Origin: Armatimonadota bacterium
Lineage (GTDB): Bacteria; Sysuimicrobiota; Sysuimicrobiia; Sysuimicrobiales; Sysuimicrobiaceae
Direction of reading: 5' to 3'
Assembly (NCBI GenBank): GCA_025059775.1
Contig: JANXCW010000007.1
Span: 1 to 64,000, forward strand
DNA: 64,000 nucleotides
Below, in pieces: positions 1-64,000 of this stretch. Position 1 is the stretch's first letter. Every line of letters begins with the position of its first letter. The position numbers and the translations under genes were made by a program. The notes under the pieces are model-generated. The model saw only the letters and a program-made list of their open reading frames with translations. It did no database searches and had not been told where the DNA came from.

Positions 1-729
1 CCTCTCGTACAACTCCGCCCACCACAGCCCCGTCTCCAAAAACACATTGTCGTGGCTCCCCGCCACGTGCAGCGCCTCCTCCACCCACCGCTCCAGATAC
101 CCCGCCTGCATCCCCCCATGGTCCAGAATCAACGGAACGTCCGGAAACTCCGCCGCCAGATCCGTCAGCCACAGCACCTGAAGGGACTCCGGGAAGATGT
201 GGTGCGTCAGCGGATATCCCTGCACCACCCCCGTGTGGATCCGTGCGGGCACCCGGTGTTTGCGGGCTACCTCCAGGATCACCCGCATTTCGTCCAGCCG
301 CTCCGTGATGCTCAGGGAGGTCCGCCTCCGGGGGTTGTAGGGAATTCCCTCCCCAATGCCCACGAACTTCCCCGTGCTCAGCAGCCGATCCAGCTCCTGC
401 GCCGCCGCCTCCGGAGTCCATTCGATTTCCCCCCGCAGCGCCGCCTTCGCGGTCTCCACCGCACCGCAGCACGCCACGAACTTGTCCGGATAGCGCTCCA
501 CGAGCTGTGCGTTGAGCTCGTTGCTCATCCCGAAGGCCGGCAGGAGCACGCACATGTCCACCCCGTACCGCTCCATGTCGTACAGCAGCCGCGCGCTGTT
601 GTCGTAGGCCTCCATGTCCACCATCGCGGAGGCAAGATCCGGGTACCCGGTCTTGCCCGCCAGTTGAGGGCCCGCGGCGAACCGCTGCGCGTGCACGTGG
701 GTGTCAACGATGAAGCGGCCCAGTCGCAT
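1..729 (-). CDS. ACMSD-type amidohydrolase (C-terminus beyond window)
   Basis: This gene runs off the left edge, so only the first 243 codons are visible. It belongs to the metal-dependent TIM-barrel amidohydrolase family (amidohydrolase_2, which includes ACMSD and aromatic-acid decarboxylases). The N-terminal DTHVHA motif at about residues 9-14 supplies two metal-binding histidines. Further histidines lie in IHTG (about 168-171) and DHGG (about 208-211), as expected for this barrel. The ATG at 729 has an AGGAGGAGGA ribosome site just upstream. It is the last visible gene of the minus-strand catabolic block, behind a permease. Hydrolase or non-oxidative decarboxylase activity on a ring acid is plausible, but the substrate is unknown. 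Confidence 0.8.
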   Translation of the reverse strand, partial: MRLGRFIVDTHVHAQRFAAGPQLAGKTGYPDLASAMVDMEAYDNSARLLYDMERYGVDMCVLLPAFGMSNELNAQLVERYPDKFVACCGAVETAKAALRGEIEWTPEAAAQELDRLLSTGKFVGIGEGIPYNPRRRTSLSITERLDEMRVILEVARKHRVPARIHTGVVQGYPLTHHIFPESLQVLWLTDLAAEFPDVPLILDHGGMQAGYLERWVEEALHVAGSHDNVFLETGLWWAELYER

Positions 730-765
730 GTCCTCCTCCTACTAACTAAAAAAGCCCGGAGCCCG

Positions 766-2550
766 CTACCGAACTCCCCACCGGCCCGACAACCGCCGGG
801 CGAGGTACGCCATGGCCACAACCCCTAAGAGCATCACCGTCCCCAACGCGCTCGCCTCCGGTAGATCCCCCCGCTCGTACAGGTGCCACAGCCGCACCGC
901 GGCCACGGAGGTCTCCGGTCGGTACAGCACGAGCCCCACGGTGAACTCCCGGAAGCTGATGACGAAGTGGAAGACCCACGCCGCCAGCACCGCGGGAAGC
1001 ACCAGGGGGATCAGGATGCGGCGAACCGCGGCTCCTTCCGCGCATCCGCTCACCCACGCGGCCTCCTCCAGCTCCCGGTGCACCTGCATCATGGCCGTCC
1101 GGAGGATCCGGCTCACCGTTCCCGTCCGCGCCGCGAACGCCACCACCAGCATCCCCAGGGTCCCGTACAGCCCCACCGGCAGCCACAGATACACCAGCAT
1201 CACCGCCAGAGCCAGGATCACCCCGGGGATCACCACGGAGGAAAACGCCAGGAAGTCCAGCACGAACCGTCCCCGCAGATTCGTCCGCGTCACCACCCAC
1301 GCCACCCCCGTGGCCACGGAGACCGCCAGCAGCGCGGCCGCGGCGGAAGCTAGGACGCCGTTGCGGAGGGAGAGGACCGTCTGCGCGTCCGTGAGCACCT
1401 TCCGGTACGCGTCCCCGGTGGGAGTCCCCCACTGCTGGAACCCCGTCCGCACCGCCTCGGGAAAGAGGCTGGTCACCACCAGGATCCCCACCGGAAGCCC
1501 CACGGTCACCAGGAGGTACAGCCCCACGAGCCCCAACGCTACGTACCGACCCCTGCCCAGTTCCCGAACCCCGCCTCGGAACCCCTTCCCCCGCACCACC
1601 GCGTACCGCTCCGCCAGCCGGGTGGCCCGATTGTACGCCCACAGCCCCGCCATGCCCACCAGGAGTCCGGGAACGGAGAGGGCCGCCACCTGCCCGTAGT
1701 TCGGAAGGGTCGCCGCGGGGTTGAGGGCGTAGTAGATCCAGGTGCTGTAGACCTGGACCCCGGCAGAAACCCCCAGCAGGAGGGGGACCTCGAAGCTCTC
1801 CAGGGTGAGGATCAGGGAGAGGATGGCCACGGATCCTACCGCGGGGAAGAGCATGGGCAGCACCACCCGTGCGAGCGTCCGCAGCGGAGAAGCCCCGCAC
1901 ACCCATGCGGCCTCCTCCAGGCTCCAGTCCAGGTTGCGGAAGGCGGAGGCCATCAAGACGAAAACCAGGGGCACCAACCCGAATCCCTGAACCAGGATCA
2001 TTCCCCACATGCTGAAGATGTTGAGGGGACCGCTTGCGCCAGATTCCATGCCGAGCACGGCCCGCAGCAGCACGTTCAACAGTCCCGCCCGGGGCCCCAA
2101 CAGCATCACCCACCCGATGCTCACCACGATGGGCGGGACCAACAGGGGCACCAGGAGGGCCACGTAGACCAGGTGTCGCCCTGGAAGGTCCGTGCGCTCC
2201 ACCAGCCACGCGAACCCGGTCCCCACCAGCAGACCCACCGCGCAGGATCCCAGGGTGTACAGAGCAGTGTCCGCGAACACCCGTCGGTACAGGACGGGAT
2301 TGGTGAAGACGGAGAGGAAGTTCTGCAATGTCCAGCGAGAGGCAGGCTCGAAGGGGAGGACGTTGGTGCCCTCCCGGAACGCGGCGAAGATCAAGGTGCC
2401 GAGCGGAGCCAGCAGGAGCCAACCCAACGCCAGGGCCACCAGGGCTCCCAGACCCACCGCAGGTTGGACCGCCGCCTGCGTCGCGGCCCGCCACGTCCGG
2501 GCCAACCCTTCCCAGGGGAGTGCCCGGGTGGCGATGGGCACGCGTCCCAT
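766..2550 (-). CDS. fused iron/thiamine-type ABC transporter permease (two-domain)
   Basis: This 594-residue inner-membrane protein contains two tandem BPD_transp_1 permease domains, at roughly residues 70-290 and 350-585, as in the FbpB/ThiP/PhnV-like permeases. Each half carries an EAA loop beginning EEAAWV (EEAAWVCGASPL in the first, EEAAWVSGCAEG in the second) that would dock an ATPase. About twelve hydrophobic segments are visible. No matching ATPase or periplasmic binding protein of this class lies beside it, so it may borrow components from elsewhere. It sits 11 bases behind the VOC gene and 36 bases before the amidohydrolase. Typical cargo of the family includes ferric ion, thiamine, polyamines and phosphonates; cargo here is unknown. 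Confidence 0.88.
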   Translation of the reverse strand: MGRVPIATRALPWEGLARTWRAATQAAVQPAVGLGALVALALGWLLLAPLGTLIFAAFREGTNVLPFEPASRWTLQNFLSVFTNPVLYRRVFADTALYTLGSCAVGLLVGTGFAWLVERTDLPGRHLVYVALLVPLLVPPIVVSIGWVMLLGPRAGLLNVLLRAVLGMESGASGPLNIFSMWGMILVQGFGLVPLVFVLMASAFRNLDWSLEEAAWVCGASPLRTLARVVLPMLFPAVGSVAILSLILTLESFEVPLLLGVSAGVQVYSTWIYYALNPAATLPNYGQVAALSVPGLLVGMAGLWAYNRATRLAERYAVVRGKGFRGGVRELGRGRYVALGLVGLYLLVTVGLPVGILVVTSLFPEAVRTGFQQWGTPTGDAYRKVLTDAQTVLSLRNGVLASAAAALLAVSVATGVAWVVTRTNLRGRFVLDFLAFSSVVIPGVILALAVMLVYLWLPVGLYGTLGMLVVAFAARTGTVSRILRTAMMQVHRELEEAAWVSGCAEGAAVRRILIPLVLPAVLAAWVFHFVISFREFTVGLVLYRPETSVAAVRLWHLYERGDLPEASALGTVMLLGVVAMAYLARRLSGRWGVR

Positions 2551-2561
2551 GGAGGAACCCT

Positions 2562-2984
2562 CTATCGGCTTTCAGAGGTGGAGGAGGGCGCGGGCCCCAT
2601 CAGCTGGATTCGCAGCCCCAGGGTGCCCTCCGTGGCGAGCCACTGGACCATCCGGGTTCCCCCCACGATGGCCGGCGGTCCCTCCGGCCGGATGTTCCAG
2701 GTTCCAAGCCGCTGCACCGTGTCTTCCACGTTCTCGCTGCGGAGGGCGATGTGGTGCACGCTGGGGCCTATCTGCTGGAGGTAGCTCCGGAGCGGATGCA
2801 TCTCTCCCCACGGGTAGAGGAGCTCAAAGGTAACCCCGCACGCCTCCACGAACGCGAGGTCAATTTCCCGGCCCATAACATTCTTCTGGTGGGAGATCAC
2901 CTTCCCTCCCAACACCTCCACGAAGAACCGGAGCGCTTCTTCCATGTCCCGGACGACCACACCGAGGTGATCCACCTGCAGCAT
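2562..2984 (-). CDS. VOC (glyoxalase/methylmalonyl-CoA epimerase-like) protein
   Basis: This 140-residue protein has the paired beta-alpha-beta-beta-beta modules of the vicinal oxygen chelate superfamily and opens like methylmalonyl-CoA epimerases (MLQVDHLGVVVRDMEEAL). Candidate metal ligands are His6, Glu54 and His78. The fourth position falls at Gln127 (LRIQL) where Glu is usual. The ATG at 2984 was chosen over longer frames because the fold starts here and a GGGAGGT site lies about seven bases upstream. It follows a good sigma70-type promoter, so it probably opens a short operon with the permease and amidohydrolase. Reaction unknown; ring-cleavage dioxygenase, epimerase or lyase roles are all possible. 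Confidence 0.8.
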   Translation of the reverse strand: MLQVDHLGVVVRDMEEALRFFVEVLGGKVISHQKNVMGREIDLAFVEACGVTFELLYPWGEMHPLRSYLQQIGPSVHHIALRSENVEDTVQRLGTWNIRPEGPPAIVGGTRMVQWLATEGTLGLRIQLMGPAPSSTSESR

Positions 2985-3113
2985 CCGCGACCTCCCGGAG
3001 GAAGCAGATTCCCCTGCGGAGGGGCAACCAGGATCTCGACGGCCCCACCTCCTCAGACCGAACCCATAGACCACACCCCCACCCGCCCATCCACCGCACC
3101 CCGAATCGGCTGC

Positions 3114-3142
3114 AGGATATACAATCGGCCGACTCCTGTCAA
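3114..3142 (-). promoter_or_regulatory. candidate sigma70-type promoter upstream of the VOC gene
   Basis: On the minus strand a perfect TTGACA (3142-3137) is followed after 17 bases by TATCCT (3119-3114), four of six matches to the -10 consensus. The -35 box overlaps the stop codon of the upstream demethylase gene. The spacing and AT-rich character in GC-rich surroundings make it a credible start for the VOC-permease-amidohydrolase unit. Confidence 0.5.
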
Positions 3143-4545
3143 CGGAAGCCTCCCGCCACCATGGCCCGGTACTCCCGCGCCGCCTGAGAGTACGGCACGG
3201 GCGCCACGGTGGCCCGGATTTCCGTCTGCACGTGCCGCTCCACGCTGGGCTTCCGAGAACCCCCATTGGGTTCCCCCCACACCACCACCACCTCCGTCCC
3301 AGGGGTGCTGTACGCCGCCTCCACCATGGCCAGGGGCAGCACTGCCCCTTCGTTGGAGCTGTAGCCGCAGGAGGTGGAAAATCCGATGAGCTCTCCCTTT
3401 CGGTTCAACACCCTGTCGTACGGCCATATGCAGTATCGGGAGAGGGGCAGGTCCATGTACTTGGCCCGTTGTCCCCGGGGCTGCGTGAACAGCGTACGGA
3501 AGACCTGGATCACATCCTCCGGGTTCCACACCAGGGTCACCTTCCGTCGGTGCGGCTCCTTCGCTTTTTCCTCCAGGGCCTCCCGCCCGATGAAGTCATG
3601 GTCGAACTTCAGCAGTCGTCCGTATCCGAGGTCCCACGGCGTCAGGTAGTAGTCCTCCACCTGAGGGGAGTAGAAGCTGCCCCCCAGAGATCCTGTGGCC
3701 TCGTAACTCGTGGCCGGAAGCCACTCCCGATACGCCCGCAGGGCGGGGCTGCTGTAGACGGCGGGGAGCACCCCCGAGATCCACCCCGACTCCAAGGTGT
3801 TCGTCGCGTATGCCCTCGAGCCCACCGGTTGCAGCCCGAACTCCTCTCCTGCCTCCAGGATGGCACTTCGGACCGCCTCCCGTTCCTCCCAGGGTCCGAA
3901 CAGCTCCCCGCCCGCCACGCCGGCCATTCCGTGGTGCAAGAACCGGACCCTCCAACGTCCGATCCGGATCCACGTCATATGGAAGAATTTCACCTCCGGA
4001 AGAGGGCCATCGTGGAGCTTCTCCAACAACGCTGGCGCCCTGGGGCCCTGCAGCTGGAAACGGTACACCTTGCGGGGACGACTCGGATCCGTCAAGGACA
4101 ACTCGTCCCGCTCGAAGCTCACGTCGTAGGCGCCCGTCTCCCCGTGGTACTGCACCCAGTTGAGGGCGGAGGGGCGCCCCACGAGCTGGAAGACCTCCGG
4201 TTCCAGGTAGAAGAGCACCGCATCCCCGATCACATAGCCCTCCGGGGAACACACCACCAGCTGCTTGGCCATGCCGGGTTCAAACCCTCGAAAACTGTTG
4301 ATGCCGAGGTAGTTGAGCAACCGGAACGCGTCCCTCCCGCGCACGTACAGGTCGGACATGTGGTACGAGAGGTCCAACAGCGCCACCGCCTCCCGCCACG
4401 CGTGCTGCTCGTCCCTCCAGTTGGTGAACTCCGCAGGAACCACGGGAAACGCGCGGGCGCCCGTCCGGTTGTTGTACAGGTAGTCCACGATATTGGGAAC
4501 GCGGTCCACGATCTCCTGAAGATTCCGCGGCGCTGCGTCCTGCAT
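3139..4545 (-). CDS. GcvT-family THF-dependent aromatic O-demethylase (LigM/DesA-like)
   Basis: This 468-residue protein belongs to the aminomethyltransferase (GcvT) fold family. Its length and the conserved stretches YRVLLDLSYHM-like (LLDLSYHMSDLYV) and LESGWISG resemble the vanillate/3-O-methylgallate demethylase LigM and syringate demethylase DesA. Those enzymes move a methyl group from a methoxy-aromatic ring to tetrahydrofolate in the cytoplasm. Dimethylsulfoniopropionate demethylase DmdA is a more distant relative and cannot be excluded. It lies 9 bases ahead of a binding-protein gene on the same strand. A formate-THF ligase gene about 16 kb away would fit recycling of the folate methyl group. 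Family certain, substrate inferred. Confidence 0.8.
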   Translation of the reverse strand: MQDAAPRNLQEIVDRVPNIVDYLYNNRTGARAFPVVPAEFTNWRDEQHAWREAVALLDLSYHMSDLYVRGRDAFRLLNYLGINSFRGFEPGMAKQLVVCSPEGYVIGDAVLFYLEPEVFQLVGRPSALNWVQYHGETGAYDVSFERDELSLTDPSRPRKVYRFQLQGPRAPALLEKLHDGPLPEVKFFHMTWIRIGRWRVRFLHHGMAGVAGGELFGPWEEREAVRSAILEAGEEFGLQPVGSRAYATNTLESGWISGVLPAVYSSPALRAYREWLPATSYEATGSLGGSFYSPQVEDYYLTPWDLGYGRLLKFDHDFIGREALEEKAKEPHRRKVTLVWNPEDVIQVFRTLFTQPRGQRAKYMDLPLSRYCIWPYDRVLNRKGELIGFSTSCGYSSNEGAVLPLAMVEAAYSTPGTEVVVVWGEPNGGSRKPSVERHVQTEIRATVAPVPYSQAAREYRAMVAGGFR

Positions 4546-4554
4546 GTTCTCCTC

Positions 4555-5550
4555 CTACTGGCCTTCGAAGACGTGAACAGGAGCAAATGCCTCCTCCAGG
4601 GAGATCGGCCGTGTCAGCGGCCCCTGCTCCTGGAGGTACCGCACCAGGGTGTTGAGGGTCTTCCGGTTGGGCTCGAGCCCGTACGGCCAGGGGTCTGCAC
4701 CGAACAGCTCCCATACCTCCTCCAGGTCCGCATGCAGCCACGGAAGGCTGTAGCGCAGGGCAGGACTGTAGGCCATCCGTGCAAAGGCCACCTCCTTCGC
4801 GCGGCAGAAGGCCTTATAGAGACTGGTCGCCACCCAGGGATGCTGACGCAGCAGACCTTCCCGCACCACCACGGTGTGCATGATGGGAAAGATCCCCGTG
4901 CGGCGGTAGTACGCCCGTTCCACCTCCCGATAGTTCGGAAAGAGCCGCCGGATGCGCGGATCCACCCCGAAGGAGTGAGGCCGCACAGCCCCCATGTACG
5001 CATCCAACAGTCCTTCCGACAGCATTCGATCTAGGCTGTAGCCCTCCGGGGCGGGCTCCAACCTCCACCCCTCTCCCTGCGGCCGGTTGGAGATGGCCGC
5101 GGAGCGGCGCCCGGGCCGGTTCGCCCCCCCCACCACCCAGGTGATGGATCGGAGATCCACCCCGTACTCCTCCTGGAGGATCCCCCGCAGCCAGACCAGG
5201 GCCGTCTGGCTGAACTCCGGGACCCCCACCCGCTTCCCCTCTAGATCCTTGGGATGCTGGATCCCGCGGTCCTCCCGGACGAAGACGTAGCCGTGCCGGA
5301 ACATGCGGGAGGGGAAGACGGGCAGGGCGACAAATGGGAAATCCCCCGCGGCCCGACGGGAGAGGTACAGGGAGCAGCTGAACTCGAAGGCGTCAAATTC
5401 CCCCGCCACCCCCCGCAGGAACGCTTCCGGAGGCTCCTCCACGGCTACGTATACCAACTCCATCCCCTCCGGCCGCACACTCCCGTCCCGCAATGGCTCC
5501 GTTCGATCGTACAGGCCCCCCGCGAGGGTCACCGTCAGCGTTGCCGCCAT
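4555..5550 (-). CDS. 4,5-dihydroxyphthalate decarboxylase-like periplasmic binding protein
   Basis: This 331-residue protein matches the group annotated as ABC substrate-binding protein or 4,5-dihydroxyphthalate decarboxylase, which has a type-II periplasmic binding fold related to NMT1/SsuA. Typical parts are the start (TLTVTLAGGLYDRTEPL), the FDAFEFSCS segment, DLEGKRVGVPEFSQTA at the lobe crossover, and the late FPIMHTVVVRE. No signal peptide is obvious, as is common in this subgroup. It sits between the decayed NitT/TauT-type transporter remnant and the O-demethylase gene. Whether it is an enzyme acting on aromatic diacids or a solute receptor cannot be told from sequence alone. Confidence 0.75.
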   Translation of the reverse strand: MAATLTVTLAGGLYDRTEPLRDGSVRPEGMELVYVAVEEPPEAFLRGVAGEFDAFEFSCSLYLSRRAAGDFPFVALPVFPSRMFRHGYVFVREDRGIQHPKDLEGKRVGVPEFSQTALVWLRGILQEEYGVDLRSITWVVGGANRPGRRSAAISNRPQGEGWRLEPAPEGYSLDRMLSEGLLDAYMGAVRPHSFGVDPRIRRLFPNYREVERAYYRRTGIFPIMHTVVVREGLLRQHPWVATSLYKAFCRAKEVAFARMAYSPALRYSLPWLHADLEEVWELFGADPWPYGLEPNRKTLNTLVRYLQEQGPLTRPISLEEAFAPVHVFEGQ

Positions 5551-5616
5551 GGCACCCGAGCCGGCTTCATCGCGGGCATGTCCCCGCCCAGCGGGGCTCC
5601 AGGGCTTCCTCGAAGC

Positions 5617-6210
5617 TCACCGGCCGCCGGAGCACCCGGTGTCCATCATGCGACGCAGCTCCGCCTCGTACCCCGTACGGCTCAGGCACCCCGTGCTGTA
5701 CCCGTGCCGGATCCTGCCGACCATCCTCACCGCCAGCTCCGGCGGAACCCCTTGAAACAGCTGAGCCGTCTTCGGATTGCCCATCACCAGTCGCACGATC
5801 TCCTCGGAGGAGTGGCTGCGGATGTAAGCTACCCCCTTCTGGACGGCGGCCACCATGGCCGCGGCCACCTCCGGCTGGGTCCGGATCACGCCCTCCGTGG
5901 TGGCCAGGATGCCCACCAGGAGCAGGTCGGTGCCGATCCAACGCCTCAGCACGTGGCGATCGAAGATGTTCACCAGCATGAACCCCACTCCGTCCACCTC
6001 CACCCGCCGCACCTGCCCCCGGAGGGCGGACCGGACGATGAGGGTGACGTGCAGCCGGTCGTAGACGGAAGCGATCCCCTTCAGGGGAGCGCCCGCCAGT
6101 CGCGCGAGGGGAATGTGCTCGGTTCCGATGACCCCGAAGGGTGCACGGCCGCCGATGAGGAGGTTGCGGATGGCCACACCACCGGATAGAAGAATCCGCC
6201 CGATCTCCAC
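5617..6210 (-). pseudogene. remnant of NMT1/SsuA-type substrate-binding protein (two deletions)
   Basis: The readable frame gives about 197 residues that match only parts of a nitrate/sulfonate-type binding protein. It begins at VEIGRILLSGGVAIRNLLIG, equivalent to about residue 60 of an intact protein, so signal peptide and first strand are gone. After YDRLHVTLIVRSALRGQ a stretch of about 80-90 residues, including the usual DLKGK crossover, is missing. The C-terminal lobe resumes near ILATTEGVIRTQPEVAAAM. The 5' end is fused out of frame to the permease gene upstream. The GTG at 6210 could start translation, but no exported, folded protein is expected. I read it as a decaying gene; the size of the losses is judged from family memory, not alignment. 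Confidence 0.75.
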
Positions 6211-7031
6211 CCCTCGCCGCGGAAGTGCCCTGCCGCCTCCGCCACCAAAACGGGCAAAGCGGGCTCCACGGCCGCGACCACGACCGCCAGGATGACCACG
6301 ATGGCGAAGGTGCGGGGGGTGTCCAGCAGACCCACGGAGATCACCATGCGGTACCCGAGCCCCTGGACCGATCCCACGAACTCCCCCACCACCGCGACCC
6401 CCAGGGAGACGCCGATGGAGGTGCGCAGGGCCGCCACCACCCAACTCACCACGTACGGCAGGATCACGTATCGCGCGATCTCCCGCGTCCCCCCGCCCAT
6501 GACCTCAATCCCGCGCACCCAGTTGCGATCTATGGTCTGCACTCCCTGGTACACGTTGAAGAACACCACGAAGAAGACCGCGAAGAACACCAGGGCAACC
6601 TTCGAGGCCATCCCGAGCCCAAACCAGACCACGAAGAGGGGTGCGAGGGCATAGCGGGGCATGGCGTTGAGGGCTACCATGAGGGGTTCGGCAGCCTGGC
6701 CGAGGAGGCGCACGTAGGCAAACAGCACGCCCACCGCGATCCCCGTGACGATGGCCAACAGCAGCCCCGCCGCCGCCTCGGAGAGGGTGTACAGGGCGTC
6801 GCCCGCGAGGTCACCGCTCCGGGCATACGCCGCCAACCCGGCCACGACCTCCGTGGGACTGGGTAGGAGGGCACGGGGCATCGCCCGCCACCCCGCAACG
6901 AGATCCCCGCTCAGCAAAGCCCAGGCCAACAGCACGGTTCCCGCGAACCCAGCCCGCAGGGCCACCACCCGCGCCCCATGCCGGTACGTTCCGGTCCGGG
7001 GCCGCCGGGTTTGCGAGAGGGCCAAGCTCAC
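6081..7031 (-). CDS. NitT/TauT/SsuC-type ABC permease with altered C-terminus
   Basis: This is a membrane permease of the nitrate/sulfonate/taurine class. About six hydrophobic segments and the core MGGGTREIARYVILPYVVSW loop, which contacts the ATPase, are present. Residues 1 to about 277 look normal and end at FRGEGWRS. The last 39 or so residues are rich in Ser and Pro and arise because the frame runs into the truncated binding-protein gene in another register, so the native stop is lost. The GTG start at 7031 overlaps the TGA of the upstream ATPase remnant. Since both partners are damaged, this permease is probably non-functional even though its membrane domain is readable. Confidence 0.75.
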   Translation of the reverse strand: MSLALSQTRRPRTGTYRHGARVVALRAGFAGTVLLAWALLSGDLVAGWRAMPRALLPSPTEVVAGLAAYARSGDLAGDALYTLSEAAAGLLLAIVTGIAVGVLFAYVRLLGQAAEPLMVALNAMPRYALAPLFVVWFGLGMASKVALVFFAVFFVVFFNVYQGVQTIDRNWVRGIEVMGGGTREIARYVILPYVVSWVVAALRTSIGVSLGVAVVGEFVGSVQGLGYRMVISVGLLDTPRTFAIVVILAVVVAAVEPALPVLVAEAAGHFRGEGWRSGGFFYPVVWPSATSSSAAVHPSGSSEPSTFPSRDWRALP

Positions 7032-7702
7032 AGGTGGGAGAACACGACCACCCGTTGTCCCAGCGTGATGGCCTCCGTAAGATCGTGGGTGACAAACAGC
7101 ACCGTGACCCGGTGCTCCATCCAGAGGCGACTGAGCTCCCGCTGCAGGTGCATTCGGGTGTGCGCGTCCAGCGCGCCGAAGGGCTCGTCCATCAGCATCA
7201 CCTTGGGGCCGTACACCAGGGTGCGGGCCAACGACGCCCGCTGCCGCATTCCCCCGGACAGCTGATGCGGGAAGTGCCGCTCAAAGCCGCTCAAACCGAC
7301 CCGGGCGATCTCCTACCGCGCCCGGAGGATCGCTGACCACAGCGGCACCCGCCGGATGCGTAGGCTGATGAGGACGTTCTGTTCCAGGGTGTACCAAGGA
7401 AGCAGGTTGTCCCGCTGAAAGACGTATCCCAGGGCACCGTCCCAGTCCCGATGGTCGCGGATCACCCGGTCCTGCCACCGCACGGTTCCCTCGATTTCGG
7501 GGTCTCCTGGGAGCGCAAAGCCCGCCACCACGTTGAGGAGGGTGGATTTCCCGCAACCGCTCGGCCCCACCAAACACACGAACTCCCCCGCATCCACCTC
7601 CAGGTCAACCCGATCCAGCACTTGAAGATCCCCGAGCCGGAGGGAGAGTCCCTCGATCCTCAGTCCTCCGCTCACCGGCGGCCTCCGGACGGCCATTACC
7701 AT
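7028..7702 (-). pseudogene. NitT/TauT/SsuB-type ABC ATPase interrupted by an in-frame TAG
   Basis: Two pieces in the same frame make one ABC ATPase. The first has Walker A GPSGCGKST and the Q-loop segment YVFQRDNLLPW. The second has the signature HQLSGGMRQR, Walker B VMLMDEPFGALD and the switch THD. They are separated by a single TAG at 7315-7313, exactly where related proteins have an ordinary codon (RAR-stop-EIARVGLSGFE), so CAG to TAG is the simplest explanation. The C-terminus is also short, stopping at VVVFSHL where relatives continue some 30-40 residues. TAG is used as a normal stop by other genes here, so readthrough is unlikely. Promoter context is shared with the intact liv genes just upstream. 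Confidence 0.85.
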
Positions 7703-7723
7703 TATATTTTTTGTGGCCGGAGC

Positions 7724-8431
7724 TCAGCCTCCCAGATAGGCCCGACGCACGAGTTCGTCCTGCTGGAGTTCCGCCGCGGCTCCCTCCCGCACCACGCGGC
7801 CGGTCTCCAGGACGTATCCCCGCTGCGCCACCCGCAGGCTCATGCGCACGTTCTGCTCCGCGAGGAGAATGGAGCAGCCCTCCGCACGGATCCTCTGGAG
7901 CACCTGGAACACCTCCCGGACGATGAGAGGTGCAAGCCCCAGGGAGGGCTCATCGAGGAGGAGCACCCGAGGACCGGCCATGAGACCCCGCGCGATGGCC
8001 AGCATCTGTTGCTCCCCGCCGCTGAGGGTCCCCGCCAGCTGGCCGTGGCGCTCCCGGAGGCGGGGGAAGAGACTCCAGACCCACTCCAACCTCCGCTGCA
8101 CCACGGAGCGATCCCGTACCCCGTACGCGCCGAGCAGCAGGTTCTCGTACACCGTCAAGCTCGCGAACAGCTCCCGGCCCTCGGGCACCAGCACCACCCC
8201 CGCCCGGGCCAGGCGCTCCGGGCTCCACCCCAGCACGGATTTCCCCTCGTACTCGATGCGTGCCCCGGGCTGAGGCCGCACGAGCCCCGCAATGGCCTGC
8301 AGGAGGGTGGACTTCCCCGCGCCGTTCGCCCCGATGACGGCCACCGTCTCTTGGGGCTGAAGTTCCAGGTGCACGTCCTGCAGCGCCCTGTGCTTTCGGT
8401 AAAGCACCGTGAGGCCCGTGACCCTCAGCAT
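7724..8431 (-). CDS. livF: branched-chain amino acid-type ABC ATPase LivF
   Basis: This 235-residue cytoplasmic ATPase carries Walker A GANGAGKST, signature LSGGEQQMLAIARGL and Walker B VLLLDEPSLGLAP, the last typical of LivF. The ATG at 8431 was chosen because the family motif MLRVTGLTVLY starts there; upstream residues in the frame are read-through of livG in another register. It overlaps livG by 7 bases and completes the livKHMGF set. With LivG it would power uptake through LivH and LivM. The cargo of such systems ranges from branched-chain amino acids to urea, amides and aromatic acids. The surrounding catabolic genes favour an organic acid here, but that is inference. Confidence 0.93.
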   Translation of the reverse strand: MLRVTGLTVLYRKHRALQDVHLELQPQETVAVIGANGAGKSTLLQAIAGLVRPQPGARIEYEGKSVLGWSPERLARAGVVLVPEGRELFASLTVYENLLLGAYGVRDRSVVQRRLEWVWSLFPRLRERHGQLAGTLSGGEQQMLAIARGLMAGPRVLLLDEPSLGLAPLIVREVFQVLQRIRAEGCSILLAEQNVRMSLRVAQRGYVLETGRVVREGAAAELQQDELVRRAYLGG

Positions 8432-9147
8432 CCCGCATCCTGCCCCAGGTAGGTGGCCACCACCTCCGGGTGGCTCAGCACTTCCCCCGGCTTTCCCTCC
8501 AGGATCTTCCGACCCGTGTGCAGCACCACCACCCAGTCCGCGATGGCGCGCACCGCGGACATCACGTGCTCTACAAGCACCACGCCGATGCCCTGAACTC
8601 GCAGCCGTCTCAGGAGCTCCAAGGCCACCTGGAGCTCCCCTTCCGTAAGCCCCGCCAGCCACTCGTCCAACAGGAGGAGCCTCGGATCCCCCGCGAGGGC
8701 GCGGGCCAGTTCCAGCCGCTTCTGATCGATGTAGGTGAGGTCGCCCGCGGGGACGTCCAGCCGGTCCCTAAGGCCAACTTCCTCTCCTACCTCCTGTGCC
8801 TTTGCCATGGCCCGGGCCACGGGAAGGCCCCGTGCCCGAAAGAGAAATCCCAGGCCGATGTTCTCCCGCACCGTCATCGCCTCCATGATGCGGGGACGCT
8901 GGAAGGTCCGGCCGATGCCCAGGTGCGCCACCCGGTGGGGGGGCCAGCCCGTGATGTCTCGCCCTTCCCACCGGACCCTCCCTGCGTCCGGCGCGAGGAC
9001 GCCGCTGATGACGTTCAGGAGGGTGGTCTTCCCGGACCCGTTGGGGCCGATCACCGCCACCACCTGCCCAGACCGCGCCACGAGATCCACGCCCACCAGC
9101 GCCTCCAGCCCTCCGAACCGCCTGCTCACTCCCCGCACTTCCAGCAT
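8425..9147 (-). CDS. livG: branched-chain amino acid-type ABC ATPase LivG
   Basis: This 240-residue ATPase has Walker A GPNGSGKTTLLN, the LivG-typical FGGLEAL and HLGIGRTFQRPR segments, and Walker B LLLLDEWLAGL. The signature region reads LTYIDQKRLELARALAG, where an unusual YIDQKR replaces the common SYGQQRRLE; such variants occur in LivG-like proteins. The gene directly abuts livM (its stop precedes this start by none) and overlaps livF. It pairs with LivF as the heterodimeric motor of the importer. Its length agrees with the family's usual 240-260 residues. Confidence 0.92.
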   Translation of the reverse strand: MLEVRGVSRRFGGLEALVGVDLVARSGQVVAVIGPNGSGKTTLLNVISGVLAPDAGRVRWEGRDITGWPPHRVAHLGIGRTFQRPRIMEAMTVRENIGLGFLFRARGLPVARAMAKAQEVGEEVGLRDRLDVPAGDLTYIDQKRLELARALAGDPRLLLLDEWLAGLTEGELQVALELLRRLRVQGIGVVLVEHVMSAVRAIADWVVVLHTGRKILEGKPGEVLSHPEVVATYLGQDAGC

Positions 9148-10134
9148 CTACCCCCCGCTGCTCCCCACCCGCGGGAGCTCCTCCGCCCGAACCCGAATCG
9201 TCCCGCCCTTCCGCTCCTCCGCCCGCTGCAGGATCCCCTCCACCAGCCCGCTTAGGCCCCCGGGGGCATACAGGACCAGAACCGCGAGGAGGAAACCCAG
9301 CACGAACAGGAAGGGGTAGGGATAGCGCGCGTACAGCCATTCGTACAGCAAGAGCAGGGGGATGGTCCCCAGCAAGGGACCGTAGCTCTGCCGGATCCCG
9401 CCCAGCATGGCCATGAGGATCACCTGGAACGACCGGGTGGGATCGAAGGCCATATCGGGGAGCACGTAGGCCCACCGGGGCGCGAGAATGGCTCCCACCA
9501 CCGCCGTGGCGCTCGCGGTTGCGGCGAACACCCCAATCTTCACCCGGGAGACGTCCACCCCCGTGTGGGCCGTGGCCAGTTCATCCTCCCCGATGGCCCG
9601 AAGCGCGTATCCCAGCTTGGACCTCCGCAGCAGGAACGCACCCAGAAGGAGGGCCGCGGTGACCACCCACAGGGCATAGTACAGATCCAGGTCGCCGAAG
9701 GGCACGCTGACGATCCGGCCCACCTTTCGGAAGAGGCGCCCCTCGAACCACAGCACGAACTGCCGGAGGAATTCGCTCAGCCCGAAGGTGAACATCACGA
9801 AGTACAGGCCGCTGAGCCGCAGGGTGGCGAGGCCCACCACGGAGGCCAACAGGTAGGCCAGCACCGCGGCCGCGGCGGCGCAGGCCAGCACCGGGATGCG
9901 GCCACCCAGATAGACGGTCACGTATGTCCCGATGCCGAAGAAGGCGGCGGTAGCCAGCGAGAAGTAGCGGGTGGGCCCGGAGAAGATCGCCCACGCGGTC
10001 ACCAGGGCCATGTAGCTGAGGAGTTCCACGAAGAACCCCACGAGATACGCAGAGCCCCACCGGGGCGCCGTGAGGAGGACCAGCATCCCCAGGAAGTACG
10101 CGGCCCACGCGACGGATCCCCCCCGTTCCCTCAC
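9148..10134 (-). CDS. livM: branched-chain amino acid-type ABC permease LivM
   Basis: This 328-residue permease shows eight to ten hydrophobic segments and the LivM family landmarks FSLATAAFFGIGTYV and RRSKLGYALRAIGEDELATAHTGVD. The latter is the cytoplasmic loop that docks onto the ATPase. I start it at the GTG at 10134, whose last bases form the TGA stop of livH (GTGA overlap), because residues before it are livH read in another frame. It forms the membrane channel with LivH. The polar C-terminal tail is ordinary for the family. Confidence 0.92.
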   Translation of the reverse strand: MRERGGSVAWAAYFLGMLVLLTAPRWGSAYLVGFFVELLSYMALVTAWAIFSGPTRYFSLATAAFFGIGTYVTVYLGGRIPVLACAAAAAVLAYLLASVVGLATLRLSGLYFVMFTFGLSEFLRQFVLWFEGRLFRKVGRIVSVPFGDLDLYYALWVVTAALLLGAFLLRRSKLGYALRAIGEDELATAHTGVDVSRVKIGVFAATASATAVVGAILAPRWAYVLPDMAFDPTRSFQVILMAMLGGIRQSYGPLLGTIPLLLLYEWLYARYPYPFLFVLGFLLAVLVLYAPGGLSGLVEGILQRAEERKGGTIRVRAEELPRVGSSGG

Positions 10135-11009
10135 GTCCGCCACCCGAACAGGCCCCGCGGCCGCCACAGCAGGATCGCGGTCAGCACCGCGAAGTTCACC
10201 GTAAGCCGCAGGGCGGGATCCCACACCGCGCTCACCACGCTCTCCGCAAGCCCCAGCAGGATCCCCGCGGTAAGGCTTCCCACCGCGCTCCCGATTCCCC
10301 CCAGGACCATCACCACCAAGGCCCGCACCGTCACGTCGATGCCCGCGGTGGGGCTGAAGGACCAGAACATGCTCAGCAGGGTTCCCGAAGCGCCCGCCAG
10401 CACCCCCCCGATGCCGAAGGCCACGAGCCGATACCGCTCCACCCCCACCCCCACCAGCTGCGCGGCCCGGGGGTTATCCGCCATCCCCCGCAGCACCCGG
10501 CCCAGGCTGGACCACCGCAGGATCCCGTAGAGGATCCCGCTGAGCAGAAAAGCCCCCGCCGCGGCCACCAGGCGGTTTCTGCTGAAGGGATGCCCCAGGA
10601 GGAACACCGGCTCACTCCAGAAGGAGTAGTGCCGCAACTCCGCCCCCCAGAGCATGAGGGCGGAACTCTGGAGGAGGAACAGCAGGGCAAACGTCAGCAG
10701 GAGCATGGCCACCTCGGCCTCCCTCCGGTCCATGCGGAAAACCCTTCGCAGGCCGGCCAGGTAGGCGCCGCCGCTGACCAGTCCCGCGGCCGCTCCGGTG
10801 CCGAGGAGGGAGACCAACGGGCTGAGCCCCAAAACCGTGTACGAGGTGTAGGTCAACAGGGCCCCCAGCATCACCAGCTCCCCGTACGCGAGGTTGAGGA
10901 TTCCCGCCACCGCGTACTGGAGATTCAGGCCCAGGGCAACGAGGGCGTACACCCCTCCCAGGATCAGGCCGTCGAGGAGAACGGCCACCCACGTTCCACT
11001 TCCCGTCAT
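10131..11009 (-). CDS. livH: branched-chain amino acid-type ABC permease LivH
   Basis: This 292-residue permease begins at the ATG at 11009 and matches LivH: an N-terminal LLDGLILGGVYALVALGLNL, then SLGRVLRGMADNPRAAQLVGV as the ATPase-facing loop, and VMVLGGIGSAVGSLTAGILLG near the end. About eight membrane helices are visible. Upstream residues in the open frame are shadow of the livK region and were dropped. It overlaps livM by 4 bases and follows livK after 68 bases. Together these genes encode one importer. Confidence 0.93.
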   Translation of the reverse strand: MTGSGTWVAVLLDGLILGGVYALVALGLNLQYAVAGILNLAYGELVMLGALLTYTSYTVLGLSPLVSLLGTGAAAGLVSGGAYLAGLRRVFRMDRREAEVAMLLLTFALLFLLQSSALMLWGAELRHYSFWSEPVFLLGHPFSRNRLVAAAGAFLLSGILYGILRWSSLGRVLRGMADNPRAAQLVGVGVERYRLVAFGIGGVLAGASGTLLSMFWSFSPTAGIDVTVRALVVMVLGGIGSAVGSLTAGILLGLAESVVSAVWDPALRLTVNFAVLTAILLWRPRGLFGWRT

Positions 11010-11077
11010 CCCCGTCCCCGAAAGAGGATCCGGAGGCGCCCGTGGGGAACCGGACGCCCCCGGATCCGGTTGCTCCG

Positions 11078-12307
11078 CTATCTGCGCCAGGCGGGCTTGG
11101 GGACCACCATGGGACGGATCTGCCCCTCCAGACCCCACACGCCCAGGAACTGGCCCCTCTGCCACTGGCCGATCATGCTGGGCCAGTAGGTGTTCATCTG
11201 CTCCCGGAAGCGGATGGGCCCCATGATGGTCCGGAAGGTCCGGGTTGCGATCACATCCCGGATCTTCTTCCGGTCGATCTCTCCCACCTCCTCCACGGCC
11301 TGCTCCAGGACCTGCAGGGCCGCGGGCATGTACGCCCCGCCCCAGCATTCGATGGGCCTGCCCACCACCTTCCGGTACAGGTCGTAGTACTCCTTGGCTC
11401 CCGGAATCTGCGGGTTACAGCCCCCCGCGCCCATCACGCCCTCGATGGTGCGGGCCCCGTACCTCCGGGGGAGATCCCCGAAGGCGATCCCCACGGTTCC
11501 GTAGTAGATCTTGGGGTTGAACTGCTGGGCGATGGCCTGCTCCAGGAGCAGGGAGAAGTCCGAGGGGTAACTGATGGAGATGTACACGTCGGGATTCAGC
11601 GCCTTCATCTCCCGGATCAGGGAGGAGACATCTGAAACCTGCAGGGGGTAGCTCTTCACGTACAGAATCTGGAACTCCGCACGCTTCAGGGCCGCCTCGT
11701 ACGCGGGCCAGAACTCGTACCCGTGCTGGTCCGCGATGTACGTGGCCACAATCCTCGGCCCGATGACACCCCTCTGGCGGAAATGCACGAGCATGTCCGT
11801 CACCGCTTTGGCGTGCACGTCGGGCTGGGCATGGAACCAGAAGGCGTACGGGAACTCATGCCGGCGTTTGTACAGCTCCACCGCGCTCGCATGCACGCCC
11901 AGCAAGGGGTATCCGTACTTGTTGAAGAGGGGGGCGGCGGCGATGTGCATGGCGGTGCCGTAGGGAGGAAGGATCAGGTCCACCTTATCCTGGAGGATGA
12001 GCCGCTCAAGATTTCGGATCAGGGTCTCCTGCTGGCTCCGGTCGTCGTACTCGATGAACTCGATGGGAACCCGGCGGCCGAACTTCTTGAGGTACAGTCC
12101 GCCCTTCCGGTTGAGCCCATCGAGCCAGATCTTGAACTGGTACCGGCTGGCCTCCGGTACTCCCGGAGAGAGAGGACCCGTCAGGGAGTGCACCACGCCG
12201 ATCCTGATCTTGGAAGGTCCCCCCGGCTGGGTGGCTGCGTATCCATAGGCACTCACCCCCATGGCCATCAACACCACCGCGACCAGGATCCTCCGCGCCG
12301 AGCGCAT
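11078..12307 (-). CDS. livK: LivK-like periplasmic substrate-binding protein
   Basis: This type-I periplasmic binding protein (about 409 residues) is the receptor of the liv importer. An N-terminal signal segment (RRILVAVVLMAMGVSAYGYAA) precedes the mature start near IRIGVVHSLTGPLSPG, the usual first strand of LivK-like proteins. Later segments DKVDLILPPYGTAMHIAAAP and IVATYIADQHGYEFWPAYEAAL follow the family plan. The ATG at 12307 has a GAGG close upstream; a GTG at 12316 is an equally possible start. An extra aromatic- and arginine-rich sequence near the cleft cannot be interpreted by eye. Ligand unknown; the neighbouring genes suggest an organic or aromatic acid. Confidence 0.88.
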   Translation of the reverse strand: MRSARRILVAVVLMAMGVSAYGYAATQPGGPSKIRIGVVHSLTGPLSPGVPEASRYQFKIWLDGLNRKGGLYLKKFGRRVPIEFIEYDDRSQQETLIRNLERLILQDKVDLILPPYGTAMHIAAAPLFNKYGYPLLGVHASAVELYKRRHEFPYAFWFHAQPDVHAKAVTDMLVHFRQRGVIGPRIVATYIADQHGYEFWPAYEAALKRAEFQILYVKSYPLQVSDVSSLIREMKALNPDVYISISYPSDFSLLLEQAIAQQFNPKIYYGTVGIAFGDLPRRYGARTIEGVMGAGGCNPQIPGAKEYYDLYRKVVGRPIECWGGAYMPAALQVLEQAVEEVGEIDRKKIRDVIATRTFRTIMGPIRFREQMNTYWPSMIGQWQRGQFLGVWGLEGQIRPMVVPKPAWRR

Positions 12308-12390
12308 GTCCCTCACCCCCTTCTCGGATTCTGATTTCCGCCGATCCCTACCGTTGAAGCCCGTCCCGCCCTCCTCCCACCCCCTTCCGA

Positions 12391-13464
12391 CTAGATGCGT
12401 CCCAGGAAGCTCCAGGGTACCCCGGGATATGCCGTGAGGTACTCAGGCCCCAGCTGTCCGACCTCCGTCACCCCCAAGAGTCCCAGGGTGGTTCCGATCT
12501 CTTCCTGCAGCAGCTCCAGAGCCCGCTCCACCCCCTCCTGCCCGCCCGCGGCCAGGGCCCAGCACTGGAGCTTCCCGATGAGGGCCGCCCGGGCACCCAG
12601 GGCGAGGGCCTTCACCACGTCCGTGCCCCGGAGGATGCCTCCGTCCACCAGAACCTCCGCCTGACCCTCGATCGCTCCCACGATCTCCGCCAGGGCGTCC
12701 GCGGTAGCGGGCGCGTAGTCCAGCTGCCGGCCTCCGTGGTTGGAGACGTACACCACCTGCACCCCGTGCTCCACCGCCAGCCGGGCATCCTCCGGGGTGA
12801 GGATTCCCTTCAGGATCAACGGCAGGGAGGTTTGGTCCCGAAGCCACCGCACCTCCTCCCAGGTGAGGGCTGCCTGGTAGGTCTCGTCCGGGACGATGTC
12901 CGCCAGGTTCGGACGTTGCGCTTCCTGACGGGGGCGAAATCGGTTGCGCAGGTCCCGCTCCCGCCGTCCGTACACCGGGACGTCCACGGTCAGGCACAGG
13001 GCTAGGTAGCCGGCAGCCTCCACCCGGCGCACCATCCGGCGCATCCAGCTACGATCCCCCCGCACGTACAGCTGGAAGACCAGGGGGCCCGTGGCAGCCT
13101 CCGCCACCTCCTCCAGGGACCGCTCGGACATGGTGCTGATCCAGGCCACGGTCCCCCGCCGGCCCGCGGCGCGGACCACCGTCCGGGTGCCGTCTGGGTG
13201 CACGAGGCCCAGGTTGCCGATGGGAGCCAGCATCACGGGCAAGGCCAGGGGGCATCCCAGGAAGGTGGTCGCGGTGGATCGGGTTCGAACGTCCCGCAGG
13301 ACCCGGGGGCGGAAGGCGTAGCGCGCCCAGCGCAACCGGTTCCAACGCAGGGTGGTCTCCGTCTCCGCCCCACCGGAGACGTAGTCCCACACGTAGGGCG
13401 CCAGCCGCCTCCGGGCCATCTGAACGATATCGCGGAGGGTAACGAAAGATTCCGCACCGCTCAT
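12391..13464 (-). CDS. FMN-dependent alpha-hydroxy-acid dehydrogenase/oxidase
   Basis: This 357-residue TIM-barrel flavoprotein belongs to the lactate oxidase, glycolate oxidase and mandelate dehydrogenase family. The active-site motif YVSNHGGRQLD, with the catalytic histidine and substrate arginine, is intact. So are LPLILKGI, carrying the FMN lysine, and VLVDGGILRGTDVVKALALGA, the phosphate-binding strand. It oxidises a 2-hydroxy acid to a 2-oxo acid in the cytoplasm or at the membrane face. It lies between the PEP-utilising protein and the binding protein of the importer, so oxidation of an imported hydroxy acid is a sensible reading. The start at 13464 is where family similarity begins. 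Confidence 0.9.
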   Translation of the reverse strand: MSGAESFVTLRDIVQMARRRLAPYVWDYVSGGAETETTLRWNRLRWARYAFRPRVLRDVRTRSTATTFLGCPLALPVMLAPIGNLGLVHPDGTRTVVRAAGRRGTVAWISTMSERSLEEVAEAATGPLVFQLYVRGDRSWMRRMVRRVEAAGYLALCLTVDVPVYGRRERDLRNRFRPRQEAQRPNLADIVPDETYQAALTWEEVRWLRDQTSLPLILKGILTPEDARLAVEHGVQVVYVSNHGGRQLDYAPATADALAEIVGAIEGQAEVLVDGGILRGTDVVKALALGARAALIGKLQCWALAAGGQEGVERALELLQEEIGTTLGLLGVTEVGQLGPEYLTAYPGVPWSFLGRI

Positions 13465-13478
13465 GGGGGATCGGCCCC

Positions 13479-15287
13479 TCAGTCCAGAAGGGTAACGGTT
13501 CCCGCATCCCCATCCACCCGGATCCGCTGTCCGGTGCGGATCCGCCGGGTGGCCACCCCCGTTCCCAGCACCGCGGGAATCCCGTACTCCCGCGCCACGA
13601 TGGCCGCGTGCGACATCATGCCCCCGATGTCCGACACGGTGGCGCGGATCTTCGCGAACACCGGAGCCCAACTGGGTTCCGTCACGGGGCACACCAGAAT
13701 CTCCCCGGGGCGCACCGCGTGGAGTTCCTCCACGCTGAGCACCACCCGGGCTGGACCTTCCGCCACCCCGGGCGCCCCGGGAATTCCCCGCAGCACCCTC
13801 TCCTCCTGCGGCGCAAGCCAGGTGCGCATCCGATCCGGGGTGAACCCCCACAGCATGACCACCGCGGGATCTGTCATCTCCTCCGGCACCCGGCCCAGAA
13901 ACGGCGGGGGCGTAACCTTCCGCAAGGCCTGGTGGATCCGCCGGCGTCGCTGGACCACCGGCCGCCAGTACCGGGGACCCCGAGCCCCGCATCCCGCGGA
14001 CCACGCCAGCAGCAGATCGTGCAGGGCCTCGGCCACCTCCCGGGGCTTGAGGTAGAAGACGTCCTCCGAATCCTCGAAGAACCCCTGCTGCACAAACAGC
14101 CCCCCGAGTTCCCGGATCTTGTTCCAGAACAGGCTCTGGTACCACTGCTCCACGTAGAACTTGTGGTCCTCGATCCCGAAGTACACCTTCCGCGTCAGCT
14201 GGAGCATCTGATCGAAGGCCCTTCGGTCCTCCTCCGAGGGGAGCAGCCGGCGGTACTCCGCGGCGATCCGATCCCGCTCCGCCATCAGCTCCTGCAGGGG
14301 ACGCTCCAGGTCCTCCCCGGCCCGGAGGCGCTCCATGTAGTGGGGCAGAACCGAGAGAACCGGCGTGGGGTCGTCCTTCCAGGCGCGGTGGGTGTGGTGA
14401 AAACCGTCTCCCGTGCTCATGTAGAACCAGGGGTCTGCGCTCCGCTCCCACTCCGCGAGCCAGCGCCGGCCTGCCTCCGTGCCCTCCAGCTCCCGCCATA
14501 CCTCCTGCCAGCTCCTCCCTTCTTGGAACGCCCGCTCGATCCCGAGTTCCACCGCGAGCTTCGCCAGCCGCTTCAGCTCGTCGTTGGGGCGGAACATGCT
14601 CACGTGGATCCCGGAAACCATGCGGGGGATGACCGGATCCGGAATCTCCGGGAACGCCTGCTTACAGAACTGGTAGAAGGTGAGGTATTCCCCGAACCCG
14701 ATCATCACGATCTCCATGTGCAGCTGCCACATGCGGTAGATGCTCTCGATGGCCCGGTGGTATGCACACAGCACATCCCAGGCGGTACCTACCCCCCGCC
14801 GTTCCAGCACCACCCGCTCCTCCTCCACCTCCGGGAGAGGAGGGAACCGCAGGGAGTCCAGGGCGCGGATCTCCTCCGTGACCTTGTGCTTCCAGCTCGC
14901 GTAGACCTCCTCCCACTGCTCGTAGTAGCTCCCCGCGCGCCGGAGGAAGTACGGCGTCCGACGTTCGACCTCCTGCGGGTCGGTGATGGGCGTGGGACTC
15001 ATGTACACGTACCCCAGGAGGATGCGGAAGGCCATCCCTCTCGCTCCCGGGATGAGGAAGATGCGGTGGCTCATCTCCCCAATCCCCACATGCCCAGCCT
15101 CCGCGGCGATGATGTCGAAGGGGGCAAGGGGCTCCGTGTAGTGCATGGTGTTGAGGAACCAGAACCGTTCCTCTTCCTCCTCCCGGCGATCCGGGCTGAA
15201 GAGCAGATAGTACGGGTAGAGCTCCTCCCACCCCTCACACTCCGGGGGAGTCTGGACCTCAAATGGGCTTGGAAACCTGTGCTCCAT
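13479..15287 (-). CDS. PEP-utilising phosphotransferase-like protein without ATP-grasp domain
   Basis: This 602-residue protein ends in a PEP-utilising mobile (swivelling histidine) domain. The GGMMSHAAIVAREYGIPAVLG motif near residues 556-575 includes the phosphorylatable His560. The long N-terminal part (about 1-480) is largely helical, rich in Trp, Glu and Arg, and has no ATP-grasp motif that I recognise. In dikinases such as PEP synthase, phenylphosphate synthase or rifampin phosphotransferase, the histidine domain works with an ATP-grasp partner, here absent or encoded elsewhere. ATG 15287 has purine-rich GGAAGGCGAGGGG upstream; a GTG at 15320 is possible. It heads the minus-strand block next to a hydroxy-acid dehydrogenase. 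Substrate unknown; phosphorylation of an aromatic hydroxyl is one hypothesis. Confidence 0.75.
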   Translation of the reverse strand: MEHRFPSPFEVQTPPECEGWEELYPYYLLFSPDRREEEEERFWFLNTMHYTEPLAPFDIIAAEAGHVGIGEMSHRIFLIPGARGMAFRILLGYVYMSPTPITDPQEVERRTPYFLRRAGSYYEQWEEVYASWKHKVTEEIRALDSLRFPPLPEVEEERVVLERRGVGTAWDVLCAYHRAIESIYRMWQLHMEIVMIGFGEYLTFYQFCKQAFPEIPDPVIPRMVSGIHVSMFRPNDELKRLAKLAVELGIERAFQEGRSWQEVWRELEGTEAGRRWLAEWERSADPWFYMSTGDGFHHTHRAWKDDPTPVLSVLPHYMERLRAGEDLERPLQELMAERDRIAAEYRRLLPSEEDRRAFDQMLQLTRKVYFGIEDHKFYVEQWYQSLFWNKIRELGGLFVQQGFFEDSEDVFYLKPREVAEALHDLLLAWSAGCGARGPRYWRPVVQRRRRIHQALRKVTPPPFLGRVPEEMTDPAVVMLWGFTPDRMRTWLAPQEERVLRGIPGAPGVAEGPARVVLSVEELHAVRPGEILVCPVTEPSWAPVFAKIRATVSDIGGMMSHAAIVAREYGIPAVLGTGVATRRIRTGQRIRVDGDAGTVTLLD

Positions 15288-15533
15288 CCCCACCCCTCGC
15301 CTTCCGTCCAGATCCGGCACAGGGCCGGAAGTCCCAGCAACCCCGTGGCGGGCCTGTTCCGGAGGATTCGACCCACTTGACGCTTCTCCTGCCGCCAGAG
15401 TACGTTTGCCCAGGAGGCCGTGCGGAGGGCGCTCCGGGAGGCCGCGGGCCGAGTGGGCTCTGATCGCTTTTCTGTTCCCATCGGGGACGCACCCGGCCTA
15501 TGGATGGGTTTCCCCTGATCCCATGGAGGGGAG
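15288..15533. promoter_or_regulatory. divergent control region between the catabolic block and the dehydrogenase operon
   Basis: This 246-base gap separates two divergent operons, so it should carry promoters for both. On the plus strand TTGACG (15377-15382) and TACGTT (15401-15406), 18 bases apart, are a weak candidate; the -10 box matches poorly. I found no convincing pair on the minus strand. No clear operator palindrome is evident. Confidence 0.35.
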
Positions 15534-16346
15534 GTGAGGGCGGTGCGACTGGACTTCACGGGGAAGGTGGCGGTGGTGACGGGCGGAGGATCCGGGATCG
15601 GGCGGGCCATCTGTCAGGAGTTCGCCCGGGCCGGAGCCCGGGTGGTGTGCGTGGACCTCGACCCCCGGGGCGGGGAGGAGACGGTGGCGCTGATCCGACG
15701 GGAGGATGGCGAGGCCGTCTTCGTGCAGGCGGACGTGACCCGCTCGGAGGAAGTTCAGCGATACGTCCGGGAGGCGGTGGAGCGATTCGGGCGGATTGAC
15801 GCCTTCGCGAACAACGCGGGGTGGGAGGGGGCGTTCGCCCCCATCGTGGAACTCCCCGAGGAGCAGTTCGACCGGATCATGGCCATCAACGTGCGGGGGG
15901 TCTTCCTGGGGTTGAAATACGTCCTCCCCGTGATGATCCAGCAGCGCAGCGGGGCGGTGGTGAACACGGCCAGCATCGCCGCCTATTACGGGAGCGCCAC
16001 CATGGTGGGCTACAGTGCCAGCAAGCACGCGGTGGTTGGCCTCACCCAGACCGCGGCCCTGGAGGTGGCGCGCTTCGGCGTCCGGGTGAACGCCATCGCA
16101 CCGGGTCCCGTGGACACGCGTCTGTACCGTGCCATCGTGGAAGCCAAGCAAGCGGGACAGATCGAGGAATACAACGAGCGGATGCGGGCCGTTACCCCGG
16201 ATCAGCGCCTGGGGGAGCCCCAGGAGATCGCCTGGCTCGTGCTGTTTTTAAGCTCCGACTATGCCCGCCACATCAACGGTGCTACCATCGTGATCGACGG
16301 GGGTCTCACGGCGCAATCCCCCACACCGCGGGGCATCCGTCAGTAG
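15534..16346 (+). CDS. short-chain dehydrogenase/reductase (SDR)
   Basis: This 270-residue classical SDR has the NAD(P) motif TGGGSGIGRA near the N-terminus, NNAG (ANNAGWEG), a catalytic serine in NTASIAAYYG, and the YSASK tetrad element. An acidic residue after the second strand (VDLDPRG) points to NAD rather than NADP. It would oxidise or reduce a secondary alcohol or ketone in the cytoplasm. The GTG at 15534 follows GGAGGGGAG; a GTG at 15543 is an alternative. It leads an operon with an acetoin/pyruvate-type dehydrogenase, so an acetoin, diol or hydroxy-acid substrate is plausible. Confidence 0.88.
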   Translation: MRAVRLDFTGKVAVVTGGGSGIGRAICQEFARAGARVVCVDLDPRGGEETVALIRREDGEAVFVQADVTRSEEVQRYVREAVERFGRIDAFANNAGWEGAFAPIVELPEEQFDRIMAINVRGVFLGLKYVLPVMIQQRSGAVVNTASIAAYYGSATMVGYSASKHAVVGLTQTAALEVARFGVRVNAIAPGPVDTRLYRAIVEAKQAGQIEEYNERMRAVTPDQRLGEPQEIAWLVLFLSSDYARHINGATIVIDGGLTAQSPTPRGIRQ

Positions 16347-16372
16347 GGAGGAACCGTGCAGGAGGCAAAGCC

Positions 16373-17374
16373 ATGGGGATCCCGCGGGAGCTGAGCCTGG
16401 AGCTGTACCGCAAGATGCGCCTCATCCGCCGGTTTGAGGAACGCGTGGTGGAGCTGGTGAACGACAACGAGATCCCCGGCATCACCCACGAGTACATCGG
16501 ACAGGAAGCGGTGGCCGCGGGCGTGTGCGCGGCCCTGCGGCCGGACGACGTCATCACCAGCACCCACCGGGGGCACGGTCACGTGATCGCCAAAGGCGGG
16601 GACATCCGGTACATGATGGCGGAGCTCATGGGAAGGGAGACAGGCTACAACCGGGGCCGGGGCGGCTCCATGCACATCGCGGATGTCCAACTGGGCGTGT
16701 ACGGCGCAAACGGGATCGTGGGTGCGGGCTGTCCCATGGCGTGCGGTGCCGCGTACGTGCTCCGCCGCCAGGGGGATCGGGTAGCGGTGGCCTTCTTCGG
16801 GGACGGAGCCGTCAACCAGGGGGTGGTGCACGAATCCCTAAACCTCGCCGCCATTATGGAGCTACCGGTGGTGTTCGTCTGCGAGAACAACCTGTACGCC
16901 ATCACCACGCCCATCCGATCCGTCACCCGGAACGAGCTGTGGAGGCGGGCGGAGGCGTACGGGATGCCCGCCCACGCGGTGGACGGCATGGATGTGGAGG
17001 CGGTGTACGAGGCCGCCACGGAGGCCGTGGCCCGGGCCCGGGCGGGCGAGGGGCCCACCTTTCTGGAGTGCCGGACCTACCGGTACTCCGGGCACTACAC
17101 CGCGGAGCGCAACCTCCCCCACATCCGGTACCGCACGGAGGAGGAGATCGAGCAGTGGCGCCAGCGGGACCCCATCCGCACCTGGCGACGGCGGATCCTG
17201 GAGCGGGGCCTCGCCACGGAAGCGGAGCTCGACGGGATCGACCGAGAAATCGAGCAGGCCCTGGAGGAGGCGGTGGCCTTTGCCCGCCAGAGTCCGTGGC
17301 CGGATCCCTCCACGGCCCTGGAGTACATGTACGCGGAACCCATGGAAGGAATCCCTGCGCGGGGGTGGCGGTGA
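16373..17374 (+). CDS. thiamine-diphosphate 2-oxo acid/acetoin dehydrogenase E1 alpha
   Basis: This 333-residue protein is the alpha subunit of a TPP-dependent E1 component. The cofactor motif GDGAVNQGVVHESLNLAAIM through CENN is complete. The stretch HEYIGQEAVAAGVCAALRPD, then STHRGHGHVIAKG and RGRGGSMHIAD, is closest in my memory to acetoin dehydrogenase AcoA and PdhA. With the beta subunit it would decarboxylate a 2-oxo acid or cleave acetoin and pass the acyl group to a lipoyl domain. ATG 16373 follows a GGAGGC site. Its stop shares bases with the beta start (TGATG), implying coupled translation. Confidence 0.9.
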   Translation: MGIPRELSLELYRKMRLIRRFEERVVELVNDNEIPGITHEYIGQEAVAAGVCAALRPDDVITSTHRGHGHVIAKGGDIRYMMAELMGRETGYNRGRGGSMHIADVQLGVYGANGIVGAGCPMACGAAYVLRRQGDRVAVAFFGDGAVNQGVVHESLNLAAIMELPVVFVCENNLYAITTPIRSVTRNELWRRAEAYGMPAHAVDGMDVEAVYEAATEAVARARAGEGPTFLECRTYRYSGHYTAERNLPHIRYRTEEEIEQWRQRDPIRTWRRRILERGLATEAELDGIDREIEQALEEAVAFARQSPWPDPSTALEYMYAEPMEGIPARGWR

Positions 17375-18372
17375 TGCGGCAGCTGCGGTACCTGCAGGCC
17401 ATCCAGGAGGCCCTGTATCAGGAGATGCAACGGGATCCCCGGGTGTTCATCCTGGGGGAGGACATCCGGGTGAGCATGCGGGGGACCACCCGGGGGTTTG
17501 TGGAGGCCTTCGGCCCGGAGCGGGTGCTCGATATGCCCATCTCCGAGGCCGCCTTTACCGGATTCGCCACGGGTGCAGCCATGGCGGGGTTCCGTCCCGT
17601 GGTGGAGTACCAGATCCCCTCCCTGGTCTACGTGGCCTTCGACCAGCTCGCGAACCAGGCGGCGAAGATGCGCTACATGCTGGGCGGGCAGGTGCGGCTC
17701 CCCATCACGTACCTGGTGATGGGCGCGGGCGCGAAGAACAACGCGGCGGGGCAGCACTCCGACAACCCCTATCCCTTTCTCCTCCACGCGGGGTTCAAGG
17801 TGGTTCTGCCCTCCACCCCCTACGACATGAAAGGGCTGCTGGTGAGCGCCATCCGGCACGACGATCCGGTCTTCGTTCTGTGCCCCGCGGCCCTCTATGC
17901 CCTCCGCGGTCCCGTGCCGGAGGATCCGTACGCGGTTCCGCTGGGAGTGGGCGAGGTCAAGCGGGACGGTTCCGACGTGACCGTGGTCGCCACGGGGCAC
18001 CTGGTGCAGACCGCCCTGCAGGTGGCGGAAAAATTGGCGGAGGAGGGCATCCAGCTCCTGGTGTGGGATCCCCGCACCCTCCTTCCCCTGGATCGCGAGG
18101 GGCTCCTCCACGCGGTGCGCCGCACGGGACGGGTGGTGATCCTGGACGACTCCAACCGCACCTGCGGGTTTGCTGCGGAGGTGAGTGCGCTCATCGCGGA
18201 GGAGGGCTTCGACGCCCTCCGGGCGCCCATCCAACGCATCACCCGGCCTGACGTGCCGGTGCCCTTCAGCCCGCCCCTGGAACAGGCGGTGCTGCCGGGA
18301 GGCCCGCAGCTTCTGCAGGCCGTCCGGCGGGTGCTGGAGTGGAGGCCGGAGGTTTCCACAGCCATCCTCTGA
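17374..18372 (+). CDS. 2-oxo acid/acetoin dehydrogenase E1 beta
   Basis: This 332-residue protein is the beta subunit partner of the upstream E1 alpha. It has the transketolase pyrimidine-binding region with ILGEDIRVSMRGTTRG and the TPP-activating glutamate in MPISEAAFTGFATGAAMAG. The C-terminal transketolase domain carries DVTVVATGHLVQTAL and LVWDPRTLLPLD. Length is normal for PdhB/AcoB. The start ATG overlaps the alpha stop. It would sit in the cytoplasmic dehydrogenase complex with the small lipoyl protein and the acyltransferase encoded next. Confidence 0.92.
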   Translation: MRQLRYLQAIQEALYQEMQRDPRVFILGEDIRVSMRGTTRGFVEAFGPERVLDMPISEAAFTGFATGAAMAGFRPVVEYQIPSLVYVAFDQLANQAAKMRYMLGGQVRLPITYLVMGAGAKNNAAGQHSDNPYPFLLHAGFKVVLPSTPYDMKGLLVSAIRHDDPVFVLCPAALYALRGPVPEDPYAVPLGVGEVKRDGSDVTVVATGHLVQTALQVAEKLAEEGIQLLVWDPRTLLPLDREGLLHAVRRTGRVVILDDSNRTCGFAAEVSALIAEEGFDALRAPIQRITRPDVPVPFSPPLEQAVLPGGPQLLQAVRRVLEWRPEVSTAIL

Positions 18373-18399
18373 AAGTCCCGGGAACGCGAGGGAGTGCGG

Positions 18400-18645
18400 A
18401 TGCCGCTGGTGGAGGTCAGGGTTCCGAAAGTGGCCATGAGCGTGGATGCGGTGGACGTGGTGAGCTGGCACGTGCAGGTGGGAGACCGGGTGCAGAAAGG
18501 ATCCCCCCTGGTGGACCTGGAGACGGAGAAGGCCACGTTCACCGTGGAGTCGGAGGTGGAGGGGGAGGTGGTGGAGATCCTCGCGCAGCCGGGAGAAACC
18601 CTCCCCATGGGGGCCAATCTGTGCCGGATCCGGGTGGGGGAGTAG
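18400..18645 (+). CDS. free-standing lipoyl-domain protein (E2 lipoyl arm)
   Basis: This gene encodes a complete lipoyl domain of about 81 residues and nothing else. The lipoylation site is the lysine in DLETEKATFTVES, at the tip of the hairpin, and GDRVQKGSPL and GETLPMGANL form the flanking strands. Normally this module is the N-terminal arm of an E2 acyltransferase. Here it stops with TAG and the acyltransferase is a separate product. A GAGGGAG site six bases before ATG 18400 favours it over the GTG at 18394. It would shuttle acyl groups from E1 to the separate E2 core as a soluble carrier, much as GcvH does. Confidence 0.88.
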   Translation: MPLVEVRVPKVAMSVDAVDVVSWHVQVGDRVQKGSPLVDLETEKATFTVESEVEGEVVEILAQPGETLPMGANLCRIRVGE

Positions 18646-19376
18646 AGGCCAGAGCGGAGGCGTCCTCGGAACTCTGCTCGCTTCTGGAGCCCTACCGGGA
18701 ACTCCCGGTGCTCCGGGAGCAGCCCCTCAGCCCGGTCCGGCGGATCATCGCCCACCGGCTGGGGCAGACGTGGCGCCACGGTGTGCTGGTCACCCTGCAT
18801 CGGGGGCTCGAGGCCCGGGCCCTGGTGGAGGCGGCGGAACGCACCGGCCACAGTCCCTTTGATCTCCTCCTGCGGGCCGTGGTGCAGGCTCTGGAGGAGG
18901 ACCCCCGGTTCAACGCCACCTTCGACGGTACCACGCACCGCATGTATGGGGTGGTGAACCTGGGGGTGGCGGTGGACACGCCCAAAGGCGTGGTGGTCCC
19001 CGTCATCCGGAACGCGCACGCCCTCCCGCTGGGGGAGCTCGTCCGGATCCGCCGGGAGCTGATGGAACGCGTACGGTCCTGGCAGCATCGGCTGGAGGAC
19101 CTTCTGGGGGCCACCTTCACCGTGAGCCATCTGGGGCCGCTGCAGGTGGATGCCTTCAACCCCATCCCCAACCCGCCGCAGGTGGCCATCCTCGGAGTGG
19201 GCCGCCTCCAGCACCTTCCCGTGGCGTGGTGGCCGGAGCGCACCCCGCGGCCCCGGTGGATTCTCCCCACGAGCCTTACCTTCGATCACCGGGTGGTGGA
19301 CGGCGCGGACGCCGCCCGGTTCCTACAGCGCTTGCAGGAACTGGTGGATCGGGAGGTGGGGACGCTTGAAGCGTGA
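18621..19376 (+). CDS. 2-oxo acid dehydrogenase E2 catalytic (acyltransferase) domain, no lipoyl arm
   Basis: This product (about 251 residues) is the chloramphenicol-acetyltransferase-like catalytic domain of E2. The active-site motif DHRVVDGADAARF is near the C-terminus, and NLGVAVDTPKGVVVPVI is the conserved core. It has neither a lipoyl domain nor the E1/E3-binding domain that normally precede SPVRRIIAHRL. No good ATG is available. The GTG at 18621, inside the lipoyl gene by 25 bases, is my best start, but a later alternative is possible. How it holds E1 and E3 without a binding domain is unclear. No dihydrolipoamide dehydrogenase gene is in the window. Confidence 0.85.
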   Translation: MPDPGGGVEARAEASSELCSLLEPYRELPVLREQPLSPVRRIIAHRLGQTWRHGVLVTLHRGLEARALVEAAERTGHSPFDLLLRAVVQALEEDPRFNATFDGTTHRMYGVVNLGVAVDTPKGVVVPVIRNAHALPLGELVRIRRELMERVRSWQHRLEDLLGATFTVSHLGPLQVDAFNPIPNPPQVAILGVGRLQHLPVAWWPERTPRPRWILPTSLTFDHRVVDGADAARFLQRLQELVDREVGTLEA

Positions 19377-20457
19377 TTCCGTACTGGCGGCCGTGACCCG
19401 TGCTCCCGGGCAGGTGGTGCTCCAGGAATTTCCGCGCCCTGAGCTCGGACCGGAGGACCTCTTGCTGCGGGTGGAACTGTGCGGGATCTGCGGCTCGGAT
19501 CTGCACATCTTCGAGGGAGATCGGCCCCGGCCCTATCCCATGATCCAGGGGCACGAGTTCGTGGGCACCGTGGCCGCGGCGGGGGAGCGGGCCCGAGCCC
19601 GAAACCAGGTGGACGTGGGAGACCGGGTGACCGTGGAAGTGCTCGTCCCCTGCCAGAGCTGTCCCTGGTGTCGGGCAGGAACCTACAACCTGTGCCTTGC
19701 GAACCGCACGGAAGGCTGGATGTACGGGTGCAACATCAGCTGCGAGCGCCCCCCGCACCTGTGGGGGGCGTGGGCGCAGTACCTCTACGTGCCCGCCCGG
19801 GCCCTGGTCCACCGTCTTCCGGACGGGATCCCGTGGGAGCGGGCGGTGCTGGCCGAACCGCTGTCCGTGTCCGTACGGGCCGTGCATCTGAGCCCCGTGC
19901 GGGTGGGCGAGCCCGCGGTGGTGATTGGAAGCGGTCCCATCGGCCTACTGACCGCGCTGGTGGCGAATCTCGCGGGCGCACGGCCCGTGATCCTGATAGG
20001 ACGCCGGGAGGAGCGGCTGCGGCTCGCGCAGAAGCTCGGGGCCACCGTGGTGATCCACGAGCAGGAGGAGGATCCCGTGGGGGCGGTGCACCGCCTCACG
20101 GAAGGGGGAGCCCCCGTGGTCTTCGAGGCCGCGGGCACCACACAGAGCCAGCAGGCGGCCTTCGCGTGCGCTCGGCCCGGCGGCACCGTGACCCTGCTGG
20201 GCCTCACGGGTGCGCAGCCCGTTTCGCTGGCCCTAGACCGGGTGATCGTCACCCGGGAGGTGCGGGTTCAGGGATCCGCCATGGGTGCCCAGGCGTACCC
20301 CGCCACTCTGGAGATCCTCGCGGGAACCGGATTCCCGCTTGAGGCCCTGGTGACCCACCGGTTCCCCCTCTCCCAGGTGGAGCAGGCCCTGCACACCGTC
20401 CGCGGCCGCGGAGGAGGATGCGTCAAGGCGGTGATCGCCCCCTGGGATCCTGCTTGA
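19366..20457 (+). CDS. zinc-dependent medium-chain alcohol dehydrogenase
   Basis: This 363-residue MDR protein has the catalytic zinc residues in CGICGSD and GHEFVGTV. The structural-zinc segment CQSCPWCRAGTYNLC is present, with a typical four-cysteine spacing. The NAD fold starts at VVIGSGPIGLLTALVA. No ATG or GTG fits; the TTG at 19366, overlapping the E2 gene by 11 bases and preceded by GGGAGGTGGGG, is the likely start. It resembles sorbitol, threonine and 2,3-butanediol dehydrogenases. With the SDR and acetoin-like E1 genes it suggests diol or acetoin metabolism. It converges on the formate-THF ligase gene with only a 4-base gap and no visible terminator. Confidence 0.88.
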   Translation: MKRDSVLAAVTRAPGQVVLQEFPRPELGPEDLLLRVELCGICGSDLHIFEGDRPRPYPMIQGHEFVGTVAAAGERARARNQVDVGDRVTVEVLVPCQSCPWCRAGTYNLCLANRTEGWMYGCNISCERPPHLWGAWAQYLYVPARALVHRLPDGIPWERAVLAEPLSVSVRAVHLSPVRVGEPAVVIGSGPIGLLTALVANLAGARPVILIGRREERLRLAQKLGATVVIHEQEEDPVGAVHRLTEGGAPVVFEAAGTTQSQQAAFACARPGGTVTLLGLTGAQPVSLALDRVIVTREVRVQGSAMGAQAYPATLEILAGTGFPLEALVTHRFPLSQVEQALHTVRGRGGGCVKAVIAPWDPA

Positions 20458-20461
20458 ACCG

Positions 20462-22114
20462 CTAGGTGAGGCCCACCACCCGCCCTTGGTCGTCCAGGGA
20501 GATCCGTTCCGCAGTCGGCCGTCGCGGGAGCCCCGGCATGGTCATGATGTCCCCTGCGAGGGCTACGAGGAACCCTGCTCCCGCGGAAAGCCGCACATCC
20601 CGGACGGTGATGACAAACCCCGTGGGTCTTCCCACCTTTTCGGGATCGTCCGAGAGGGAGTACTGGGTCTTGGCCACGCACACCGGGAGGTTGCCGTAGC
20701 CCAGGGCCTCGTACCGGGACATCTTGTTCCGGGCACGGGCCGTGCACTCGACTCCGTCCGCCCCGTACACGGTGCGGGCGATGGCCTCCAGCTTCCGCTG
20801 GAAGGGCCATTCGAGCTCATACAGGAAGCGTGGCGCGGACGGCACGGCGTTGTGCTGCAGCACGCCCCGCACCGCCTCCGCCAGCTCCAGTCCCCCTTCC
20901 CCTCCCAGATCCCAGCCCCGGAACTGGGCCACGGGGACCTGGAGTTCCTGGCACCGCCGCACCACGAGGGCGAGCTCCTCCTGGGTGTCCGAAGCGAAGA
21001 CGTTGAGGGAGACCACGGGCGGGATTCCAAAGGATCGGAGGTTCTCCACGTGCTTGTCCAGATTCACCAGTCCCCGCTCCACCGCCGCGGGGTTCGGCTC
21101 CTCGTAGTTCCGGCCCGCGCCTCCATGGATCCGGAGGGCCCGCACGGAGGCTACGAGGACCCCCACTGCGGGCCGGAGGTTCCCCGTGCGGCACTTGATG
21201 TGCACGAACTTCTCCGCGCCGAGATCTGAGCCAAACCCCGCCTCCGTCACCACCACCTCCGCGCACTTCAGGGCCAGGCGCGTGGCGAGGATGCTGTTGC
21301 AGCCGTGCGCGATGTTCGCGAAGGGCCCCCCGTGTACGAAGGTGGGCGTTCCCTCCAGGGTCTGTACCAGATTCGGGTGGATGGCGTCCTTGAGGAGGGC
21401 GGCCACGGAGCCCGCCACTCCCAAATCCCCTACGGTCACCACCCTCTCGTCCTCCCGCTCCCCGACCACGACGCGCGCCACCCGCTCCCGCAGGTCCGCC
21501 CGGCTCTGGGCTAGGCACAGGATGGCCATGATCTCGCTGGCGCTCGTGATGTCAAAGCCCGTCTCCCGCGCAACCCCGTGCGTGCCTCCCCCCAGTCCCA
21601 CCACGACCTGGCGCAGGGCCCGGTCGTTCATGTCCACCACCCGCCGCCAGTGGACCCGGTGCGGCGCGAGCCCCGGGATGGTCTGGAAGTAGAGGGCGTT
21701 GTCTACCACCGCGGCGATGAGGTTGTGGGCCGCGGCTACCGCGTGGAAATCGCCCGTGAAGTGCAGGTTGATGTCGTCGGCGGGGACGAGCTGCGCGCGT
21801 CCTCCTCCCGCGGCCCCTCCCTTCACCCCGAAGCACGGCCCCAGGGAGGGCTCCCGGAGGGTGACCGCCGATCGGATCCCCAAACGCCGCAGGGCGTCTC
21901 CGAGGCCGATGGCGGTGGTGGTCTTCCCCTCTCCCGCGGGGGTCGGGTTGATGCCCGTCACGAGGACCAGGGATCCCTCCGGGCGGTCCCGGAGCCGCTC
22001 CAGGGCCTCCACCCGGATCTTCGCCTTGTCCCGACCGTACGGCAGGAGCTCCTCCTCCAGGATACCCAGCTCTTCTGAGAGTTCTTGGAGCGTGCACGGA
22101 AGCGGCTGCGCCAT
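20462..22114 (-). CDS. fhs: formate-tetrahydrofolate ligase
   Basis: This 550-residue enzyme joins formate to tetrahydrofolate using ATP, giving 10-formyl-THF. The P-loop NPTPAGEGKTTTAIGLGDAL lies near residues 52-71, and the family segments GVKGGAAGGGRAQ and FVHGGPFANIAHGCNSI are present. Length is standard. A strong sigma70-like promoter stands 45 bases upstream, so it is transcribed on its own. In Sphingobium the formyl-THF synthetase LigH works with the O-demethylase LigM, so this copy may serve the LigM-like enzyme at 3.1-4.5 kb. A general biosynthetic or Wood-Ljungdahl-type role is equally possible. Confidence 0.96.
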   Translation of the reverse strand: MAQPLPCTLQELSEELGILEEELLPYGRDKAKIRVEALERLRDRPEGSLVLVTGINPTPAGEGKTTTAIGLGDALRRLGIRSAVTLREPSLGPCFGVKGGAAGGGRAQLVPADDINLHFTGDFHAVAAAHNLIAAVVDNALYFQTIPGLAPHRVHWRRVVDMNDRALRQVVVGLGGGTHGVARETGFDITSASEIMAILCLAQSRADLRERVARVVVGEREDERVVTVGDLGVAGSVAALLKDAIHPNLVQTLEGTPTFVHGGPFANIAHGCNSILATRLALKCAEVVVTEAGFGSDLGAEKFVHIKCRTGNLRPAVGVLVASVRALRIHGGAGRNYEEPNPAAVERGLVNLDKHVENLRSFGIPPVVSLNVFASDTQEELALVVRRCQELQVPVAQFRGWDLGGEGGLELAEAVRGVLQHNAVPSAPRFLYELEWPFQRKLEAIARTVYGADGVECTARARNKMSRYEALGYGNLPVCVAKTQYSLSDDPEKVGRPTGFVITVRDVRLSAGAGFLVALAGDIMTMPGLPRRPTAERISLDDQGRVVGLT

Positions 22115-22159
22115 GCTTCTACCCTCCCATTTGGATTCCGCCGAGAGGAATTCGGCGCC

Positions 22160-22188
22160 ATTATGGTGAGGGAGCCTGGCCCTGTCAA
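22160..22188 (-). promoter_or_regulatory. strong candidate sigma70-type promoter of fhs
   Basis: The minus strand reads TTGACA (22188-22183), a 17-base spacer, then CATAAT (22165-22160), eleven of twelve consensus positions. The predicted transcript would start near 22153. Its short leader contains a small hairpin (GCCGA, 7-base loop, TCGGC at about 22140-22156) before the GGGAGGG ribosome site. Confidence 0.65.
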
Positions 22189-22231
22189 GGCAACCGCGTT
22201 CGTGCTATGCTTACCCTGAGGAGGGATGGGG

Positions 22232-22645
22232 ATGCGCTGTCCCCGGTGCGACCACCCCGTGCAGTTCTGCGAGTGCCTCCCGCCTTCTGAGCGCGCCTTG
22301 CTCGAACCCAAGACCCTGTTCGTGGATCTCGGTTGGGGAAGACCTTACCGGATCCGGACACCCACCCCCCTCCTTGTGGCGCTCCTCCTGTCCGCGCTTC
22401 TCATCCTGCCGCTTTTGCTCTTCGCGCTCCCCCTCGCGGCCGTCGCCGCCCTCACCGCGGCGACGGGGGACGTATCGCTCTTGCACCAAGTCCTCGGGTT
22501 CGGGGGAGGGGCCGTACTGGCCCTCGCGGGTGCGTGGTTGCTGCCCGCGGCCCTGGCGAGGATTCTGGAGCGTGCGGCGACCATCCATCCAGGAGGACAT
22601 TCCGCGCAGCCCCGCGGACCGAGGCCGCGATCCCTGCCCCGCTAG
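22232..22645 (+). CDS. small zinc-ribbon plus two-helix membrane protein, function unknown
   Basis: This 137-residue protein begins with a metal-binding knuckle (CPRCDHPVQFCEC, four closely spaced cysteines). Two hydrophobic helices follow at about residues 45-75 and 85-108 (ALLLSALLILPLLLFALPLA and GGAVLALAGAWLLPAALA). The tail is basic and proline-rich. I do not recognise the family. AGGAGG lies seven bases before the ATG at 22232, which I prefer over the ATG at 22226. The gene is convergent with efp with a 3-base gap. A membrane-anchored zinc-ribbon adaptor is all that can be inferred. Confidence 0.65.
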   Translation: MRCPRCDHPVQFCECLPPSERALLEPKTLFVDLGWGRPYRIRTPTPLLVALLLSALLILPLLLFALPLAAVAALTAATGDVSLLHQVLGFGGGAVLALAGAWLLPAALARILERAATIHPGGHSAQPRGPRPRSLPR

Positions 22646-22648
22646 AGC

Positions 22649-23233
22649 CTACCTTTCGCCGCGGGTCTTGCGCTTCGCCCGCTCCACGTAGCTGGCGGTC
22701 TCCACCTCCACCCGGATCCACTCCCCGGGCGCGATGAAGGGCGGAACCAGGATCACGAGGCCGTTGTCCAGCTTGGCCTCCTTCCACACGTTCTCCGTGC
22801 CGATGGCTCGGCTGGGCGGTGCGGTTTCCACCACCTGGACTTCCACCACGTCCGGGAACACCACGCCCACGGGTTCCCCCTCGGAGAACTCTACGGGGAC
22901 GGTCATCCCCTCCCGCAGATAGGCGGCGGTAGGCCCCAGGCGGGCGTTGTGGATGCTGATCTGATCGAAGGTCTCCGTGTCCATGAAGTGCGTGGCCTCC
23001 CCATCCTGGTAGAGCACCTGCATGATGCGGCGGGCGGTCTGCACATCCTCCACGAGCTCGTCCGCCCGGAACCGGACCTCCCGGATGGCTCCCGTGCGGG
23101 TGTTGCGCAGCTTGGCGTGGGTCACCCCCCCCATCTGCCCGCCGCCCGCGTGGTAGGAGGCGGTGATCACCTTGAACAGCTCTCCCTCCAGCCGGATCAC
23201 CATACCGGATCGCAGCTCGGACGCCGCCACCAT
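22649..23233 (-). CDS. efp: translation elongation factor P (Gln at the tip position)
   Basis: This 194-residue protein is elongation factor P, which enters the ribosomal E site and relieves stalling at polyproline. The KOW-like domain I, the OB domain around FMDTETFDQISIHNARLG, and the C-terminal PPFIAPGEWIRVEVETASYVER motif are all present. The domain I tip loop reads HAGGGQMGG in place of the usual KPGKG. Aligning on the following KLRN places Gln33 where the post-translationally modified Lys (or Arg) normally sits. It lies next to minor pilin genes. The start ATG at 23233 is where family similarity begins. Confidence 0.93.
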   Translation of the reverse strand: MVAASELRSGMVIRLEGELFKVITASYHAGGGQMGGVTHAKLRNTRTGAIREVRFRADELVEDVQTARRIMQVLYQDGEATHFMDTETFDQISIHNARLGPTAAYLREGMTVPVEFSEGEPVGVVFPDVVEVQVVETAPPSRAIGTENVWKEAKLDNGLVILVPPFIAPGEWIRVEVETASYVERAKRKTRGER

Positions 23234-23295
23234 GCTCCATCCCACCCCGTGGCCCGAACTCCCCATCTCCAGTATACGGCGCGATCCGGCCCGGG

Positions 23296-23769
23296 TCAGG
23301 GTCGGGCGTGGGTAATGCGCACCCGGCCCGTCTGGGCGCTGAGAACCACGTACCGGACCACGGCACCCGCCCGTACCTCGATGGTCTGGTTGGAGCCCGG
23401 GGTGGGGGAACCGGACCGGGAGAACTCGACGAGGGGTCTGCTGAGCGGGCTGACCCGCACCCCTTCCGGGAACCGGTCCGTGACCATCACCACCTCCGTC
23501 TCTACCCCATCCCACCGGACCCCTCGCAGCTCCACCCGCTCCGAGAAGCGCACCCGCACGGCCCGCCATTCCCCGCCCCGAGCCACCGCGAGCTGCTGCG
23601 CGTACCGAAGGGCCTGCGCCACCTCCCACGCCACCCCCTCCGCGAGCCGATCCTGGCGCAGCCGCGCAAAGCCGGAAAGCGCCAGGGCCACCAGAACGAC
23701 CAGAACCGCCAGCACCACACCGAGCTCCAGGAGCGTGGTCCCTCCCTCGTCCCGCACCCTCGGCATCAT
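23296..23769 (-). CDS. GspH/FimT-type minor pseudopilin
   Basis: This 157-residue protein has a type IV prepilin leader (MMPRVRDEGG) followed by TTLLELGVVLAVLVVLVALA, giving a cleavage after Gly and a Glu at position +5. The remainder is beta-rich and includes QLAVARGGEWRAVRVRFS, typical of GspH/FimT. A GGGAGG site precedes ATG 23769. It is the last of four minor pilin genes, each overlapping or nearly touching the next. Such proteins prime pilus or type II secretion pseudopilus assembly at the inner membrane. The major pilin and motor genes are not in the window. Confidence 0.82.
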   Translation of the reverse strand: MMPRVRDEGGTTLLELGVVLAVLVVLVALALSGFARLRQDRLAEGVAWEVAQALRYAQQLAVARGGEWRAVRVRFSERVELRGVRWDGVETEVVMVTDRFPEGVRVSPLSRPLVEFSRSGSPTPGSNQTIEVRAGAVVRYVVLSAQTGRVRITHARP

Positions 23770-24272
23770 AGGTCCTCCCGCCAGCCCACAACCCGTATCC
23801 CCTCCGCCTCCCGCCGGAGGAGCGCAACCACGGATCGGACCGCCCTCCGAACCCTTCCCACGGCCCGCACCTCCACGCACGCCCCGCAGCTTCCGGATCG
23901 CCATTGTACCGCCATCCAGCCCAGGGGCTCGTCCGCGGGAGCGGGCAGGTCCTCGGCCGGCGCTCCACACCTTCCCTCCGCTTCCGGATCCAGGCACAGG
24001 GGCGCCCACCCGCCGGCGGGATCCTGAAGGGCAGTGGCCCCTCGGGTGTCCGTCCAGTCCGCATCTCGCCCCAGCTCGAAGACCGCCCGCTCCAGCCCTG
24101 CCTCCGCGAGCCACAGGGCCTGCTGGGCGTGCAGGGCCAGGAGGGCGCTGCGGTACTCGTTCTGAACCACGGCCACGAGGGCCGCGGAGATGGTCCAGAG
24201 GACCATCAGGGTCATTAACGTGAGGGCCATGGCGATCCCGGACTCCCCGCGCACCCAAGCCCCCACCCGCAT
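23766..24272 (-). CDS. PilX-like type IV pilus-associated minor protein
   Basis: This 168-residue protein has a short basic N-terminus, then a hydrophobic helix (GIAMALTLMTLMVLWTISAALVA) and the segment RSALLALHAQQALWLAEAGLERA. That AEAGLE run is characteristic of PilX N-terminal-domain pilus proteins. The distal half contains two cysteine pairs that may form disulfides outside the cell. Its ATG overlaps the previous stop (TGATG), and its own end overlaps the GspH-like gene by 4 bases. The lack of a clear Gly-Phe cleavage site is usual for PilX-like proteins. Confidence 0.72.
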   Translation of the reverse strand: MRVGAWVRGESGIAMALTLMTLMVLWTISAALVAVVQNEYRSALLALHAQQALWLAEAGLERAVFELGRDADWTDTRGATALQDPAGGWAPLCLDPEAEGRCGAPAEDLPAPADEPLGWMAVQWRSGSCGACVEVRAVGRVRRAVRSVVALLRREAEGIRVVGWREDL

Positions 24273-24856
24273 CACCGGCCCCCCCGAACTGCGGCCTCGC
24301 CCTGCACCACGAGGCTCCGTTCTGGCCCGGGCCGGCCCGAGCGGCCCCGATCGAGGGTCACCTCCACCCGGATCCGGACGATCCGCCCCAGATCCGGAGA
24401 GCCCAGCGGAAGGGGTCCGAGACGCCGGTTCTCCGCGTCGAAGTAGACGAACGCCAGTCCAAGGATGCGCACGCCACGCGTCCCCTCCTGTGCGTTGAGC
24501 GGCCCTCCCCGGTTGCAGGTGCTGGAGACGTCCGCGCCGATCTGCTCCCGCAGGATCCCGCCTCCCCGATCCAGGCAGAACCTGTGGAGCTCCGATCCGG
24601 GCAGGGAAGTGAGGTCCGCCTGGAAGGAGACCGCGTCCTGGGCCGCTTCCCGGAACTCCTCCGCCATGCGCAGCCGACGCGCCATCCAGTCCAGGGCAAA
24701 TCGGGCCGTCTGCTGCTCCTCCGCGAGGGCCGTACCCGCCTGCCAGGCGCGAAGCAGGGCCTGCAGGACCCCCGCGCAGCAGACCGTGACCACGCCCAGC
24801 AGAGCCGAGGCCACCAGCAATTCCACCAGGGTAAGGCCGGCCTCTCGCACGCGCAT
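24272..24856 (-). CDS. PilW/GspJ-type minor prepilin
   Basis: This 194-residue prepilin begins MRVREAGLTLVELLVASALL, with cleavage after Gly7 and Glu at the fifth mature position. The region QQTARFALDWMARRLRMAEEF is the conserved amphipathic helix of PilW/GspJ. The C-terminal half carries beta strands ending in RIRVEVTLDR. It follows the PilV-like gene by 3 bases, placing it in one transcription unit with the other minor pilins. Confidence 0.85.
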   Translation of the reverse strand: MRVREAGLTLVELLVASALLGVVTVCCAGVLQALLRAWQAGTALAEEQQTARFALDWMARRLRMAEEFREAAQDAVSFQADLTSLPGSELHRFCLDRGGGILREQIGADVSSTCNRGGPLNAQEGTRGVRILGLAFVYFDAENRRLGPLPLGSPDLGRIVRIRVEVTLDRGRSGRPGPERSLVVQGEAAVRGGR

Positions 24857-24859
24857 CGC

Positions 24860-25348
24860 TCACCTCCGTGCGCGCAGGAGTACCGCCCGAGCAAAAGCCC
24901 GGCCCTCCACCGCGTCTTCCCGCGTACGATACAGGCGCACGGCGATGCGCCTGGGCCCGCATCCATGTGGAGCCGGGCCGAGTACGGGCTCGTCCTCGAT
25001 CGCAACCTCCGCCGCCGCAAACTCTCTTGGAAGGAGCGGCTCCTCGGGGAGATACGAATCCGGTATCCGCCTGCGCTCGGGGAGTGGGGGAGGACCTGAC
25101 ACCCCGCAGGCTGCGGATCGAAAACGGGCGTAGCTCCACGACCGCAGGTATTCCACCTCCGCCTCCAGGTACCGCACCGCGAGGGTCCGAAGCCGGGCGG
25201 GTCCCGGGACCCTCGCCTCCGGGCCGAAGGCGAGAGCGGGAGCTCCTAGCTGGACGAGGGGGAGCAGGGCGAGGAACGCCACGGCCAACAGATGCAGGGA
25301 GACGAGGACCTCGAGCAGCGTGAGCCCTGACTGCCGCACCACCATCAC
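24860..25348 (-). CDS. PilV/GspI-type minor prepilin
   Basis: This 162-residue prepilin has the leader MMVVRQSG, then LTLLEVLVSLHLLAVAFLAL with the expected Glu at position +5. It is first in the minor pilin operon. The mature part has two cysteines and many prolines, consistent with an extracellular globular domain. ATG at 25348 or 25345 are both possible. GspI and PilV families cannot be separated by eye. Confidence 0.82.
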   Translation of the reverse strand: MMVVRQSGLTLLEVLVSLHLLAVAFLALLPLVQLGAPALAFGPEARVPGPARLRTLAVRYLEAEVEYLRSWSYARFRSAACGVSGPPPLPERRRIPDSYLPEEPLLPREFAAAEVAIEDEPVLGPAPHGCGPRRIAVRLYRTREDAVEGRAFARAVLLRARR

Positions 25349-25414
25349 CCCCTTCGTGCCCTCCGCGGGGACAAACGCACCGATCTCAGGATTTTGCGGT
25401 TCCCCGGAACTCCG

Positions 25415-26161
25415 TCAGGGATCGCGGATCCTGGTCAGGATCTGGAGGTACTGCCGGATGGTGCGGAGGGGAGGAAGCTTGCTTTTGCCCCGCTTGAGGT
25501 CGTAGCGGAGCTCGATGGGGATCTCCCGGACCGCGGGCCGGAAGGGCCGCAGCTTCAGGAGCAGCTCCGCGGTGGCCACAAAACCGGAAGATAGGATCCA
25601 CCGCTCCCCGTACCGTTCCTGCGCCCGCCGGAGCAACGCCGCCCGGTAGGACCGGTAGCCGCAGGTGTAGTCCCGTACTCCCCTCATGGGGAATCGCAGG
25701 GAGAGGAGGAGGCGGGCCGCCCGGCTCAGCAGGCGGCGGGGAAGAGGAACCCCGAGGACGCGGCTTCCCCGGCAGTACCGGCTCGCGATGGCCACGTCTG
25801 CGCCTTCGCGAAGGGCCTCCACCAGCTGTGGGATCTGATGGGGCCGGTGGGAGCCGTCCGCGTCCATGGTGACCACCAGGTCCTCATCCCCGCACCGGTC
25901 GAGGAGGACGGATAGCCCCGTGCGCAGGGCAGCACCCAGGCCCCGGTTGGCGTCGTGCGCCACCACGAGAGGCGCACAAGGTCCCCGCCAGCTGGCCGCC
26001 ACCGCTCCGGTCCCGTCCTCGCTTCCGTCGTCCACCAGGAGCACATGGAGGGGAAGCGTGCGGGCCACCGCGTCCAGGCTGGCCAGCAGTTCTGGGAGGT
26101 TTCCGGCCTCGTTGTAGGCGGGCAGGAGCACCCAGATCCTGCCCGCACTCCCTTCCGCCAT
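25415..26161 (-). CDS. family 2 glycosyltransferase (polyprenyl-phosphate sugar synthase-like)
   Basis: This 248-residue soluble GT-A enzyme opens with WVLLPAYNEAGNLPELLASL. It carries the nucleotide-binding VDDGSEDGT and the metal motif TMDADGSHRP, and resembles dolichol/undecaprenyl-phosphate mannosyl- or glucosyltransferases. No C-terminal membrane helices are present. It follows the protoglobin gene's end by 37 bases on the same strand and lies upstream of the pilin genes. A role in making lipid-linked sugar, perhaps for pilin or surface glycosylation, is inferred only from position. Confidence 0.85.
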   Translation of the reverse strand: MAEGSAGRIWVLLPAYNEAGNLPELLASLDAVARTLPLHVLLVDDGSEDGTGAVAASWRGPCAPLVVAHDANRGLGAALRTGLSVLLDRCGDEDLVVTMDADGSHRPHQIPQLVEALREGADVAIASRYCRGSRVLGVPLPRRLLSRAARLLLSLRFPMRGVRDYTCGYRSYRAALLRRAQERYGERWILSSGFVATAELLLKLRPFRPAVREIPIELRYDLKRGKSKLPPLRTIRQYLQILTRIRDP

Positions 26162-26198
26162 GGGGCCACTACCGGCCCCATTGTCCCACTTCGGGACC

Positions 26199-26780
26199 CT
26201 ACCAGTCCCCCTCCTTGGCGTAGGGATAGCTCCAGAGGGCGGCCTGTAACACCACCGCCTTCACCCACGCGGCGTGCATCCGCTCCACCTCCTCGGGGGC
26301 GTGCCCTTTGCGGCCCAGGAACGGCTTGATGGTCAGGGCGATGGGGGCCACCAGGGCGATCACGTACCGGAGGGGGATATGGTCCGGGGAGACCACGCCG
26401 TCCGTGCGGTTCTTCTTGGTGCGGTGGTGCCGGAGGGCGATCTCATGCTGGTAATTGAGCCACTCCCGGTCCCGCGGACGGCGGCAGGTGTCCAGGATCC
26501 ATTGCCCGAAGCGCTTGCGCACGGCCGCCAGATAGGAGGAGATGGGCTGGCCTTGGGGATCCGAAAAGTAGTGGACCAACTGCGGGGTGGATCCCACAAA
26601 CCCGTACCACAGGTCCAGGATCTCCTCCACCTGATCCTCCAGCACATCCCCTGCCATGCGGAGGTAGCGGGCATCCTCCTCGGTCCAGGCCACCGCCCCT
26701 TCAAGCAGGCGCAGCTCCTCCAAGGAGACGGGGCTCTGAGCCACCTCCGCGGTCCCGTACGTGTACCCTGGGATGGACAC
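26199..26780 (-). CDS. single-domain protoglobin
   Basis: This 193-residue protein matches protoglobin, a haem protein known from methanogens and bacteria that binds O2, CO and NO. Its length equals the archaeal protein of about 195 residues, and no sensor output domain is attached. The F-helix region YQHEIALRHHRTKKN (about 110-124) contains the histidines that include the proximal haem ligand. The N-terminal PGYTYGT is also typical. GTG 26780 follows GGGGAGGTG. Its own promoter candidate lies at 26823-26852. A role in O2 or NO sensing, scavenging or carbene/nitrene-like chemistry cannot be distinguished here. Confidence 0.9.
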   Translation of the reverse strand: MSIPGYTYGTAEVAQSPVSLEELRLLEGAVAWTEEDARYLRMAGDVLEDQVEEILDLWYGFVGSTPQLVHYFSDPQGQPISSYLAAVRKRFGQWILDTCRRPRDREWLNYQHEIALRHHRTKKNRTDGVVSPDHIPLRYVIALVAPIALTIKPFLGRKGHAPEEVERMHAAWVKAVVLQAALWSYPYAKEGDW

Positions 26781-26822
26781 GTTCGCACCTCCCCGGGAAA
26801 TTTATGACTCCTAACTAAATGC

Positions 26823-26852
26823 ACCATACCGACATCCCGGGAAGACCGTCAA
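26823..26852 (-). promoter_or_regulatory. candidate promoter of the protoglobin gene
   Basis: On the minus strand TTGACG (26852-26847) is followed after 18 bases by TATGGT (26828-26823). The downstream leader is unusually AT-rich for this region (TTTAGTTAGGAGTCATAAAT) before the ribosome site. The pair lies between the tRNA and the protoglobin start. Confidence 0.45.
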
Positions 26853-26874
26853 GGGGGGTTCTGCCCGGAGGGCT

Positions 26875-26949
26875 TGGTGGGCGCTGGAGGGTTCGAACCT
26901 CCGACCTCCGCTGCGTCAGAGCGGCGCTCTCCCGCTGAGCTAAGCGCCC
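26875..26949 (-). tRNA. tRNA-Val (anticodon GAC), CCA encoded
   Basis: Read on the minus strand, the 7-base acceptor stem GGGCGCT pairs with AGCGCCC. The anticodon arm is CCGCT-CTGACGC-AGCGG with anticodon GAC, and the T arm is GGAGG-TTCGAAC-CCTCC. Discriminator A is followed by an encoded CCA. The D arm is GCTC-AGCGGGA-GAGC. It reads GUC and GUU valine codons. Confidence 0.95.
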
Positions 26950-26984
26950 GCACCCAGGAGTATACCAAGGGGGGACCGTGGCGA

Positions 26985-27701
26985 CTACTGGGCCTTTCGG
27001 ATACGGGCCGGGCCCGGCTCTGTACCGGTCCGGACCTCGGAGGGCGGCCCGGACTGCACCAGGCCCCTCTCCACGGCCCAGGCGGCCGCTTGGGCCCGGT
27101 TGCGCACGCCCAGCTTCTGGTAGATGGACCGCAGGTGGGTCTTCACCGTGGACTCCGCCAGGAACAACCTGGCGGCGATTTCCTTGTCCGACAGCCCGCT
27201 CGCCACCCCCAGCAGCACGTCCACCTCCCGGTCCGTGAGACCGTGCATCCGCCGGGCGCTCCAGGGACCCTCCTCCGCCCGGCGGTAGAGGTCCTCCACC
27301 AGCTGACGCAGGATCCCGGGATTCACCATGGTCTTGCCACTGTACACGGCCCGGATGGCGTTTACCAGGTTCTGGGGAGAGATGTCCTTCAACACGTATC
27401 CCACGGCTCCCGCCCGCACCGCACGCCGGAACAGCTCCTGGTCCGCGTACACGGTCAGGATCAGGATCTGGGTATGGGGGCAACTCTGCTTGATGGCCCG
27501 GGTAGCCTCGATGCCGTCCTCGCCCTCCATCACTATGTCCATGAGCACCACGTCCGGCCGGTGGCGCAGGGCAAGCTGCACCGCCTCCTGCCCGCTGCTG
27601 GCCTCCGCCACCACCTCGATGTCCGGTTCCCGGCTCAGGAGGGCCCGCAGCCCCTGCCGGGTCAGGACCTGGTCGTCAGCGAGCAGGACTCGAATGGGCA
27701 T
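26985..27701 (-). CDS. NarL/FixJ-type response regulator
   Basis: This 238-residue regulator has a receiver domain with acidic pocket ADD (residues 8-10), phosphoacceptor Asp55 (VVLMDIVM), switch Thr in ILILTVYAD, and Lys in YVLKD. The C-terminal LuxR helix-turn-helix reads LTDREVDVLLGVASGLSDKE and TVKTHLRSIYQKLGVRNR. It overlaps the upstream kinase gene by 26 bases, so the two form a two-component pair. Targets are unknown; the neighbouring divergent regulator and the exopolysaccharide genes are obvious candidates. Confidence 0.93.
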   Translation of the reverse strand: MPIRVLLADDQVLTRQGLRALLSREPDIEVVAEASSGQEAVQLALRHRPDVVLMDIVMEGEDGIEATRAIKQSCPHTQILILTVYADQELFRRAVRAGAVGYVLKDISPQNLVNAIRAVYSGKTMVNPGILRQLVEDLYRRAEEGPWSARRMHGLTDREVDVLLGVASGLSDKEIAARLFLAESTVKTHLRSIYQKLGVRNRAQAAAWAVERGLVQSGPPSEVRTGTEPGPARIRKAQ

Positions 27702-28692
27702 GCCGCCTCCCCATCTCCATGACCTCAGGGTTCCGCGCGCCTCGCGGCTTCCTCCTCCGCTCGCCTAGGGGCACCACCACGCGGATTCCCGTCCCCCAGA
27801 GGCCGCTGCGGATCCGCAGCCGGCCCCTCAGGCGCGCCACCTGCTCCTCCATGAGCAGGAGACCGAAGGAACGCCGGGTGTGCCGCAGCGCCGCTCCGAT
27901 TCCCATCCCCTTCCCGTCATCAAGGACTTCCAAGGTTACAGTTCCCCGCACCTGCCGCATCCGGACCTCGATCCGGCTCGCCCGCGCATGTCGGGCCGCG
28001 TTGGCGATGGCCTCGCACGCCACCGCGGCTAAGCCTTCCTCCACCTGCCGCGGCAGATCCCCGGGGCGTTCCAGATCCAGCACCAGGCACGCTCCGGTAA
28101 ATGCCCGCAGCCGGGTCCACGTATCCCGTATGGCCTGCTCCATCCCACAGAACGCTCCTTCCCCGCACTTTAGGGCACGGATTGCCTCCCGGAGCGCGTC
28201 CAGGGCCAGCTGCACGAGTTCCACCGCCTCGTTTAGCAACTTCCGTGCCGCGGTGGGATCGCGGTCGGTCTCCCGCCGGTACAGCTGCAGGGCGAGCAGC
28301 GCGTGGACAAGGGCCTGAGCCGGGCCCTGGTGGAGGCGGACCGCTTGGCGGTGGCGTTCCCCCTCCGCCACCTCCTCCGACCGGGCGGACACCTCTAGCA
28401 CCTCCTCCGCCTCCTGCCACAGGGCCCGGAGCCTCTTCCGTTCCCGTTGGGACAGCGGGCGGTCCCTCTCCACCCACAGGTCCTGCCGTCCTCCCCCAGC
28501 TGAATTCACCCGCACCCGGTGGGATCCCACCGGGCTCCGAGCATGCCCCCTCCGCTCCACCTGCACTCGATCCGCAGAAACCGCCTCCGCGAGCACGCCC
28601 GCGATCCGCTGCCGGACAGCGAAGCCGTCCGGCAGGGCCCCAAGGCATCGCCAGACCTCCAGCCGGTACTGCAGCAGCTCCTGATCCGTCAC
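27676..28692 (-). CDS. soluble LiaS/DegS-like sensor histidine kinase
   Basis: This kinase (338 residues from the GTG at 28692) has no membrane helix. An N-terminal region of about 100 residues looks GAF-like. It is followed by a HisKA_3 dimerisation helix with the acceptor histidine in RLHQGPAQALVHAL; the usual acidic residue after His is Gln. The HATPase_c domain has an N box (EAIANAARHARAS), DDGKGMG, and a G2-like segment. GGAGGAGGTTGAG before GTG 28692 favours this start, though a TTG at 28746 is open. It should phosphorylate the response regulator it overlaps, in response to a cytoplasmic signal. Confidence 0.87.
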   Translation of the reverse strand: MTDQELLQYRLEVWRCLGALPDGFAVRQRIAGVLAEAVSADRVQVERRGHARSPVGSHRVRVNSAGGGRQDLWVERDRPLSQRERKRLRALWQEAEEVLEVSARSEEVAEGERHRQAVRLHQGPAQALVHALLALQLYRRETDRDPTAARKLLNEAVELVQLALDALREAIRALKCGEGAFCGMEQAIRDTWTRLRAFTGACLVLDLERPGDLPRQVEEGLAAVACEAIANAARHARASRIEVRMRQVRGTVTLEVLDDGKGMGIGAALRHTRRSFGLLLMEEQVARLRGRLRIRSGLWGTGIRVVVPLGERRRKPRGARNPEVMEMGRRHAHSSPAR

Positions 28693-28840
28693 CTCAACCT
28701 CCTCCGGATCCCCCCAATCCCAAAGACCACGGACCGTTATTAACAAGGACTTAAGGGAGATGCCTCCGCGGATGGGGTACGGGGAAGGTGTCTAGACCGC
28801 AGCTTGGGAACTCCGTCTGTACAGGAGCTACGCTGAGGAG

Positions 28841-28865
28841 CGGGGTTGTTCCTGCCCCGATTTTT
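28841..28865 (+). terminator. possible intrinsic terminator or attenuator
   Basis: CGGGG, a 9-base loop and CCCCG form a short GC stem followed immediately by ATTTTT on the plus strand. It lies upstream of the regulator start, so it could end a leader transcript or be chance. The stem is only five pairs, which makes it weak. Confidence 0.3.
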
Positions 28866-28918
28866 CCGGATTGCCCAAAAACTCATTCAAATGAATGATC
28901 CCCCTCCCTCGAAAGAGA

Positions 28919-28964
28919 CCGGGAACCGTCCGATCGGACGGAGGAGCCCGAAAGGTATTCCCGG
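28919..28964 (+). promoter_or_regulatory. nested inverted repeats; structured leader RNA or operator
   Basis: An outer 7-base inverted repeat (CCGGGAA at 28919-28925 and TTCCCGG at 28958-28964) encloses a perfect 16-base palindrome, CCGTCCGATCGGACGG (28926-28941). A CCCGAAAGG mini-hairpin follows at 28947-28955. As RNA this folds into a closed multi-helix element 40 bases before the GTG of the regulator at 29004. As DNA the palindrome could be a regulator binding site. I cannot match it to a known riboswitch class by eye. Confidence 0.5.
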
Positions 28965-29003
28965 AACGCCTCCTTCAAACGACTACGATCGGGTGGGCAG
29001 GCC

Positions 29004-29714
29004 GTGGAGAAGCTGCGGGTTCTGGTGGTGGACGATACAACTCTGGTCCGGCAGGGGCTGCGGAGCCTGCTGGAGCAGCGGGAGCGGATTGATCTTGTGG
29101 GAGAGGCGGCAAGCGCGCAGGAGGCTTACGAGCTGCTGGAGGCCCTGCGGCCGGACGTGGTCCTCCTGGACCAGGAGATGCCGGGTCTGGATCTGGCTGA
29201 GGCCATCCGCCTGTTTAAGAGCCGGCTCCCGGAGGTAGAGGTGATCGTGCTTGCGGAGTGGGCGGACGAGGAGCGGGCCTTCCGGGCCCTCGAAGCGGGG
29301 GCCACCGGGTACGTGCTGAAGGACATCCACATCGAGAACCTGGTTCGGGCCATCGAAGGGGTCACGAGCGGCCGAACCCTCATCCATCCCCGTATCACCC
29401 GACAGCTGGTGGAGCGGTTCCGGCTCCTCATGCGGGAGCGCCAGGACCAGAACGGATCCACCCTCGGCGGGCTCACCAGCCGGGAGCTGGAGATCCTGCT
29501 CCATATGGTGAAAGGGGCCACGGACCGGGAGATCGCAAACCGCATGTACCTGAGCGCCACCACGGTGAAAAGCCACATCCGGTCCATCTTCCGGAAGATC
29601 GGGGCCCGAAACCGCACGCAGGCAGTGGCCTACGCCCTGCGCAACGGCTGGCACCTCCGACCCGAGTATGGGCCGGGTCCTTCGCAGGGCAATGGGGAAT
29701 CCCATGGAGGCTAG
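29004..29714 (+). CDS. NarL/FixJ-type response regulator with atypical receiver
   Basis: This 236-residue regulator has the acidic pair DD (10-11), Asp56 (VVLLDQEMPG) and Lys106 (YVLKD). The switch position that is normally Thr or Ser is Ala84 (VIVLAEWADE). The LuxR helix-turn-helix is normal (LTSRELEILLHMVKGATDRE, TVKSHIRSIFRKIGARNR). It is divergent from the kinase pair and the first gene of the plus-strand run that leads into the polysaccharide locus. It is a natural candidate regulator of that locus. Loss of the switch hydroxyl suggests altered or phosphorylation-independent control. Confidence 0.9.
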   Translation: MEKLRVLVVDDTTLVRQGLRSLLEQRERIDLVGEAASAQEAYELLEALRPDVVLLDQEMPGLDLAEAIRLFKSRLPEVEVIVLAEWADEERAFRALEAGATGYVLKDIHIENLVRAIEGVTSGRTLIHPRITRQLVERFRLLMRERQDQNGSTLGGLTSRELEILLHMVKGATDREIANRMYLSATTVKSHIRSIFRKIGARNRTQAVAYALRNGWHLRPEYGPGPSQGNGESHGG

Positions 29715-29889
29715 CCGGGTCCTCTTCTTCCCGGCCCCGGAGCTCCCCGACCGCCGCTGCTGTCCTGTGGGCTGGCGGCTCGTGTGGCAGGCCTCCATCT
29801 GGACCGTCCAGGGGATCTACCTAGCCAGGACGCCCACGGGACACCGGGAGACCTGGCTCATCCTCACGGAAGAACGCGAGCCGGACTGA
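29704..29889 (+). CDS. small protein of unknown function (about 61 aa)
   Basis: A small frame overlaps the end of the regulator gene by 11 bases and fills the gap before the Wzz-like gene. GGGGA stands just upstream of ATG 29704. The product is aromatic-rich (three Trp in about 18 residues: GWRLVWQASIWT) and ends in TWLILTEEREPD. I do not recognise a family and there is no signal or membrane segment. Position between regulator and polysaccharide genes, with no alternative gene in the gap, is the main support. Confidence 0.45.
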   Translation: MEASRVLFFPAPELPDRRCCPVGWRLVWQASIWTVQGIYLARTPTGHRETWLILTEEREPD

Positions 29890-29913
29890 GCTCCGCGCGG
29901 AGGGGGAAGAACG

Positions 29914-32025
29914 ATGGAGTTCTGGACCTACTACCGGATCCTGCGCCGACGGCGGTGGCTGCTCGTGGGCCTTACCCTCAGCGTAGCCCTGGTCGCGGTG
30001 CTCCTGGAACGGCCGAGAGCCGGGGAGTTCGAGGCCACCGCCACCCTCACCACGGCCCCTCCCGAGGATCAGCGGGTCTCGGACTTCGTGGCGGGCACCC
30101 GCCGGGACCGCAGCGCGGAGCAGCAGCGGGCCCTGGCGGTCGACCTCCTGCGCAGCCTCACGGTGGCGGAGCGGGTCATCCGGAGCCTCGGCCTCTCCCT
30201 GACCCCCGTGCAGCTCGTGGGCCGGATCCGGGTGCAGCGGGATCCCGGAAGCGACCTCATCCGGGTCACCGCCACCGGGAGCACGGAGCAGGAGGCGGTG
30301 CGGCTGGCAAACGCGGTGGCGGAGGTGGCCTCCGCCTTCCACCGGGAGATCAACCGGCGGGGGGTGACCCTGGCGCGGGAGTTCGTGGAGAAGCTCGTGG
30401 CGGACATGGGCGCTGGCCTCCGGCAGGCGGAGGAGGAACTGTGGCGGTTCCGCAATCTCCGTCAGCTGTACACCCGAGCGCCCTCCCGCATCAACGCCAT
30501 GGGCACCGTGGAGGGCGAGATCACCCGGATTGACCTAGCCCTTCGGGAACTCGAGACGGAGCTCGCCATGGTGCGGGAGAGGATCCAGCAGCACCTCGCG
30601 AGCAGGCCCCAAAGTCCTCCGCAGGCACCCGCGGTTCCCTTCCGAGCCACGGGGACCGTGATGCTGGACGGGAGCCGCCTCGCCATTCTGCAGTCCGCGG
30701 AGCGCACCTACTTCGCCCGGGTGGGCGACGTGATCGAAGGGTTCCGGGTGACCGCGGTGGAGGAGGACGCGGTGGAGGTCCGGCAGGGCGCCCTCCAGCA
30801 CCGGTTCGCCATAGACCCCGCTGCCCCGCTTCCCCAGGTATCGCCCGGTCCGCAGGCCGCTCCCCAGACCCCGCAGCCCCAGGGGCCTGCCCAGGACCCG
30901 GAGTACGCGCGACTGCTCCAGAGCCACATGAGCCTGGAGGCCCGGCGGCTCGTGCTCCTGGCGCGGAAGGAAGCCCTGCGGCAGCTGAGCCGGGCTATCC
31001 GGCAGGAGTTGCCCACCCTTTCCCGCTACGAGCTGGAGGAGGCCCGGCTGGAGCGCAACGTCCAAATCCTCCAGCAGCAGTACACCAGCCTCCAGCAGCG
31101 GCTCATGGACATCCGGGTGCGGGAGCAGGAGTTCCAGACCATCGGCACCCTCACGGTGGTGGACCTGGCCCGCATGGCCCGCCGCACCTCCCCCCTTAGC
31201 AACCGACCCATGCGGGGGATCGCGGGAGCCCTGCTGGGACTGGTGGGCGGGGTGGGCCTCGTGCTCTTCGCGGAATACACCGACAACCGCCTCAAGACCC
31301 CCGAGCAGGCGGAACGACTGCTTGGGGTCCCGGCCCTAGGGGCCATCCCCCGGCACAACCCGCCCTTTGACGAGGGCTACCGCATGCTGCGGGCGAGCCT
31401 GTTCAGCTCCAACGGCGCGGGTCCCCCCAAGATCCTCGCCGTGACCAGCACCAAGCCTCGGGAGGGCACCTCCACGGTGGTCCTGAACCTGGCACGGGCC
31501 TGCGCGGACATGGGGGATCGCACGGTGGTGGTAGATGCCCAACTGCGGCGGCCTGCACTGCACCGATTGCTGAGGGCGCAAAACGGATGGGGGCTGGCGG
31601 AGGTGCTCTCGGGATCCGCGTGCGTGGAGGAGGTTCTGGTGCAGCTCGAGCCCAACCTGTGGCTTTTGCCTGCGGGTTCCGGAGTGCCCGATCCCGGCAA
31701 GCTCCTAAACCCGCGGCAGGTAGAACCCCTCCTGCGACAGCTGGGAGGTCGGGCGGACGTGGTGCTGGTGGACGTCGCCTCGGCCGGCGCCTTCGCGGAC
31801 GCCTATGTCCTCGGACCCCTGTGCGACGGAGTGCTGCTGGTGGTGGAGGCGGGACGTCCGCCGCGAGGGATTGAGGAGCTGGTGCGGGTGCAGCTCCAAC
31901 GGGCCGGGGCGAAGGTGGTGGGCGTGGTGGTGAACAAGGCGAGTCCCGAGCACGTGGACACGTACTTCTACCACCACCAGTTCTTTCAGGTTCCCAGGAA
32001 CGGGAGGTTTTTGCGCAAGGCCTAG
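29914..32025 (+). CDS. Wzz/BY-kinase-like chain-length protein with PilP/GspC-like insert and degenerate P-loop
   Basis: This 703-residue inner-membrane protein has a Wzz-type first helix (about 17-33), a long coiled-coil periplasmic region and a second helix (about 435-455). A C-terminal MinD-like tyrosine-kinase domain (about 480-700) follows. Within the periplasmic part, residues about 246-300 (GTVMLDGSRLAILQSAERTY, then VGDVIEGFRVTAVEEDAVEV) resemble the beta domain of PilP/GspC secretin-contact proteins, followed by a Pro/Gln linker. The nucleotide site is degenerate: KPREGTST at 514-521 puts Thr519 where Walker A Lys belongs, and Walker A' reads DAQLR at 541-545. The tail lacks a tyrosine cluster. 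It probably controls polysaccharide length or export without normal kinase activity. Confidence 0.85.
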   Translation: MEFWTYYRILRRRRWLLVGLTLSVALVAVLLERPRAGEFEATATLTTAPPEDQRVSDFVAGTRRDRSAEQQRALAVDLLRSLTVAERVIRSLGLSLTPVQLVGRIRVQRDPGSDLIRVTATGSTEQEAVRLANAVAEVASAFHREINRRGVTLAREFVEKLVADMGAGLRQAEEELWRFRNLRQLYTRAPSRINAMGTVEGEITRIDLALRELETELAMVRERIQQHLASRPQSPPQAPAVPFRATGTVMLDGSRLAILQSAERTYFARVGDVIEGFRVTAVEEDAVEVRQGALQHRFAIDPAAPLPQVSPGPQAAPQTPQPQGPAQDPEYARLLQSHMSLEARRLVLLARKEALRQLSRAIRQELPTLSRYELEEARLERNVQILQQQYTSLQQRLMDIRVREQEFQTIGTLTVVDLARMARRTSPLSNRPMRGIAGALLGLVGGVGLVLFAEYTDNRLKTPEQAERLLGVPALGAIPRHNPPFDEGYRMLRASLFSSNGAGPPKILAVTSTKPREGTSTVVLNLARACADMGDRTVVVDAQLRRPALHRLLRAQNGWGLAEVLSGSACVEEVLVQLEPNLWLLPAGSGVPDPGKLLNPRQVEPLLRQLGGRADVVLVDVASAGAFADAYVLGPLCDGVLLVVEAGRPPRGIEELVRVQLQRAGAKVVGVVVNKASPEHVDTYFYHHQFFQVPRNGRFLRKA

Positions 32026-32043
32026 GTGGTGAGGTGAGGTGGG

Positions 32044-33366
32044 ATGAAGGTGGCGGTCTCGCAGGGGGAGTTGGAGAGCCGCATCAGGAGCCGCCGCGCC
32101 CGGGTGGGCGTGGTGGGCCTGGGATACGTGGGGCTGCCGCTGGCGGTGGCGGTGGCGGAGGCAGGGTTCCCTGTGGTGGGCATGGACGTGGACGAGGCTC
32201 GGGTGGAAAGCATCCGCTCGGGACGTTCCTACATCGACGATGTGGACGCCTGCCAGCTCACGCCCCTGGTGCGATCCGGCCGGCTCACCGTCACCACCCG
32301 GTACGAGGAGCTCGCGGAAGCGGAGGTTCTTCTCATCTGTGTCCCCACGCCCCTCACCCGCAGCAAGGAACCGGACCTCAGCTACGTGTACCGAGCCGCG
32401 GAGGGGATCAGCCGGGTGCTGCGGCCCGGTCGCCTGGTGATCCTGGAGAGCACCACGTATCCGGGGACCACGGAGGAAGTGCTGCGGCCGCTGCTGGAGC
32501 GCTCCGGCCTGCGGGCGGGGGTGGACTTCTACCTGGCCTTCAGTCCGGAGCGCATCGATCCGGGAAACCGTCGGTACAGCCTCCGGGAGGTGCCTAAGGT
32601 GGTGGGAGGATGCACCGAGCGCTGCACGGAGGCGGCCTGCGCTTTCTACGCCCAGTTCATCGAGCGCGTCGTCCCCGTAAGCAGCCCTACGGTGGCAGAG
32701 ATGGTCAAAGTGTACGAGAACGTCTTCCGCAACGTGAACATCGCCCTCGTGAACGAGCTCACGCTCCTGTGCGACCGCATGGGGCTCGATGTCTGGGAGA
32801 TCATCGAAGCCGCGGCCACCAAGCCCTACGGGTTCATGCCCTTCTACCCCGGGCCGGGGGTAGGTGGGCACTGCATCCCCATCGATCCTTACTACCTCGC
32901 GGCGAAGGCGCGGGAGTACGACTTCCACGTCCGGTTCATCGAACTGGCGGCCGCGGTGAACGACAGTATGCCCTACTACGTGCTCTCGAAGGCCACGACC
33001 GCCCTCGGGATGCAGGGGAAGACGCTCCAGGGGGCCAGGACCCTGGTCCTGGGGGTTGCGTACAAGCGGGATGTCTCGGACGCGCGGGAATCCCCCGCCC
33101 TCAAGATCATGGAGCTGCTGGAGAAGCGGGGAGCGGTGGTGCGCTACCACGATCCCCACGTCCCGCAGGTGCGGCTTCCGAACCCCGGTGAGGATCTCGC
33201 CTCTGTTCCCCTCACGGACGAGGTGCTGGCGTGGGCGGACTGCGTCATCATCGCCACGGACCACACGGGGGTGGATTACCGCAAGGTGGTGGAGCGGGCA
33301 CGGCTGGTGATCGACACCCGCAACGTCCTGCGGGACTTCCGGGCGCCTCACGTGGTGCGATTATGA
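32044..33366 (+). CDS. UDP-N-acetylglucosamine 6-dehydrogenase-like nucleotide-sugar dehydrogenase
   Basis: This 440-residue NAD-dependent enzyme belongs to the UDP-glucose/GDP-mannose dehydrogenase superfamily. It has VGVVGLGYVGLPLAVAVAEAG near the N-terminus and catalytic Cys277 in PGPGVGGHCIPIDP. The GGHCIPIDP form, with YLAAKAREY next, is typical of the WbpA/WecC/TuaD-like branch that makes UDP-N-acetyl-uronic acids. The C-terminal domain (VLGVAYKRDVSDARESPALK) is complete. It is the second gene of the polysaccharide run and supplies an acidic amino-sugar precursor. The exact hexosamine is not determinable. Confidence 0.87.
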   Translation: MKVAVSQGELESRIRSRRARVGVVGLGYVGLPLAVAVAEAGFPVVGMDVDEARVESIRSGRSYIDDVDACQLTPLVRSGRLTVTTRYEELAEAEVLLICVPTPLTRSKEPDLSYVYRAAEGISRVLRPGRLVILESTTYPGTTEEVLRPLLERSGLRAGVDFYLAFSPERIDPGNRRYSLREVPKVVGGCTERCTEAACAFYAQFIERVVPVSSPTVAEMVKVYENVFRNVNIALVNELTLLCDRMGLDVWEIIEAAATKPYGFMPFYPGPGVGGHCIPIDPYYLAAKAREYDFHVRFIELAAAVNDSMPYYVLSKATTALGMQGKTLQGARTLVLGVAYKRDVSDARESPALKIMELLEKRGAVVRYHDPHVPQVRLPNPGEDLASVPLTDEVLAWADCVIIATDHTGVDYRKVVERARLVIDTRNVLRDFRAPHVVRL

Positions 33367-34622
33367 CCGGGGTTCGCTCCTTGTCGTTGGCCGGCTGGCG
33401 CTCCGGGACCCTCGCGGTCCCCCTCGGGGTCTTCCTCTTCGCGTTCCTGGTGCGTCTTCTCGTGGTGGACCTCACGGTGGGCTGGTCGACTCCTGCATCC
33501 GCGGAGCCCGCTTCCGACAGCCGCATCCACATGACCCTGGTGCACAACCTGCTGGCGGGCCGCGGATACACTTTGGACGGGGAGCCTACCGCCACCACGC
33601 CGCCCCTGTACATCCTCTTTCTCACGGCCCTGTACGGGATCCTCCGCGCGCCGGTCTGGATACGGGTGGTACAGATCGCGCTCGGCGCGGCAGGGTGCGT
33701 GGTGCTGTACGCCGTGGGGCGTCGGCTCTTCGATCTCCCCACGGCCCTGCTGGGTGCGGTCCTCCTCGCGGTGCACCCCGCCGCGGCGTATCTTGCCGGG
33801 CTGCACCTGACGGAGAACCTGTTCTTCCCTCTCCTCCTGCTCGCGCTCCTGCAGGCATACCGGCTCGCGGACTATCCCTCGGCGTGGGGAGCTATGGGCC
33901 TGGGAGGATTGGTGGGGCTTGGAGCCCTCACCCGGGCGGTGTTTCTGGGGTTTTTGCCCTTCCTCCTCCTGTGGTGTGCGCTCCGGTGGGGGGTGCATAC
34001 CCAACGATCGTACAGCCTGGCGGGGCTAGTGGTGACGGGATGTATGCTGACGCTCCTCCCCTGGACCGTGCGGAACGCGGTAGTGCTGCAGGCCTTTGTG
34101 CCCGTGCAGAGCAACGGAGCCATGGTGTTCTGGGCAGGCAACAACCCCCACGCGGACGGAGGGCTTGTCTGGCCCACGCGCAGGACGTGGACGGGCAGCT
34201 GGCCTCCCGATGACGGGCACTACGGGTGGCGAGACCTCGGGGTCGTGGAGGAGGCCAGGATCTACTTCCGGGAAGCGTTTCGGTGGATCCGGGAGCACCC
34301 CGGCGATTACCTGCGCCTGCTGGGCCGCAAGCTCGCGCGCCTCTACGGGTTTTCCCGGGCCGCGGACGAAGGGGGGCTGAGCGTGCCACTCGGGATAGCG
34401 GTCTTCCAGGTGCTGCTGTACCCAGCTGCGGCCGTGGGATGGCTTCTCGCTTGGGCACGGCGCAAACCCGTGGGGCTGCTGGGATGGCTCGTGGTCTTCA
34501 CTAACCTCGTAGCCCTCGTTTTCAGCGGGGCCTCCCGGTATGCGCTCCCCATGGTCCCCAGCCTCGTGCTGTTTGCCGCCTTTGCTCTGCGGAGCGTCTG
34601 GCGGTGGACGGAGGCGGCGTGA
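33363..34622 (+). CDS. GT39/ArnT-like polytopic glycosyltransferase
   Basis: This 419-residue membrane protein has about ten helices and an early loop with acidic residues after the first helix (PASDSRIHMTLVHNLLAGRGY). This is the layout of PMT/ArnT-type enzymes that use polyprenyl-phosphate sugars outside the membrane. Two further GT39 hallmarks are visible: repeated LLGAVLLAVHPAAAYLAGLH and a hydrophilic late loop (NNPHADGGL). Its ATG overlaps the preceding stop (ATGA). It could add a sugar to the polymer or to lipid A or protein; the acceptor is unknown. Confidence 0.8.
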   Translation: MTGVRSLSLAGWRSGTLAVPLGVFLFAFLVRLLVVDLTVGWSTPASAEPASDSRIHMTLVHNLLAGRGYTLDGEPTATTPPLYILFLTALYGILRAPVWIRVVQIALGAAGCVVLYAVGRRLFDLPTALLGAVLLAVHPAAAYLAGLHLTENLFFPLLLLALLQAYRLADYPSAWGAMGLGGLVGLGALTRAVFLGFLPFLLLWCALRWGVHTQRSYSLAGLVVTGCMLTLLPWTVRNAVVLQAFVPVQSNGAMVFWAGNNPHADGGLVWPTRRTWTGSWPPDDGHYGWRDLGVVEEARIYFREAFRWIREHPGDYLRLLGRKLARLYGFSRAADEGGLSVPLGIAVFQVLLYPAAAVGWLLAWARRKPVGLLGWLVVFTNLVALVFSGASRYALPMVPSLVLFAAFALRSVWRWTEAA

Positions 34623-35956
34623 TGCCGGAGATGAGCCCGCAACTTCTGGGGATCGTCTTCGCGGGGATGTACACCGTCCTCGCGGTCCTCAACCCCCGCG
34701 GTGCCCTCTTCTGGATCCCGCCCGCTATGGCCTTGGGGCCCGAGCTGCCCGTGGGCTCCATCTCCGTGCGGCCCGAGGACCTCATGATGGTGGCCCTGGT
34801 CCTGGGTTGGGCCATCCGGCGGGCCGGTGAGGGGCGGACCGGAACCCCGCTGGATGCGCCGCTCGTGCTGTACGTGCTGGCCGGTACGGCGGCCACCCTC
34901 TGGGGGGCGGCCATCGGGACCGCGAACCTGTGGAGCACCCATCCCTGGACCGCCTCCGGCTTCCACGCCCTGAAGCGGCTCGAGCTGGTGCTGCTGTTCT
35001 TCGTGATCACGGACATCCTGCGAACCCTGGACGATGCCCGCAAGATGACCTACGTCTTCATGGCATCTCTTGTTGCCCTGAACCTCTATGCGCTTTTGCG
35101 GTTCCACGAGACCGGACACATGGCCCTGGGTCCGGAAGGAAGTCCGGTCCACGAACCGGGGCTTGCGGCGATGCTGAACGTCGGGCTTGCGCTCGGGTTC
35201 CTGGAGGCCTCGCGGCGGTTTGCAACCTCCGCCCTCTTCGGAGGTCTTCTGCTGGGTTCTTTGTACGTCCTGCCCTTCAGCCTGGGCCGCAACTTCCTGG
35301 TCTCTACGCTGGCCATGTTGCTTCTGGTTGGGCTCTCCCGCAAGCGCAGCCTCCTGCTGCTGTTGCCCGTGGGATGGTTCCTGGTACCAGTGCTGTTTCC
35401 CGAGCACGTGGCGGCCCGGGTGCTGAGCCTGCGGGAGGCGTTTGCGGACGTCTCATACAGCGAGGCGTACGGCTCGGGCATCAACCTCCCTCAGCGGTTC
35501 CAACCCGGCCTCCACTACACCGCATTGGCCCTTCCGCGATCTCCGATCTTCGGCTGGGGGCTTGCGAGCGTATCGCTGGGGAGCGTGGACAACGAGTACG
35601 CCCTACAACTGGTCACCACCGGCCTGTTGGGGTTTTCGATCTTCCTGTGGTTGGGGGTGACTCTGGTACGCACCGTCCGGAAGACCCACCGAGCCGCGCG
35701 GGCCTCGGGCTCTCCGGCCCTTCCCCTGATCGCCGGGCTGCAGAACTGTCTCGTGGGCTACGGGCTGTATAGCCTCTTCAGCCCCTCCATCTCCGCGGCC
35801 CGGGCCGGGGCCTTCTTCTTCCTGCTGCTGGGGCTGGTGGCGGCGGTGCACCGGTGCGTGGTCCAGACGGTTCCCGAGCCGGAGCCCGTCCGGAGGGTGC
35901 TGGGCCGGCCGGAGTTCGATCCCAGGAGGCTAGAGGGCGGATGGAGATCTGCGTAG
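34622..35956 (+). CDS. O-antigen ligase/polymerase-like (Wzy/WaaL) membrane protein
   Basis: This 444-residue protein has about ten to twelve membrane helices and one large polar loop (about 240-310: VAARVLSLREAFADVSYSEA through FQPGLHYTALA). This matches the O-antigen ligase and polymerase topology. The SPIFGWGLASVSLGSVDNEYA segment just after the loop resembles the G-x-G...H/DN-Y motif of the Wzy_C/WaaL family. The ATG overlaps the preceding TGA. Since an ABC exporter of the Wzm/Wzt type is also encoded, this protein may be a ligase rather than a polymerase, which is inference. Confidence 0.75.
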   Translation: MPEMSPQLLGIVFAGMYTVLAVLNPRGALFWIPPAMALGPELPVGSISVRPEDLMMVALVLGWAIRRAGEGRTGTPLDAPLVLYVLAGTAATLWGAAIGTANLWSTHPWTASGFHALKRLELVLLFFVITDILRTLDDARKMTYVFMASLVALNLYALLRFHETGHMALGPEGSPVHEPGLAAMLNVGLALGFLEASRRFATSALFGGLLLGSLYVLPFSLGRNFLVSTLAMLLLVGLSRKRSLLLLLPVGWFLVPVLFPEHVAARVLSLREAFADVSYSEAYGSGINLPQRFQPGLHYTALALPRSPIFGWGLASVSLGSVDNEYALQLVTTGLLGFSIFLWLGVTLVRTVRKTHRAARASGSPALPLIAGLQNCLVGYGLYSLFSPSISAARAGAFFFLLLGLVAAVHRCVVQTVPEPEPVRRVLGRPEFDPRRLEGGWRSA

Positions 35957-37266
35957 TGGGAGCCGGTTACGTGGGCCTCACCCTGGCCGCGTGCCTGGTG
36001 CAGCTGGGACACCGGGTGACCTGCGCGGAGAAGGACCCGGAGCGGCTGGAAGCCCTTCGGAGGGGCAGCTGCCCGTTTTACGAGCCGAGCCTTGTGGAAC
36101 TCCTGCGGGAGGGGATGCGGAGCGGACAGCTGACGTTTACCGGAGAGCTGGGGCAGGCCGCAGAGGGCGCGGAGGTGGTGTTCTGTGCCGTGGGGACGCC
36201 TTCCGGCCGCAACGGGGAGGCGGATCTCTCAGCCTTGGAAGAGGTGGTGGAGGGCCTCAGCCGGTTGCGGGATGGGGCACGCATCGTGGCCATTAAGAGC
36301 ACGGTTCCCGTGGGCACCACGGATCGGGTGGCCCGCCGGCTCGGGCGGTGCGGTGAGTTCCACGTGGCGTGCAATCCGGAGTTCCTGCGGGAAGGCAGTG
36401 CGGTGGCGGACTTCTTCCACCCCCACCGGACGGTGATCGGGACCCGGAGCCCGTTCGCCGCGCGGCGGCTCCGGGAGCTCTTTGAGCCCCTGGGGGCGCC
36501 CGTGCTCCTGACGGACCCGCCGACGGCGGAGATGATCAAGTACGCTGCCAATGCGTTTTTGGCCACGAAGATCTCCTTCATCAACGAGATCGCTGCGTTG
36601 TGCGAGCACGTGGGTGCCGATCTGCGGGTGGTGACGGAGGGGCTGGGGCTGGATCCCCGCATCGGCCCGCACTACCTGCGGGCCGGGATCGGGTTCGGGG
36701 GATCGTGCCTGCCGAAGGACGTGCGGGCCTTGGCGGAGCTCGCCCGGGAGTACCTCCTGGAGCCGGTTCTGCTGGAGGCGGTGCTGCGGGTGAACGAGGG
36801 CCAGCGGCGACGGTTCGTGGATCGGGTGGAGGCCTTGCTTGGCGGGCTTAGCGGAAAGACCGTAGCGGTGCTGGGGCTTGCGTTTAAGGCGGGCACGGAC
36901 GACGTGCGGGAGTCCCCGGCGATCTCCATCGTGGAGCGGTTGATGGCCCGGGGGGCCGCGGTCCGAGTGCACGATCCCGTGGCCGCAGAGCGGGCCCGGC
37001 AGCGGATCCCGGCCCTGGCCTGCTTTCCGGACCCCTATGAGGCCGCGGGGGGCGCGGACGCGGTGCTGGTGCTCACGGACTGGCCGGAGTACCGGGACCT
37101 GGACTGGCAGGAGGTACGCCGCCGGGTGCGGCGGCCCCTCGTGGTGGACGGCCGGGGAATGGGGATCGCACGGCAGCTGGCCGCGGCGGGTTTCCGGGTG
37201 GTGGAGCCGGGCAGCCCCATCCGCCCCTCTCAGCCCGATCCGGAGGAGGTAGGATGGCTTACCTAG
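35941..37266 (+). CDS. ugd: UDP-glucose 6-dehydrogenase
   Basis: This 441-residue enzyme makes UDP-glucuronic acid from UDP-glucose with NAD. It starts MEICVVGAGYVGLTLAACLV and has the conserved IKSTVPVGTT and CNPEFLREGSAV. Catalytic Cys256 is in GIGFGGSCLPKDV, the form typical of UDP-glucose dehydrogenases. The C-terminal LGLAFKAGTDDVRESPA is intact. It overlaps the upstream gene by 16 bases and the downstream epimerase by 13. It is the second nucleotide-sugar dehydrogenase of the locus and of a different branch from the one at 32.0 kb, implying two acidic sugars. Confidence 0.9.
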   Translation: MEICVVGAGYVGLTLAACLVQLGHRVTCAEKDPERLEALRRGSCPFYEPSLVELLREGMRSGQLTFTGELGQAAEGAEVVFCAVGTPSGRNGEADLSALEEVVEGLSRLRDGARIVAIKSTVPVGTTDRVARRLGRCGEFHVACNPEFLREGSAVADFFHPHRTVIGTRSPFAARRLRELFEPLGAPVLLTDPPTAEMIKYAANAFLATKISFINEIAALCEHVGADLRVVTEGLGLDPRIGPHYLRAGIGFGGSCLPKDVRALAELAREYLLEPVLLEAVLRVNEGQRRRFVDRVEALLGGLSGKTVAVLGLAFKAGTDDVRESPAISIVERLMARGAAVRVHDPVAAERARQRIPALACFPDPYEAAGGADAVLVLTDWPEYRDLDWQEVRRRVRRPLVVDGRGMGIARQLAAAGFRVVEPGSPIRPSQPDPEEVGWLT

Positions 37267-38282
37267 TCACGGGCGGAGCGGGATTCATCGGGTCCCACGT
37301 GGTGGAGGCCCTCGTCCGGGCGGGAGAGAGCGTCCGGGTGCTGGACGATCTCAGCACGGGGAGCCTGCGGAACCTGGAGGAGGCCTTGGGGCTTGCGCCC
37401 GGATCCCTGCGGCCGCCGGCTCCTGGCGAGCTGGTGGCGGTCACCGACCGGTGCGAGCTCCTGGTGGGAGACATCCGCGATCCCGAGGCTCTGCGGCGGG
37501 CCTGCGCGGGGGTGGAGGTGGTGATCCACGAGGCGGCCCTGCGGGCGGTGCCGCGGTCCGTGGACGATCCCCTTTCGACCCACGAGGTGAACGTCACGGG
37601 CACGCTGCGCCTGCTCCTCGCGGCCCGGGAAGCCGGGGTGCGGCGGGTGGTGTTCGCCTCCAGCTCCTCCGTCTACGGGGCGTCTCTGGAGGTGCCCAAG
37701 GTGGAGACCATGACACCAGCTCCCATCTCCCCCTACGCGGTGAGCAAGCTCGCGGGCGAGCACTACTGCCGGGTGTTTTACGAGCTCTACGGAGTGGAGA
37801 CCGTGAGCCTCCGGTACTTCAACGTGTTCGGGCCCCGGCAGGACCCGGCTTCCCGCTACGCGGCGGTGATCCCCCGGTTCATCGCCGCGGCCGTGGAGGA
37901 TCGGCCTCTGGAAGTCCACGGCGACGGCGGACAGTCGAGGGACTTCACCTACATACGCAACGTGGTCCAGGCCACCCTGCTGGCCAGCACTGCCCCGCAT
38001 GCCGCCGGTCAGGTGCTCAACGTAGGGGCAGGCGAGACGTACTCCATCCTCCACCTCATCTCGGCCCTGGAGGAAATCTTCGGCCGTCGCCTCCCGGTCC
38101 GACACACCCCACCCCGGCCCGGGGATGTGCGCATCACCCTGGCGGATATCTCCCGGGCCCGCGCGGTGCTCGGCTACGAACCGGAGGTGAGCTTCCTCGA
38201 AGGGCTGCGAGAGACGGTGGCGGACTTCCAGGCCCGCCGCGCACGGGGAGCGGGCGCGGTTTCTGTTGCCCGGAGGGAATAG
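37254..38282 (+). CDS. UDP-sugar 4-epimerase-like extended SDR
   Basis: This 342-residue NAD-dependent epimerase has TGGAGFIGSHVVEALV at the N-terminus, catalytic SSSSVYG and SPYAVSKLAGE, and sugar-binding LRYFNVFGPRQDP. It resembles UDP-glucuronate or UDP-N-acetylglucosamine 4-epimerases (WbpP-like). Following a UDP-glucose dehydrogenase, conversion of UDP-GlcA to UDP-GalA is the simplest role. The end (ARGAGAVSVARRE) is short and basic. Confidence 0.88.
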   Translation: MAYLVTGGAGFIGSHVVEALVRAGESVRVLDDLSTGSLRNLEEALGLAPGSLRPPAPGELVAVTDRCELLVGDIRDPEALRRACAGVEVVIHEAALRAVPRSVDDPLSTHEVNVTGTLRLLLAAREAGVRRVVFASSSSVYGASLEVPKVETMTPAPISPYAVSKLAGEHYCRVFYELYGVETVSLRYFNVFGPRQDPASRYAAVIPRFIAAAVEDRPLEVHGDGGQSRDFTYIRNVVQATLLASTAPHAAGQVLNVGAGETYSILHLISALEEIFGRRLPVRHTPPRPGDVRITLADISRARAVLGYEPEVSFLEGLRETVADFQARRARGAGAVSVARRE

Positions 38283-38285
38283 GCC

Positions 38286-38807
38286 GTGCGCGCCTGGGAC
38301 CTGGACCTGCTCTTCTCGGCCTACCCCTACTTCATCTTCTTCCTGCTCCCCCACGTCGATCGGTACGTGGGGATGGATGTGGACGCCCGACGGCGTCCGG
38401 ACGTGGTCGGGTCCGCCCACCGCCTTCCGTTCCGCGACCGGGTCGCGGACACGGTCCTGTGTACGGAGGTCCTGGAGCACTGCTACGAGCCCCACGACTA
38501 CTTCCGGTTCACCCGCTACGGGCTTGCGCTGTTGCTGGACCGGGCGGGCCTGCGTGTCGTGCGGGCGGAGCGGATCGGCGGGGTGTTCGCGCTGTGCGGG
38601 GCCCGGCTCACGGAGGTCACTTGCAAGACGCTGGCCCGGGCCCTGAAGCTCCTGCCGCGGCCTCTGGCGCGTGCTGCGGTGATGGGCCTCTACCTGCTCA
38701 TGACCGCGGCATCCTTGGCCGCCTCCCGGCTGTTCGACTGGGTGGACCGGACCGACGCCATCGGCTGGATCGTGCTTGCGCAGCGGCCCGTGGAGGAAGC
38801 GGTATGA
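38286..38807 (+). CDS. truncated SAM methyltransferase-like protein
   Basis: This 173-residue product resembles class I methyltransferases found in surface sugar loci but lacks key parts. The normal glycine-rich SAM loop before the first acidic strand is missing; the protein starts close to YVGMDVDARRRPDVVGSAH. About 30-40 residues usually found between VLCTEVLEH and EPHDYFRFTRYG also appear to be absent. The C-terminal half is hydrophobic and could be a membrane anchor. GGAGGGA precedes GTG 38286. It may be a decaying enzyme or a non-catalytic partner; I give no function. Confidence 0.6.
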   Translation: MRAWDLDLLFSAYPYFIFFLLPHVDRYVGMDVDARRRPDVVGSAHRLPFRDRVADTVLCTEVLEHCYEPHDYFRFTRYGLALLLDRAGLRVVRAERIGGVFALCGARLTEVTCKTLARALKLLPRPLARAAVMGLYLLMTAASLAASRLFDWVDRTDAIGWIVLAQRPVEEAV

Positions 38808-40009
38808 GGATCTGCCTCGTGACCTCCAGTTTCCTGCCGCAGGTGGGTGGGGCGGAGATCGTGGTGCACCAGCTGGCCCTGGCCCTGGTGGAGCTGGGGC
38901 ACGCGGTCACGGTGCTCGCGCCCCGTTACAGCGCCCGGCTGCGGCGGGTTCTCCCCTACCGCCTGGAGACGTTCCTGCCCGGCACCCTCACCCTGCTGAA
39001 CCGCAACGACCGGTTGGGCGAAGCGTTCCTTCTGGGGACGCTTGCGCGGATGCGGGGGCGGTTCGACGTCTTGAACCTGCACTTCGCCCTGCCTCTCGGC
39101 CCCGCCTTCGTGCGCCACCGCTGGGTGGTGGGTGCCCCGCTCCTGTTGACCTTCCACGGGACGGACATCCAGACCGACCCCGCCATCGGGTACGGCCTGC
39201 GCCTGGACCCCCAACTCGACCGCAAAATCCGGCTCACCGCGAACGACGCAGACGGGCTTGTGGCCATCAGCCCCTCGGTGCGGGCGGCCATCGGCGAGAT
39301 GCTCGCCCCGCCCCGACCCGTCTTCGACATCCCCAACGGGGTGGACGTCCGGCGGCTCTCCCAGGAACGTCCCCGGGGCCGGTTCCGGGCCCGGCTCGGG
39401 ATCCCTCCCGAAGCTCCGCTCCTCCTCGCCGTGGGCCGCAACCACCCCAAGAAGGGATTCGACCTCCTGTTGGAGGCCGCGCGCTTGGTGGCCCAAGACG
39501 AGCCGCGGGTCCACTGTGCCGTCGTCGGCCGGGGGGTGACCCAGCTCCGTCCTCTCGCCGAGCGCCTTGGCCTCCGGGGTCAGGTGCACCTCGTAGAGGA
39601 GCTCAGCCCTCGGTTCGACGGCCGCCAGGTTCCCCTCTTCCCCCCCGAGGAGGTGGTAGACGCCTACCGGGACTGCGACGTGTACGTCTCTCCGTCCCGG
39701 ATGGAAGGCTCCTCCCTCGCAGTACTCGAGGCCCTGGCCGCGGGGTGCGCGGTGGTGGTCACGGACGCTCCCGGCAACCGGGACGCGGTGCGGGACGGCG
39801 AAAACGGCCTTTTGTGTCCGCCCGAAGACCCCAAGGCGCTGAGCCAACGGATCCTGCGGCTGTTGCGTGATCCTCGCCTCCGCACACGGCTCGGTGAGGC
39901 CGCTCGTGCCTCCGCCCTTGCTCTTGACTGGCAGAAGGTGGCCGCACGGTACGCCGACGCATACGCCGTGGTGGCGAGGGTGACCGACCGCGTGGAGGTG
40001 GCAACGTGA
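38804..40009 (+). CDS. family 4 glycosyltransferase
   Basis: This 401-residue GT-B enzyme starts MRICLVTSSFLPQVGGAEIV. The donor-binding domain has LLAVGRNHPKKGFDLLLEAA and the retaining-GT4 EX7E motif in SRMEGSSLAVLEALAAG. The short insertion RFDGRQVPLFPPEEV after VEELSP is unusual but tolerable. It would add a sugar to a growing glycan at the cytoplasmic face. Translation is coupled by ATGA to the gene before and after. Confidence 0.9.
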   Translation: MRICLVTSSFLPQVGGAEIVVHQLALALVELGHAVTVLAPRYSARLRRVLPYRLETFLPGTLTLLNRNDRLGEAFLLGTLARMRGRFDVLNLHFALPLGPAFVRHRWVVGAPLLLTFHGTDIQTDPAIGYGLRLDPQLDRKIRLTANDADGLVAISPSVRAAIGEMLAPPRPVFDIPNGVDVRRLSQERPRGRFRARLGIPPEAPLLLAVGRNHPKKGFDLLLEAARLVAQDEPRVHCAVVGRGVTQLRPLAERLGLRGQVHLVEELSPRFDGRQVPLFPPEEVVDAYRDCDVYVSPSRMEGSSLAVLEALAAGCAVVVTDAPGNRDAVRDGENGLLCPPEDPKALSQRILRLLRDPRLRTRLGEAARASALALDWQKVAARYADAYAVVARVTDRVEVAT

Positions 40010-41328
40010 GCGGGTGGATCGCGATCGGCAGACCTGAACTCGTAGATTCCCGAACCGTACGGGTTCGCATCGAGGCCTCCCCAGGGGTCGCCCGGTACTT
40101 CCGGGTCCACGGCTTCGAGGTCGCCTACAGTCAGCCCGTGGGCCATGCTCCGGCCTCCTTGCTGGTCCTTCCCGCCATCGCAAACGCCGCCCCCGTCTGC
40201 TGGGCCACGGGAGCGGACCTCCGCCTCGCATGCGTAGACGCCGCATTCCTCCAGGCTCTTGAGGACCTACGCGACAAGATCTCGGAGTTCTACCCCACCC
40301 TCCCCTGCACCACACGGGTGCTGGCGGAGGAGGTGGAGGGGAACCGGATCGGGGGGAACGAGGTGGGTCTGCTGTTCAGCGGGGGTGTGGACTCCACCGC
40401 TTCCCTGGTCCGCCATCGGCTGGAGAACCCGCACCTCGTCATGATCCACGGGGCCGATATCCCGCTGCGGGATCGAAGGCAGTGGGTCCGGGCTCTCGAG
40501 GCGAACCGGCGGCTCGCTGTGGCAGAAGGCTTGGTCCTGCACACCGTCCGGTCCAACTTCCGGGAAGTCCTGAACTCTGCGGAGCTGAACGCGGATTTCT
40601 CTCCGGCCCTACTGGGTCGCTCCTGGTGGGCCGGCATCCAGCATGGCCTTGCCCTCCTCGGCCTTCTGGCGCCGCTGTCGGCAGCCGCGGGGTGGAACCG
40701 GGTACTCATTGCGGCCACATACCCGCGCCACGTCCGTCGGCCGCACGGATCCCACCCCCAATTGGACTCCCGGGTCCGATGGGCGGATCTTGCGGTGACC
40801 CACGACTCGAACGATCTCTCCCGGTTCGAGAAGATCCGAGACCTCCTCATCCCTTACTACGGGTCCAGATCCGTGAAGCCCACCCTCCGGATCTGCCTCG
40901 CACCTCCCCCGTCTGGCCTCAACTGCGGCCGCTGCGAGAAGTGCGTGCGAACCATTGTGGCCCTGCTACTTGCGGGAGCGGATCCCCGGGCTTACGGCTT
41001 GCCCTACCATCCGAGCGCACTCCTGCTCGCGCAGGACCGGCTGTTGCAGGGGTACTACAAGCTGACCGCCGGGCACATCCCCCACTGGCAGGAGCTGCAG
41101 CGGCGAATACCGGAGACTCCGCCCTGGCCCCAACCCGCAGCGTTCTTCGCATGGCTTCGGGACGCGGACTTCGCTGACCTCCTTAGAATCTCGGAGCAGC
41201 GTCAAAAGAAGGAGCGCGAAGCCCTCGAAAGGTCGCCGTGCATGCGGTGGGCACACGCACTCAGAGCCTCTGTCCGCAAAACCCTTCGGGGAGCCGCCTG
41301 GAGGCTCTCGCTCCGAGGCTGGACATGA
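40006..41328 (+). CDS. QueC-like PP-loop ATPase with Cys4 site, function unknown
   Basis: This 440-residue protein has an N-terminal domain of about 115 residues that I do not recognise. A PP-loop domain follows, with SGGVDS at residues 125-130 in VGLLFSGGVDSTASLVRHR. A four-cysteine cluster (Cys297, 307, 310, 313; NCGRCEKC) closes it, spaced much like the zinc site of QueC (7-cyano-7-deazaguanine synthase). Such enzymes adenylate a carboxylate or carbonyl and pass it to nitrogen or sulfur. No other queuosine genes are present. Its place between glycosyltransferases, coupled by ATGA, suggests modification of a sugar or acid in the polymer, for example amide formation on a uronic acid; that is speculation. 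Confidence 0.75.
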   Translation: MSGWIAIGRPELVDSRTVRVRIEASPGVARYFRVHGFEVAYSQPVGHAPASLLVLPAIANAAPVCWATGADLRLACVDAAFLQALEDLRDKISEFYPTLPCTTRVLAEEVEGNRIGGNEVGLLFSGGVDSTASLVRHRLENPHLVMIHGADIPLRDRRQWVRALEANRRLAVAEGLVLHTVRSNFREVLNSAELNADFSPALLGRSWWAGIQHGLALLGLLAPLSAAAGWNRVLIAATYPRHVRRPHGSHPQLDSRVRWADLAVTHDSNDLSRFEKIRDLLIPYYGSRSVKPTLRICLAPPPSGLNCGRCEKCVRTIVALLLAGADPRAYGLPYHPSALLLAQDRLLQGYYKLTAGHIPHWQELQRRIPETPPWPQPAAFFAWLRDADFADLLRISEQRQKKEREALERSPCMRWAHALRASVRKTLRGAAWRLSLRGWT

Positions 41329-42437
41329 GGATCCACCACTTCTATCCCCGCACGTCCAACCTCGGCGACCGTTTCGTGGCTCTGGGCATCGAGCGCCTGT
41401 TCCGGTCCTTGGTTCCCGAGGCCGTGTCCGTCTCCTTTGATGTGAACGACCGGGGATCGGATCCGGAGGCGTACGGGATCACCCTTCGCACGGTGGAACG
41501 GGCCAACCGGGAGGCGGACCTCGTGGTGGTGGGGGGCTCCAACCTCTACGAGGCAGTTCCGGGGAGGAATCGATGGGGTGTCCACCTGGACCCCTCAGCC
41601 CTCCCCCGGCTCCGGGTACCGATGCTCCTCGTTGGCATCGGCACGGGATCGGATCCCGGTGCGCGCAGGCCGACCCCGCCCACTCCCCAGGTGGCGGAGG
41701 AGATCCGGCTGCTGAACCGGTACGCGGTGTTTTCGGGCGTGCGGGATGTGGTGACCCTGGAGTGGCTGCAAGCCCTGGGCGTCTCCACGGCGCAGCTTCT
41801 GGGGGATCCCGCCACCTTTCTCTTCTGCCTTCCGGTCCGGGAGCCCAGGCAGGTGCGTCGGGTTGCCCTGGTACCCCCGCCTCGGCGTCCCTACTGGGAG
41901 AGATGGAGGCGCATCCGGTTCTGGGATATGCGGGGGCCGAACTTGTGGCGCGCCATGGCGGACCTCGTCCGAGAGCTCGTGGCTTCAGGCCTGGAGGTCT
42001 GGGTGATGTGCAACGACCCCCGGGACGTGTCTCTCGTACGAGACCTGTTCGCATACGGCCGGCTGGCTATCGAGCTCGCTTCCTCCGCGGAGTCGTACCT
42101 GGCGCTCCTCCAGGAGATGGACGCGGTGGTGACAGCCCGCCTCCATACCGCGGTGGTGGCGCTCTCCCTCGGTATCCCGTTCGTACTCGTGGATCTCGAT
42201 CAGCGCACCCACGGATTCGTACGCACCTTTGGCCTCGGCGAGTGGACGGTTCCCTATGCCTGGGCAGGGATGACCTCGCACCTCCGGCGCCGGGTGCTGC
42301 ATCTGGTCTCCGGGAAGACGGACTGGAGGCCGTTCGTGGCGAAGCGGGACGAGATGCGCGATCGCGCCCTGGCGATGCTGCGGGGGGCCATTGCCGTGGG
42401 TCCCGCCGCGGAACCGCCCGCGGTCCGCATCCGATGA
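41325..42437 (+). CDS. polysaccharide pyruvyl transferase-like protein
   Basis: This 370-residue protein fits the CsaB/WcaK polysaccharide pyruvyl transferase family. It begins with IHHFYPRTSNLGDRFVALGIE and a glycine-rich VVVGGSNLYE, and ends with TARLHTAVVALSLGIPFVLV, the conserved C-terminal lobe. These enzymes move pyruvate from PEP to a sugar as a ketal, adding negative charge. ATG 41325 overlaps the preceding stop. Some family members instead act as glycosyltransferases, so the exact role is open. Confidence 0.82.
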   Translation: MRIHHFYPRTSNLGDRFVALGIERLFRSLVPEAVSVSFDVNDRGSDPEAYGITLRTVERANREADLVVVGGSNLYEAVPGRNRWGVHLDPSALPRLRVPMLLVGIGTGSDPGARRPTPPTPQVAEEIRLLNRYAVFSGVRDVVTLEWLQALGVSTAQLLGDPATFLFCLPVREPRQVRRVALVPPPRRPYWERWRRIRFWDMRGPNLWRAMADLVRELVASGLEVWVMCNDPRDVSLVRDLFAYGRLAIELASSAESYLALLQEMDAVVTARLHTAVVALSLGIPFVLVDLDQRTHGFVRTFGLGEWTVPYAWAGMTSHLRRRVLHLVSGKTDWRPFVAKRDEMRDRALAMLRGAIAVGPAAEPPAVRIR

Positions 42438-42448
42438 GAGGCAAGAAC

Positions 42449-43666
42449 ATGCGGATCTGCCTCCTCTGCCAGGAGTACCCGCCTGAGGTCAAGGGTGGCG
42501 GGATCGGCACGTACACGCACACCCTGGCTCGGGCGCTTGCACGCACCGGGTGCCGGGTACACGTGGTGGCCCGGGCCGTGGGTGTGCCGCGCAGCGAGCT
42601 GGAGGAAGGCGTGGTGGTGCACCGGGTGGCGTCGCCCCCGGACTTGCTCCGCAAAGCCGCGTGGCCATTCACGGGCCCGCAGAGCTTCCTCGACGCTTAC
42701 GCGCACTCCCGGGCCGCGGCCAGAAAGGTCCTGGAACTCTTCTGGGCCGAAGGCCTGGACGTGGTGCAGTCGCCCGAGCACGGAGCCGAAGGTCTGGCCG
42801 CGTTGCGGAGCTTGCCGCAGCTCCCGCACGTGGTGCGGCTCCACACCCCCCTCTTCCTGGTGCACGAGGCCGTGGGCCGCACGCTCAGCCCCGGCGCTTG
42901 GGTGGTGCACTTCATGGAGCGGGCGGCGGTGCGACGCGCCACCCTCAACACCTGCGCCAGCCGGGCCCTGGCCCTCGCGGTGGCGCGGCGGTTCGGGATC
43001 CGGCCCGGCCGCATCCGGGTGGTGCCCAACGCGGTGGACCCTGAACTGTTCTCGCCCGCTGCCTCCCCCCCTTCGGGCGAACCCTCGGTTCTGTACGTGG
43101 GCAAGCTCGCGCCCCTCAAGGGGGTCCTGGTCCTGGCAGAGGCCGTCCCTCGGGTGCTGGCGCGGGTTCCGGAAGCCCGGTTTGTGTGCGTGGGCTCCGA
43201 CCACACCACCCCGAGCGGTTCTACCCGGGAGTGGATGCGGCAGGTGCTGAGGAAAGCGGGAGCCGAGGGCGCTGTGCGGTTTCTGGACCCAGTCCCGCGG
43301 GCTGAGCTTGTGGACCTATACCGGCGCGCCCACGTGGTGGTGCTGCCCACCTACTGGGACAACTTCCCCAACACGGTGCTGGAGGCCCTGAGCTGCGGGG
43401 TTCCCGTGGTGGCCAGTGCCGCCGGCGGAATCCCGGAGATCGTCACCCACGGGCAGGAGGGGCTCCTCGTCCCGCCCGGGGATCCCGAGCGACTCGCGGA
43501 GTCGGTGGCCGCGCTCCTTCTCGACCCCGGCCGCCGTGCCGACATGGGGCAGGCGGCCCGGGACCGGGTGGTGCGGGAGTACACTCCGCACCGCGTGGCG
43601 CAGCGGACGCTCGAGATCTATGAGGAGGCCATGCGCCGCCACGCGGAGCTCCGGAGGAGCGCATGA
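42449..43666 (+). CDS. family 4 glycosyltransferase
   Basis: This enzyme (405 residues) is a GT-B retaining transferase. It begins MRICLLCQEYPPEVKGGGIG, the typical acceptor-side glycine loop, and contains VLYVGKLAPLKGVLVLAEAV and the EX7E region PTYWDNFPNTVLEALSCGVP. An AGAGGC site supports ATG 42449; ATG 42434 with a 4-base overlap is an alternative. It sits just before the ABC exporter genes. Confidence 0.9.
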   Translation: MRICLLCQEYPPEVKGGGIGTYTHTLARALARTGCRVHVVARAVGVPRSELEEGVVVHRVASPPDLLRKAAWPFTGPQSFLDAYAHSRAAARKVLELFWAEGLDVVQSPEHGAEGLAALRSLPQLPHVVRLHTPLFLVHEAVGRTLSPGAWVVHFMERAAVRRATLNTCASRALALAVARRFGIRPGRIRVVPNAVDPELFSPAASPPSGEPSVLYVGKLAPLKGVLVLAEAVPRVLARVPEARFVCVGSDHTTPSGSTREWMRQVLRKAGAEGAVRFLDPVPRAELVDLYRRAHVVVLPTYWDNFPNTVLEALSCGVPVVASAAGGIPEIVTHGQEGLLVPPGDPERLAESVAALLLDPGRRADMGQAARDRVVREYTPHRVAQRTLEIYEEAMRRHAELRRSA

Positions 43667-44508
43667 TCGGCACCCGTCCCCTACCGGAAGTGGTGATCCG
43701 GGCGGAGGATCCACCGCCAGGGTTGCTAGCGGGCCTGCGGGAGCTGGTGGCGCACCGGGAGTTGCTGTGGGCCCTCGGGATGCGGGAAGTACGGGTGCGC
43801 TACAAGCAGTCCCTGCTGGGGGTGGCGTGGGCCGCCATCCAGCCGCTTTTCATGATGTTCATCTTCACCGTGGTGTTTGGCCGGTTCGCACGGCTCCCGA
43901 GTGAGGGAGTCCCCTATCCCGTCTTCTCCTACACGGCCCTGCTGCCATGGAACTTCTTCTCCTCCGCGGTCTCCTCGGCCATCACCAGCGTGGCCGCCGG
44001 CGGCGCCCTCATCAAGAAGGTGTACTTCCCCCGGGCGGTGCTGCCCCTGGCGAGCATGGTCACCAGTGCCGTGGACTTCCTCGTCTCCGCGGGGGTGTTC
44101 GGGCTGCTGCTCGCCTTCTACGGGGTGTCCGTGAGCTGGCACGCCCTCTACCTGGTCCCCCTCCTCGTGCTCCAACTGACCTTCATGGTGGGGCTGTCGC
44201 TGCTGTTGGGTGCCTTCAACGCCTACTACCGGGACGTGCGCTACGTCCTGCCCATCGCCCTGCAGGTGTGGCTGTACGCCACGCCCGTGGTTTGGTCCAT
44301 GGCCATGGTGCCGGAACGCTACCGCGTGTGGTACGCGCTCCTGAATCCCATGGCTGCCGTCGTCGAGGGGTGGCGGGCCGCGGTGCTGCGGGCCTCGGCC
44401 CCCGATGGGCTGTTGGTGGCCGCCGCAGCCGCCACGGCCCTGGTCGCCCTCGTCGGAGGCTACCGGTACTTCCACTACGTGGAGCGCAACTTCGCGGACG
44501 TGATCTAG
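43663..44508 (+). CDS. wzm: polysaccharide ABC exporter permease (Wzm-like)
   Basis: This 281-residue protein has six membrane helices and the ABC2-type exporter layout. The N-terminal amphipathic RELLWALGMREVRVRYKQSLLG and WAAIQPLFMMFIFTVVFGRF are classic Wzm/TagG/KpsM features. It would form the channel that moves a lipid-linked glycan across the inner membrane, driven by the ATPase encoded 10 bases downstream. Start ATG overlaps the previous stop. Confidence 0.93.
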   Translation: MIGTRPLPEVVIRAEDPPPGLLAGLRELVAHRELLWALGMREVRVRYKQSLLGVAWAAIQPLFMMFIFTVVFGRFARLPSEGVPYPVFSYTALLPWNFFSSAVSSAITSVAAGGALIKKVYFPRAVLPLASMVTSAVDFLVSAGVFGLLLAFYGVSVSWHALYLVPLLVLQLTFMVGLSLLLGAFNAYYRDVRYVLPIALQVWLYATPVVWSMAMVPERYRVWYALLNPMAAVVEGWRAAVLRASAPDGLLVAAAAATALVALVGGYRYFHYVERNFADVI

Positions 44509-44518
44509 GGGGTCGCGG

Positions 44519-46966
44519 GTGAGCTACGCGGTGCGCTTCGAACGGGTTTCCAAGAGCTACCGGAAAGGGTCGGCCCGGTACCGGTCCCTCCGGGACGACC
44601 TCACGGCGCTGCTCACCCCCTGGTCGTGGGCGCGCAGGCGCGAGGAGTTCTGGGCCCTGCGGGACGTGAGCTTCGAGGTCCCCCGAGGGGGGGCCCTGGG
44701 GATCATCGGCCCCAACGGGAGCGGCAAGAGCACCACCCTGAAGCTCATCGCCCGCATCACCCACCCCACCGAGGGGGTCATCCGGATCCGGGGCCGGGTG
44801 GGCGCCCTCATCGAGGTGGGCGCCGGCATCCACCCGGAGCTCACGGGCCGGGAGAACGTCTTCGTGTACGGGTCCATCCTGGGCCTCCGGGCCCGGGAGA
44901 TCCGCCGCCGGTTTGACGAGATCGTGGCGTTCGCGGAGATCGGGCCCTTCGTGGACACGCCCGTCAAGCACTACTCCTCCGGGATGCAGGTACGGCTGGG
45001 ATTTGCCGTGGCCGCCCACATGGACGTGGACGTGCTGCTGGTGGACGAGGTGCTGGCCGTGGGAGATGCGGCGTTCCAGAGCAAGTGCCTGCGCCGCATC
45101 CGGGAGCTGCGGGACCAGGGCGTCACCATCCTGCTGGTGAGCCACCAGCTCGCGAACGTCCAGCGCATCTGCCCGGACGCCCTCCTCCTGGTCGGGGGCC
45201 GGATCGCGGCCCAGGGCCCGACCCCGGAGGTCATCGCCGCCTACTACCGCTACCTGGACGAAGCAGGCGCCTCGAGTCCGGACGCCGCCCTGCGTCCCGG
45301 AGTGCCGGCGCCACACAGGGACCACCCGGTGCAGATCACCGCGGTGCGCCTGATGGACCGTTCCGGACAGGAGCGGTCCGCGTTCCGGATGGGCGAGGAC
45401 CTGGTGGTCCGGGTGGAGTACGAGGCGCGGGAGCGCGTGGAGCGCCCACAGGTCTCCGTGAGCTTCAACAGCAGCGACTGGACGGTGTACACGGGCATGG
45501 ACACGAAAAACGAGGGGTTCAGTATCCCCGCCATGGAGGGTCGCGGGTGGGTAGATGTGGTGGTGCCGCAGCTGGGGCTTGGGCCGGGCCTGTACGAGGT
45601 GAATGTGGGGATCTGGGACGAGACCCTCACGGCCCCCTACGACTGGCGGTGGGGGATCCGCCGGTTCGTGGTGGACACCAACCGGGCCCTGTTCGCGGGC
45701 CGGTTCGTGCTCCCGCACACGTGGTCCTGGCAGGCCGCACCGGAACCCAAAGCCCCTGCGGCGACCACGGCCGCGCACGAACAGGGTCCCGCGGCCTTAG
45801 ACCGGTTCCAGCAGGCCCTGCTGGGCGCCCTGCACGCCTTCCTCAACGGTGAGTTCGTCGTGCCCTCAAGCCGCCGGAGGGAGCTGGCGCGGCCCGTGGA
45901 CCTCCGGGCCACCCGGGTGGCCTGGGATGTACTCCAGCAGCCGGTGGCAGCCCTCCGCCAACTCCAGGGAGCGCTGCCCGGCCGGGTTCGGGAGCTCGCG
46001 GAGGAAGGGGCGTCTGTGCGGTTTTTGCCCTTCGCGCGGGCGGCGGAGCTGCTCGCGGCGCTGTACCGGGAGCTCGACCGGCACCTCCGGGACGGTGCAG
46101 AGCCGGACCGGAAGGTGCGGGTGCTGCGGGCATTCGATCCTGCGACGTACCGGGAGCGGGGACTTGCGGCGGTGGTGCAGCTTGGGGAGTACGTGCGAGA
46201 AGAGCTCGCTCCTCACCTGCTTGGGTTTTACCTGCACGGAAGCCTCTCCACCCTGGACTACACCCCTTACTCGGACCTGGATGACCTCCTCGTGGTGCGG
46301 CGGGAAACGCTGCTGGATCCGGAGCGGCTTGCGGAGTGCGCGCGGCGCTGTGTGGAGGCCACGCGCTTTCTGTACGAGCACGACCCCCTGCAGCACCACG
46401 GCCACTTCGTCCTCACCGAGCTCGACCTCCACCGCTACCCGCCCGCTCATCTGCCAAGCGCGGTTTTGCCGTACACCACCGCGGTGGTAGGCCCCTCCGA
46501 GTTCCGGATCAGGGGCGAGGATGGAACGGAGGCCCGTAGGTGGCAGGCTGAGGAGATGGCAAGGCGCCTGGCGCGGCCCGGCCCTCCACCCCGCAACATG
46601 TGGGAGCTGAAGGACCTGTTGGCCCGGGTGATGCTGCTGCCGGCCCTGTACCTGGGAGCGTTGGGCGAGCCCTGCTACAAGAAGTTCGCGTTCGAGCGGG
46701 CTCGGCCCCACTTCGACGGAGCGTGGCGGGCGGTGGAGATCGCCACGGAGCTGCGGGCGCGGTGGTCCTACCGGCCGGGCCTGCGGGAGCACCTCCTGCG
46801 TGCGGTGGGTCTGGGGTACCTGCGGAACCCCGTCCTGTACCGGCGCCTCGTCGCCAGGCACGCACCACCGATCCCGCCCAAGCTAAACCGATACCTGGCC
46901 CTCACGGGCTTCTACGCAGAGGTGCGGCGGTTCGCCGCGCGGGCCCTGCAGCGCCTGGAGGGATAG
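44519..46966 (+). CDS. Wzt-like exporter ATPase fused to a nucleotidyltransferase domain
   Basis: This 815-residue protein joins two systems. Residues 1-255 are a Wzt ATPase: Walker A GPNGSGKS (64-71), signature YSSGMQVRL (152-160), Walker B LLVDEVLAVGD with Asp176-Glu177. Residues about 270-395 are a Wzt C-terminal beta-sandwich, which in relatives recognises the capped glycan. After an Ala/Pro linker (about 398-420), residues about 425-815 contain a polymerase-beta-like nucleotidyltransferase: GFYLHGS (Gly574, Ser575) and SDLDDLLV (Asp586, Asp588), followed by a helical C-terminal region. The metal-binding GS...DxD is intact. Reading frame is continuous and codon use uniform, so it looks genuine. 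It may couple terminal modification of the glycan to export. Confidence 0.88.
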   Translation: MSYAVRFERVSKSYRKGSARYRSLRDDLTALLTPWSWARRREEFWALRDVSFEVPRGGALGIIGPNGSGKSTTLKLIARITHPTEGVIRIRGRVGALIEVGAGIHPELTGRENVFVYGSILGLRAREIRRRFDEIVAFAEIGPFVDTPVKHYSSGMQVRLGFAVAAHMDVDVLLVDEVLAVGDAAFQSKCLRRIRELRDQGVTILLVSHQLANVQRICPDALLLVGGRIAAQGPTPEVIAAYYRYLDEAGASSPDAALRPGVPAPHRDHPVQITAVRLMDRSGQERSAFRMGEDLVVRVEYEARERVERPQVSVSFNSSDWTVYTGMDTKNEGFSIPAMEGRGWVDVVVPQLGLGPGLYEVNVGIWDETLTAPYDWRWGIRRFVVDTNRALFAGRFVLPHTWSWQAAPEPKAPAATTAAHEQGPAALDRFQQALLGALHAFLNGEFVVPSSRRRELARPVDLRATRVAWDVLQQPVAALRQLQGALPGRVRELAEEGASVRFLPFARAAELLAALYRELDRHLRDGAEPDRKVRVLRAFDPATYRERGLAAVVQLGEYVREELAPHLLGFYLHGSLSTLDYTPYSDLDDLLVVRRETLLDPERLAECARRCVEATRFLYEHDPLQHHGHFVLTELDLHRYPPAHLPSAVLPYTTAVVGPSEFRIRGEDGTEARRWQAEEMARRLARPGPPPRNMWELKDLLARVMLLPALYLGALGEPCYKKFAFERARPHFDGAWRAVEIATELRARWSYRPGLREHLLRAVGLGYLRNPVLYRRLVARHAPPIPPKLNRYLALTGFYAEVRRFAARALQRLEG

Positions 46967-48112
46967 GTGCGGGTCTACCGGGACGTGCAGCTCCTCACCC
47001 ATGCGGAGTACGTCCGGGTCCTGGACCGGTTCGTGGGATACGTGTCGCGACTGCCCCACGTGCGGGCCGTGCTCCGGTTCGGCAGCCTTCAGCACCCCGG
47101 GATCTCGGATCTGGACGTGCTCGTGGTGGTGGCAGACGACGCCGACGCATGGACCCTGGAGGGGATCCGGGCGGCCACCCAGGGATGGGCGCTGGCCCAG
47201 TACCTGTTTGCCCACCAGCCCCTGGTGGTACCCGAGGGCGAGGTGTCCCGGGTGCGGTGGGTGCATAGCCTCTACAGTCTGGAGCAGGTATGGGGTGCAC
47301 CCCTCCCCATCCCACCACCCCCCTCTGAGCTGGTCCCGTGGCTCGTCCTCGCGGAGTACGTGGACTTCACGTTTTCCGTCCGTTCCGTCCTGCGGTCCCT
47401 GGAGGGAGGGGACGTAGGATTGCGGGGTCTTTTGTTGCTTCTCACCTCCTGCGTCCACTCCCTGCGGTTGGCCGCGGACCTTCTTGGAGAACCGGTGCAC
47501 GAGGAGGCCGAGGAAATGGTGCAGCGGCTACGGAACCGGGCGTGTGAGGGGGTCGCGGATTTCCAGGGGGCAAAGGAAGCCACCACGGCGCTGGTGCGGA
47601 GGCTGCGGGAGGCAGATTGGAGCCTGGCGGAATTCCTGATGCAGAGCGGGGTGGTGGCCCCCGAGCCCGTACGGGAGTGCGTGCCGTGGGCGGACGGTCG
47701 GTACTACCTCTTCGAGTATCCCCCCCGCCACGGGAACTTCGCCGCCTCCACGTCCCTCGCGGGTCTGTGGTGGCGCCACGTGGGAGTAGATCCCCGGGTG
47801 GACGTCTACCCCGCCTTCTACCTAGCCCAGTTCTCCACCTATGCCCGCTCCCAGGGGCCCCTCGGCCGCGCCCACCGCCTCCTGTTCGGATCTCGTTTCG
47901 ACCGTCTGATCACCAGCCCCGCCTACACGGAGGTCCTGAGGGAGCGGATTGAAGTGGTGGAGCGGCTCTATCGGGTTGTGCGCCGGGGCAACCTGCTCCC
48001 GATGGTGCCTCTCGGCATCGGGTTCCACAGGCCCGAGGCGATCCGGCCGTCCCGCCGGCGTCGTTGGCTCCGTCCCCTCGTGCTGCGGCAGCTGCTGCGC
48101 GGAGGTAGGTGA
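46967..48112 (+). CDS. stand-alone nucleotidyltransferase-fold protein
   Basis: This 381-residue protein follows the Wzt fusion with no gap. Near its N-terminus it has another GS...DxD nucleotidyltransferase site: RFGSLQHPGISDLDVLVVV with Gly39, Ser40, Asp48 and Asp50. The rest (about 130-380) is mostly helical with a Trp- and Tyr-rich segment, and ends in a basic tail (RPSRRRRWLRPL). It differs from the fused domain in length and detail, so it is a second protein rather than a duplicate copy. GTG 46967 is the start. Possible activities are transfer of NMP or another group to sugar, phosphate or protein. Confidence 0.72.
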   Translation: MRVYRDVQLLTHAEYVRVLDRFVGYVSRLPHVRAVLRFGSLQHPGISDLDVLVVVADDADAWTLEGIRAATQGWALAQYLFAHQPLVVPEGEVSRVRWVHSLYSLEQVWGAPLPIPPPPSELVPWLVLAEYVDFTFSVRSVLRSLEGGDVGLRGLLLLLTSCVHSLRLAADLLGEPVHEEAEEMVQRLRNRACEGVADFQGAKEATTALVRRLREADWSLAEFLMQSGVVAPEPVRECVPWADGRYYLFEYPPRHGNFAASTSLAGLWWRHVGVDPRVDVYPAFYLAQFSTYARSQGPLGRAHRLLFGSRFDRLITSPAYTEVLRERIEVVERLYRVVRRGNLLPMVPLGIGFHRPEAIRPSRRRRWLRPLVLRQLLRGGR

Positions 48113-49005
48113 TGTTCTCCGTGGTCATCCCTACCTACAACCGGGCAAATACCCTCCGCCTCACCCTCCGGAGCGTGCTCGCCCAGCAGGCGGAGATCCC
48201 GTACGAGGTGATCGTGGTGGACAACAACTCCGCCGACCGAACCCGGGAGGTGGTGGAGGAGCTGGAGCGGGGAGCCCCCGTGCCGGTGCGGTATGTGCTG
48301 GAGCCGGTGCAGGGCTCCAGCGCGGCCCGCAACGCGGGGGCCGCGGCGGCCCGGGGCGGCATCGTGGCATTCCTGGACGACGACGTGGTGGCGCAGCCCG
48401 ACTGGCTCATGGCCCTCGCAGGCGCCTACGCTCAAGTTCCCGATGCCTGGGCCGTGGGGGGAAGGGTCACCCTCAGGTTCTCGGGTCCGCTTCCGGCGTG
48501 GCTTTCTCCCCTCGACGGGCTCGTGGCCAGCTACCTCAGCGAGCAGGACCTGGGGGACGGGCTTCTGCGGATCGAGTACCCCCGGGGCCTCATCAGCGCC
48601 AACCTCTCCGTCCGGCGGGAGGCTCTGGAACGGGTGGGCGGGTTCAGCGGGCGACTGGGGCGGTTCGGCAACCGGCTTTTGAGCGGCGAAGACCTCGAGC
48701 TGTGCCGGCGCATCCAGCGGGCGGGGGGAGAGGTGTACTACTGCGGCGGGGCCTGCGTGGCGCACCTGGTGACTCCGGAGCGGCTCACCCGAGCCTTCTT
48801 CCGCCGACGCGCCTACTGGCAGGGCCGTACGGAGGCGGTCTTCTCGCAGCGACGGGGGGTGGTGTCCGCGGCGGTCAAGGACGTGTTGAAGGCGGCGGCC
48901 CTGTACGCGACACAACAGCCGCAGCAGGCCCTGCGGCACGAGCTGGCGGCGTGGAAGACCCTGGGCTACCTGGTGGGGAGGATCCGGGAGGCAGGCGGGC
49001 TGTGA
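48112..49005 (+). CDS. family 2 glycosyltransferase
   Basis: This 297-residue GT-A enzyme begins MFSVVIPTYNRANTLRLTL. It has VVDNNSADRTREVV, the metal motif FLDDDVVAQPDWL, and an ED-containing acceptor segment LLSGEDLELCRRIQRAGG. The C-terminal 60 residues are helical and possibly membrane-associated. The ATG overlaps the preceding stop. Donor and acceptor are unknown. Confidence 0.9.
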   Translation: MFSVVIPTYNRANTLRLTLRSVLAQQAEIPYEVIVVDNNSADRTREVVEELERGAPVPVRYVLEPVQGSSAARNAGAAAARGGIVAFLDDDVVAQPDWLMALAGAYAQVPDAWAVGGRVTLRFSGPLPAWLSPLDGLVASYLSEQDLGDGLLRIEYPRGLISANLSVRREALERVGGFSGRLGRFGNRLLSGEDLELCRRIQRAGGEVYYCGGACVAHLVTPERLTRAFFRRRAYWQGRTEAVFSQRRGVVSAAVKDVLKAAALYATQQPQQALRHELAAWKTLGYLVGRIREAGGL

Positions 49006-49712
49006 TGCACCGGCTGCTCCTGTGTTTTGCGCAGGACCGCACCGCGGAGCTGGAGGCGGGCTCCACGCTGGTGCTGGCGCCGCACCCCGACGACGAGGTC
49101 CTGGGCTGCGGCGGGCTCATCGCCCGCAAGGTCCGCCGGGGCTTTCCTGTGTGGGTCGCGTACCTGACCGACGGGTGCCGGGGCGTCCGGGCAGACCCCT
49201 CGACCGCCGCGGCCCTGCGGGAGGGTGAGGCCCGGGAGGCAGCCGCGGTGCTGGGGGTATCCCCCCATCACCAGTTCTTCCTGCGGTTCCCCGACGGGCG
49301 GCTGTCGGAGTTCCTGGTCGCAGCGACAGAGCGGGTTGCGGCCCTCGTGCGGGAGCTGGGCGTCCGCCAGCTGTTTGCGCCGTACCGGCGCGAGTACCAC
49401 CCTGACCACCTGGCCGCCTACCGGCTGGCGCGCGCCTGCCTGCGCCCGGGCATGCGCCTGTACGAGTACCCCGTGTGGTTCGGCCCGTGGATGTGGCGGC
49501 GGCTGCGCGGGCGCGCCCGTGTGGTGGCCCTGAGCCACCTCCGGGACGCGGGGCGCGTGGTGCGGGCGGACGTGAGCGGGGTGTTGGAGCTGAAACGCCG
49601 CGCCCTCGGAGCCTACCGGTCGCAGGTGGCGGAGTTCGATTCGTCCGGGTGGGGGTCGGCCTTCCTCCGAGGGTTTCTGCAGCCGTACGAGCTGTTCTTC
49701 GAGGGGCCATGA
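49005..49712 (+). CDS. PIG-L/LmbE-family deacetylase
   Basis: This 235-residue protein has the zinc-site motif LVLAPHPDDEVLGCGG, with His and the two aspartates, and the distal EYHPDHLAAYRLA. Together these define PIG-L de-N-acetylases. Members remove acetyl from N-acetylglucosamine conjugates. In this setting it probably tailors an amino sugar of the polymer or of a lipid intermediate in the cytoplasm. It is coupled to genes on both sides by 1- to 4-base overlaps. Confidence 0.9.
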   Translation: MHRLLLCFAQDRTAELEAGSTLVLAPHPDDEVLGCGGLIARKVRRGFPVWVAYLTDGCRGVRADPSTAAALREGEAREAAAVLGVSPHHQFFLRFPDGRLSEFLVAATERVAALVRELGVRQLFAPYRREYHPDHLAAYRLARACLRPGMRLYEYPVWFGPWMWRRLRGRARVVALSHLRDAGRVVRADVSGVLELKRRALGAYRSQVAEFDSSGWGSAFLRGFLQPYELFFEGP

Positions 49713-51097
49713 GGGTGCTGTTTTTGACTTACGACCACCCCTTCCGCAATCGCAGCGGGGTGGCGGCGTACTGCCGCGACCTTCTGCAGGAGCTGGCAGG
49801 CCGTGGCATCGAGGTCGTACACCTGTACAGCTGCGAACGGGGTTGGACGCCGGGCCTGAAGCTGCGGCAGTGGACGGAGGGCGGAGTCCGGTTCGCCGCC
49901 GTGGTGAACTCTCCGGCTCCACCTGCCCTCTCCCCGGAGCGCCCGCTCCAGGACTGCGGCCACTCCGGCCTGGAGCGCCTGTTGGCTGGGTTCCTGCGGG
50001 ACGTGCGCCCGGACGTGGTGCACGTCCACACGTTGATGGGCTTCACGGGCTCCGTGGTACAGGTGGCCAAGCGCCTCGGGTTTCCCGTGGTCCTCACCTT
50101 GCACGACTTCTGGCCCCTGTGCGCCCGGGTCTCGCTCGTCCGGCCCGACGGCACGGCCTGCACGGGGCCTGAGGGAGGGGTGAACTGCGCCCGGTTCTGC
50201 GCCGGGAAAGACAGCCTGCGGCGCAGGGCGTACCGGAGGCTCATTGCCGCCCTCCCCCGAGGGACCGTGCGCAGGGCGGTCGAAGGAGGAGCGGAACTCT
50301 ACCTGCGGGCACGGGCGCGCAGTCCGCAGGAGGGGCAGGCCCGCTCCCACCGCGTCCCCCGGCTGCAAGAAGCCCGGGCCCACGGGGAGCGCGCGAGGCG
50401 CTTGCTGCAAGACCTCCTGGCCGCGGACCGGCTGCTCGCGGTCTCCCACTTCGTACGGGAAGCCTACGCGCGCCACGGGATCCCCCAGGACCGCATCACG
50501 GTGTTGCCCCTGGGCCTGGCCCTGACCGACCAGGTCCGCTGGCGGGTGCGGACCGCCAGGCACCCTGTGCGGTTCGGCTACCTGGGTCGCCTCTCGCCCC
50601 TCAAAGGCGCCCACCTCCTCGCGCAGGCCGCCGGGGGGGTTCCCGCGGACTCTGCCCGGTTCCTGTTTTTCGGGCCCGGCGGTCCCGCGCTGCGGGCGGA
50701 GCTCCAGCGGCTCGCAGGGAATCGTCCCCTGGAGTTCCGCGGGCCCTACCGCCGGGAGGACCTCCCCCGGGTGCTGGAGGAGATCGACGTGGCCGTCGTC
50801 CCCACCCTCTTCCAGGAGACCGTGGGCCTCACGGCCCTGGAGCCGCAGGCGGCGGGGATCCCCGTGATCGCCTCGGCCGCGGGAGCTCTTCCGGAGTGGG
50901 TCGCCCACGAGCACAACGGTCTCCTGTTCCCGCCGGGCGATGGGGAGGCCCTGCGCCGGCTGATCCTGCGGGTGGTGGAGGATCCGGAGCTCGTGAGCCG
51001 GCTCTCCGCCCAGACCCGCCCGCCCCGGTCCATGGCGGACCACGCGGAGGAACTCCTCGACATCTATGCGCAATGCCGGAGGGCGTGCCGTGTGTAG
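49709..51097 (+). CDS. family 4 glycosyltransferase (long form)
   Basis: This 462-residue GT-B enzyme opens MRVLFLTYDHPFRNRSGVAA. It has the HTLMGFTG and LTLHDFWPLC acceptor-side segments, then a cysteine-rich stretch (CTGPEGGVNCARFCAG) often seen in GT4 enzymes of this length. The donor side has YLGRLSPLKGAHLLAQA and PTLFQETVGLTALEPQAAG, where EX7E is present. The GTs of this cluster presumably build one repeat unit; linkage specificity cannot be read. Confidence 0.9.
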   Translation: MRVLFLTYDHPFRNRSGVAAYCRDLLQELAGRGIEVVHLYSCERGWTPGLKLRQWTEGGVRFAAVVNSPAPPALSPERPLQDCGHSGLERLLAGFLRDVRPDVVHVHTLMGFTGSVVQVAKRLGFPVVLTLHDFWPLCARVSLVRPDGTACTGPEGGVNCARFCAGKDSLRRRAYRRLIAALPRGTVRRAVEGGAELYLRARARSPQEGQARSHRVPRLQEARAHGERARRLLQDLLAADRLLAVSHFVREAYARHGIPQDRITVLPLGLALTDQVRWRVRTARHPVRFGYLGRLSPLKGAHLLAQAAGGVPADSARFLFFGPGGPALRAELQRLAGNRPLEFRGPYRREDLPRVLEEIDVAVVPTLFQETVGLTALEPQAAGIPVIASAAGALPEWVAHEHNGLLFPPGDGEALRRLILRVVEDPELVSRLSAQTRPPRSMADHAEELLDIYAQCRRACRV

Positions 51098-52016
51098 CGT
51101 GGACATCTCCGTGGTCATCGTGAACCACAACACCCGCCAGCTGCTGCAGGAGTGCTTGCGGTCCGTGCGGGAGGACGCCCGGCAAAGCGGCCTTGCGGTG
51201 GAGGTGATCGTGGTGGACAACGCCTCCACCGACGGCAGCCCGGAGATGGTGGCGCAGCACTTCCCCGAGGTGGTGCTCCTCCGCAGCGAGGAGAACCTCG
51301 GGTACTCCGCGGGCAACAACCTGGGCATCTGGCGCAGCCGGGGCCGCCACATCCTGCTGCTGAACTCGGACACCGTGGTGCGGCCCGGTGCTTTGCGGGA
51401 GATGTGCGCGAAGCTGGACGCGCGGCCGGACCTGGGCGCCGTGGCCCCGAAGCTCCTCAACCCAGACGGTTCCCTCCAGCAGTCGTGCTGGCGGTTTCCG
51501 CTCAAGGCCCTGCTCATTCACGCCCTCGGCCTCGGCCGGTTGGGCCTCGTGGACGACTACCGCCGCTGGGACCACCGCACGGATCGGGAGGTGGAGTGGG
51601 TGAGCTCCGCGGCCATGATGGTCCCGCGCCGCGCCTTCGAGCGGGTGGGTTTGCTGGACCCCGACTTCTTCTACGGCGCCGACACGGACTGGTGCTTTCG
51701 GGCCGCCCGGGCCGGCCTGCGCTTCCTGTCGCTTTCCCGGGCGGAGGTGGTGCACCACGGGAGAGGAAGTCGGCAAGGAGCGCCGGACCCCCGGTTTGCA
51801 GGCGGGCCGGAGGCCCAGGAGCGCTACGTGCGCAAGCACCACGGGCGGTGGGGCGTCATGGCGTTCCGGCTGCTGCTGATGCTGGCCGCGTTTCCGCGGG
51901 CCGTGCTGTGGGAACTCGCACACCGCCTGCGCCCCGGCCCGCGGATCCGAGAGCGCCGAAATCTCTACCGACGCCTTCTGACCTTCGCGGTGCGGAAGGA
52001 GGGGATCCTCGCATGA
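51090..52016 (+). CDS. family 2 glycosyltransferase (rhamnosyltransferase-like)
   Basis: This enzyme (308 residues from GTG 51090) has ISVVIVNHNTRQLLQECL, VVDNASTDGSPEMV, and the substrate motif LLNSDTVVRPGAL. FYGADTDWCFRAARAG matches the WbbL/rhamnosyltransferase-like GT2 pattern in which the E/D-D-W motif holds the base. GGAGG at 51078-51082 supports the GTG; an upstream ATG at 51066 is also open. With RmlA and RmlB encoded nearby, a deoxyhexose transferase role is plausible. Confidence 0.88.
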   Translation: MCSVDISVVIVNHNTRQLLQECLRSVREDARQSGLAVEVIVVDNASTDGSPEMVAQHFPEVVLLRSEENLGYSAGNNLGIWRSRGRHILLLNSDTVVRPGALREMCAKLDARPDLGAVAPKLLNPDGSLQQSCWRFPLKALLIHALGLGRLGLVDDYRRWDHRTDREVEWVSSAAMMVPRRAFERVGLLDPDFFYGADTDWCFRAARAGLRFLSLSRAEVVHHGRGSRQGAPDPRFAGGPEAQERYVRKHHGRWGVMAFRLLLMLAAFPRAVLWELAHRLRPGPRIRERRNLYRRLLTFAVRKEGILA

Positions 52017-53020
52017 TCCGGACGGCCCATCTCCGCACGGGTCTGCCCGTAGCCATACCCCCCGACTGCTCCGTGGTCATCCTCAACTGGAACAGGCGCG
52101 ACCGGCTGCGGGTGGGGCTGTCGGCCCTCCGCCAGCCGTCTCCCCTGCGCCTGGAGGTGGTGGTGGTGGACAACGGCTCCACCGACGGGAGCGCCGAGAT
52201 GGTGCGCGCGGAGTTCCCGGAGGTCCGGCTCGTGGAGACCGGCCGAAACTTGGGAATCGCCCGAGGCAAGAACGCGGGCATCCGCCTGACCCGTGGAGAG
52301 TTCGTGTTGGTGGCGGACGACGACGTGGTCATCACGCCGCGCCAGATCGAGGAACTGCTCCGCGTGGCCCGCGCCAACCCGCGGGCGGCGGTGGTGGCCC
52401 CCATGAAGGTGGACGACCGGGGGGAGCCCCTCTACACGTACCACGTGCCAGGGCCCTCGACCCTCGGCTTCTGGCACTTCCTCGTGGCGGAGTGGTCGCT
52501 GCAGCAGCTGGCCCGGTGGGTCAAGCGCACCCTGCGCTGGGGCGAACGCGCGCCCCACGAGAAGCAGACCCTCGCGGAGATCCCCTTCGTCGGAGGCGGG
52601 GTGATGCTGGTGCGCCGCGCGGCCGTGGAGGAGGTAGGGCTGCTGGACGAGCACATCTTCTTCTACGGCGAGGACTTCGACTGGTGCTGGCGGTTCCGGC
52701 AGAAGGGGTGGAAAATCCTGTACGCCCCCCAGGTCCGGGTGGTGGCCGCCTACGGGGTGAACGCCCGGCGCACGAAGCGGGCGTCCCTCATCTCGCTGCA
52801 GAGCCGCCGGTACCTGTTCGCAAAGCACGTGGGGCGGCGGTGGCTCCCCGCCTACGTCGCCGTCGCCCTGGTGGGACTGGGGTTCCGGCTCGTCTACTAC
52901 ACCCTGCAGGACCTCCTGCAGCCCGTCCCGGGCGACCTCCGGCTCAGGACGTGGCTTGCGGAATCCGTGAGGTGCCTGCTGGGCGGTTCCTGGGAAGCCC
53001 TCCCGTTGCCGCGGAGCTGA
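52013..53020 (+). CDS. family 2 glycosyltransferase (rhamnosyltransferase-like)
   Basis: This 335-residue GT-A enzyme is a relative of the preceding one. It has CSVVILNWNRRDRLRVGL, VVDNGSTDGSAEMV, LVADDDVVITPRQI, and FYGEDFDWCWRFRQKG as the EDxxW acceptor motif. A C-terminal hydrophobic segment (AYVAVALVGLGFRLVYYTL) may anchor it to the membrane. The start ATG overlaps the previous stop by 4 bases. Specificity is unknown. Confidence 0.88.
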   Translation: MIRTAHLRTGLPVAIPPDCSVVILNWNRRDRLRVGLSALRQPSPLRLEVVVVDNGSTDGSAEMVRAEFPEVRLVETGRNLGIARGKNAGIRLTRGEFVLVADDDVVITPRQIEELLRVARANPRAAVVAPMKVDDRGEPLYTYHVPGPSTLGFWHFLVAEWSLQQLARWVKRTLRWGERAPHEKQTLAEIPFVGGGVMLVRRAAVEEVGLLDEHIFFYGEDFDWCWRFRQKGWKILYAPQVRVVAAYGVNARRTKRASLISLQSRRYLFAKHVGRRWLPAYVAVALVGLGFRLVYYTLQDLLQPVPGDLRLRTWLAESVRCLLGGSWEALPLPRS

Positions 53021-53023
53021 GCC

Positions 53024-54154
53024 GTGAATGTGTTGGTGGTGACCAACGAGTACCCCCCCGAGAAGACCGCGGGGACGGCCATGGCGACTTCATTTTTGGC
53101 CGAGGAGCTCGCCTCGCGAGGCGTGGGCGTCACCGTGGTGGTGAACACCAGGGCGGCCGCGCCCGCCCGCGAGACGGTGGCCGGGGTGCAGGTGGTCCGC
53201 CTGCGCCCCTTACCCGTCCCCGCCACCCGCATGGCCCAGCGGGCGGCCATGATCCTGCGGGTGGCGCGGCGTGTGCGGCCGCACATCGTCCAGGGCCAGT
53301 CCCTCTCCTGCGGGGCCCTCGCGGCCTTCGTGGGCCGCGCGCTCCGCATTCCGTCCGTCACCTACGTCCAGGGCCTGGACCTGTACCAGGCCAGCGCCTG
53401 GGCCCGACGCACCTACATCCGGTGGGCCCTGCGGCACAGCCACGGGGTGGCTGCCGTCACGGAGGATCTGAGACGGCGTGCGTTGCAGATCGCGGACCGG
53501 CCCGTGGCGGTCATCCCCCACGGCCTCCGCCCGCACGACACCCACCGCCTCGGTCGCGCGGAGGCCCGCAGGTCCCTGGGACTCCCGGAGGAACGCCCCG
53601 TGGTGCTGTACGTGGGCCGGCTGCTCCGGATCAAGGGCGTCGGGCACCTCGTGCGGGCCTTCCCACAGATCCTGGAGTCCTGTCCGAGCGCCCTCCTTGT
53701 CCTGGTCGGCGACGGTGACGAGCGGGATGCGCTGCAGCGCCTTGCGCGGGAGTTGGGGACGGCGGGACAGGTGGTGTTCGCGGGACTTCAGCCCCACGAG
53801 CAGGTGATCACCTTCATGCGGGCCAGCGATGTCCTCGTGCTTCCGAGCCTCGTGGAGTCGTTCGGGATCGTGCTGGTGGAGGCCATGAGCTGCGGGCTGC
53901 CGGTGGTCGCGAGCCGCGTCATGGGCATTCCTTACGTGGTGGAAGACGGCGTCAACGGGTTTCTGGTACCCCCTGGGGACGAGACGGCGCTGGCGGACCG
54001 CGTGGTCCGCCTCCTCTCCGACCCGGAGCTGCGCGAGGCCTTCCGCGCCCGGAACGTCCGGAAAGCCGCGGAGTACGCCATCTCCCGTGTTGCCGACCGG
54101 TTTTTGGAGCTCTGGGAGGCCCTCGCGGGGATCCCGCGGGGGGAGGCGGCATGA
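53024..54154 (+). CDS. family 4 glycosyltransferase
   Basis: This 376-residue GT-B enzyme starts at a GTG (NVLVVTNEYPPEKTAGTAMA). It has VLYVGRLLRIKGVGHLVRAF and the retaining motif PSLVESFGIVLVEAMSCGLP with EX7E. Three bases separate it from the upstream GT2 gene. It is one of four GT4 genes completed within the locus. Confidence 0.9.
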   Translation: MNVLVVTNEYPPEKTAGTAMATSFLAEELASRGVGVTVVVNTRAAAPARETVAGVQVVRLRPLPVPATRMAQRAAMILRVARRVRPHIVQGQSLSCGALAAFVGRALRIPSVTYVQGLDLYQASAWARRTYIRWALRHSHGVAAVTEDLRRRALQIADRPVAVIPHGLRPHDTHRLGRAEARRSLGLPEERPVVLYVGRLLRIKGVGHLVRAFPQILESCPSALLVLVGDGDERDALQRLARELGTAGQVVFAGLQPHEQVITFMRASDVLVLPSLVESFGIVLVEAMSCGLPVVASRVMGIPYVVEDGVNGFLVPPGDETALADRVVRLLSDPELREAFRARNVRKAAEYAISRVADRFLELWEALAGIPRGEAA

Positions 54155-55152
54155 AGCCCTTCTTCCTGGTCACCGTGGACACGGAAGGAGACAACCTGTG
54201 GGCGCGGCCCCGGGAGATCACGACCCGGAACGCGGAGTTCCTGCCCCGCTTCCAACAGCTGTGCGAGCGGCACGGGCTGCGGCCGACTTACCTGGTGACG
54301 TACGAGATGGCCCGCTCGCCTGCCTTCCGGGAGTTCGGGCAGGACCTCCTTCGCCGGCGTGCGGGAGAGATCGGAGCCCACCCGCACGCCTGGAACAACC
54401 CACCCCTCGTCCCTCTCACGTCCGACGACCTGCATTTCCAGCCGTACCTCATGGAGTACCCGGAGCCCGTGATGGCCCAGAAGCTGCGGGTGCTCACGGA
54501 ACTCCTGGGGGACACCTTCGGGGTACCCATGCGCAGCCACCGGGCCGGCCGGTGGGGCTTGAACGAAACCTACGCACGGCTGCTGGTCCAGCACGGCTAC
54601 CTCGTGGACTGCTCCGTGACCCCGCACCTGTCGTGGCGGGGCCACCGAGGGGCTCCCCACGGAGCCGGAGGCCCGGACTACCGCGGCTTCCCCGAGGACC
54701 CCTACTTCGTGGACCTCGAGGACATCTCCCGACCCGGAAGTTCGCCGCTGCTGGAGGTGCCGATGACCGTGGTCCCCTCCGGCCTCCCTTCCCTGGGGGT
54801 GTGGCTGCAGCTGGCAGATTCTGTTCCCCTCCTGCATCGGGCGCTGAACCGGTTTCTGCCGCCTGTGCACTGGCTGCGGCCGGACCGCCGCAACCGCGCC
54901 CACATGCTCCGCATCGTGCGCCGGGCGGCGACGGAACGTCGCGTGCACCTGGAGTTCATGGTCCACTCCTCGGAACTCATGCCGGGCGGAAGCCCCCTGT
55001 TTCCCACCCGTGACCACATCAAGCGGTTGTACGGGGACCTGGAGGCGTTGTTTGAGCTGGCTTCGCGTACGTGCACGCCCGCCACCCTCTCGGAGTTCTA
55101 CGAGCGGTACCGGACGGCCGCGCCGTCCGCGGTGCAGGAAGGAGCTCCATGA
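54151..55152 (+). CDS. NodB-like polysaccharide deacetylase
   Basis: This 333-residue protein has an N-terminal strand with catalytic Asp10 (FFLVTVDTEGDN), a metal-binding AHPHAW histidine pair, and MRSHRAGRWG. It therefore fits carbohydrate esterase family 4-like proteins. It has no signal peptide, so it may act in the cytoplasm on a lipid-linked or nucleotide-linked sugar. Coupled by ATGA on both sides. Together with the PIG-L protein it gives the locus two unrelated de-N-acetylases. Confidence 0.8.
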   Translation: MKPFFLVTVDTEGDNLWARPREITTRNAEFLPRFQQLCERHGLRPTYLVTYEMARSPAFREFGQDLLRRRAGEIGAHPHAWNNPPLVPLTSDDLHFQPYLMEYPEPVMAQKLRVLTELLGDTFGVPMRSHRAGRWGLNETYARLLVQHGYLVDCSVTPHLSWRGHRGAPHGAGGPDYRGFPEDPYFVDLEDISRPGSSPLLEVPMTVVPSGLPSLGVWLQLADSVPLLHRALNRFLPPVHWLRPDRRNRAHMLRIVRRAATERRVHLEFMVHSSELMPGGSPLFPTRDHIKRLYGDLEALFELASRTCTPATLSEFYERYRTAAPSAVQEGAP

Positions 55153-56873
55153 GCGGCAAGGTGCTCGTGCTCGGCAGTGACACCCGGGCCTTCCTCGCGG
55201 TGGTCCGGTCCCTGGGCCGCCGGGGCCTCGAGGTGCACGCGGCGTGGTGTAGCCCGGACTCCCCCGCCCGCCGCTCCCGCTACCTGCGGGCGGTGCACGA
55301 ACTCCCGCCGTTCTCCCCGGACGACCTCGCCTGGAAGGAAGGTCTTTCGCGGCTGGTCGAGCGGGAACGGTTCGACCTGCTGATTCCCTGCGAGGACCCT
55401 ACCCTCCTGCCCCTGCGTGCGCACCGTCCGGAGTTCGAAGCCGTCGTGCGGCTCGCAGTTCCCGAGGAAGAGGCGTGCGCCGTGGCCTTCGACAAAATCC
55501 GAAGCTACGAGCTCGCGCGGTCCTTGGGTATCCCGGTTCCCAGAAGCCAGGTGGTGGTGCGCCCGGAAGACCTCGACAACCTGGACCTGGCGGCTCCTGT
55601 GGTCTTGAAGCCCCGCACCACCTTCGCCTACCCGGACCTCACCCACCGCCGCAGCGTGCGGACGTTCCCCGACCTCGCTGCCCTCAAGACCTCCGCCGCG
55701 CAGGGGGGGCTGGCGGAGCCGGTGCTCGTACAGGAGTTCTTCCCCGGTGTGGGCGTGGGCGTGGAGGCCCTGGCGGAACGAGGCGAGCTGCTCCTGGTGT
55801 TCCAGCACGAGCGGGTGCACGAGCCGCTCCGAGGCGGCGGGAGCTCCTACCGCCGGAGCGTCCCCCTCGACCCCGAGCTCCTGGAAGCCACGAGGAAACT
55901 CCTGGGCGCCCTGCGCTACACAGGGGTGGCCATGGTGGAGTTCCGCCGCAACCCCCGCACCGGGCAGTGGGTGTTCCTGGAGGTCAACGGGCGGTTCTGG
56001 GGATCGCTGCCGCTGGCGGTGGCAAGCAGCGCGGACTTTCCCTACGCCCTCTACCGCCTGCTCGTGCACGGCGAGCGGGACTTCCCGCAGGGCTATCGGG
56101 TGGGCCTCTATGCCCGCAACCTCACCCTGGACCTCGTCTGGCTGCGCGAGTACGTGGCCTCCCTTCGCTCCCTGCCCCCCTTCGCGCCCTCACCCTGGCA
56201 GGTGGTTGCGGAAGTCCAGAACCTCCTGCGCCTCAGGGAACGCGTGGACACTTTCAGCGCCGACGATGCCGGGCCCGGGTGGGCGGAGCTGGCGGTGATT
56301 GTCCGCGCCTTCGCGGTCCGGGCTTCAGCGCGGCTCCGACGCCTGCTCTTGCGTTTCAGGCCCGTGCGCGGAGTCGTCGCCGGGCACGCACGCCGCGAGC
56401 TGCGCAGGGCCTCCCGGGTGCTGTTCGTCTGCCGGGGCAACATCTGCCGCAGCCCGTTCGCGGAGCGCTACGCGGCCCGGGTTTTCCCGCCCTCGGTACA
56501 GGTGCGGTCCGCGGGCACCCGGGCCCAACCCGGGGCTTGCTCCCCGCCCGAGGCCGAAGCCGCGGCCCTTCGCTTCGGGGTGGACCTGCGCACGCACCGG
56601 GCCACGCGGCTGACCGCAGAGCTCGTCCGTGAGGCGGACGTGGTGTTCGCCTTCGACGCCGCGGAGGCGGAGCGGATCCGGCAGGAGCACCCGCGGCTGG
56701 CCCATAAGGTGTTCTTGCTGGGGCTGCTGGCAGACGGAGCCGAGATCCGGGACCCCTACGGTGCCGCCGAGCCCGAGTACCAGGCGGTGTACGAACGCAT
56801 CGCGCGGGCCGTGGAAGCTGCCGCGCGCGTGGCCGCTTCCGCCAGGGCCCCGCAGCCGGAGGAGGCGTCGTGA
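55149..56873 (+). CDS. ATP-grasp ligase fused to low-molecular-weight tyrosine phosphatase
   Basis: This 574-residue protein has an ATP-grasp enzyme in residues 1 to about 400. Its phosphate-binding strand is VVLKPRTTFA, and the metal-binding Glu278 and Asn280 lie in FLEVNGRFWGS. Residues about 420-574 are a complete low-molecular-weight phosphotyrosine phosphatase: CRGNICRS (Cys428 to Ser435, the CX5R loop) and general acid Asp535 in IRDPYG. In many polysaccharide loci this phosphatase is a separate Wzb that acts on the BY-kinase; here it is attached to a ligase. The ATP-grasp half may form an amide or ester on a sugar carboxylate. Frame is continuous, and ATGA links both sides. Confidence 0.88.
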   Translation: MSGKVLVLGSDTRAFLAVVRSLGRRGLEVHAAWCSPDSPARRSRYLRAVHELPPFSPDDLAWKEGLSRLVERERFDLLIPCEDPTLLPLRAHRPEFEAVVRLAVPEEEACAVAFDKIRSYELARSLGIPVPRSQVVVRPEDLDNLDLAAPVVLKPRTTFAYPDLTHRRSVRTFPDLAALKTSAAQGGLAEPVLVQEFFPGVGVGVEALAERGELLLVFQHERVHEPLRGGGSSYRRSVPLDPELLEATRKLLGALRYTGVAMVEFRRNPRTGQWVFLEVNGRFWGSLPLAVASSADFPYALYRLLVHGERDFPQGYRVGLYARNLTLDLVWLREYVASLRSLPPFAPSPWQVVAEVQNLLRLRERVDTFSADDAGPGWAELAVIVRAFAVRASARLRRLLLRFRPVRGVVAGHARRELRRASRVLFVCRGNICRSPFAERYAARVFPPSVQVRSAGTRAQPGACSPPEAEAAALRFGVDLRTHRATRLTAELVREADVVFAFDAAEAERIRQEHPRLAHKVFLLGLLADGAEIRDPYGAAEPEYQAVYERIARAVEAAARVAASARAPQPEEAS

Positions 56874-58489
56874 GGAGCACCCGCTGGCTCCTCGGGCTGG
56901 TGGCGCTGGCGGCGGGACTGCGCCTGTTCCGGCTCGGAGCCTGGGACCTCGGGCTGGACGAGGCCTACAGCGCCCTCGTGGCCGCGCGGCCCCTTACAGA
57001 CCTCGTGGCCTTCGTGGCCCGGGACGACTTCCACCCGCCCCTGTACTACGCCTTCCTGCATGTCTGGCGAGCTGCAGCCGGAGTGGACGAGTTCTGGCTG
57101 CGGTTTCCCAACGCGGTGTTCGGCTCCCTGGCGGTTCCCGTGGTCTACGCCCTGGGGCGTGAGCTGGCGGACGAGCGGGCGGCGTTCGTCACAGCCCTCC
57201 TGCTGGCCCTCTCCCCCCTCCACGTCTACCACGCTCAGGACCTGCGCATGTACGCCCTCCTGCTGCTGGTGGGGAGCCTTGCGCTCCTCTCCTTCGCCCG
57301 GGGTCTGCGCACGGGAAGGGCGGTGGACTGGGCCCTGCACGCGGTGTTCCTCGCCCTGTCCTTCTATACACACTACGGCGCCTTCCTCCTGGTGGCGGCG
57401 GAGGCCATGACGGTGGCAGCGCTCCGGGCCGCCCGCTGCCCTGTGCCCGCCCGGTCCTGGGCCGCATCGGCGGGCGCTGGCCTCTTGGGCTTCGCCCCCT
57501 GGGCTCCTGTGCTTTTACAGGCCCTAGGCCGGACCGCGCCCGGGGATTCGTATGGCGAAATCCTGCTCCCGCTCCAGCAGGTCGCCTATGCGCTGGTGGC
57601 CCTCACCAGCGACTTCCTGCCCCTAGGGCAGCCCGTCCTGAAGGCAGCCGTCCTGCTCGTGTTCTGCCCCGCGGCCCTTTACGGGGCGTGGAGCCTCCGC
57701 AACCGCCCCCTTTCCGCGGTCGTGCTCTTCGCCTCAAGCCTCGGAGTCCTCGCGGTCGCGGCCCTGGTAGGCCTCCGGTTCCCCAAGATTTCCGTCGGAA
57801 CCCACGTCCTCCTGCCCAGGACGCTCCTTCTGGCGTCCGTCGGGTACCTCGCCCTCGTCGCCGTGGCCATCACGCGTGCACGGTCCCGTCCCCTGGGTCT
57901 TGGCTTGCTGGCGGCGCTCCTGCTCCTCAACCTGTCCTCCTTACCCCGGGTCTACTTCGGCCCAAGACCCCTGTGGGGCCCCTGGCGCGCCGTCGCGACC
58001 TACGTGGCGCAGCGCGTCCTTCCGGGAGACGGCATCGTGGTGGTGAGCGGGCACTGGGCACGGCCCTTTGACTTCTACTTCTCCCAACACCGAAAACCCG
58101 TGCGGGTTGTCCGCTACTACGGCCGGCAGGACCTCGAACTGGTCCGAGGGCTGCTCCGTCAGAGTCGCCGCATCTGGCTCGTCCAGCGACAGCCCGAGGC
58201 TGTGGATCCCTACAGGCGGGTCCAGGCGCACGTGCGAGCCGCGAGACGCTCTGTATCCTCGGCCACCTTCGAGACCGGAATCCGGGTGGAGGTGTACGGC
58301 GATGGATCACCTCGCGCATCCCGCCAGCCCGACCGCGGAGGCCGCAGCCCGCAACGCCGGGATCCCCCGACCTGTTCGCCGGCGCGGGGGAGGACCTCGG
58401 TAATTCGATCGGATGGATTCGTTCGTTTGGAGCAGGACAGGCAACAGTCCGGCGGCCCAAGATGGAGGGATGGAGGAGGGGGAGGATGA
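56870..58489 (+). CDS. GT39-like polytopic glycosyltransferase with low-complexity tail
   Basis: This 539-residue membrane protein has about ten to eleven helices. The first loop carries the acidic Asp-Glu of GT39 enzymes ([15 protein letters not shown]) and [13 protein letters not shown], strongly reminiscent of ArnT/PMT relatives. A soluble domain at the C-terminus (about 380-480) ends near [10 protein letters not shown] further tail of about 60 residues is rich in Arg, Pro and Gly and may be read-through past a lost stop. Its TGA still overlaps the RmlA ATG, so coupling is preserved. Acceptor unknown. Confidence 0.8.
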
Positions 58490-59553
58490 AGGGGCTTGTG
58501 CTGAGCGGCGGCCGGGGCACGCGGCTGCGTCCCCTCACCTACACCAGCGCCAAGCAGCTCCTGCCCGTGGCCAACAAGCCCGTCCTGCACTTCGTCCTGG
58601 AGCAGGTGGCGGAGGCGGGGGTCGAGGAGGTAGGCGTCATCGTCTCCCCGGAGACCGGGGAGATGGTACGGGCCGCGGTAGGCTCGGGCGAGCGGTGGGG
58701 GATCGAGGTCACCTACATCGTGCAGGAGTTCCCCGGGGGGCTCGCCCACGCGGTTCAGACGGCCCGGCCGTTCTTGCGAGACGCTCCCTTCCTCATGTTC
58801 CTCGGGGACAACCTCATCGAGGGTGGGGTCGCGCGGCTGGCGGCGCGGTTCTCTCAGAGCGCCGCAGATGCCCTCATCCTTCTCAAGGAGGTCCCGGATC
58901 CCCGACGGTTCGGGGTAGCGGTCCTCGATGGAGACGGGAGCGTGCAGCGCCTGGTGGAGAAACCTCAAGATCCTCCCAGCAACCTGGCCCTGGTGGGGGT
59001 GTACCTCTTCCGGCCCACCATCCACGAGGCCATTGCCCGCATCCGGCCCTCCCGGAGGGGAGAGCTGGAGATCACCGATGCCATCCAGGCCCTGCTCGAT
59101 GCGGGGGGTCGGGTCGAGACTGTGATCCTGGATGGGTGGTGGCTGGATACGGGGAAGAAGGACGATCTACTGGAGGCCAACCGGACGGTGCTCGATGCCT
59201 ACGCGCGGACGCGAATTCTGGGGAAGGTGGACGAGGCATCCGTGCTCACGGGCAGGGTGGAGGTGGAAGAAGGGACGGTGATCGAGCGCAGCGTGGTACG
59301 GGGCCCGGTGGTGATCGGCGAGAACTGCCGTATTGCGGATTCCTACATCGGGCCGTACACGGCCATCGGGGCACGGAGCGTGCTGCGGGAGGTGAGCATC
59401 GAGCACTCCGTGGTGCTGGAGGGCTGCCGGTTGGAGGGGGTGGAGCGGCTGATGGACAGTGTGCTGGGCCGTCACGTGGTGATCCGCCGGGCGCCGAACG
59501 GGCCGAGGGGATTGCGGGTTTTCGTGAGCGACGACTCAGAGGTCGTGCTGTAG
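58486..59553 (+). CDS. rmlA: glucose-1-phosphate thymidylyltransferase, long form
   Basis: This 355-residue enzyme has the nucleotidyl-transfer motif [21 protein letters not shown] at the N-terminus, then [14 protein letters not shown], and LGDNLIEGG. The C-terminal 120 residues are a left-handed beta-helix of repeating hexads, as in the long RmlA/StrD form. It would make dTDP-glucose from dTTP and glucose-1-phosphate. ATG 58486 follows GGAGGAGGGGGAGG, and codons upstream in the frame are not family-like. Followed by rmlB, it starts the dTDP-deoxysugar branch. rmlC and rmlD are not in the window. Confidence 0.92.
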
Positions 59554-59564
59554 GGAGGAGAAAC

Positions 59565-60593
59565 ATGCGGGTGCTGGTGACGGGCGGGGCGGGATTCATC
59601 GGGAGCCACTTCGTCCGGATGCTGCTGCACCGCCTTCCCGACGTCGAGGTGATCAACCTCGACAAGCTCACCTACGCGGGGAATCTCGCGAATCTGGAGG
59701 ACGTGACCCAAGACCCCCGGCACCGGTTCGTGCGGGGAGACGTGGCGGATGCGCGGCTGGTGAACGGGCTTTTCCGGAGAGGGCTAGACGCGGTGGTGCA
59801 CTTCGCCGCGGAAACCCACGTGGACCGCAGCATCCTCGACGGCCGTCCCTTCGTGCGCACCAACGTGGTGGGCACGCAGACCCTACTGGAGGCGGCTCTC
59901 CGACACGGGATCCAACGCTTCATCCAGGTGAGCACCGACGAGGTGTACGGACCGGCCCCACCCGGCGTGCGCTTCTCCGAGGACAGCCCTCCCAACCCCA
60001 CCAGCCCCTACGCGGCCAGCAAGGCGGCCGCGGACCTCCTGTGCCTCGCGTACCGGAAGACCTATGGGGTACCGGTGGTCGTCACCCGGTGCACCAACAA
60101 CTATGGTCCCTACCAGTTCCCCGAGAAGTTCATCCCTCTCGTGATCACCCATGCCCTCCAGGACCGTCCCATCCCCATCTACGGGGATGGCCGGCAGGAG
60201 CGGGACTGGCTGTATGTAGAGGACCACTGCGAGGGGCTGCTGCAAGTACTCCTCCATCCGGACCCACGGCCCGTGCTGAACTTCGCCTCCGGCTGCACCG
60301 TCCCGAACCTCCAAGTGGCCCGCACCATCCTGCGGCTGCTCCGCAAGCCCGAAAGCCTGCTCCAGCATGTCCGGGACCGGCCCGCCCACGACCGCCGCTA
60401 CGCCCTGGCTACGCACCGCGCCCGGGCCTATCTCAACTGGAAGCCCCGGGTGGGGCTGGAGGAGGGTCTGGAGCGCACCGTGGCCTGGTACCGGGAGAAC
60501 CGCGCCTGGTGGGAGGCGGTGAAATCCGGGGCCTACCGGGCATACTATGAGACCTGGTACGGGAAGGTCTTGCAGGCCGTGGGAGGAAGGTGA
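59565..60593 (+). CDS. rmlB: dTDP-glucose 4,6-dehydratase
   Basis: This 342-residue extended SDR has TGGAGFIGSHFVRMLL, the catalytic VSTDEVYG with the Asp-Glu pair typical of RmlB, and SPYAASKAAADLL. NNYGPYQFPEKFIPL is also diagnostic. It converts dTDP-glucose to dTDP-4-keto-6-deoxyglucose with bound NAD. GGGAGGAG precedes ATG 59565. It is in line with rmlA after 11 bases. Confidence 0.95.
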   Translation: MRVLVTGGAGFIGSHFVRMLLHRLPDVEVINLDKLTYAGNLANLEDVTQDPRHRFVRGDVADARLVNGLFRRGLDAVVHFAAETHVDRSILDGRPFVRTNVVGTQTLLEAALRHGIQRFIQVSTDEVYGPAPPGVRFSEDSPPNPTSPYAASKAAADLLCLAYRKTYGVPVVVTRCTNNYGPYQFPEKFIPLVITHALQDRPIPIYGDGRQERDWLYVEDHCEGLLQVLLHPDPRPVLNFASGCTVPNLQVARTILRLLRKPESLLQHVRDRPAHDRRYALATHRARAYLNWKPRVGLEEGLERTVAWYRENRAWWEAVKSGAYRAYYETWYGKVLQAVGGR

Positions 60594-60599
60594 GGCGCG

Positions 60600-61706
60600 T
60601 TGCTCTCGGTCATCATCCCCACCTACAACGAGCGGAAGGCGGTGAGGGCTCTGGTGGAGCGGGTGCGCGGGGCTCTCCGCGGGATCCCCTACGAGCTGGT
60701 GTTCGTGGACGACAGCACCGATGGCACCGACGCGGTGATCGCGGAGCTGGCCCGCACGGATGAGCGGATCCGGCTGCTGCACCGGACGGAGCGCCGGGGC
60801 CTGGCCACGGCGGTGGTGGAAGGGATCAGGGTAGCCCGGGGAGACGTGGTGTGCGTGCTGGATGCGGACCTGCAGCATCCGCCCGAACGGATTCCGGACC
60901 TCTTGCGGGCCTTAGAGGAGACGGAGGCGGAGGTGGTGGTCGCCAGCCGCTACCTTCCCGGTGGCTCGTACCGGGGCCTTTCCCCCCTCCGGCGGCTCGC
61001 AAGCCGCGCGGCCACTGGGCTGGCGCGGCTGTTGCTGCGGCGGGCCCGGCTCGTGTCTGACCCCATGTCGGGCTTTTTCGCCTTCCGCCGGTCCGTGGTG
61101 GAGGGCGCCGAGCTACAGCCCGTGGGCTACAAGATCCTGTTGGAGATCCTGGTGCGGGGGCGCTTCCGCCGGGTGGCGGAGGTTCCCTACGGGTTCGAAG
61201 TCCGGGCCGCAGGCCAGAGCAAGCTCAGCTGGCGCCAGAACCTTGAGTACCTGCGGCATCTGGTACGGCTTCTTCCTGCAAATCCGGAAGACCTGCGGTT
61301 CGTGCGGTTCGGGCTGGTGGGGGCAAGCGGTATCGGGGTGAACACCGCAGCCCTGTGGGGGCTGGTGCGGCTCGGCGTGCACTATCGGCCTGCAGGAGCC
61401 CTGGCCATCGCCGCCGCCATCACCTGGAACTTCCTGTGGAACGATGCCTTCACCTGGCGGGACCGCCGCTCCCGGGATCTCGCGACCAAGCTGCGCCGCT
61501 ACCTCCAGTACTGGGCCGTGACGGGGGTGGGAAGCGCCCTCCAGTACGCCCTGTACCTGGTGCTCACCGCCGTGGGGTTGCCATACCTACTCAGCAACCT
61601 CGTGGGCATCGGAGTGGCGGTGGGGTGGAACTACCGGATGCACGGGAGCTGGACCTGGAAGCCCACCGAACCCGCCATCACCCGGGTGGTCTACCGGCCC
61701 ACATGA
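60600..61706 (+). CDS. family 2 glycosyltransferase fused to GtrA-like membrane domain
   Basis: This 368-residue protein begins at a TTG start. Residues 1 to about 230 form a polyprenyl-phosphate sugar transferase: SVIIPTYNERKAVRALV, VDDSTDGTDAVI and VLDADLQHPPERI. The C-terminal 130 residues are four membrane helices of GtrA type (FVRFGLVGASGIGVNTAALW and WNFLWNDAFTWRDR). This combination is known in DPM1-GtrA proteins and supplies lipid-linked sugar for extracytoplasmic transferases such as the GT39 members of this locus. GGAGG lies 7 bases upstream. Confidence 0.9.
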   Translation: MLSVIIPTYNERKAVRALVERVRGALRGIPYELVFVDDSTDGTDAVIAELARTDERIRLLHRTERRGLATAVVEGIRVARGDVVCVLDADLQHPPERIPDLLRALEETEAEVVVASRYLPGGSYRGLSPLRRLASRAATGLARLLLRRARLVSDPMSGFFAFRRSVVEGAELQPVGYKILLEILVRGRFRRVAEVPYGFEVRAAGQSKLSWRQNLEYLRHLVRLLPANPEDLRFVRFGLVGASGIGVNTAALWGLVRLGVHYRPAGALAIAAAITWNFLWNDAFTWRDRRSRDLATKLRRYLQYWAVTGVGSALQYALYLVLTAVGLPYLLSNLVGIGVAVGWNYRMHGSWTWKPTEPAITRVVYRPT

Positions 61707-62653
61707 CCGATCTCCAGCTCGCCCCCGATCTCGCCGTGCAGGCTTTCCAGCGCCGTAAGGCCTTCGTGCGATACCTCCAGGAGGGTTCTCCTCCGCGGGT
61801 GCGGGTGCTGCTTGGCCGGGAGGGGAAGCATCCTCGCCTTTCCATCATCATCCCCGTGGCGGATGGGACCCGCAGCCGTCTCCTCGACCAGCTCCTGCGG
61901 CAGCTGGCAGACCAGACAGAGCAACGGTTCGAGGTAATCCTGGTGGAGGGCGACCGGAGGCAGGGAAGGGCCATCAACACCGGAGCCGCCCTGGCCCGGG
62001 GCGAGATCTTGGTGACCATGGACGACGACACCCGCGTGGGCAACCCAGATCTCCTCGAGCGTCTTTTGGACGTGTTTCGGACCGACCCCACCGTGGGGAT
62101 CGCGGGCGTTTCCAACCTGCCGCCCCCCGACGCGCCGTGGGTGGTGCGCCGGGCCATGCAGGAGCTGCCGCGTCGGTCCTCGCCGCTGGTAGACCGCGTG
62201 ACGGACAGTGACATGGCCGAGCACCCCTGCCTTGCCATCCCCCGGGATCTCTTCTACCGGGTCGGAGGCGAGCACGAGTGGATCCCCCGGGGCCTTGACC
62301 CGTACCTCCGGCGGGAGGTCCGTCGGCTGGGATACAGGGTGGTGGTCATCCCGAATGCCTGGATCCACCACCTGCTGCCTCCCACCCTTTCCGGGATCCT
62401 CCGCCAGTACTTCCGCAACGGCTTGGGCGCCGCCTACGTGCGGAAGTTCTACCCCGAGTTCGTGATCGAACAGGCCACCGCCCATGGCACCCCTGTGGCC
62501 GAACGCACCTCCCTTGCCCGCCGGGCCCTCCGGTACGCCCTGAACCTGGTCCTCTCCTTCCTGACCCTCCGCTGGATCCATCTCGGAACCCTCCTCACCT
62601 ACGCCGCAGGATACGTCTGGGGAACCCTCACCCTGGGGGAAGACTCCCTGTGA
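61703..62653 (+). CDS. family 2 glycosyltransferase
   Basis: This 316-residue GT-A enzyme has an N-terminal extension of about 45 residues before the catalytic LSIIIPVADGTRSRLLDQLL. It also has VILVEGDRRQGRAINTGAAL, the metal motif VTMDDDTRVGNPDLL, and a distal HLLPPTLSGILRQYFRNG. A C-terminal hydrophobic helix (LGTLLTYAAGYVWGTL) suggests membrane attachment. It overlaps both neighbours by 4 bases. Confidence 0.87.
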   Translation: MTDLQLAPDLAVQAFQRRKAFVRYLQEGSPPRVRVLLGREGKHPRLSIIIPVADGTRSRLLDQLLRQLADQTEQRFEVILVEGDRRQGRAINTGAALARGEILVTMDDDTRVGNPDLLERLLDVFRTDPTVGIAGVSNLPPPDAPWVVRRAMQELPRRSSPLVDRVTDSDMAEHPCLAIPRDLFYRVGGEHEWIPRGLDPYLRREVRRLGYRVVVIPNAWIHHLLPPTLSGILRQYFRNGLGAAYVRKFYPEFVIEQATAHGTPVAERTSLARRALRYALNLVLSFLTLRWIHLGTLLTYAAGYVWGTLTLGEDSL

Positions 62654-63966
62654 TCTGGCTCTCCTCCCTCGCCGACATCCTCCGCCGCGCAGGCCAGGGC
62701 GCGCTCGGCCGAGAGCTGGATCGAGCGCGGTTTACGGTGTGGGTGGAGCAGTGGTATCCGGGATGGCTGGTGCGGGAAAAGCAGGAGGCGCGGCTTTGGG
62801 AGCTGGTGGCCTATGCCCGCGAAGCAAGCCCCTTCTACCGGGAGCGGCTCTCCTCCCTGCCCGCCTCCTTCTCCCGGGAGGAGTACGCCCGGATCCCTCC
62901 CCTCACCCGGGCGGAGCTCGCCACCCACGCGTCCCGGATCCGCACGGGCCGGGCATGGTTGGGGCGTGGCTCGGGGGGATCGGGCGGACGCGGCATCGCC
63001 ATCCCTGTGGATCGGTCCGCCTATGCGTGGTACATGGCAGGCACCTGGCGGGGCCTGCAGTGGTGGGGAACGGACTTCACGGAGCGGGGCGTGATCCTGC
63101 TGGGACCAGGCTCCCGCGGCCTGAGGGGCCTCGTCATCCAGGCCAAGGACTGGGTGATGAACTGGCTGCGGCTTCCGGTGGACGGTCGGTTTGAGACACA
63201 CATCCCAACGTTTCTGCACCGCATCCGCGCCCACGAGCCTGCCTTTCTCTACGCCTTCCCCTCCGCGGCCCACGCCCTCGCCCGGGCCATCCTGGAGGGA
63301 AAGGGGAAGGCTCCGTCCGGCCTCAAAGTGGTGGTCCTCACCGGGGAACCCCTCTACGCCTTCCAGCGCCGGGAGATCGAGCAGGCCTTCCAGTGTCCTG
63401 TGGCGCAGGAGTACGGAAGCGGGGAGGTGGGCTGTATGGCCTTCCAGTGCCCTCAGGGGACCCTGCACCTCACCGCGGAAAGCGCGTACCTCGAGGCGCT
63501 CCGGGATCCCGCGCTTCCCGAAGGCGGCCGGATGCTCGTCACCGTCCTCCACAACCGCCGGTTCCCCCTCCTCCGGTATGAGATCGGCGACGTGGGGCAG
63601 ATCGAGGATGCTCCCTGTTCCTGCGGCCGGGCTCTCCCGGCCGTGCGGGTGCTGGGCCGCGCGCAGGAGCTCCTTGCGGCAGACGGCGAAGTCCGGTTCG
63701 CGCACCCCGTACTGGACCGCCTCTTTGAGATTCTCCCGTCGCATCTCCGAGGCCGGGTTCGGATCCGACAACGGGCACCGGCCCGGCTGGCCGTGGAGGC
63801 GGCGGAAGGTTCTGATGCGGATCTCCTCCGGGCACGGGAATTCCTGAAAGACCTGGTGGGGCCCGGGTGGCAGGTGGAGGCCGAGAGGGCGACGATCAGC
63901 CGGCTACCCTCTGGAAAGGTTGCGTACTTCCTGCGGGATGGCGCGGGGGCTCTTTCTCACCAATGA
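62650..63966 (+). CDS. CapK/phenylacetate-CoA ligase-like adenylating enzyme
   Basis: This 438-residue protein resembles the CapK branch of the ANL adenylate-forming family found in capsule loci. The usual P-loop SSGTTG region is replaced by a glycine-rich RGSGGSGGRGIAI (about 106-118). The adenylation core VAQEYGSGEVGCMA and LLRYEIGDVGQIED are present, as is a late cysteine pair (CSCGRA). A GTG start is coupled to the GT2 gene. It may activate an acid for transfer to sugar or lipid. The altered P-loop casts some doubt on its ATP use. Confidence 0.82.
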   Translation: MIWLSSLADILRRAGQGALGRELDRARFTVWVEQWYPGWLVREKQEARLWELVAYAREASPFYRERLSSLPASFSREEYARIPPLTRAELATHASRIRTGRAWLGRGSGGSGGRGIAIPVDRSAYAWYMAGTWRGLQWWGTDFTERGVILLGPGSRGLRGLVIQAKDWVMNWLRLPVDGRFETHIPTFLHRIRAHEPAFLYAFPSAAHALARAILEGKGKAPSGLKVVVLTGEPLYAFQRREIEQAFQCPVAQEYGSGEVGCMAFQCPQGTLHLTAESAYLEALRDPALPEGGRMLVTVLHNRRFPLLRYEIGDVGQIEDAPCSCGRALPAVRVLGRAQELLAADGEVRFAHPVLDRLFEILPSHLRGRVRIRQRAPARLAVEAAEGSDADLLRAREFLKDLVGPGWQVEAERATISRLPSGKVAYFLRDGAGALSHQ

Positions 63967-64000
63967 CTTCCCGCCCATGGTGGGTGGCGAGGCCCGGATG
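63938..64000 (+). CDS. start of a family 4 glycosyltransferase (runs off window)
   Basis: Only 21 codons are visible. They read MARGLFLTNDFPPMVGGEAR, the typical start of a GT4 enzyme with a PP-x-GG donor-side loop. It overlaps the CapK-like gene by 29 bases, so the ATG at 63938 is inferred from the motif. The rest lies to the right of the window. Confidence 0.7.
   Translation, partial: MARGLFLTNDFPPMVGGEARM

Follow-up and report, generated by a model that had tools for sequence, protein, structure and literature searches.

A predicted QueC-fold PP-loop ATPase of an undescribed family, frequently encoded beside pyruvyl transferases, that probably modifies acidic surface sugars

What a PP-loop protein built on the plan of QueC does inside a glycan locus is the question raised by the gene at 40006-41328 of the window, that is, the whole stretch of 64,000 nucleotides analysed here. 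The features of this gene and its locus are as follows.

29914..32025, + strand: chain-length determinant / tyrosine autokinase (NCBIfam TIGR01007)
32044..33366, + strand: nucleotide-sugar dehydrogenase, UDP-HexNAc type (NCBIfam TIGR03026 and UDP-ManNAc dehydrogenase models)
35941..37266, + strand: nucleotide-sugar dehydrogenase, UDP-glucose type (NCBIfam TuaD/AglM models)
37254..38282, + strand: SDR epimerase, nearest TviC, a UDP-GlcNAcA 4-epimerase (NCBIfam)
38804..40009, + strand: GT4 glycosyltransferase overlapping the PP-loop gene by GTGA (Pfam, sequence)
40006..41328, + strand: PP-loop ATPase with a predicted QueC fold, 440 aa from a GTG start, member of an unnamed family (open reading frame, homologue in the genus, family, fold)
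40006..40353, + strand: its N-terminal domain, residues 1-116, modelled with an RNase H-like fold (model, Foldseek, conservation)
40378..40395, + strand: its PP-loop SGGVDS, residues 125-130 (translation, conservation)
40894..40944, + strand: its zinc-type cluster C297-x9-C307-x2-C310-x2-C313 (NCGRCEKC), invariant in 93/93 members
41325..42437, + strand: polysaccharide pyruvyl transferase PF04230 with PEP residues R140, R272 and H274 (Pfam E 1e-21, alignment, own genome)
42422..43666, + strand: GT4 glycosyltransferase, start codon approximate (Pfam)
43663..46966, + strand: Wzm/Wzt-type ABC glycan exporter (ATPase by Pfam/NCBIfam, permease by position and sequence)

The 5' end of the PP-loop gene overlaps the 3' end of the GT4 gene in GTGA (40006-40009), and its 3' end overlaps the start of the PF04230 gene in ATGA (41325-41328), so that the ATGA coupling claimed in the preliminary description for both neighbours holds for the downstream transferase and not for the upstream one. 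The membership of the gene in a glycan locus, likewise described before, is borne out. The gene is present as a single copy in its own genome, and a 70% identical syntenic homologue in another genome of the genus again adjoins a PF04230 gene. Pfam, NCBIfam, PADLOC and the PDB sequences gave no match for the protein, the top NCBIfam score being asn_synth_AEB at chance level (E 0.099). Other proteins of the window were noted as side observations: the Wzt ATPase (44519-46966) is extended at its C-terminus by a region with a GS...DxD nucleotidyltransferase-like motif, an unusual fusion for a glycan exporter, which weakly matches Pfam Adenyl_cycl_N (E 0.003); the following gene (46967-48112) encodes 381 aa with no Pfam match and a similar GS...DxD-type motif; and an ATP-grasp domain is fused with a low-molecular-weight protein tyrosine phosphatase at 55149-56873.

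The SGGVDS motif and the C(x)9CxxCxxC cluster had both been read from the sequence beforehand, and they are found as described and conserved across 93 relatives. C297, N306, C307, C310 and C313 are invariant in 93/93 aligned members and G127, D129, G149, R273, K276 and K312 are nearly so; the invariance of the four cysteines and N306, together with the near invariance of G127 and D129, indicates that the two motifs are not there by chance. The AlphaFold2 model built on a 56-sequence alignment reached a mean pLDDT of 95.0 and a pTM of 0.91, and according to this model and the profile comparisons the protein is a predicted QueC-fold PP-loop ATPase, in keeping with the QueC plan proposed earlier. 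In hhalign, QueC ranked at the top of nine PP-loop sets with 96.8% over 207 columns, covering the whole QueC domain, whereas QatC was weaker (66-89%), LarE-like proteins reached 89-91% over the P-loop half only, ArgG 26-61%, and TilS, ThiI and GuaA 3-38%. An identity as TilS, ThiI, ArgG, GuaA or a LarE-like protein was thus rejected, as none of these profiles matches specifically outside the P-loop region, and the homology to an unrelated PP-loop protein such as TilS that had been named as a possible refutation was not found. The top PDB match of the model in Foldseek was QatC (425 columns, E 2.7e-5, prob 1.00, with a global TM of only 0.39), QueC 3bl5 was also among the top PDB fold matches (prob 0.98), and the best viral structure matches were QueC as well. 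The separate N-terminal domain noticed in the preliminary description proved to be a real module of about 110 residues common to the family; within the window's clade its D78 is invariant and its P56 almost invariant. Modelled alone (pLDDT 95.1), it shows a beta-beta-beta-alpha-beta-alpha-beta order and a weak RNase H-like resemblance (Foldseek E 1e-3, prob 0.98), and QatC is not among its best 50 Foldseek matches; the QatC-like overall fold is seen in the full-length match and not with this domain alone, so that the modelled domain may be related to the extension of QatC according to the first comparison, but the second did not confirm this. PDB sequence matches of the N-terminal profile were noise (E >= 0.35).

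The PP-loop protein belongs to an undescribed family that occurs in Bacteria and Archaea and forms two clades. A scan of genome contigs with the single sequence found no relative, but the alignment-based scan of genome contigs recovered at least 530, of which 80 were kept. In an unrooted tree from a quick search, the 93 family rows stand opposite QueC and QatC with a branch support of 99, and divide into clade A (65 rows, including the window) and clade B (28 rows) with a support of 96 each. Plasmid relatives, all annotated as hypothetical protein, were observed in haloarchaea, Priestia, Azospirillum, Nostoc, Gloeothece, Gemmobacter and Pseudobutyrivibrio; eight relatives lie on viral contigs, and none was found in phage records. 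In three sampled phyla, 2 to 9 genomes carry a family gene per sample of about 350 genomes, each sample including its own centre genome, picked for having the gene, which indicates that the gene is sporadic. The first 94 loci contain 106 family copies by the local profile, tandem pairs and triplets among them, and the Pfam model DUF6395 weakly matches six relatives. Differential arrangements were observed for individual loci: L057 (8648-12628) and L087 (7243-11047) each hold three tandem PP-loop copies with no PF04230 shown, and with a FemAB-like GNAT plus a PLP enzyme, or else a radical SAM protein, among their neighbours; L091 (5936-8479) holds a mixed tandem pair, one copy from clade A and the other from clade B, adjoining a GT2-PF04230 fusion; the relative in L103 (1174-2259) has an NCxxCEKC cluster and seemingly no P-loop, and is possibly an inactive or shortened copy; and in L020 (11282-14650), from Aquibacillus, the family member is immediately followed by an NRPS-like gene with condensation, adenylation, carrier and thioesterase domains.

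With QueC (PF06508) the family shares the Rossmann-type PP-loop core, SGGxDS and a C(x)8-9CxxCxxC cluster at the C-terminal end, the spacing in the window, C(x)9CxxCxxC, being longer by one than the C(x)8CxxCxxC of QueC; it differs in its N-terminal domain and C-terminal helices and in being a separate clade, below Pfam detection and in a glycan context. The PF06508 model gives no match to the window protein at E<=1 and weakly matches 7/56 relatives (best E 0.0014). None of YxQxHxxE, VPxRN and YPDC, the canonical substrate motifs of QueC (Libby et al., PMC13329287), is kept in the profile alignment of the family. The ATP site and the metal site are kept relative to QueC, whereas the substrate site differs. 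The own genome, 99% complete, contains no QueC, its sole PF06508 matches being ThiI and a LarE/NAD-synthase-like protein, and no QueD-family protein (PF01242). In agreement with the earlier remark, no deazaguanine gene was seen near the PP-loop gene. A strong separate QueC coexists with the family in 11/21 genomes carrying it, indicating that the family does not replace QueC. An identity as QueC was therefore rejected on the missing substrate motifs, the separate position in the tree and the own genome without QueC and QueD, and the earlier view that the protein is not a true QueC in function agrees with this: of the two findings named as refuting it, grouping with true QueC was checked in the unrooted tree, where the family stands apart (support 99), and queC-linked genes were looked for as QueD and QueC and not found. 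The PF06508 survey of Libby et al. is silent on polysaccharide and pyruvyl genes (PMC13329287).

QatC resembles the family in its length of about 440 aa, in a QueC core extended at both termini, and in that the nucleobase-binding residues of QueC are replaced in both (for QatC, PMC12424860). It differs in cysteine spacing, in the low global TM and in the weak profile match. The PADLOC QatC model does not match the window protein and weakly matches 3/56 relatives, and QatB and QatD are not among the neighbours in the window, where GT4 and PF04230 genes stand instead; qat operons look different. On the PADLOC result, the lack of QatB/QatD and the separate position in the unrooted tree, an identity as QatC was likewise rejected.

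The most constant companion of clade A was sought in the 30 loci of this clade that come from organisms other than haloarchaea and extend for 1.5 kb or more to either side of the gene; they are mostly best matches of the scan rather than a random sample and span many phyla. A PF04230 gene lies within 400 bp (adjacent) in 20/30, within 2 kb in 24/30 and in the locus in 28/30, the partners in L082 and L094, recognised by Pfam, adding one to the first count and two to the last, and a subset of the partners being Pfam-confirmed. In the same loci an adjacent GT4 was observed in 3/30, a GT2 in 4/30 and a flippase in 8/30; GT4 and GT2 are far commoner than PF04230, yet less often adjacent. Under random gene order 4.8 PF04230 adjacencies were expected against 19 observed in 27 loci, counted without the partners in L082 and L094, and 0 of 1e6 simulations reached 19. 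PF04230 genes are few per genome, just one to three in most of those searched. The linked transferases are spread over several distinct lineages of PF04230, with at least five label changes forced by well-supported branches, indicating that the partnership arose repeatedly. Pyruvyl transferases also lie near the family gene in plasmid records of Priestia, Azospirillum, Pseudobutyrivibrio, Gemmobacter and Gloeothece, and GT2-PF04230 fusions occur in the family loci L061, L073, L081 and L091. L092 (9980-12400) encodes a fusion of 807 aa in which the PP-loop protein is joined to a GT4 glycosyltransferase. The PEP-binding residues R148, R306 and H308 of CsaB have been mapped (PMC10435577), and R140, R272 and H274 of the window transferase correspond to them by motif and by CsaB-family alignment rows; the PEP-binding R and RxH are present in 8/8 aligned transferases, six of them linked, and RxH in most others. 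The own genome contains two PF04230 copies, the locus transferase and CsaB itself, and this separate CsaB indicates that the locus has a transferase dedicated to it.

Pyruvylation is a frequent and not a necessary companion of the family. PF04230 was found in 0/46 haloarchaeal loci and not in the haloarchaeal genome G045 searched whole, indicating that the family enzyme can work without it; the frequent haloarchaeal neighbours are a DUF6541-like membrane protein and a phosphodiesterase and, in some loci, an ATP-grasp protein. Clade B is weakly linked, with PF04230 in 4/17 loci, and among the 25 commonest families listed in a Pfam scan of 56 further neighbours PF04230 was absent, although a single match may lie below that cut.

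Computed here are the fold, the conserved ATP and metal sites, the standing of the family as one of its own, its setting in glycan loci and its recurrent pairing with pyruvyl transferases. QueC adenylates a carboxylate, which ammonia converts to an amide and then to a nitrile (PMC13329287 and established knowledge). From such an analogy we infer that the enzyme adenylates, that its product is an amide and which carboxylate it acts on, and tentatively favour an ATP-dependent ligase that activates a glycan carboxylate, most likely that of a pyruvate ketal, and gives an amide. ATP would be bound at SGGVDS as in QueC, the carboxylate of a sugar residue would be adenylated by the PP-loop enzyme, and ammonia or a small amine would attack the adenylate to form the amide. 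The target carboxylate would most likely sit on a pyruvate ketal installed from PEP by the adjacent PF04230 enzyme, so that the pair would take a neutral sugar to a ketal-acid and then to a ketal-acid amide. Amidation of the ketal is favoured because the ketal carboxylate is common to the unrelated partners and to most clade A loci, and because QueC-fold enzymes activate carboxylates. The main evidence against it is the absence of PF04230 from the 46 haloarchaeal loci; the weak linkage in clade B and the three-copy loci L057 and L087 also count against it, and adjacency alone is no proof of a common substrate. No ammonia-supplying glutaminase was noticed near the PP-loop gene.

The rival that survives best, though rather unlikely, is the amidation of a uronic acid residue to a hexuronamide, the idea of the preliminary description and a reaction presumably carried out by AsnB-type enzymes in other glycans. 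It draws on the two nucleotide-sugar dehydrogenases and the TviC-like epimerase of the window and on the b-Cool precedent of Bordetella, where uronate amides are the product of a UDP-GlcNAcA/GalNAcA locus that includes a putative asparagine synthase gene (PMC12407052). The predicted function of that asparagine-synthetase-type protein, BB0880, is similar, namely ATP-dependent amidation of glycan acids in a glycan locus, but it is of another PP-loop family, whose model the window protein matches at the chance level given above. Nucleotide-sugar dehydrogenase genes, moreover, are adjacent in 0/30 and present in 9/30 clade A loci, a count of the locus only as they may lie elsewhere in the genomes, against 28/30 for the pyruvyl transferase, and the two dehydrogenases are thus not supported as the functional clue. 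Of the amidation, nitrile or thio chemistry on a sugar acid first proposed, amide-type chemistry on an acid would still be the likeliest.

Coupling of an amino acid or peptide, instead of ammonia, to a glycan or lipid carboxylate as an amide is unlikely. Genes for ATP-grasp, FemAB-like GNAT, Mur ligase or NRPS proteins are found close to some of the relatives, and a protein N-terminus as target has been shown for Cap9 and proposed for QatC (PMC12424860), but not one of these neighbours accompanies the family throughout, and the window's clade shows no recurrent amine-donor gene. It is very unlikely that the enzyme converts a sugar N-acetyl to an acetamidino group in the manner of WbpG/PseA-type PP-loop enzymes: the WbpG-type N-acetyl sugar amidotransferases are also PP-loop proteins of glycan loci, placed in the QueC superfamily by a published survey (PMC13329287), but the reported cysteine pattern of the WbpG-type cluster, CxxC(x)6CxC, differs from that of the window protein, which matches no NCBIfam amidotransferase model, and no HisH/HisF-type partner was noticed. 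The attachment of a deazaguanine or another nucleobase to a partner, as by Cap9 and perhaps QatC, is highly improbable despite QatC being the solved structure nearest to the full-length protein, given the absence of QueC and QueD from the own genome, the missing QueC substrate motifs, the glycan rather than defence partners and the lack of a PADLOC match. The PP-loop superfamily holds many sulfurtransferases (TtuA, LarE, ThiI), but sulfur transfer to a sugar acid as a thiocarboxylate or thioamide, the thio chemistry mentioned earlier, is just as improbable, as the only conserved cysteines are the four of the zinc-type cluster and no carrier or desulfurase was noticed nearby. The probability left after the tentative ketal amide, the rather unlikely uronamide and the unlikely amino-acid amides falls to these other rivals and to unknown chemistry.

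Returning to the ketal amide, no description of an amidated pyruvate ketal was found among the open papers searched. Pyruvate ketals determine the charge of the surface and serve as anchors for S-layer proteins; it is possible, if doubtful, that this new and widespread PP-loop family makes an undescribed glycan modification, the pyruvate-ketal amide, that would cancel the negative charge of the pyruvyl group. QatC gains structurally similar enzymes outside phage defence. The repeated pairing of an unnamed family with unrelated pyruvyl transferases in bacteria and archaea points to a further pathway step, and the PP-loop enzyme probably modifies acidic surface sugars in a step not yet described.
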